Source: a virus
Reading direction: 5' to 3' (one strand)
IMG/VR virus record: IMGVR_UViG_3300027905_000036
Location: 1-20,331 of that record
Length of the DNA stretch: 20,331 nt
Below are positions 1 to 20,331 of this stretch, piece after piece. The stretch's first letter is position 1, and the number at the start of each line of letters is the position of its first letter. The position numbers and the translations under genes were made by a program. Below the pieces are notes generated by a model. The model searched no databases and was not told where the DNA came from. It saw nothing but the letters and a program-made list of their open reading frames with translations.

Positions 1-775
1 CGCCGTTCAGGTTCTCGCGGTTGTGGTCGAACTGGCACTCGATCATCTGGGTGAGGCCCTGGGCGTTCCAGATCGCGCCGCCCGCGTTCTTCTGGTCCAG
101 CTGGCAGTCGTGGACGCGTGCGCGGCTGCAGTTGGCACCGGAGAAGATGTCGCTTCCGCCGCTGGCGGACTGCAGGGTCAGGTGGTCGATCTCGACGGTC
201 TCGAGCAGCCCGGCCGGCTGCATATTGAACAGCGCCGACGCCGCGTTCGTGATCGTCGTCGAGCCCCACCCGTCGCCGGTGAGCCGCATGCCGGAGACCG
301 GCGTGAGCGCCGAGCTCGTCTTGTACGTCCCGGCCGGCACGTAGATCGTCCCGCCGCCTGATGGCAGCGCCGCGATCGCCGCGGTGAACGCGGCGGTGGA
401 GTCGGCCACCCCGGTCGGGTCGGCGCCATAGGCGTGGGACAGGACGTTGATCCAGCCCTGGGCGCCCGTATAGAAGTCGCGGGCCGAGGTGCCGTGCACC
501 ACTGCGGCCGTCCCGGAACTGTGCGCCGGCGCGGGTGACCCGTCGTCGCCGCGGACGCAGTTCGCGAACGTGTAGGGCCCGGTGCCGGTCGGTGCCTGGG
601 TGACGGTCACGACTTCCTGGTTCGCGGTGAAGTACTCAAGCAGCAGGGTGTACGGGTAGTACGGCGGGAACCCGGTCACCGAGGCGACCTGGACGGACGC
701 GACGGTTCCCGGCGAGACCGAGCCGAGGCTGGCCGACAGGGTAGTGAGGACCGCGCCGGAGGAGTAGTGCAGCAC
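1..775 (-). CDS. Tailspike/tail fibre with pectate-lyase-type beta-helix (partial, 3' end outside window)
   Basis: This gene starts with GTG at 775, 22 bases after the tape measure stop, behind a strong ribosome site (GGAGGAGG). It stays open to the left edge, giving 258 residues with no stop. Residues 1-100 form a Ser/Thr/Val-rich beta domain that includes CVRGDDGS near 73-80, a style common in virion-attachment N-termini. Residues 115-136 (AYGADPTGVADSTAAF and on) and 140-151 (GGGTIYVPAGTY) are the hallmark opening of the Pectate_lyase_3 / right-handed beta-helix family. The ladder continues with MRLTGDGWGSTTI and ETVEIDHLTL. Such proteins sit at the tail tip, and some degrade surface polysaccharide. 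The fold call is strong. Enzymatic activity cannot be judged because the C-terminal part is missing. It directly follows the tape measure gene, where a distal tail protein would normally be expected. Confidence 0.85.
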   Translation of the reverse strand, partial: MLHYSSGAVLTTLSASLGSVSPGTVASVQVASVTGFPPYYPYTLLLEYFTANQEVVTVTQAPTGTGPYTFANCVRGDDGSPAPAHSSGTAAVVHGTSARDFYTGAQGWINVLSHAYGADPTGVADSTAAFTAAIAALPSGGGTIYVPAGTYKTSSALTPVSGMRLTGDGWGSTTITNAASALFNMQPAGLLETVEIDHLTLQSASGGSDIFSGANCSRARVHDCQLDQKNAGGAIWNAQGLTQMIECQFDHNRENLNG

Positions 776-797
776 CGGGCCTCCTCCGTCAGGGTGT

Positions 798-3700
798 TTA
801 CCGGCGGCCGGCGCGGGTTGTGGTCTGCGACGTCGGGTTCCGCTGCTCCAGCTGCAGGACGGCCTTCTGCACGACGGGCTCGAGCATGGTGAGCAGGTGC
901 GCGTCGTTGGCCAGCGCGAACCCGGACGCGAGGTTGAACGGGCCGACGTGGTAGTGGTTCTCGATCGTCACGGTGCCGCCGGAACCGGCTGCGGCGCCGC
1001 TGCGGCCGGCCAGGGCGAAGCCGGCGGCGCCGGCGAGCCGCTTCGCCGCGGCGTCGACGAGCGGCCGGCCGGCGTCCATCCCGCTGGCGAGGCCCTGGGC
1101 GAACATCAGGCCGTGCCAGTGCGCCACGGTGGACTCCGAGTGGATGCCCAGCTCGCGGCGGATCCGGTCGACCATCGCCTTCGCGATCCGCGCCATCAGC
1201 GCCTCGATGGCTTTCTGCTGGTGCTCCAGGCCGGACAGGAATCCCTGCCCGGCGTACTTCCCGCTGTCGTACATCGCGTTCGCGGCCTGCTGCCCGAGCG
1301 CGGTCGCGCCGGCGGTGATCTGCGTCTCGGTCTTGTTCAGCTGCCCGATCTCCGACACCGGGCCGTTGAGGAGCGCTTCGGCGATCTGCATGCCGCTGTC
1401 CGGGCCGGCCTGGATGATCTGGTTGAGCAGGTTCCGGTTCAGGCCGAGGCGGGACAGCCTGCGGATGTCGGCGTTGAATTTCTGGATCTTCGCCAGGTCG
1501 GCCTGCAGCCCGGCTTCCAGGCCCTGGCTGGTGATGACGGAGCCCGAGGGCATGCCGGACACGACGTTCGACAGGCCGGCCCATGAGGTGACCGAGGACG
1601 CGGTGGAGGTCGCGTACTTCTCCGCCGTGGCGATGGTCTTCAGGATCGCGGCCCGCCTGGTGGCGTCGGCCTGGAGCCGCAGGTTGTCCCGCTCGATCCA
1701 GTTCGTCAGGGTGACCGCGGTCCGGTCGGTGATCAGCCCGGCTGTGAGCGCGTCCTTCACCGCCGTGGCCAGCTTGCCCGCAGCGGACCGCACCTGCGAG
1801 GCGGTCCCCTCAAGGCCGACGATGATGCCCTCGCCGACCAGGAGGCCGAGCCGTTCCATGACCTTGGACGGGGAGAAGATGTGCATCACGGAGGAGAACG
1901 CGGACGCGATGCCGTGGCCGATGCCGGTGATGGTGCTCCACAGGCCGCCCAGAGCGGACTTTATGCCGCCGATCAGGCCCCTGACCAGGGCATTTCCGGC
2001 CTGGATCAGGATCGTGCCGAACCCGGACGCGATGTTCTCGATGATGTGCACGATTCCGTGCCAGATCGCGGATGTCGCGTTTGACAGCTCCCGGCCTGCT
2101 TGTGACCATTTGCCCTGGATTATGTCGAGAACGGCACCCACTATATCCAGTATAACACGAATTGTGGTGCTTATGACCGTTGCGACCAGATTCCACGCCA
2201 TTTTCGTGACGCCCCAGACCACATCCCACGCGGCCTTGACCACCCCCACGACCAGGGCAGCCGCGACCCGGACGACGGTCTTGATGATGTCCCAGTCGGC
2301 CTGGATGGCGACGGCGACGAAATCCCAGACCGCCTTCGCTATCTTCATGATCTCGGCGCCGTGCGCCTTCCAGAACGCGGCGAAAACGGCGAGCTGCGCC
2401 TTGATCCAGGCCAGCGGCCCGGTGACGAACCAGTGCACGACGTCGCCCGCGAGCCGGACCGCGTCACGCCAGACGCCGGCGAAGAAATGCGCGACGTCGG
2501 CGACGATCCGGCGGACGAGGGCGCAGTGCTTGTACAGCTCGTACAGGCCCGCGATCAGGGCGATGACCGCGAGGACGACGAGCATGACCGGGTTGGCGTC
2601 CATGGCCACGCTGAGTGCCGCCGTCGCGGTGGCCGCCACTCCCATGGCCACGGCCAGGGACAGGATGAGCCCGGCGAGGATCCGGAGGACCGGGTTGGCC
2701 TGGATGTACGCGAACAGCCGGGCCAGCACGGACAGAACCTTCGTCACGGCGGGCAGCAGGATCTGGCCGAAGGAGATCGCGAGGTTCTGGATCCCGGCGA
2801 GGGCCTCGTGCCACTGCTGCGCCACGGTGGCCTGGGTCTTCTCCCAGGACTTGCCGTAGTCGCCGACGGCCCGGCCGATGTCCTCGTACTTCGCCCGCAG
2901 GTTCGGCAGGTTGGACATCAGCGAGAGCATCGCCTTGTCCGACCGGCCGCCGCCGAAGATCTTCGCCATAACCTCGTCGGCCTGGGAGGCGGACAGCCCG
3001 GCCTTGCGGAACGCGTCCTGGATCTGGGTGAGCGCCACGTAGATGCCGTCAGGCCGCCGCAGGTCCGCGGCGATCTTGTTCGTCGTCAGCCCGGCGGAGA
3101 GCATGACTTCCTGCAGGGTCTTGTTCCGCAGGGTCAGCGTCCCGGTGGTCAGGCCGAGCGCCGACAGGTAGGTGTTCGCCGCCTTGCTGCCCGAGGTGAC
3201 CATGGACAGGCCCATGGTCAGCCGGGTCGACGCGACCTCGGCCGAGTTGCCCCGGTCGGTGAGGTACGCGATCGCGGCGCCCATCGACTGGATGGAGATG
3301 CCCATCGCGGCGCCGGTCGGCGTCCAGTTCTTGATCGACTCGACGAAGTCCTGGAACCGCATGTCGCCCTGGCCGACGATGGCGTTGAGCAGCGCCGACG
3401 TCTTCGCCACCCCGCCGGCGGACACGTCGTAGGCCTTCATCACCGACGACAGGGCGTAGGTGGTGTCCTCGAGGTTCGCGCCGTGGATGCGGGCCAGCTC
3501 CGCGGAGTAGGCAACGACACGGAGGGCCGCGGCGTAGGACAGCCCGGCCGAGATCGGGTGGTACATCGCCTCGGCCATCTGCGTGCCCGAGTAGCCGGCC
3601 CGGTCCCCGAGCTGCAGCAGATCCTGCGAGACCTTCTGCGCCCTGACGCCGACGAGGCCCGCAGCGGTGTACAGGCGCGTGACCTCCGCCTGGAACTTCG

Positions 3701-4145
3701 CGGCTTCGACGACGCTGTACGCCATCCCGGCGGCGATCGCGAGGAACGCGGTCTTCCCGTGGGTGCCGAGCAGCCCGGTGGAAGCGTCAGCCTTCCCGGT
3801 CGCGGCCGCGGCCGCGTCAGCCGAGCCGACCTGGGCGTCCAGGGACGCCGACAGGGCATCAACGGAGCCGATGGCCCGGTCCTGGGATGCGGCCAGCTCG
3901 TTCGTGGCCACGGTCTGGTCATCGATCGCGGTCAGGAGCTGTCCGATGGCGTCGGCAAGCCCGGTGTCCGCCTCAGCGGTGCTGGCCGTGACCCCGGACA
4001 GCCGCGCCGCTGAGTCCGCGACGTCGTTGATCGCCGCGGCGACCCGGTCCAGGCCGCCGAGCATCTCGTCGAGCCCGGCCAGGAAGCTTTCCGCCGAAAG
4101 CGTAAATTCCTGATTCACCGGCGGCAGGAGAGGCGTTGCCCTCAC
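798..4145 (-). CDS. Tail tape measure protein (TMP)
   Basis: This is the largest gene in the window (1115 residues). It lies after the tail chaperones and sets tail length inside the tube. The N-terminal 150 residues are helical and Ala/Asp-rich. The TP901-1-type tape measure core is recognisable at about residues 300-410 (for example GLTTNKIAADLRR and MAKIFGGGRSDKAM). A hydrophobic double segment lies near 483-540 (LAGLILSLAVAMGVAATA, then VMLVVLAVIALIAGLYELY). The typical C-terminal motif FSPSKVMERLGLLVGEGI is near 758, and a related copy, IHSESTVAHWHGLMFAQGL, is near 1000. By the usual rule of about 0.15 nm per residue the tail would be roughly 165 nm; this is inference. The start is uncertain: GTG at 4145 is the longest option, but GTG at 4118 (VNQEFTLSAESF) reads like a natural N-terminus. 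The gene lies 14 bases after the gp10-like gene. Confidence 0.93.
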   Translation of the reverse strand: MRATPLLPPVNQEFTLSAESFLAGLDEMLGGLDRVAAAINDVADSAARLSGVTASTAEADTGLADAIGQLLTAIDDQTVATNELAASQDRAIGSVDALSASLDAQVGSADAAAAATGKADASTGLLGTHGKTAFLAIAAGMAYSVVEAAKFQAEVTRLYTAAGLVGVRAQKVSQDLLQLGDRAGYSGTQMAEAMYHPISAGLSYAAALRVVAYSAELARIHGANLEDTTYALSSVMKAYDVSAGGVAKTSALLNAIVGQGDMRFQDFVESIKNWTPTGAAMGISIQSMGAAIAYLTDRGNSAEVASTRLTMGLSMVTSGSKAANTYLSALGLTTGTLTLRNKTLQEVMLSAGLTTNKIAADLRRPDGIYVALTQIQDAFRKAGLSASQADEVMAKIFGGGRSDKAMLSLMSNLPNLRAKYEDIGRAVGDYGKSWEKTQATVAQQWHEALAGIQNLAISFGQILLPAVTKVLSVLARLFAYIQANPVLRILAGLILSLAVAMGVAATATAALSVAMDANPVMLVVLAVIALIAGLYELYKHCALVRRIVADVAHFFAGVWRDAVRLAGDVVHWFVTGPLAWIKAQLAVFAAFWKAHGAEIMKIAKAVWDFVAVAIQADWDIIKTVVRVAAALVVGVVKAAWDVVWGVTKMAWNLVATVISTTIRVILDIVGAVLDIIQGKWSQAGRELSNATSAIWHGIVHIIENIASGFGTILIQAGNALVRGLIGGIKSALGGLWSTITGIGHGIASAFSSVMHIFSPSKVMERLGLLVGEGIIVGLEGTASQVRSAAGKLATAVKDALTAGLITDRTAVTLTNWIERDNLRLQADATRRAAILKTIATAEKYATSTASSVTSWAGLSNVVSGMPSGSVITSQGLEAGLQADLAKIQKFNADIRRLSRLGLNRNLLNQIIQAGPDSGMQIAEALLNGPVSEIGQLNKTETQITAGATALGQQAANAMYDSGKYAGQGFLSGLEHQQKAIEALMARIAKAMVDRIRRELGIHSESTVAHWHGLMFAQGLASGMDAGRPLVDAAAKRLAGAAGFALAGRSGAAAGSGGTVTIENHYHVGPFNLASGFALANDAHLLTMLEPVVQKAVLQLEQRNPTSQTTTRAGRR

Positions 4146-4159
4146 CCCCGCCGCTGGGC

Positions 4160-4651
4160 TCAGGCTTCGAGTGCGGCCAGGAACGCCTTACCGGTGACCT
4201 TGCCGAACGTCCCGGACTCAATCAGCTTCACCGCAGACGGCCGCATGAACGGCCGGGCCGGGATCGTGACCGACTTGCCGAAGAACCCCGCCGCCGGGTT
4301 GCCGAGCACCGGGAAGTTCTTAGCGGTGATGTCCGGGTACCCGAATTCCTGGACGGTGCCGTAGAACAGGGTCGGCCCCCAGGCCGTCATCGCCCGGCCG
4401 GGTCCCGTCAGCACGGCCGGGGTGCGCTGCACGGACCTGGCCAGGTCACCGGAGATCTTCGCCGGCGGCGACCCTCTCGGCGACGGAGTCGGCGTTCCCA
4501 GCGCGTGGGTGCGCAGCTGGAGCGTCATCTTGACCATCGTCTCGCCCGCACGCCCCGCTGCCGTCGCAGCCGCGACCGGTGCCGTGGTCGCGGCCCTGTC
4601 GCGGATGACGCGGAGCCGGGCCGCTGCGTCCGCGGCTGCGTTGACGGCCAC
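4160..4651 (-). CDS. HK97 gp10-like minor tail/neck protein
   Basis: The protein has 163 residues and starts with GTG behind a GGGAGGGCCG ribosome site, 12 bases after the end of the frameshifted tail chaperone. Residues 1-50 are an Ala-rich helical segment. The diagnostic part is residues 91-140: LFYGTVQEFG (95-104) followed by PARPFMRPS (131-139). This matches the gp10-like family pattern of a Tyr-Gly...EFG stretch and a later PARPF-RPA motif. Proteins of this family normally help join or complete the tail. The family call is fairly strong and the exact role is inferred. Its place is unusual: it sits between the chaperones and the tape measure gene, while gp10-like genes usually lie between the head connectors and the tail tube gene. 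Confidence 0.75.
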   Translation of the reverse strand: MAVNAAADAAARLRVIRDRAATTAPVAAATAAGRAGETMVKMTLQLRTHALGTPTPSPRGSPPAKISGDLARSVQRTPAVLTGPGRAMTAWGPTLFYGTVQEFGYPDITAKNFPVLGNPAAGFFGKSVTIPARPFMRPSAVKLIESGTFGKVTGKAFLAALEA

Positions 4652-4663
4652 CGGCCCTCCCGC

Positions 4664-5286
4664 TCAGCCAGGCGGCCGGTCAGCGTTCTCCTTCGCGATC
4701 CGCCGCTTCACCGACAGGAGATCCAGGCAGAACCGCCTCACGTACGGCGGCGTCTCCTCGGCGAGCTGCCTCCAGGACCAGCCCATCCCCTGCATCAGCT
4801 CGAAGTCGGTCAGCTCGGCCGGGAGAGGCTCGGATCCGGACCAGGTTCCGTCGTAGACGGATTCGGCGACGGCGAGGAGGTGCTCGAAGTACCAGCCGCC
4901 GGGCTCGCGGTCTGCTTCGGTGACATGGCTTTTCCCACCTCATCGACCATCCACGACTTGATCACCGAGGGGAGCTTCGCGACGCTGTCCGCCGTGGCGG
5001 GCAGCGGCAGCAGCGGCTGGTCGTCCTCATCGTCGCTGGTGGCGTCGTACACGTGCCACCCGATGACCAGGCCGGCCAGGACACCGTCCATCGCGCCGAG
5101 CTTCTGCACGGTCGACGCCGAGGCCACGCCGGCGCCATCTTCGCCCACCAGCGCCTCAGCCTCGGGCGGCATGAGCCGGGGAAGGGGCACGGTCTTCGGG
5201 TTGCGGATGATGACCTCTATGTAGTCACCGTCTTCCGCCAGCTCGGGAAACGACTTCTTGATGACCCTGTTCGCGTATCCCGCCAT
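4664..5286 (-). CDS. Tail assembly chaperone, minus-1 frameshift fusion (gpGT analogue)
   Basis: This is the long form, made when ribosomes slip back one base at GGGAAAA (4936 down to 4930). The product is residues 1-119 of the upstream chaperone followed by 88 residues in the minus-1 frame (4930 to 4667, stop TGA at 4664-4666), 207 residues in total. The second part begins SHVTEADREPGGWYFEHL and continues through MQGMGWSWRQLAEETPPYV to a basic end, SVKRRIAKENADRPPG. It has no start signal of its own and looks like a real protein, with codon use like its neighbours. In lambda and many siphophages the G and GT products keep the tape measure soluble and recruit the tube protein. The position between the tail tube and tape measure genes fits this role. 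Confidence 0.88.
4810..5286 (-). CDS. Tail assembly chaperone, unshifted form (gpG analogue)
   Basis: This is the zero-frame product of 158 residues, starting with ATG at 5286 after a GGCGGGAA ribosome site, 43 bases downstream of the tail tube gene. Residues 1-117 form the folded chaperone part (DYIEVIIRNPKTVPLPRL, then MDGVLAGLVIGWHVYD). After the slip codons Gly118-Lys119 the zero-frame tail of 39 residues is low complexity, rich in Ser, Thr and Pro (for example SPSPNPSTTEPGPDPSLSR). It reads like a spacer that is translated only when no slip occurs. The function is by family and position: it should bind the tape measure protein during tail assembly. Confidence 0.85.
   Translation of the reverse strand: MAGYANRVIKKSFPELAEDGDYIEVIIRNPKTVPLPRLMPPEAEALVGEDGAGVASASTVQKLGAMDGVLAGLVIGWHVYDATSDDEDDQPLLPLPATADSVAKLPSVIKSWMVDEVGKAMSPKQTASPAAGTSSTSSPSPNPSTTEPGPDPSLSRPS
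4930..4936 (-). promoter_or_regulatory. Programmed minus-1 ribosomal frameshift site GGGAAAA
   Basis: The minus strand reads G GGA AAA in the zero frame, with GGA as codon 118 and AAA as codon 119. This is a canonical X XXY YYZ heptamer close to the lambda GGGAAAG site. After slippage the next codon is AGC and the frame stays open for 88 codons. No strong downstream stimulatory hairpin stood out by eye; only a short AGCC/GGCT stem lies about 25 bases downstream. Confidence 0.88.
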
Positions 5287-5329
5287 TGTTCTTGTTCCCG
5301 CCTGTAGTTACCTGGATGGTGCGGATACC

Positions 5330-6499
5330 TCAGTACTGGGTGGTGACCCAGTTGGTCAGCGCGACCGATGCTACGCCGCCGTCCGTGGTGTTGCCGATGC
5401 CCGAGAACGCCTGCGCGAGCTGCAGGTACGGCGTCGAGACGTCCTTCTCGCCGGTGGTGTAGCCGGAGCTGGTCATGGTGATGGCCAGGATCTGGCCGCC
5501 GAGCAGCACCGGCTGGGTGAGGGTGTGAACGGTCGGCGACTGGACGTAGGACTTGAAGAGGCTCAGGTCGGCGTCTGACTCGAAGATCGCCTTGTACGTG
5601 CCGTCGATTTCCATCGCCCCGGCGAACAGCTCCCGCGGCGCCTGCGTGCCGTCGGAGGACTGGACGACCTCGAGGGGCCGCTTGAGCGTCAGGTCCGCGG
5701 TGAGTCCCCTGGTGGACGCCGCGCCGGCGTTGGTGACGGTCCAGCCCCAGCCGACCTGCGGCTGCACGCCGGACGCCGCGTAGGCGAACGTGGACTGCAC
5801 CGACGACGGCATGCCGGTGTACTTCGGCGCGAACGTGATGAACGACTTCGGGTCGATCTTGATGCCCAGCTCGGACATGACGCACCCGGCCCAGCCGAGC
5901 TGGTCCACGCCGTCGTCAGTCGTCAGGCTGTAGGTGGGCCAGACGGTGAAGAACGACCGGTTCTGCTTGAACGTGTGCAGCGTCGGGCTGAGCACGGTCC
6001 CGCCGGCCGCGGTGTGGGCGAACTTCGTCGAGTTGCCGCCCGTGCCGCCGCCGACCACCACGGTCGCGGCCGTCCCGATGGTGGTGACCTTCACGTACTC
6101 CAGGTTCGCGCCGGCGGAGTCGGAGATCTGGATGACCGAGCCGGTCGGCACGGTCGCGGTCAGGGTCAGGGAGGTCGCGTTGGCCGCGCTGTTGGACGCC
6201 AGGGTGGTGGACACCCCGGCGGTGACCACATCCGGGCCGATCATGGCGCGGAACCAGTGGCCTGCCAGGTCGGAGTAGCCGTTGACGCCGATGGACCAGT
6301 CGTCCTGCGCCGGGCCCTGGACGAGGCCCTGGAGGATGACGTCGTTGTTCCGGTACGACTCGTCGCGCAGCGGGATGATCGAGTCGACGTATTTGGTGCC
6401 GGTGTTGAACGGGATGGAAACGGTGGGCACCGTGTAGGTGTAGGGGGTGGCTTCCTTGGCGAGGCCGAGTTTGACGAGCCGGGAAAGGATGCCGCTCAT
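5330..6499 (-). CDS. Major tail (tube) protein with inserted beta domain
   Basis: The protein has 389 residues. Its ATG overlaps the stop of the upstream gene (ATGA). The N-terminus (LSRLVKLGLAKEATPYTY, then a Pro-rich VPTVSIPFNTGTKY stretch) is the classic opening of siphovirus tail tube proteins. The C-terminal half (ADLTLKRPLEV, EIDGTYKAIFESDADLSLFK, VLLGGQILAITMTSSGYTT) follows the alternating strand pattern of the tube fold. Residues about 92-168 are a Thr/Ala/Gly-rich beta segment (TSLTLTATVPTGSVIQISD, later GTGGNSTKFAHTAAGG) that looks like a separate domain inserted into the tube protein and probably exposed on the tail surface. The neighbours fit: the chaperones and tape measure gene follow directly. 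Confidence 0.88.
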   Translation of the reverse strand: MSGILSRLVKLGLAKEATPYTYTVPTVSIPFNTGTKYVDSIIPLRDESYRNNDVILQGLVQGPAQDDWSIGVNGYSDLAGHWFRAMIGPDVVTAGVSTTLASNSAANATSLTLTATVPTGSVIQISDSAGANLEYVKVTTIGTAATVVVGGGTGGNSTKFAHTAAGGTVLSPTLHTFKQNRSFFTVWPTYSLTTDDGVDQLGWAGCVMSELGIKIDPKSFITFAPKYTGMPSSVQSTFAYAASGVQPQVGWGWTVTNAGAASTRGLTADLTLKRPLEVVQSSDGTQAPRELFAGAMEIDGTYKAIFESDADLSLFKSYVQSPTVHTLTQPVLLGGQILAITMTSSGYTTGEKDVSTPYLQLAQAFSGIGNTTDGGVASVALTNWVTTQY

Positions 6500-6852
6500 G
6501 CCGTCTCCCCTGCGGGCTTGGTCCCGGCCGGAGTGCCGGTGCTGTCAGGTGCCGGGCTGGCGCCCGGTGGCTTGCCCGGCGCGGCGATGACCGGGACCGG
6601 CTTCGGCGTGCCTGTGCCTGCTGCGGGCGGCGGGTCTTCGCCGCTGCCGGGCGGCGTCCCGGCTGCGGGCTCAGCGGACGGCTCCGGGTAGCCGGTCACC
6701 TCACCGCCCGGCCCGTCGACCGGGACGAAGCCGGTGATGACGCCGTGCCCGGCGCGGTCCCAGCCGGGCCACTCGAACTCCCCGCCCGGGCCGACGCTGA
6801 GGCCGCGGTCGAACAGGTGCAGGACCTCGCCGGAGATGTTGCGGAACCACAC
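6496..6852 (-). CDS. Small structural-module protein with Pro/Gly-rich tail
   Basis: The protein has 118 residues and starts with GTG at 6852 behind an excellent ribosome site (AGGAGGTCAGCC). It ends in an ATGA overlap with the tail tube gene, so the two are translationally coupled. Residues 1-50 look folded (MWFRNISGEVLHLFDRGL, then a Trp-rich GGEFEWPGWDRAG). Residues 55-118 are a disordered, Pro/Gly/Ala/Thr-rich tail (for example PPGSGEDPPPAAGTGTPKP). I do not recognise the family. Its place just before the tube gene suggests a virion or assembly role. The start diverges from the plus-strand gene at 6891 across only 38 bases. Confidence 0.75.
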   Translation of the reverse strand: MWFRNISGEVLHLFDRGLSVGPGGEFEWPGWDRAGHGVITGFVPVDGPGGEVTGYPEPSAEPAAGTPPGSGEDPPPAAGTGTPKPVPVIAAPGKPPGASPAPDSTGTPAGTKPAGETA

Positions 6853-6890
6853 GGCTGACCTCCTGGCGTGGTGGGTGGGAGACTGGCGGG

Positions 6891-7097
6891 ATGATGCGCA
6901 GAAAGGCCCGGCCGATCGGCTGGAACGTCTACGTGGAGCGCGGCGACCAGTGGGGTCCCGTCATAGGCTCATCGGCCGAGTTCGCGGGCTTCGTTGCGCG
7001 CCGCCTCTGGCGTGACCGGCTGCCATTCGCCAGACGATCGTCAGCGCGGACGCCGGGTGAGGCTGCGAGCGTCGTGAGCGCCGGACTGCGGCGATGA
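6891..7097 (+). CDS. Small basic protein of unknown function, first gene of plus-strand island 1
   Basis: The protein has 68 residues and starts ATG ATG (either Met possible) after a GGGAG site. It lies on the strand opposite to the late operon. The sequence has a well-formed first half (PIGWNVYVERGDQWGPVIG, then SAEFAGFVARRLWRDR) and an Arg/Ala/Ser-rich second half. I do not recognise it. It is coupled to the next gene by an ATGA overlap at 7094-7097, and that coupling is the main reason to treat it as real. It diverges from the minus-strand gene that starts at 6852. No clear sigma70-type promoter is visible in the 38-base gap, so transcription may begin inside the opposite gene. Confidence 0.6.
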   Translation: MMRRKARPIGWNVYVERGDQWGPVIGSSAEFAGFVARRLWRDRLPFARRSSARTPGEAASVVSAGLRR

Positions 7098-7249
7098 CCA
7101 TGAGCCGCGTCATCTGCCGCGTCCTGGGCCACAGACAGGCCGTCCGGGGCGGCTACGAGGAGCGCTGGTACGGCCCTGGCTGGATACCGGAGCCCTGCTG
7201 CGCCCGGTGCGGGCTGCCGCTCGGACCCAGGCCCTTCCTCACCCGTTGA
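7094..7249 (+). CDS. Small zinc-ribbon protein, DUF1660-like, plus-strand island 1
   Basis: The protein has 51 residues, and its ATG lies inside the stop of the preceding gene (ATGA). The N-terminal VICRVLGHR and the C-terminal CCARCGLPLG give the pattern C8-x4-H13 ... C35/C36-x2-C39-G. This is the layout of short phage proteins with a C..LGH start and a CxRCG end (the DUF1660-type arrangement, from memory). The ligands suggest one bound zinc. The partner and role are unknown. The 3' end overlaps by 11 bases, tail to tail, with the minus-strand gene that ends at 7239. An internal ATG at 7100 is an alternative start. Confidence 0.62.
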   Translation: MTMSRVICRVLGHRQAVRGGYEERWYGPGWIPEPCCARCGLPLGPRPFLTR

Positions 7250-7763
7250 ATTCCTTCTCATCGGCGTGATAAGTGATCGTGGCGCGCAGTTCGCCGTCCG
7301 CTGGGATCGTGACCTCCGGGTCCTCGTACTCCACGAGCCCGCTCGCCTGGCCGGGGACCTCGCCGACGGACAGGAACCGGCCGCCGTGGGACTTGTCGCC
7401 CAGCGGGCCGCGGATCCGCTGGAGCAGGAGCCCGATCGCGGCGCTGAACGCCCGCTGCTCGTTCTCCGCTATCGGCGGGTTCGGCGTCTTCACCGGCCAG
7501 GTGAGCTTCAGCACGATCGTGTACTGGTCGCGGTACCGCTGGGCGTTCACGTGGTCGTCGGAGGTGACCCGGCGGGTGACGTAGACGCCGCGTTTCTTCT
7601 GCCCGAGCCGGCTGCCCGGCCAGAACGCCTGCACCACATCCCACGGGCCGCCGGCGGACTGGCTCAGCGGCGGGCCGCCGTCGCCGGTCGTGTTCAGCCA
7701 CGCCGCCTCGCGGTCCTCGACGTCGGCGGTGATGTCGGGCTGCGGGTACCAGGGAGCGGGCAC
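7239..7763 (-). CDS. Putative tail terminator / tail completion protein
   Basis: The protein has 174 residues and starts with GTG at 7763, three bases past the upstream stop. It reads PQPDITADVEDREAAWLN and then WPGSRLGQKKRGVYVTRRV. Central strands follow (YTIVLKLTWPVKTP), then a helix (ENEQRAFSAAIGLLLQRIRG) and closing strands (DGELRATITYHADEKEF). A beta-helix-beta layout of this size between the head connector and the tail tube gene is the usual place of the tail terminator or head-tail completion protein. The functional call rests on position and general fold only, since no diagnostic motif was seen. Its 3' end overlaps the plus-strand gene that ends at 7249. Confidence 0.55.
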   Translation of the reverse strand: MPAPWYPQPDITADVEDREAAWLNTTGDGGPPLSQSAGGPWDVVQAFWPGSRLGQKKRGVYVTRRVTSDDHVNAQRYRDQYTIVLKLTWPVKTPNPPIAENEQRAFSAAIGLLLQRIRGPLGDKSHGGRFLSVGEVPGQASGLVEYEDPEVTIPADGELRATITYHADEKEFNG

Positions 7764-7766
7764 TGG

Positions 7767-8057
7767 TCACCGCCTCCGCTGCCTGCGCGGCTTCCACCCG
7801 GCCGGCACGCCCTTGAGCTGCGACTTGTACGGCTTCGGCTTCCCGCCCGGCCGCACCGTGCGCGCGTTCCGCCCGGACGGCACATGCAGCAGCGAGTGGT
7901 AAGCCCTCGCCGTGCCCGGCCGGGGCGGCTTCCACGGCCGCGCCAGGGTCCGCCTGTGCCGGAGCGCCTTCTTGGCGTGCGCCTTGTAATGCGCGACCGT
8001 GCGGGCCTTGTGGGCCTTGAACGTCCGGGCGCTCCTGGCCCGGTGCGCCCGGAACAC
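7767..8057 (-). CDS. Extremely basic small protein in the head-tail joining region
   Basis: The protein has 96 residues and starts with GTG at 8057, just after the stop of the connector gene, with AAGGA as ribosome site. By count it has 19 Arg, 11 Lys and 7 His, and no Asp or Glu at all. The N-terminal 40 residues form an Ala/Lys/Arg/His helix with a loose repeat (RAHRARSARTFKAHKART, AHYKAHAKKAL). The rest is Pro/Gly/Lys/Arg-rich (GGKPKPYKSQLKGVPAGWK) and ends in RRQRRR. It could bind nucleic acid or an acidic virion surface; this is inference. A high-Arg composition can also arise in shadow frames of GC-rich DNA. Here, however, the frame fills the gap between two late genes exactly and no competing real gene covers it. 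Confidence 0.68.
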   Translation of the reverse strand: MFRAHRARSARTFKAHKARTVAHYKAHAKKALRHRRTLARPWKPPRPGTARAYHSLLHVPSGRNARTVRPGGKPKPYKSQLKGVPAGWKPRRQRRR

Positions 8058-8061
8058 CCGC

Positions 8062-8724
8062 TCAGTCCTTAACCCAGTTGCTCAATATCAGCAGCGCGTC
8101 GGTGTGCAGCTGCTCCGGGTCGTGCTGGGTGGTGCCCGGCTGGAGCTCGCGGACGATGTCGTACGCCGCCATGAACTTGCACGCCCGCACCAGGCTCGCA
8201 GGGGTCGCCAGGACGTACCCGCCGGAGTAGGTGACCTGGATGCGGGAGCCGACGGGCAGGAACGTCCCCAGCATGAACCACACGTGGCCGGTATCGTTCT
8301 CGGGCCCGTTCAGCAGCGCAGCCGCCGGGACGGCCTGTGTGCCGCCGAAGGAGCGGATGATCTCGATCGACACGCCGGAGTACTGCCACATGTCGGGGTA
8401 CTTGCTGGCCTTCTCATCAAGCCAGCAGTGGCGGACCAGATCCTGGCCGCCGATTGACTGGGCGTAGGACATGCCGAGCTGGGAGGTGATCGACATGGGC
8501 ACGTTGGCCGCGCCGCCGTACTCGTCGGCGTCGATCCCGTCAGCCCGGTGGGTTTCCGTGACCGTGAACGGCGCGAGCCGGCGATCCACCTCGTCCTCGC
8601 ACTGCCGGGTGGCCTCGAGCAGCACGTCGTTGACGTACGGCTGCGTGCAGGCGCTGGCGAGGTCAGCGAACGGCCCGCTGGTGAACTGGGTGTAGCTGCA
8701 AAGGGGCGTTCCGTTGTCCGGCAT
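8062..8724 (-). CDS. Head-tail connector / adaptor protein
   Basis: The protein has 220 residues and starts with ATG at 8724 after AAGGGGGG. The layout follows head-completion adaptors: an N-terminal helical part (FADLASACTQPYVNDVLLEA, then TRQCEDEVDRRLAPF), a middle beta insertion (AADEYGG-like region to GVSIEIIRSFGGTQ), a strand pair (GSRIQVTYSGGYV), and a closing helical bundle (PASLVRACKFMAAYDIVREL ... QLHTDALLILSNW). A tyrosine-containing strand followed by a P-x-x-L-x-x-A helix is typical of gp6/gp15-type adaptors. These sit under the portal and receive the tail. It is part of the head-to-tail gene string that ends at 7239. The call is by fold pattern and position. Confidence 0.65.
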   Translation of the reverse strand: MPDNGTPLCSYTQFTSGPFADLASACTQPYVNDVLLEATRQCEDEVDRRLAPFTVTETHRADGIDADEYGGAANVPMSITSQLGMSYAQSIGGQDLVRHCWLDEKASKYPDMWQYSGVSIEIIRSFGGTQAVPAAALLNGPENDTGHVWFMLGTFLPVGSRIQVTYSGGYVLATPASLVRACKFMAAYDIVRELQPGTTQHDPEQLHTDALLILSNWVKD

Positions 8725-8741
8725 CGCCCCCCCTTAAATGG

Positions 8742-8903
8742 TCAGGGCGCAGCTTCTCGCAACCGCTTCCTGCGCTCGCGCACGTAGCGACGCGCGCATT
8801 CCCGGCATCGGCGCGACCCATCGCGTGCACCCGGGCGTCGCCTGTGTCGATTCGAACGACTGCGCCACGCTCGCGTGTGGTCAGCGAGCGAGCGCCACGG
8901 CAT
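8742..8903 (-). CDS. Arg-rich small protein with a CxxC pair, possibly the remains of a longer zinc-binding ORF
   Basis: The open frame has 53 codons: MPWRSLADHTRAWR, an Arg-rich middle, SRRCRECARRYVRERRKR, and a final LREAAP before TGA. The pattern R-x-C-R-x-C followed by an Arg-rich helix is common at the end of short phage zinc-binding proteins. Two more ligands could be His9 and His20, but the usual first Cys pair is not seen. The ATG at 8903 has only a weak ribosome site. The same frame continues upstream to an ATG at 8963 with a very good GAGGAG site, but a TGA (8937-8939) closes that frame after eight codons. Either the short ORF is real, or the gene is broken by a nonsense codon. Confidence 0.45.
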   Translation of the reverse strand: MPWRSLADHTRAWRSRSNRHRRRPGARDGSRRCRECARRYVRERRKRLREAAP

Positions 8904-8985
8904 CCCGTATCCGGCTGGCCGATCCAGTCCGCGTGGTCAGCGCGGCCGTAAGCCAGCACTCATGGGCGACTCCTCGCGCCGGAGC

Positions 8986-9303
8986 CTACGCCCCGTCGCC
9001 CTTCGGCGCGTCCTGGCCGTCACCATCCGCGCCGGGATCGTCCCTGGCGGTTTCAGCGTCGGCCTCAGCCTGAACTCTGGCCGCCTCGGCCGCGGCATCG
9101 GCGTCTGCCTTGGCCTTCGCCGCCGCGGCGGACTTCAGCGCCGCGCGGGTCGCCGCCGCCTCGGAGTACCCGCCTCCCCTGATGCCCAGCAGCTCCGCCC
9201 CGAGGTCATCAGGCACTTCGATGACGTCGCCGTCTTTCTCCCACGTGTACGGCACCCGGCCGTGCATGATCGTGGTGCCGCCTGAGTCCTTCGCGAGCAG
9301 CAT
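8986..9303 (-). CDS. Small protein directly downstream of the capsid gene
   Basis: The protein has 105 residues, with ATG at 9303 behind AGGGAAGG. The N-terminal half looks folded (IMHGRVPYTWEKDGDVIEV, then PDDLGAELLGIRGGGYSEA). The C-terminal half is a charged Ala/Lys/Asp/Glu helix that is probably a coiled coil (AAAAKAKADADAAAEAARVQ) with a short acidic Gly/Asp tail. Small proteins with this split layout are common just after actinophage capsid genes. They may decorate the head or help head completion, but I cannot name the family. It lies 88 bases after the capsid stop, beyond a strong hairpin, and may therefore be expressed at a lower level than capsid. Confidence 0.78.
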   Translation of the reverse strand: MLLAKDSGGTTIMHGRVPYTWEKDGDVIEVPDDLGAELLGIRGGGYSEAAATRAALKSAAAAKAKADADAAAEAARVQAEADAETARDDPGADGDGQDAPKGDGA

Positions 9304-9344
9304 GAGAGCCGCCTTCCCTGGTGACGCCCTGGGCCGGACTGGGT

Positions 9345-9384
9345 CGCCGGTCCCGGCCGGCGGGAACCGGAGCCGGGACCGGCG
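9345..9384 (-). terminator. Hairpin after the capsid gene
   Basis: There is a perfect 13-bp inverted repeat, CGCCGGTCCCGGC (9345-9357) against GCCGGGACCGGCG (9372-9384), with a 14-base loop. It starts about 7 bases after the capsid stop (TAA, 9392-9394) on the transcribed strand. No U-run follows, which is usual for terminators or processing hairpins in high-GC actinobacteria. It may reduce read-through into the downstream genes or protect the 3' end of the capsid mRNA. Confidence 0.65.
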
Positions 9385-9391
9385 AGCTTGC

Positions 9392-10774
9392 TTACAGCGA
9401 CGGATTCATGCGTGCGCCCCGGCCAACAAATCGGCTGGTCCGCACGGCAAACACCGTGTCACCTATGATTGCGTAAGGAAGTGTGTCCGGGCTTGCGGTG
9501 GTTGGATACACGTCGACCGGGTGTGCCTCCCTCACGTACGGCCTGACCACGTTGTTCCGGTCCCGGCTGATGAGGTAGAACGACTCCTCGCCGGCTGCCA
9601 GGGGCAGCAGGCTCGCGTTCGTCCCGAAGTACACGGTCGGCAGGGTCGCCGGGACGGTCGGGCCGGTCGAGTTCTGCGGCACCAGCGCGGTGCCGGTGTC
9701 GACGATCTGGTTGGTCAGGACGGGCGTGACGCCGTCGGCGGCCAGGCCCACGGTCGCGTCGACGTAGCCGAGGAACGTCTCCGACCCCGGCGGCCCGCCC
9801 GCCGCGGTCCGGTACACCTTGTACGACTGCGGCGACAGGCCGTCCAGGCCGGTGGGCGGGGTGAACGACAGGGTGATGGTGTTCGTGGAGGTGCCGCCGC
9901 CGGTGGCCTGGGACACCTCGGCCGACGGGAGCGTCTCGCCCTGCCGCGCGATCACCGGGGCGAGGACGTACTTGTAGGTGGTGGACAGCGGGATCGTCCC
10001 GCCGATGGTCGCGGTGGCCGCGGTGACGGTGCCCATCGAGTAGCCGTACGGGCTCAGGAACGACGTCGGCACCAGCGGGACGTTCTTGTAGCTGGACACC
10101 AGGAGTCCGGGGGCGATCTCGACCTGGGTGAACCGCTGCTGGTTCGTCAGCAGCTGCTCGATCTTCGCGATCGCCGTGGTCGACATGATGAACTGCCAGC
10201 TCGAGTCCCGCACCGGCTGGGAGGAGTTCCGGGAGACGGTGTTGATCACCTGGTCGAGCATCGCCAGCGACAGCGAGTTCCCGCCGAAGTCGATCGAGTT
10301 CTTGTAGCCGGTGGTGAAGTCGGACACGAGGATGTCGAGGCCGTCGAACTGCGGCTGCGCCTGGTTCGCGGTCGCCAGTGCGCAGCCCCACACCATGGCG
10401 CACTCGACGTCCCAGTAGTAGCCCTGGATCGCGCCCATGATTTCAGTGGCCCGCAGGTCACCGATGACCATCTGGGTGACTTCCTGGGCGTACCCGGTGA
10501 CGCCGCCCACGGTCAGGACGTGCTTCATCTGGTACTGGTTCTGCACGTACACCGAGGTGGAGATGGGCCGGGCGCCGCCGTCGGGGACGAAGCCGCCGCT
10601 CGCGACAGTCGTGCGCTGGTTGAAGTAGTAGATGTCGCCCTTCCAGGGCTGCGTCGGAACGGACCGGCACAGCGGGGCGAAACGGCGCTGGTACTCGACC
10701 AGGATCGGGTCGATGATCTTGGGGATAAGGGCGCTTGCGCCAGCGGCGGTGAGCGCCTCGCGAAGCTCGGACAT
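9392..10774 (-). CDS. Major capsid protein (HK97-like) with an inserted Ig/FN3-like domain
   Basis: The preferred start is ATG at 10774 (MSELREALTAAG), behind AAAGGGG, giving 460 residues. An in-frame ATG at 10855 would add 27 residues but lacks a good ribosome site. Residues 1-240 show the capsid pattern: an N-terminal arm (LIPKIIDPILVEYQRRFAP), an E-loop-like stretch (KGDIYYFNQRTTVASGGFVP), a long helix region (GDLRATEIMGAIQGYYWDVE), and LDQVINTVSRNSSQP with FIMSTTAIAKIEQLL. The chain resumes at about 375-460 (PTVYFGTNASLLPL to RTSRFVGRGARMN). Between them, residues about 247-366 form a Thr/Gly-rich beta domain (TYKYVLAPVIARQGETLPS; QSYKVYRTAAGGPPGSETF) like FN3/Ig capsid surface domains. 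It follows the protease-scaffold gene, the normal order. Confidence 0.9.
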   Translation of the reverse strand: MSELREALTAAGASALIPKIIDPILVEYQRRFAPLCRSVPTQPWKGDIYYFNQRTTVASGGFVPDGGARPISTSVYVQNQYQMKHVLTVGGVTGYAQEVTQMVIGDLRATEIMGAIQGYYWDVECAMVWGCALATANQAQPQFDGLDILVSDFTTGYKNSIDFGGNSLSLAMLDQVINTVSRNSSQPVRDSSWQFIMSTTAIAKIEQLLTNQQRFTQVEIAPGLLVSSYKNVPLVPTSFLSPYGYSMGTVTAATATIGGTIPLSTTYKYVLAPVIARQGETLPSAEVSQATGGGTSTNTITLSFTPPTGLDGLSPQSYKVYRTAAGGPPGSETFLGYVDATVGLAADGVTPVLTNQIVDTGTALVPQNSTGPTVPATLPTVYFGTNASLLPLAAGEESFYLISRDRNNVVRPYVREAHPVDVYPTTASPDTLPYAIIGDTVFAVRTSRFVGRGARMNPSL

Positions 10775-10963
10775 GGCCGGAGCCCCTTTCTCAACGAGAA
10801 GAGCCCCCGCCATCGGGCGAAGGCTCACGGTTGGATTGGCGACCATTGCGGCCATGCGGCACCAGCGCGGCGCTGGCGGTCAGGTAGAGCGGTCAGGCTC
10901 GCGAGGCGGGAAGGGCTGCCGCCCGGCGCCGCGCCTCGCGAGAACGGCGCCGGGCGGGAATGG
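10775..10963 (-). promoter_or_regulatory. Structured capsid mRNA leader with interleaved inverted repeats
   Basis: This 189-base gap between the protease-scaffold stop and the capsid start holds no convincing gene. It contains two perfect 11-bp inverted repeats that are interleaved: GCCCGGCGCCG (10921-10931) with CGGCGCCGGGC (10945-10955), and CTCGCGAGGCG (10898-10908) with CGCCTCGCGAG (10932-10942). The order of arms is A-B-A'-B', so the two stems either exclude each other or form a pseudoknot. A further palindrome CCAGCGC-G-GCGCTGG lies at 10862-10876. A hairpin GAGCC..CGCC/GGCG..GGCTC lies at 10801-10826, about 27 bases before the capsid ATG. No clear promoter was recognised. Confidence 0.6.
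10921..10955 (-). terminator. Terminator-like hairpin after the protease-scaffold gene
   Basis: A perfect 11-bp GC stem with a 13-base loop begins about 8 bases after the TGA (10964-10966). No U-run follows. It could be a partial terminator that separates protease-scaffold from capsid transcription, or one state of the two-stem switch described for the leader. Confidence 0.5.
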
Positions 10964-12859
10964 TCAGGCGATCTTGGCGGCCCGCTCGCCGAACACGTGG
11001 TTGGCCAGGACCGGGGCGGTGCGGGCGATCAGGTCCTCGTGCGACATCTCGTGCAGCGGCTTGTCGCCCCACGACGCGGGCATCTTCGTCTTCTCGCTGA
11101 TGACGTCCGCTCCGCTGTTCGCCGCGGCGGCCTGCTCGGCGGTCATGACGATGCCCTTGCGGCCGGGTGCGAGCTGCCCGGACTGGACCATCCGCGCGGT
11201 GGCCGCATCGACGCCTTCCTGCACGAGGCGGGTAATCCGCTGCTCGTCGGTCTCCTGCGGGAACTTCGCGGCGATCGCGGCGTCGACCATCCGCTGCACC
11301 TTCTCGGCTTCGGTCTCAGTCACGGCTGCGGGAGCCGCTGGCGCGGCCGGGGCAGCCTCAGCCGCCGGTGCAGCGGCCGCGGTCCCGGCCGCAGGTGCCG
11401 GGTGCGCTGCGGCGAACGCCGCCAGTGCCCGGTTTGCGGCAGCCTCGATGATCGCGTCGAGCTGCGCCTGGGTGTAGGCGGGAGCGGCCGGGGCGGTGGT
11501 CTCGGCCGCGGGGGCGGTGGTCTCCGGCATCGCGGATTCCGTCCTTTCCGTGGTTTCGCCGGCGGCCGGTTCCGGTGCCGGGGTATCGGTTGCCTCGGCC
11601 ACGCTGGCCGGGCCGTCTGCCGGCGCGGTCTCGCCTGCGCCGCCGTCGTGGTCGGTGTCCTCGGAGCCGGCGCCGTCCACGTCGATGTCGCCGTCCATGT
11701 CCGGGTCCAGCGCGGCCAGGGCCTTGCACGCAGCGTCAGCGGCGGCGCGGAGGATCAGGTCAAGGTCGGCCGGGTCCATGCCGTAGCACGACAGGCACAG
11801 GTTGATCGGGCCGTTGGACGCGTTCAGCGACCAGGAGCCGGAGGTCTGCGGCGAGCCGTAGTCGCCGTACCACTCCCGCAGCTCGGACTCGGTGACCTGA
11901 CGCGCGGGCTCGATGACCCAGCCCTCAGCGGCGACCTTGACGCCGAAGGCCTTCAGCGCCTTCATGATCCGGCCCTTGACGCGCTTGAGCTGCGCCGCGG
12001 TGTACTTGGCCGCGTTGTCCTTCTGGTTCACATATGACCAGGCGGCCTTGGCCAGGGCCTTGGTGGTCAGGTCATACCTCTGCTTGCCATCGGCCTGATA
12101 GCCCGGATCGGCGTAGACCTTGCTCCCGCCGGTCAGGCCGCTGCCCCGCTTCGACAGCGGCAGCGCGGCACTGGACGCCTCGCACAGGCCATTGCGGAGG
12201 ATGACCGGCGGCTCGGGCGGCAGAGCGCGCAGTGTCTCCCTCAGCGCTTCCCGCGCCTCAGCCGTCATCTGCGGTGCCGCCTCCGTCGCTGTCTCTTCGG
12301 TGATCGCGGTCACGCGCGCCTCCTGGACGCTCTCGGTGATGGGCACCCGCTCATCGGTCTCGGTGCGGGTGCCGTCTGCGGTCCAGGCGAACGTGTCGAT
12401 CTGCGCGTCGGCTACGCCCGGTGACCGGGTGAAGTCCAGCCCGTCGATGATGAGCCCGTCCGCAGTTTCCACGGGCTGGCCATCGGGTCCCTTGACCGTG
12501 CGGACGGTGCCCGTCCAGTAGCCGCGGATCGACACGTTCCGCAGGAACGGCGGCTGCCCGTCGGCGGTGCTGGCCAGGTTCGCGATGTCCCATCCGGCCG
12601 GGGTGTCAGGGAGGTCCGAGGCGAAGCGGAGCCGCCCGTTCTCGTCCAGGCTCACCGCAGTCAGGGAGCCGCTGATCTCGCGGCTGTCATCGCCTGCCGC
12701 GTGGTGGGTGAGCATGACCATCGGCTCGGTGCCGTCCTTGAGGCGCTTCTGCGCCCGGGCGACCGCTCCGACGATGTGCTCCGGGGTGTAGAGCCGCCGG
12801 TTTTTCGAGATCCCCGGCGCGAGCCCGACTCCGCCGATGGTCGCGATGGCCTTAGCCAC
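10964..12859 (-). CDS. Prohead maturation protease fused to scaffold, with a DUF6582-like domain
   Basis: The protein has 631 residues and starts with GTG at 12859 after AAGGGGGAG. Residues 1-160 look like a gp21/assemblin-type prohead serine protease: MVMLTHHAAGDDSRE holds the likely catalytic His52/53, LRNVSIRGYW the likely Ser110, and GLDFTRSPGVADAQI closes the domain. Residues about 247-310 (YADPGYQADGKQRYDLTTKA; KRVKGRIMKALKAFGV) match a DUF6582-type helical domain. A CLSC pair follows near 354-357. An acidic DPDMDGDIDVDG...DTDHDGG stretch near 384-406 looks like a Ca-binding loop. Residues about 410-515 are an Ala/Pro/Thr-rich linker, and 515-631 a helical scaffold-like end. The protein probably shapes the prohead and then cuts itself and the capsid N-terminus. 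The domain borders are by eye. Confidence 0.8.
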   Translation of the reverse strand: MAKAIATIGGVGLAPGISKNRRLYTPEHIVGAVARAQKRLKDGTEPMVMLTHHAAGDDSREISGSLTAVSLDENGRLRFASDLPDTPAGWDIANLASTADGQPPFLRNVSIRGYWTGTVRTVKGPDGQPVETADGLIIDGLDFTRSPGVADAQIDTFAWTADGTRTETDERVPITESVQEARVTAITEETATEAAPQMTAEAREALRETLRALPPEPPVILRNGLCEASSAALPLSKRGSGLTGGSKVYADPGYQADGKQRYDLTTKALAKAAWSYVNQKDNAAKYTAAQLKRVKGRIMKALKAFGVKVAAEGWVIEPARQVTESELREWYGDYGSPQTSGSWSLNASNGPINLCLSCYGMDPADLDLILRAAADAACKALAALDPDMDGDIDVDGAGSEDTDHDGGAGETAPADGPASVAEATDTPAPEPAAGETTERTESAMPETTAPAAETTAPAAPAYTQAQLDAIIEAAANRALAAFAAAHPAPAAGTAAAAPAAEAAPAAPAAPAAVTETEAEKVQRMVDAAIAAKFPQETDEQRITRLVQEGVDAATARMVQSGQLAPGRKGIVMTAEQAAAANSGADVISEKTKMPASWGDKPLHEMSHEDLIARTAPVLANHVFGERAAKIA

Positions 12860-13091
12860 GGCTCCCCCTTCCGCCGGTCACCAGGCGTGCCTTGAGGTCG
12901 CGGGCGGCTGCGGCCGATGCGGGCGGGTTGCGGTGCGGCCTGCGGGACTCGTGACCGGCCAGTGCCGAGACGACGGCCTTACGGACGTCGGGGCGGTCGA
13001 GCGCTGCGATGAGCATGGCAGCGAACGCGTCCGCCCCGGCTGCCGCCTGGTGCTCGGCCGCCCGCTCCCGCGCGGCCCTGGGAAGGGCCAA
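12852..13091 (-). CDS. Small helical protein before the protease gene
   Basis: The frame has 79 residues if the TTG at 13091 is used, with no good ribosome site. An internal ATG (AAMLIAALDRPD, about residue 26) is another start. It overlaps the protease start by 8 bases (TAA at 12852-12854), so translation is likely coupled. The sequence is Ala/Arg-rich and helical (AAEHQAAAGADAFAAMLIAA; LDRPDVRKAVVSALAGHES), followed by a short basic end. I do not recognise the family. It fills the gap between two structural genes and its codon use is like theirs. Confidence 0.6.
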   Translation of the reverse strand: MALPRAARERAAEHQAAAGADAFAAMLIAALDRPDVRKAVVSALAGHESRRPHRNPPASAAAARDLKARLVTGGRGSRG

Positions 13092-13094
13092 CGC

Positions 13095-13421
13095 TCAGCA
13101 GTAGCCGATCGTGAAAGCCGGCCCGGAGGTGACGTTGACGACGGTCAGGTTCGTGGCGAACGGCAGGTCGATGGCGATCACGTTGCCGATGGTGCCGCCT
13201 CCGGGGACGATCGCCAGGATGATGCCCGACGCGGCAGGGCCGTCGTAGATCGTCGCGTTGTCGGTGCTGGTGCCCGCTGCGGTGACGACGATCTTGATGC
13301 ACCGGCCTGCGGCGTTCTTGACCGTGGTGGTGCCGGCCGATGCGGCGATGGCGGCGGCGAGGCTGGCGCGGATCGGCCAGCCGAGGTCGTCGTACTCGGT
13401 CCAGTTGGCGTTCTTGCTCAT
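13095..13421 (-). CDS. Small beta-rich putative virion protein
   Basis: I chose ATG at 13421 (MSKNANWTEYDDLGWP) because AAGGGG lies at the right distance. An upstream ATG at 13475 would add 18 residues but has no ribosome site. The product has 108 residues. After a short N-terminus come repeating strands rich in Thr/Gly/Ile/Val: TTTVKNAAGRCIKIVVTAAG, NATIYDGPAASGIILAIVPG, IGNVIAIDLPFATNLTVVNV, ending GPAFTIGYC. This is the pattern of small beta-sandwich or trimerising proteins that recur in phage structural modules, where DG and DLP turns alternate with strands. A head-decoration or fibre-base role is likely but unproven. The neighbours are MuF-side and protease genes. Confidence 0.72.
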   Translation of the reverse strand: MSKNANWTEYDDLGWPIRASLAAAIAASAGTTTVKNAAGRCIKIVVTAAGTSTDNATIYDGPAASGIILAIVPGGGTIGNVIAIDLPFATNLTVVNVTSGPAFTIGYC

Positions 13422-13491
13422 GGCGGAATCGCCCCTTCCGGGCTCGGGTGGTTGCGTGATCAGGGCGGCCGTCATGCGGCCTGGGAGGTCG

Positions 13492-13920
13492 TCAGCGGGC
13501 CATCAGCGAGATCTCGGTGCCGGTCACCGACCCGCCCGTGCAGGTCCACGACACGCGGCCCCAGCCGGGCAGCACTATGTAGGAGGTGGTCGGCCCGTGC
13601 AGGCCGCAGGACTTCACCGTCGCCCCGGCGGCGACAAGCGCGCCCGTGGTCAGGAACGCGGCGTACAGGTTCCCCAGGTCGTCGTACAGGTCCAGGTTCA
13701 CCGTCAGCGACGGGCTGGAGACGATCGCGGCGATGGACACCATCAGCGCCAGGTCGGTGACATTCCGCAGGTCGACGGGCGTCTCGAAGTCGGGGTCCCA
13801 CGGCGGGACGGCCGCCGGCTGCCAGTTCCCGGAGTTCCCCGCGCCCGCGATGGTGGTGCCGAGCCCGGAGGCGGTGAGGGACCAGATGCGGCGGACTGGC
13901 GGCCCGTGGCGGTCGGGCAT
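13492..13920 (-). CDS. Beta-rich putative virion protein next to MuF
   Basis: The protein has 142 residues, with ATG at 13920 behind GGAGG, directly after the MuF stop. It has alternating short strands without a signal peptide: RIWSLTASGLGTTIAGAGNS, a middle of LRNVTDLALMVSIAAIVSSP and LTVNLDLYDDLGNLYAAF, and a final SYIVLPGWGRVSWTCTGG. The regular spacing of strands and turns fits a beta-sandwich. Together with the following 108-residue protein it forms a pair of small putative capsid-associated proteins between MuF and the protease. No named family is recognised. Confidence 0.72.
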   Translation of the reverse strand: MPDRHGPPVRRIWSLTASGLGTTIAGAGNSGNWQPAAVPPWDPDFETPVDLRNVTDLALMVSIAAIVSSPSLTVNLDLYDDLGNLYAAFLTTGALVAAGATVKSCGLHGPTTSYIVLPGWGRVSWTCTGGSVTGTEISLMAR

Positions 13921-13930
13921 CGCTGCCTCC

Positions 13931-15442
13931 CTAGGCGAGGAAGGCGGCTAGCGCCTTGAACGGGGCCACGTCATCGGCCGGCACGACCACGCACCGGCAG
14001 CCTGGATGGATCGCCGGGACGGGGCAGTCAGAAAGCGAGTACGGGTTGTTTTCCTCGTAGTCGTCACAGATCGGGCAGACCCTGTCGTCGCCGGCTGTGA
14101 TGAAACTGCATTCGGGCAGGCCCTCTGATGCGTACAGGTCCAGTGATGCCTGGGACATGGCCTGTGCCATCGCCTGCTGCGTGAACGCGGTCACCGCGCG
14201 GACGGCCGCCGAGGTCTCCCCGTCAGCCTCGATCGCGGTCGTGACCGCCGTGGCCATCTCGGCGCGCGACGCGCCTTCCTCGAAGAGCCGGGCGAGGAGC
14301 CGGCCGACGTCGGCGGCGCATCCGGCGAGCATCCGCTGGATCCACTGCTGCGCCAGGAGCGGCAGGCTGGGGAGGTTGGCCAGTCGGTCGTAGATGGCCT
14401 GGTAGGCGGCGTCCCACGAGTACGTCCTGCTGTCTGACTCGGTGACCGTGTGGCCGTGCTTCTCGGCGTTCAGCGCGAGCACGCCGGCTTTGCCCTCGGC
14501 CATCGCCGACCGGAGCGCGTCTTCCACGGCGGCTTGCAGGTCGCTGTGCCTGTCGTGGGCGTAGACGCCGGCCAGGAGCGATCCTGCCGCTGTGCCGGTC
14601 AGCATCCGGAGGTAGGCCCGCTGCTCCGGGTTCAGCGGGCCGAACGGGCCGACCTCGGCGCGGAGCCGGTCGATGACCGGGCCGGCGTGCTCGTGCGGGG
14701 CGACCGTCTCCCACGCCCTGAGCACGGTCGCGGTGTGCGCCTCGGTGAGATCCTGCCGCCGCTGGAAGAACCGCGCCATGGTGCCTTCGAGCGATCCGAT
14801 AATCAGGGTCGTCTCCAGGACGTGCGGGTCGCCGGCGTGCTCGCGGGCTGTCTCGGCTGCTGCGACCGCGCCGGCGGCGACACGATCCGTCCACGGGCCT
14901 CCGCTGAGCGCCCAGCCGGCCGCGTACGCCTCGGCGGCCGCCTGGGTGATGTCACCGGCGAACGGGTAGCTGGTTACGTCCTCGCCGTGGACCGCGCGAA
15001 GCTCGGCGAAGCTGACATCCTCAGCCGGCAGGCGCCCTACCGGGTCGTCATCATCCGCGCCGATATACCGCAAAGTGAGATGCGGGCAGTACCCGTGGTC
15101 ACGGGGGACGTCGATCCCGGCTTCGGCGAGCTTGTCCAGCGCCGCGGCGCGCAGCGTTTCGAGCGCGGCCGAGTCAGCCAGGGCGACGATCACATCGGAG
15201 TCGCCGCCGGTGAAGCGGGCGTGCCCTGAGATCGTCCCGGTGAGCGGCCCCGTGCTCGCCGCGAGCTTGCCCGCCACCTCGTTCAGCGCGCCGGCGTCCA
15301 CGTCCGCCGCGCTGCCCGTGTAGCAGACGGTCAGGTGGATGTCCGCTGGCTCGAGGCCATCATCGACGGCGAGCCTGGCGGCCAGTTCCGCCGGCGGGTA
15401 GAGGGCGAGCATGCTGCCGTCTGAGTAGTCCGGCTGCGCCAC
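13931..15442 (-). CDS. MuF-type head morphogenesis protein with N-terminal 2H phosphoesterase-like domain
   Basis: The protein has 503 residues and starts with GTG at 15442 after CGGGAGG. Residues 1-165 carry two H-x-T motifs, DIHLTVCYTG (His36, Thr38) and PHLTLRYIG (His121, Thr123), 85 residues apart. This is the signature of the 2H superfamily (2'-5' RNA ligase / cyclic phosphodiesterase). Residues about 180-440 are helical MuF-like sequence (for example RFFQRRQDLTEAHTATVLRA). The C-terminus has the Mu gpF Cys/His motif: DDRVCPICDD (Cys456, Cys459) and HPGCRC (His479, Cys482, Cys484). MuF proteins sit with the portal in the prohead, and some are injected with DNA. Both 2H motifs are intact, so the N-domain may be an active enzyme carried in the virion; that part is inference. 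Confidence 0.87.
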   Translation of the reverse strand: MAQPDYSDGSMLALYPPAELAARLAVDDGLEPADIHLTVCYTGSAADVDAGALNEVAGKLAASTGPLTGTISGHARFTGGDSDVIVALADSAALETLRAAALDKLAEAGIDVPRDHGYCPHLTLRYIGADDDDPVGRLPAEDVSFAELRAVHGEDVTSYPFAGDITQAAAEAYAAGWALSGGPWTDRVAAGAVAAAETAREHAGDPHVLETTLIIGSLEGTMARFFQRRQDLTEAHTATVLRAWETVAPHEHAGPVIDRLRAEVGPFGPLNPEQRAYLRMLTGTAAGSLLAGVYAHDRHSDLQAAVEDALRSAMAEGKAGVLALNAEKHGHTVTESDSRTYSWDAAYQAIYDRLANLPSLPLLAQQWIQRMLAGCAADVGRLLARLFEEGASRAEMATAVTTAIEADGETSAAVRAVTAFTQQAMAQAMSQASLDLYASEGLPECSFITAGDDRVCPICDDYEENNPYSLSDCPVPAIHPGCRCVVVPADDVAPFKALAAFLA

Positions 15443-15466
15443 GCCCGGCCTCCCGCCGCGTAGTAT

Positions 15467-15507
15467 TTCAGGTCGCCGGTACCGTATAGCCGTGATACGC
15501 TCTGGTC
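15467..15507 (+). promoter_or_regulatory. Candidate promoter for leaderless plus-strand island 2
   Basis: TGATACGCT (15493-15501) contains a TANNNT-type minus-10, TACGCT, ending six bases before the GTG at 15508. No Shine-Dalgarno sequence precedes that GTG. This spacing would place the transcript start on the GTG itself, as in leaderless actinobacterial mRNAs. The minus-35 match is poor (TTTCAG region). CGGTACCG (15477-15484) is palindromic and could be an operator. Confidence 0.35.
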
Positions 15508-15696
15508 GTGGAGCGCACTACGGAGTTTTGCCCTCACTGCGGGCAGCGCATGCCCCCGGCGAAGGCATGCGTCCGGCCGGACTGCGGCAGGGAGTTCCGG
15601 TTCCGCCGCGCCGATGCCGTCTACTGCTCGCAGCGGTGCGCGCGGATCGTGGCCCAGAGAGAACTGCGCAGGCGGCAGCGGGAGGCGTCGCCGTGA
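15508..15696 (+). CDS. Small zinc-ribbon protein, first gene of plus-strand island 2
   Basis: The protein has 62 residues with a GTG start and no ribosome site. It has three Cys pairs: CPHC (residues 8 and 11), CVRPDC (21 and 26) and YCSQRC (40 and 44). A basic helix, AQRELRRRQREA, follows. The middle, CGREFRFRRADAVYCSQRCA, is a familiar small zinc-finger pattern (CG-x-F ... R-x-D-x-x-YCS-x-x-C) found in many short actinobacterial and phage proteins. It may bind nucleic acid or act as an accessory regulator. The gene is on the strand opposite to the late operon and diverges from the MuF gene with a 65-base gap. Confidence 0.72.
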   Translation: MERTTEFCPHCGQRMPPAKACVRPDCGREFRFRRADAVYCSQRCARIVAQRELRRRQREASP

Positions 15697-15730
15697 CCAG
15701 CCCGGCGGGAGCCGGCTTCATAGGAGAGTG

Positions 15731-15907
15731 ATGATCGTGGCACTCAGGATCAGCGAGTCGATCCGGGTAGGGCCGTTCCGGTTCCGGGTCAGCACACCGC
15801 TGTCCGGCCGGGGCCGTACCTGGGTGTCAGCGGGCACCAGGACCGGCAGGCGAGGGTGGGCGAGCGTGTCACGGCCAGTAGGCGGACGGAGACGGCGCAC
15901 CCGGTAG
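15731..15907 (+). CDS. Small basic protein, DUF4236-like pattern, plus-strand island 2
   Basis: The protein has 58 residues from ATG at 15731, with TAGGAGAG just upstream. GTG at 15737 has better spacing to that site and may be the real start. The pattern is ISESIRVGPFRFRVSTPLSG, then RTWVSAGTRTGRRGWASVSR, and an Arg-rich end. A charged RxSxRxGP-type strand followed by Gly-turn strands resembles the short DUF4236 motif, but the match is only suggestive. It is the second gene of the island. A 12-codon frame lies between it and the zinc-ribbon gene (GTGA and TGATG overlaps). Its last 39 bases overlap, tail to tail, with the minus-strand gene that ends at 15869. Confidence 0.5.
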   Translation: MIVALRISESIRVGPFRFRVSTPLSGRGRTWVSAGTRTGRRGWASVSRPVGGRRRRTR

Positions 15908-16153
15908 ACCTTCGGGCGTGGCCAGCCGACCGATCACCGAGCCGGTCGGCGCGTGCATCTGGTCGGTCTCGTAGTGCCTGCCGCGATCACCGGAGTACGC
16001 CGCCAGCAGCGCGGCCCGTTCCTCGCGGCTCGGTATCCGCTGGTGCGGCCAGATCACGACGTGGTCCACGTCGTCGAACGTCAGACCGCAGGCGCAGGGC
16101 GCGCGGTCTTCGCCGAGGAGGTTCGGATCGGTGCCGTCGCAGTGGCGGATCAC
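15869..16153 (-). CDS. Small Cys-motif protein (CACG type), last gene of small-gene string
   Basis: The protein has 94 residues, and its ATG overlaps the upstream stop (ATGA). The N-terminus is MIRHCDGTDP, followed by CACGLTFDDVDHVVIWPHQR at residues 20-39. Cys5, Cys20 and Cys22 (with nearby His) could bind zinc. The protein at 16634-16975 has its C-A-C-G at the same residues, 20-23, and a Cys at residue 9, so the two are probably distant paralogues. The rest is helical (SREERAALLAAYSGDRG) and ends in a Pro-rich tail. The function is unknown. The 3' end overlaps the plus-strand gene by 39 bases. Confidence 0.68.
   Translation of the reverse strand: MIRHCDGTDPNLLGEDRAPCACGLTFDDVDHVVIWPHQRIPSREERAALLAAYSGDRGRHYETDQMHAPTGSVIGRLATPEGLPGAPSPSAYWP
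15925..15950 (+). terminator. Candidate terminator hairpin for plus-strand island 2
   Basis: GCCGACCG (15925-15932) and CGGTCGGC (15943-15950) form a perfect 8-bp stem with a 10-base loop, 17 bases after the stop of the last plus-strand gene. It lies inside the opposite coding frame and has no U-run. The assignment is therefore tentative. Confidence 0.35.
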
Positions 16154-16491
16154 GCTGGCGGCCCGATCGGCATGCCCGCGTTCTCCAGCACCTGGGACGT
16201 GGGCTCGAAGGGCTTCGGCGGGACGTGCTCGCCCCTGTCATCGCCGGCGACCCGTTCCAGGTACAGGTAGCTGCCTGCCGGCAGCACCGCGACGACGGTC
16301 GGCGACACGCTCCGGTTCCGCATGACCACGCAGCCCGGCAGGTCCGAGTCGGTGGACGGGTAGACATCGTGCAGGATGCGCTCGCGGCCGTCGGCGAGCG
16401 TGAACCGCCATGTGCCCGGCTCGCGCTCCTGAACGGGCGGTGGCGAGAGTCCTGGCACGCTTGGCGGGGGTCCGTGCTTCATGCCCGGCAT
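16150..16491 (-). CDS. Small protein of unknown function in the coupled string
   Basis: The frame has 113 residues from ATG at 16491. ATG at 16482 (MKHGPPPSVPG) is better spaced from an AGGA and may be the true start. The N-terminus is Pro-rich. The core is beta-like: PGTWRFTLADGRERILHDVY, then LPGCVVMRNRSVSP and PTVVAVLPAGSYLYLERVAG. It ends with a Pro-rich HVPPKPFEPTSQ and helix. I do not recognise the family. It is coupled to the next gene by an ATGA overlap at 16150-16153. Confidence 0.65.
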   Translation of the reverse strand: MPGMKHGPPPSVPGLSPPPVQEREPGTWRFTLADGRERILHDVYPSTDSDLPGCVVMRNRSVSPTVVAVLPAGSYLYLERVAGDDRGEHVPPKPFEPTSQVLENAGMPIGPPA

Positions 16492-16499
16492 CCTACAGG

Positions 16500-16637
16500 T
16501 CAGCCGATCAGCTTCGGCAGGAACGGGCTCGCGGCGGCAGCGGTGAGCGGCTGGTTCGGCAGTGTCGACGGCTCCCAGGCGGCGGTAGTCCCCGGTAGCT
16601 GGTAGGGCTGCTCGGGCGGCGGCTGCGGATCGCTCAT
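16500..16637 (-). CDS. Very small Pro-rich protein (45 residues)
   Basis: The ATG lies in an ATGA overlap with the stop of the upstream gene. The reading is MSDPQPPPEQPYQLPG, then TTAAWEPSTLPNQPLTAAAA, SPFLPKLIG and TGA. It is Pro/Ala-rich and likely unstructured. The first residues (MSDPQP) echo the upstream protein (MSEPQP), which may mark a small duplication. The coupling at both ends supports it as a real gene; the function is unknown. Confidence 0.55.
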   Translation of the reverse strand: MSDPQPPPEQPYQLPGTTAAWEPSTLPNQPLTAAAASPFLPKLIG

Positions 16638-16975
16638 ACCGGCAATCCGAAGTGGGCTCGTACCGAAGCCGCCCGGAGTTGGTCGAGCCGGGCTATCGCC
16701 TGCCTCTGGACTCCGGTCAAAGGACGTTCGGTGATCGTGAACCCCGTGATGGGAATCGCCTTCGGGCCAGCGCCGCGCGGGTCGCCGTAGAGCAGCCTGT
16801 TAAGCACATGCTCGCGGGCTATCGGCCCAATGCCCTCCAGCCTCATCGCCAGCTCAACGACTCGCAGCATAGTTGCCATGTGAACTGGCTCGGCCTCGAT
16901 TGTCTCCCCGCAGGCGCAGGCCATGCCGCCCTCGGTCATCTGGAAGTAGCAGACGTGCGGTTGCGGCTCGCTCAT
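16634..16975 (-). CDS. Small Cys-motif protein (CACG type)
   Basis: The protein has 113 residues, with its ATG in an ATGA overlap with the upstream stop. The N-terminus, MSEPQPHVCYFQMTEGG then ACACGETIEAEP, places His7, Cys9, Cys20 and Cys22 as a likely zinc site. The C-x11-C-x-C-G layout is shared with the 94-residue protein at 15869-16153. The rest is helical and ordered: HMATMLRVVELAMRLEGIGP, AREHVLNRLLYGDPRG, and VQRQAIARLDQLRAAS. This looks like a compact helical domain carried on a zinc-stabilised N-terminus. No named family or function. Confidence 0.7.
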   Translation of the reverse strand: MSEPQPHVCYFQMTEGGMACACGETIEAEPVHMATMLRVVELAMRLEGIGPIAREHVLNRLLYGDPRGAGPKAIPITGFTITERPLTGVQRQAIARLDQLRAASVRAHFGLPV

Positions 16976-17433
16976 GCCGGGCTCACGATCGCCTGGACCG
17001 CCGCAGCGTCCAGCGGCTCCAGATCGCAGGAGTACTCGCCGATGCCGGTCTGCGTTCGGCTGGCTACCCGGTAGTAGACCAGGCCGTCCGGGCTGCTGGC
17101 CTGAACGATGGCGCCGACAGCCGGTTCAGGCAGGCCCGTGGCGGCCGTGTCGTAACGCGGTGCCGGCTCCCTGCAATCCGCCGGCGGCGTCCATCCCATC
17201 GCCACCAATGCGTCGCGGGTGGTTTCCTCCAGGCTGCACCGGGCTTCGAGCGTCCAGACGCTGCCCTCATAGACGGGCAGTGTGATTGTCAGCTCAGGTG
17301 CCGTCTCCCCGTTGCCGCTGTCGAACTCCAGCCGGGCGAACGGGAGCAGGTGGCCGCCGACCTTCAGCGCCAGGTTGGGGAACACGGTGCCCGTCAGCTC
17401 GACGTGAGTCAGGCCCGGTGCGGTCTCTCCCAT
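16972..17433 (-). CDS. Beta-rich protein of unknown function
   Basis: I chose ATG at 17433 because it overlaps the upstream stop (TGATG) and has GGGGAGG at the right distance. A longer frame to 17487 lacks these signals. The product has 153 residues. The N-terminal part is strand-rich: LTHVELTGTVFPNLALKVGG, then LLPFARLEFDSGNGETAPEL and VYEGSVWTLEARCSLEETTR. The C-terminal part, GAIVQASSPDGLVYYRVASR with TQTGIGEYSC, looks like a small beta-barrel. The family is not recognised. Its stop is coupled to the following CACG protein by ATGA. Confidence 0.7.
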   Translation of the reverse strand: MGETAPGLTHVELTGTVFPNLALKVGGHLLPFARLEFDSGNGETAPELTITLPVYEGSVWTLEARCSLEETTRDALVAMGWTPPADCREPAPRYDTAATGLPEPAVGAIVQASSPDGLVYYRVASRTQTGIGEYSCDLEPLDAAAVQAIVSPA

Positions 17434-17666
17434 CAGCCCTCCCCGGTGTACCTGACCAGCCTCGGCTTGCCCTCGCAAGCCTGGCACTGCTCAGCGTAGC
17501 CGTGCAAGGTGACGCCCGAGCCGCCGAGAAGGTAGACGGGCACGGAGATCACCGAGGGGAGGAAGCAGGTCTCGCACCACAGGCCCGTGATCGGATCGCC
17601 AGGCATTGCCCGGATGGCGACCGAGCGGCCGTCGTCGCTGAGGTCCAGCTGGGGATCGCGGGCCAT
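17433..17666 (-). CDS. Small zinc-ribbon protein (CxxC ... CxxC)
   Basis: I chose ATG at 17666 (MARDPQLDLSDDGRS), which overlaps the preceding stop (TGATG). A 16-residue upstream extension to 17714 lacks support. The product has 77 residues with WCETC (Cys31, Cys34) and QCQAC (Cys61, Cys64), a four-Cys zinc ribbon with a 26-residue loop of strands (SVISVPVYLLGGSGVTLHGY). It may bind nucleic acid or stabilise a virion or host-takeover complex. The role is not known. Confidence 0.68.
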   Translation of the reverse strand: MARDPQLDLSDDGRSVAIRAMPGDPITGLWCETCFLPSVISVPVYLLGGSGVTLHGYAEQCQACEGKPRLVRYTGEG

Positions 17667-17749
17667 CAGCAGCCGACCAGCTCCGCAGTGTCGTGACCGT
17701 CCGGGCCCATCCACGTGAACTCGCCCTGCGGGTCGCTCGTGGTACTCAT
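17666..17749 (-). CDS. Tiny ORF of 27 residues in the coupled string
   Basis: It runs from ATG at 17749 to a TGA whose last base is the first base of the next ATG (TGATG). The reading is MSTTSDPQGEFTWMGPDGHD, then TAELVGC. It starts 5 bases after the upstream gene and has only a weak ribosome site. The exact fit between neighbours supports translation, but at this length chance cannot be excluded. Confidence 0.4.
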   Translation of the reverse strand: MSTTSDPQGEFTWMGPDGHDTAELVGC

Positions 17750-17754
17750 GCAGG

Positions 17755-17994
17755 TCAGTGCGCCCGGTGCCGGTAGACGTGCTTCAGCGGCACTTCCGCC
17801 GACGCCGACGCCAGCGGCGTGGTGTCGTCCTCGTTCAGAAGCTCCCGCGTGCTGCCCACCGTGAAGGTGACCGAGTCCACCTTGTGGTGCTCCGCCAGCT
17901 TGCCGGCGAACTCCTTCAGCATCGCGTCGGCGTCGTCATCCCGCTCGTTGTCGTGGATGCCCGCGCCCTCGATGTGCATCGACCAGTGGCCCAT
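17755..17994 (-). CDS. Small conserved-looking hypothetical protein
   Basis: The protein has 79 residues, with ATG at 17994 behind GAGGAG. It begins with a strand and His-rich turn (MGHWSMHIEGAGIHDNERDD). An amphipathic helix (DADAMLKEFAGKLAEHHKVD) and another strand (VTFTVGSTRELL) follow, then a polar tail ending in HVYRHRAH. The small alpha-beta layout is compact and well formed. I recall similar short proteins in soil actinophages but cannot name a family. It opens the string of coupled small genes that runs down to 15869. Confidence 0.7.
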   Translation of the reverse strand: MGHWSMHIEGAGIHDNERDDDADAMLKEFAGKLAEHHKVDSVTFTVGSTRELLNEDDTTPLASASAEVPLKHVYRHRAH

Positions 17995-18021
17995 TTGCGT
18001 ACTTCTCCTCGCTGATAGGTC

Positions 18022-18357
18022 TCACAGTTGCGGCAGGTCCACCGCGAACGCATTCCGCGCCGGTGCCTGGACAGCACCGGTGCCGATCCACTCGTATGTC
18101 CACACACCGGTCGCCGTCGCCGGTGTGGTGTCCAGGTCCGCGTGATACAGCCCGACGCCGTCCTTCACGATCGGCGCCGACGGGTAGGTGACAGTGACGA
18201 CCGCCTGCCCTGTTCCCGGCCGGTACTGCAGCGTGACCGTGGTCGGGTCAGCGAGGTTGCCGTTAACGTCGCGGAAGCCGCCCGCTGGCGACAGGATCGG
18301 CCCGGAGTAGGTGGCGACCCTGACCAGGGAACCGGCGAGGTAGGAGTTCACCGCCAC
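18022..18357 (-). CDS. Ig-like beta-sandwich phage protein
   Basis: I prefer GTG at 18357 (VAVNSYLAGSLVRV), just after the upstream stop. GTG at 18387 would add ten residues and overlap that gene by 23 bases; GTG at 18351 is also possible. The product has 111 residues. The strands are regular: LVRVATYSGPILSPAGGFRD, PTTVTLQYRPGTGQAVVTVT, KDGVGLYHADLDTTPATATG and a closing VWTYEWIGTGAVQAPARNAF. The motif of Asp-Pro-x-x-V-T-L, then Y-H-A-D-x-D, then a Trp-x-Tyr-x-W strand, is typical of small bacterial Ig-like modules seen in many phage structural regions. It may decorate the head or tail. Position and fold support this; a specific role is inference. Confidence 0.72.
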   Translation of the reverse strand: MAVNSYLAGSLVRVATYSGPILSPAGGFRDVNGNLADPTTVTLQYRPGTGQAVVTVTYPSAPIVKDGVGLYHADLDTTPATATGVWTYEWIGTGAVQAPARNAFAVDLPQL

Positions 18358-18364
18358 CCCCGGC

Positions 18365-19471
18365 TCACGGGTCGCTGTCGTAGGCACCCGCTGTCGCCGC
18401 CGGCCAGTCAGCGGCGGTGACCGTCTCCGCCATCCAGTCGGCCGCAGCGGCCGTCATGACCGGCCAGTCCGCAGCTCCCGTGGTTGCCGCCGGCCAGTCC
18501 GCCGCGCCGGCGCCGAACACGGCCCAGTCGAACGCGCCGGCCGTCCCGATCGGCGGGGCACCCGGCAGCAGCTGCAGCAGAAGGGCGCCGGCGGACCCGC
18601 ATGCCCCCGCGAACCTGCGGGCAGCACCCCGCAGCCACCGGCCGGCCGCGGCCGTCGTGCCAGCGAACCGCATGGCCACGGCACGGCTGACGCTGCCCGC
18701 GGACACGACCGGCCCGGCGTACGTCACTGACGCCGCGCGGAGCCACATCCCGGCCGATGGCAATGAGGCGGCGTACGTCCGGGCTGCCGCGCGGCTGAGC
18801 ACGCCAGCGGTGGCCGCCACAGCAGCCAGGGTGAGGTGCAGCAGCCGGCCGAGCACCATGCTGGCCGCCGTGGCCGCCGTCGCCGCCCAGGCCCGGGCAA
18901 CATCGCGGATCAGGCTGGCTGACGTCGCCGCGGTGCCGGCGAACGTCATGCGTGCCTGACGGGTCAGCGACCCGGATGTGGCGGCGGTCCCTGCGAAGAT
19001 CCTGGCACCCTGCCTGGTCAGTGATCCCGACGTGGCCGCGGTCGCCGCGAGCGTCCGGGCTGCCTGCCGCGTCACGGCCCCTGACGTGGCCGAGGCGCCG
19101 GCCAGGTTTCTCCCGCAGCCGCGGCCAAGGGTGCCGCTGCCTGACCCCGATCCGGCGAACGTCCGGCCGGCGGCGCGGGCTGCCGACCCCGTGGTCGCAG
19201 CTGAGCCGCCCAGCGTCCGGCCGGCCAGCCGGGCAAGCGAACCTGCGGAGCTGGCCGCGCCGGCGAAGGCTTCCGAGGCTGCCCGCGTGAGTGCCCCGCC
19301 GGTCGCTCCCGTGCCAGCCCACGACCGGCCAGCCTGCCTGACCAGTGATCCGGTCGTGGCCGCCGTCATCGTGAGCGTCAGGAAGTACGTCGTGCCGCCG
19401 CCAGAGGAAGGTTTCGGCTGCTGCAGGATCAGGTAGGCCGCGGCTGGCCTGCTGCGGCCTAGCCGGGACAT
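18365..19471 (-). CDS. Repeat protein: fifteen 18-residue units plus Asp-Trp decapeptides
   Basis: The protein has 368 residues, with ATG at 19471. After a 40-residue N-terminus (YLILQQPKPSSGGGTTYFL), residues 41-311 consist of tandem 18-residue units near the consensus GSLTRQxARTFAGTAATS. Unit 10 is 20 residues and unit 15 is imperfect. Residues 312-361 switch to five decapeptides around GAADWPAATT, with AFDW, AADW, AADW, AADW and AADW cores. Each 18-residue unit pairs a short Leu-x-Arg strand with a hydrophobic Phe-Ala-Gly turn, which could stack as a beta-solenoid or form amphipathic helices. There is no signal peptide. Neighbours are putative virion proteins, so a fibre-like or surface part is likely. 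The stop precedes the Ig-like gene. Confidence 0.8.
   Translation of the reverse strand: MSRLGRSRPAAAYLILQQPKPSSGGGTTYFLTLTMTAATTGSLVRQAGRSWAGTGATGGALTRAASEAFAGAASSAGSLARLAGRTLGGSAATTGSAARAAGRTFAGSGSGSGTLGRGCGRNLAGASATSGAVTRQAARTLAATAATSGSLTRQGARIFAGTAATSGSLTRQARMTFAGTAATSASLIRDVARAWAATAATAASMVLGRLLHLTLAAVAATAGVLSRAAARTYAASLPSAGMWLRAASVTYAGPVVSAGSVSRAVAMRFAGTTAAAGRWLRGAARRFAGACGSAGALLLQLLPGAPPIGTAGAFDWAVFGAGAADWPAATTGAADWPVMTAAAADWMAETVTAADWPAATAGAYDSDP
18389..18538 (-). repeat. Five 30-bp units encoding the Asp-Trp decapeptide
   Basis: The units encode GAFDWAVFGA, GAADWPAATT, GAADWPVMTA, AAADWMAETV and TAADWPAATA in order. The Asp-Trp core is kept in all five while the flanks vary. This points to selection on the protein, with diverged DNA copies. 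Confidence 0.8.
18539..19351 (-). repeat. Fifteen 54-bp units encoding the 18-residue repeat
   Basis: The units start at residues 41, 59, 77, 95, 113, 131, 149, 167, 185, 203 (20 residues), 223, 241, 259, 277 and 295. Units 7 and 8 are the most alike (GSLTRQ...FAGTAATS twice), which suggests the most recent duplication. The outer units have drifted, and the last keeps only the period. Confidence 0.85.
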
Positions 19472-19484
19472 CGGCTACCCGCTC

Positions 19485-20018
19485 TCAGTACGTTTCGAAG
19501 ATCGCGTAGATGTAAGCGTTCACCGAGGTGGCGAAGGTCATCCGCACCCGCAGCGCGTCGCCGGACACCACTTCAGGCTCACGGCCGAGCGGCCACTGCT
19601 TGCAGTACGGGCCGACCGGGTTCAGGCACAGATCCTTCATTTTCGCCGCAGTGACCGTGCCCTCGGTGCCGGCACCGGTGGCGAACGCCGACAGGCCGGT
19701 GCCGAGATTCAGCGGCACACCCGTCGAGCCTGACGTGTTGGCCGGCGCGTTCGGGTCGTTGTGCGGCTGGACGTCCGCCACCGCGTAAGCCGCCGACATG
19801 CCGGTGCAGAACACGGTGCCCGTGTCAACCAGCTCGACCTCGCCGGGTGTCGCGTAGGAGTCGAGCGAGAAGCCCCACTCGACGATGCGGATCGTCACGC
19901 CCGGGGCCAGCTGCATCATGGTGCGGATCGCGGTGCCGGTCGGCTGCTTCACCGGGGCGGCGGTGGTGACCATCGCGCTGTTGTGCACGAGGTAGGTCTT
20001 CGCTGACACGCTGACCAC
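19485..20018 (-). CDS. Putative virion-associated protein of unknown family
   Basis: The protein has 177 residues from GTG at 20018; GTG at 20009 (VSAKTYLVHNS) is an alternative. Strand-rich sequence (TRTYLVHNS-like start; AIRTMMQLAPGVTIRIVEWG; EVELVDTGTVFCTGMSAAYA) is followed by a Pro/Asn-rich loop. The C-terminus, SGDALRVRMTFATSVNAYIY then AIFETY, reads as a closing strand pair. The phrase order of a response strand (RIVEWGFSLD), then a Thr/Gly-rich loop, then a YIYAIFE end recurs in phage structural proteins of high-GC hosts, from memory. The function is unknown. It lies between a partial beta protein and the repeat protein in a tight operon. Confidence 0.75.
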   Translation of the reverse strand: MVSVSAKTYLVHNSAMVTTAAPVKQPTGTAIRTMMQLAPGVTIRIVEWGFSLDSYATPGEVELVDTGTVFCTGMSAAYAVADVQPHNDPNAPANTSGSTGVPLNLGTGLSAFATGAGTEGTVTAAKMKDLCLNPVGPYCKQWPLGREPEVVSGDALRVRMTFATSVNAYIYAIFETY

Positions 20019-20025
20019 CCCCGGG

Positions 20026-20331
20026 TTAGTAGATGGCTGCCCGGTTCACGGCCTGCATCAGGGCCAGCGCCTGGGCGGGCGGCAGCAGGCCGAGCACGAC
20101 GATCGTCGCCGTCGCGGTCAGGATCGTCGCCGACACTGTCTGGGCGGATGTGCCGCCGGTCAGGTAGCCGACGGTGGTGTAGGTGTTGGCGCTGGTGTGC
20201 AGCTGGCCGATCTGGCTGAAGCCGTTGCCCAGGGTCGGCGCGCCGCCGCCGCTCGCGTTGTTGTAGATCGCGATGAGCATCTCGCCGGCCTGCTGCGGCG
20301 TGCCCGACGTAACTGACGGGCTGGTGCCGGA
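20026..20331 (-). CDS. Beta-rich putative structural protein (partial, 5' end outside window)
   Basis: The frame is open to the right edge, so the gene starts outside the window. An internal ATG at 20280 is probably not the start, because in-frame sequence before it (SVTSGTPQQAGEMLIAIYNN) is continuous with the domain. The 101 visible residues hold alternating strands: GEMLIAIYNNASGGGAPTLG, FSQIGQLHTSANTYTTVGYL, SAQTVSATILTATATIVVLG. It ends in a short helix (PPAQALALMQAVNRAA). This GD/GE-hydrophobic strand pattern is typical of the C-terminal part of phage beta-sandwich surface proteins. The next gene's GTG is 8 bases after its stop. Confidence 0.65.
   Translation of the reverse strand, partial: SGTSPSVTSGTPQQAGEMLIAIYNNASGGGAPTLGNGFSQIGQLHTSANTYTTVGYLTGGTSAQTVSATILTATATIVVLGLLPPAQALALMQAVNRAAIY

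Follow-up and report, generated by a model that had tools for sequence, protein, structure and literature searches.

A 2H phosphoesterase domain fused to a divergent MuF head protein in a soil actinophage, and its possible delivery against host defence

The window, which is the whole stretch of DNA analysed here, is a linear IMG/VR virus record of 20,331 bases. It is >99.8% identical to three other IMG/VR contigs over 10–14 kb, and one of them is 33.5 kb long. The protein under study consists of 503 aa and is identical or near-identical in three other IMG/VR contigs. An earlier note on this DNA had described the ORF as a MuF protein carrying a 2H domain at its N-terminus, with both H-x-T motifs of the 2H superfamily (His36/Thr38 and His121/Thr123) and with a Cys/His motif near the C-terminus. 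The ORF, the two domains and all three motifs are present as described. The features of the locus are summarized in Table 1.

Table 1. Features of the 2H-MuF gene and its surroundings (positions in the window).
Feature	Position	Strand	Basis or remark
Major capsid protein	9392..10855	(-)	SU10_MCP (Pfam), PHROG major head protein
Downstream head gene, 631 aa, conserved	10964..12859	(-)	Same position in most 2H-MuF loci
Gene for 503-aa 2H-MuF fusion protein	13931..15442	(-)	GTG start at 15442; also in three other IMG/VR contigs
MuF / SPP1 gp7-like C-terminal domain (residues 383-491)	13970..14296	(-)	Pfam, PHROGs, TIGR01641
Cys/His cluster CPIC...HPGCRC (residues 456-484)	13991..14077	(-)	Conserved in 12 relatives
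Alpha-helical middle of MuF half (residues about 165-440)	14123..14950	(-)	AF2 full-length model
2H phosphoesterase domain, residues 1-163	14954..15442	(-)	Pfam PF13563, AF2, Foldseek to solved 2H enzymes
Second catalytic motif H121-L-T123	15074..15082	(-)	Opens predicted strand 121-127 (DSSP); H 53/53, T/S 51/53
First catalytic motif H36-L-T38	15329..15337	(-)	Opens predicted strand 37-44 (DSSP); H 53/53, T 53/53
GGGAGG, Shine-Dalgarno-like	15449..15454	(-)	6 nt upstream of GTG start; direct sequence reading

Downstream of the 2H-MuF gene are the genes for the 631-aa head protein, the SU10-type capsid protein and a tape measure protein. The only Pfam match of the 631-aa protein is DUF6582. 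It occupies the place of the head maturation protease or scaffold, and from this position it is a putative protease. In a longer contig (L014), terminase (2895-4484) and portal (5577-7232) genes are both upstream of the 2H-MuF gene. These two assignments are based on the translations and on homologues at the same place in related loci, one of which has a Pfam portal match. The 2H-MuF gene is placed between the portal and the protease/capsid genes, as MuF-type genes are.

The gap between the portal and MuF genes is ~6.5 kb in this phage, and the corresponding part of the window (15869-20280) contains mostly small genes without a clear family. Unlike in the window phage, the two genes are nearly adjacent in many relatives. 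In the window, an Ala-rich protein of 368 aa, composed of degenerate repeats, is encoded in this gap (18365-19471, minus strand). It includes a 54-base tandem unit at 18921-19100 and has no match in PHROGs.

The Pfam family 2_5_RNA_ligase2 (PF13563) covers residues 27-130 and, with E=1.9e-9 and 38.1 bits, exceeds its cut-off of 27 bits. When the domain is aligned with eight other phage 2H domains, which are 25-33% identical to it, only six columns are invariant (H36, T38, G73, P120, H121, and T123), and four of the six are the catalytic tetrad. Among 53 non-redundant domains (pairwise identity below 90%), H36, T38 and H121 are each conserved in 53/53, whereas the top residue of a column reaches a fraction of 0.57 on average. 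At position 123, 51/53 domains have T or S, the exceptions being L075 (HIA) and L093 (HVC). These facts indicate that the 2H assignment is not a matter of chance. The 2H half shows dN/dS of about 0.15-0.36 in close pairs, indicating purifying selection. Decay of the domain is ruled out by the invariant catalytic residues together with dN/dS well below 1, and on this sequence evidence loss of function is not its general state.

The structure of residues 1-171 was predicted by AlphaFold2 with eight family members (pLDDT 88.4, pTM 0.84). The predicted model has the duplicated alpha/beta 2H fold, with the two motifs on equivalent strands. Foldseek against solved structures (PDB) returned 44 matches at E<=0.001, and the top ones are 2H enzymes with probability 1.00. 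The best match is a Deinococcus 2',3'-cyclic phosphodiesterase (9e-9), and Thermus TT0787 and E. coli LigT are also among the best. The earlier note had named two findings that would speak against its reading: a fold lacking the 2H active site, and homologues in which the two His are not conserved. The fold comparison and the conservation of H36 and H121 both came out in its favour. Considering the fold and the active-site conservation, the N-terminal domain is very probably a catalytically active 2H enzyme.

Among predicted viral structures, the top Foldseek matches include the Gordonia GMA6 protein and the Brevibacterium Cantare "RNA ligase", as well as several large proteins of Gordonia and Microbacterium, of which some are named structural. 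By sequence, the full-length protein has no significant relative among solved structures. Full-length Foldseek gave significant matches to the 2H part only and to no solved MuF protein, and PADLOC reported nothing for the 503-aa protein.

In 2H enzymes, two His and two Thr/Ser carry out a metal-free attack on phosphodiesters beside a 2'-OH, as in the case of Acb1, in which bases are stacked by W74 and W147 (PMC9117128). Acb1 and the window domain share the 2H fold and the HxT/HxT tetrad. The Acb1 profile scores 20.4 bits against a cut-off of 27, and Foldseek places Acb1 (4e-5) behind 2',3'-cyclic phosphodiesterases and LigT. As read from the sequence, residues 1-163 contain no Trp at all, so the Trp residues specific to Acb1 cannot be present. 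An identity with Acb1 is rejected on the profile score and the lack of Trp. Also, to our knowledge, no Acb1 is part of a head protein. Therefore, of the interpretation in the earlier note, the 2H assignment and the fusion stand, while the Acb1-like anti-CBASS role becomes only one of several options for the substrate.

The closest solved folds, which are RNA 2',3'-cyclic phosphodiesterases and LigT, raise the question of RNA repair. The 2H domain could act in a healing pathway by opening the 2',3'-cyclic phosphate ends of tRNAs that host anticodon nucleases have cut, and 2H enzymes in phage RNA repair are described in a 2022 survey of NAD+-ADPr (PMC9503650). However, the score for the ThpR/LigT equivalog TIGR02258 (21.8) is far under its cut-off of 65.7, and LigT_PEase scores 18.0 against 23.3; ThpR proper is rejected on these scores. 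According to Iyer et al. 2017, 2H domains of the polyvalent type are never found with RNA ligases (PMC5512222). Damage to tRNAs would accrue during infection, and a head-bound copy produced from a late gene would be oddly placed for repair. RNA repair is considered unlikely. The matches also include Usb1, which is compatible with an injected RNase effector that cuts host RNA as a toxin instead of acting on a signal. Such an effector is one of the two options raised by Iyer et al. 2017, where the fusions are said to parallel those of PBECR RNase domains (PMC5512222). Usb1 is matched more weakly than 2',3'-cyclic phosphodiesterases and LigT, and an RNase effector appears improbable.

In the C-terminal half, Phage_Mu_F of Pfam matches residues 387-486 (E=1.6e-5) with 26.0 bits, just under its cut-off of 29.6, and TIGR01641 of NCBIfam (phageSPP1_gp7) matches with 32.9 bits (E=6.5e-8), below its cut-off of 39.65. 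Several head-morphogenesis families of PHROGs match the C-terminal end at around 1e-9. C456, C459, H479, C482, R483, and C484 are invariant in 12 relatives. Judged from these matches and residues, the C-terminal MuF domain is real but divergent.

Because the profile built from the nine divergent domains varied too much for scanning collections, a closer family alignment was used. The scan of IMG/VR found 46 loci. As for the same domain pair in other phages, for which the earlier note had suggested a search, the N-terminal 2H-MuF fusion is seen in 37/46 loci, and the 2H domain is a stand-alone gene in 9/46. The 37 fused loci include three copies of the window phage and a few further mutual duplicates. 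The same or homologous fusions are present in many independent contigs, ruling out the fusion as an assembly error. The gene order terminase-portal-2H/MuF-protease-capsid is kept in most of the sufficiently long loci. In one stand-alone locus (L063), read in detail, the 2H gene has the portal gene on one side and the gene of a Clp-type protease on the other, with an HK97-type capsid gene after the protease. This locus represents a different head type from the fused loci.

The 2H domain is missing from five MuF relatives (L009, L028, L032, L034, and L036) and is therefore dispensable. The MuF relative in L009 is 51% identical and starts at residue 164, which is exactly the domain border, indicating that the 2H domain is a removable module. 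In 298 sampled Streptomycetaceae genomes, 11 contain the 2H domain, and 4 of the 11 belong to the 2H-MuF family. Of the others, at least three (L087, L088, and L092) encode the prohead protease S78 followed by 2H in one polypeptide of 660-690 aa, with S78 and 2H both over the Pfam cut-offs, and one (L090) has 2H after a ParB-type domain. Arthrobacter phage Ottawa has a 2H-XkdF protease and Arthrobacter phage Beagle has MuF followed by 2H. The presence of 2H on different head-interior proteins indicates a mobile module, and its exchange among head proteins is more in keeping with a cargo than with a structural part. Between L029 and L033, dN is 0.056 for the 2H halves and 0.31 for the MuF halves, which points to recombination at the domain border or to unequal rates of change.

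These observations bear on whether the 2H domain could have a role during phage production, in assembling the head or packaging the DNA, with no delivery. In the surveyed family, the domain does belong to the head operon, and its fusion partners are assembly proteins, proteases among them. Against such a role, MuF proteins without 2H exist, the 2H domain hops between head types, and conservation is highest at its catalytic residues. An assembly role is given a low probability.

Other domains were seen in the surroundings of this family. In L058 (3944-8509), an apparent intein interrupts the Cys/His motif of the 2H-MuF relative (HPSC...HN|CRC), with a Pfam match to Intein_splicing that stays below the cut-off (E=7e-4). 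The long C-terminal part of this protein contains two motifs of metallopeptidase type (HEAGH and HELAH). The relative in L060 (2457-4937) is extended at the C-terminus by ~330 residues, which weakly resemble a kinase (PI3_PI4_kinase, E=0.005; motif HDRNIGNW...LIDHG). The portal protein in L009 (975-2966) has a C-terminal extension that looks by eye like the ParB/sulfiredoxin type (VDGHHRTLAYL), while Pfam matched the portal part only. L090 encodes a ParB C-terminal-type domain (PHROG 2579, E=3e-36) followed by 2H in one frame (1378-3381, minus strand). In two Gordonia phages (L001, 6747-7835; L003, 6696-7811), a gene for a VIP2-like ADP-ribosyltransferase is directly after the 2H gene, and its product is likely another packaged effector.

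The following can be proposed for the 2H-MuF protein. The MuF half would anchor a minor head protein at the portal within the capsid and, if SPP1 gp7 is a guide, would bring the catalytically intact 2H phosphoesterase of the N-terminal half into the head. The protein might leave the head together with the DNA and act in the first moments of infection. The 2H half would then attack 2'-OH-assisted phosphodiester bonds of a small RNA or nucleotide signal, and the most likely outcome would be the blunting of a host defence based on nucleotide signalling or RNA cleavage. The location inside the virion is probable, considering the MuF homology and the gene position. Delivery to the host is an even matter, and a defence signal nucleotide as the substrate is possible, with a chance somewhat below even. 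Taken as a whole, an injected 2H-MuF head protein attacking an RNA or nucleotide signal against host defence is the best explanation, and is judged slightly more probable than not. It is based on the Pfam and fold matches, the invariant His, the purifying selection, the gene order and the domain exchange among head proteins. The C-terminal extensions in L060 and L058, the SPP1 gp7 precedent and the published predictions also speak for it. The MuF relatives without 2H and the 2/53 domains without the second Thr/Ser count against it. Our literature search found no virion proteomics, injection or enzyme assay for the 2H-MuF family, and no test of substrate or cell delivery for this combination. 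It can be speculated further that actinophages have a widespread cargo system in which 2H enters the procapsid alone or on any protein that goes there, be it MuF or the prohead protease, is injected, and destroys a defence nucleotide before phage gene expression, with a recognition unlike that of Acb1. This extended idea is doubtful.

If delivery and substrate were shown, they would provide a mechanism by which phages disable defences that signal through nucleotides or cleave RNA from the very start of infection, before gene expression. The set assembled here consists of the 37 fused and 9 stand-alone loci and of prophage-type copies in Streptomycetaceae genomes. Isolated phages of Gordonia, Arthrobacter and Brevibacterium with related domains are culturable test cases for the prediction.

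Among known systems, the prototype of MuF proteins is SPP1 gp7, which binds the portal, is present in few copies inside the procapsid and aids the start of infection (PMC6316719). The window protein resembles SPP1 gp7 and Mu gpF in the C-terminal MuF domain and in its position between the portal and capsid genes. It differs from them in the extra N-terminal enzyme domain and in its scores under the curated cut-offs. In the MuF polymorphic toxins of temperate phages, the MuF domain is likewise the carrier of an effector. There, the effector is at the C-terminus, whereas it is N-terminal in the window protein, so the protein is not counted among these toxins. Actinophage proteins named "RNA ligase" (Gordonia Chidiebere and GMA6; Brevibacterium Cantare; Arthrobacter Beagle and Ottawa) contain a homologous 2H domain with both motifs and are encoded near the portal. 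They are 25-33% identical, and are separate genes or have another fusion order (MuF-2H in Beagle and 2H-XkdF in Ottawa).

The closest counterparts are the fusions of 2H domains to MuF or portal domains in Iyer et al. 2017, where 2H domains are considered as possible RNases or as degraders of nucleotides of counter-invader systems (PMC5512222). In the 2022 survey, 2H-MuF and 2H-portal fusions are regarded as probably packaged and injected against oligonucleotide signalling (PMC9503650). The idea of an anti-defence role is therefore not new. The window protein has 2H and MuF in one polypeptide encoded in a late head operon, and it shares the two domains, the head-operon setting and the proposed role with the published fusions. 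While these sources present the fusion as a class, the window lineage has the 2H domain at the N-terminus and is from a soil actinophage. Fusions to the S78 and XkdF prohead proteases were found here, and the passages available from PMC5512222 and PMC9503650 do not mention them for 2H. The 2H-MuF protein is a well-supported further case of a fusion class in print since 2017. To this class, the present analysis adds a large actinophage family with a strictly conserved active site, its gene order, the clean gain or loss of the domain, and a broader range of head proteins bearing 2H.
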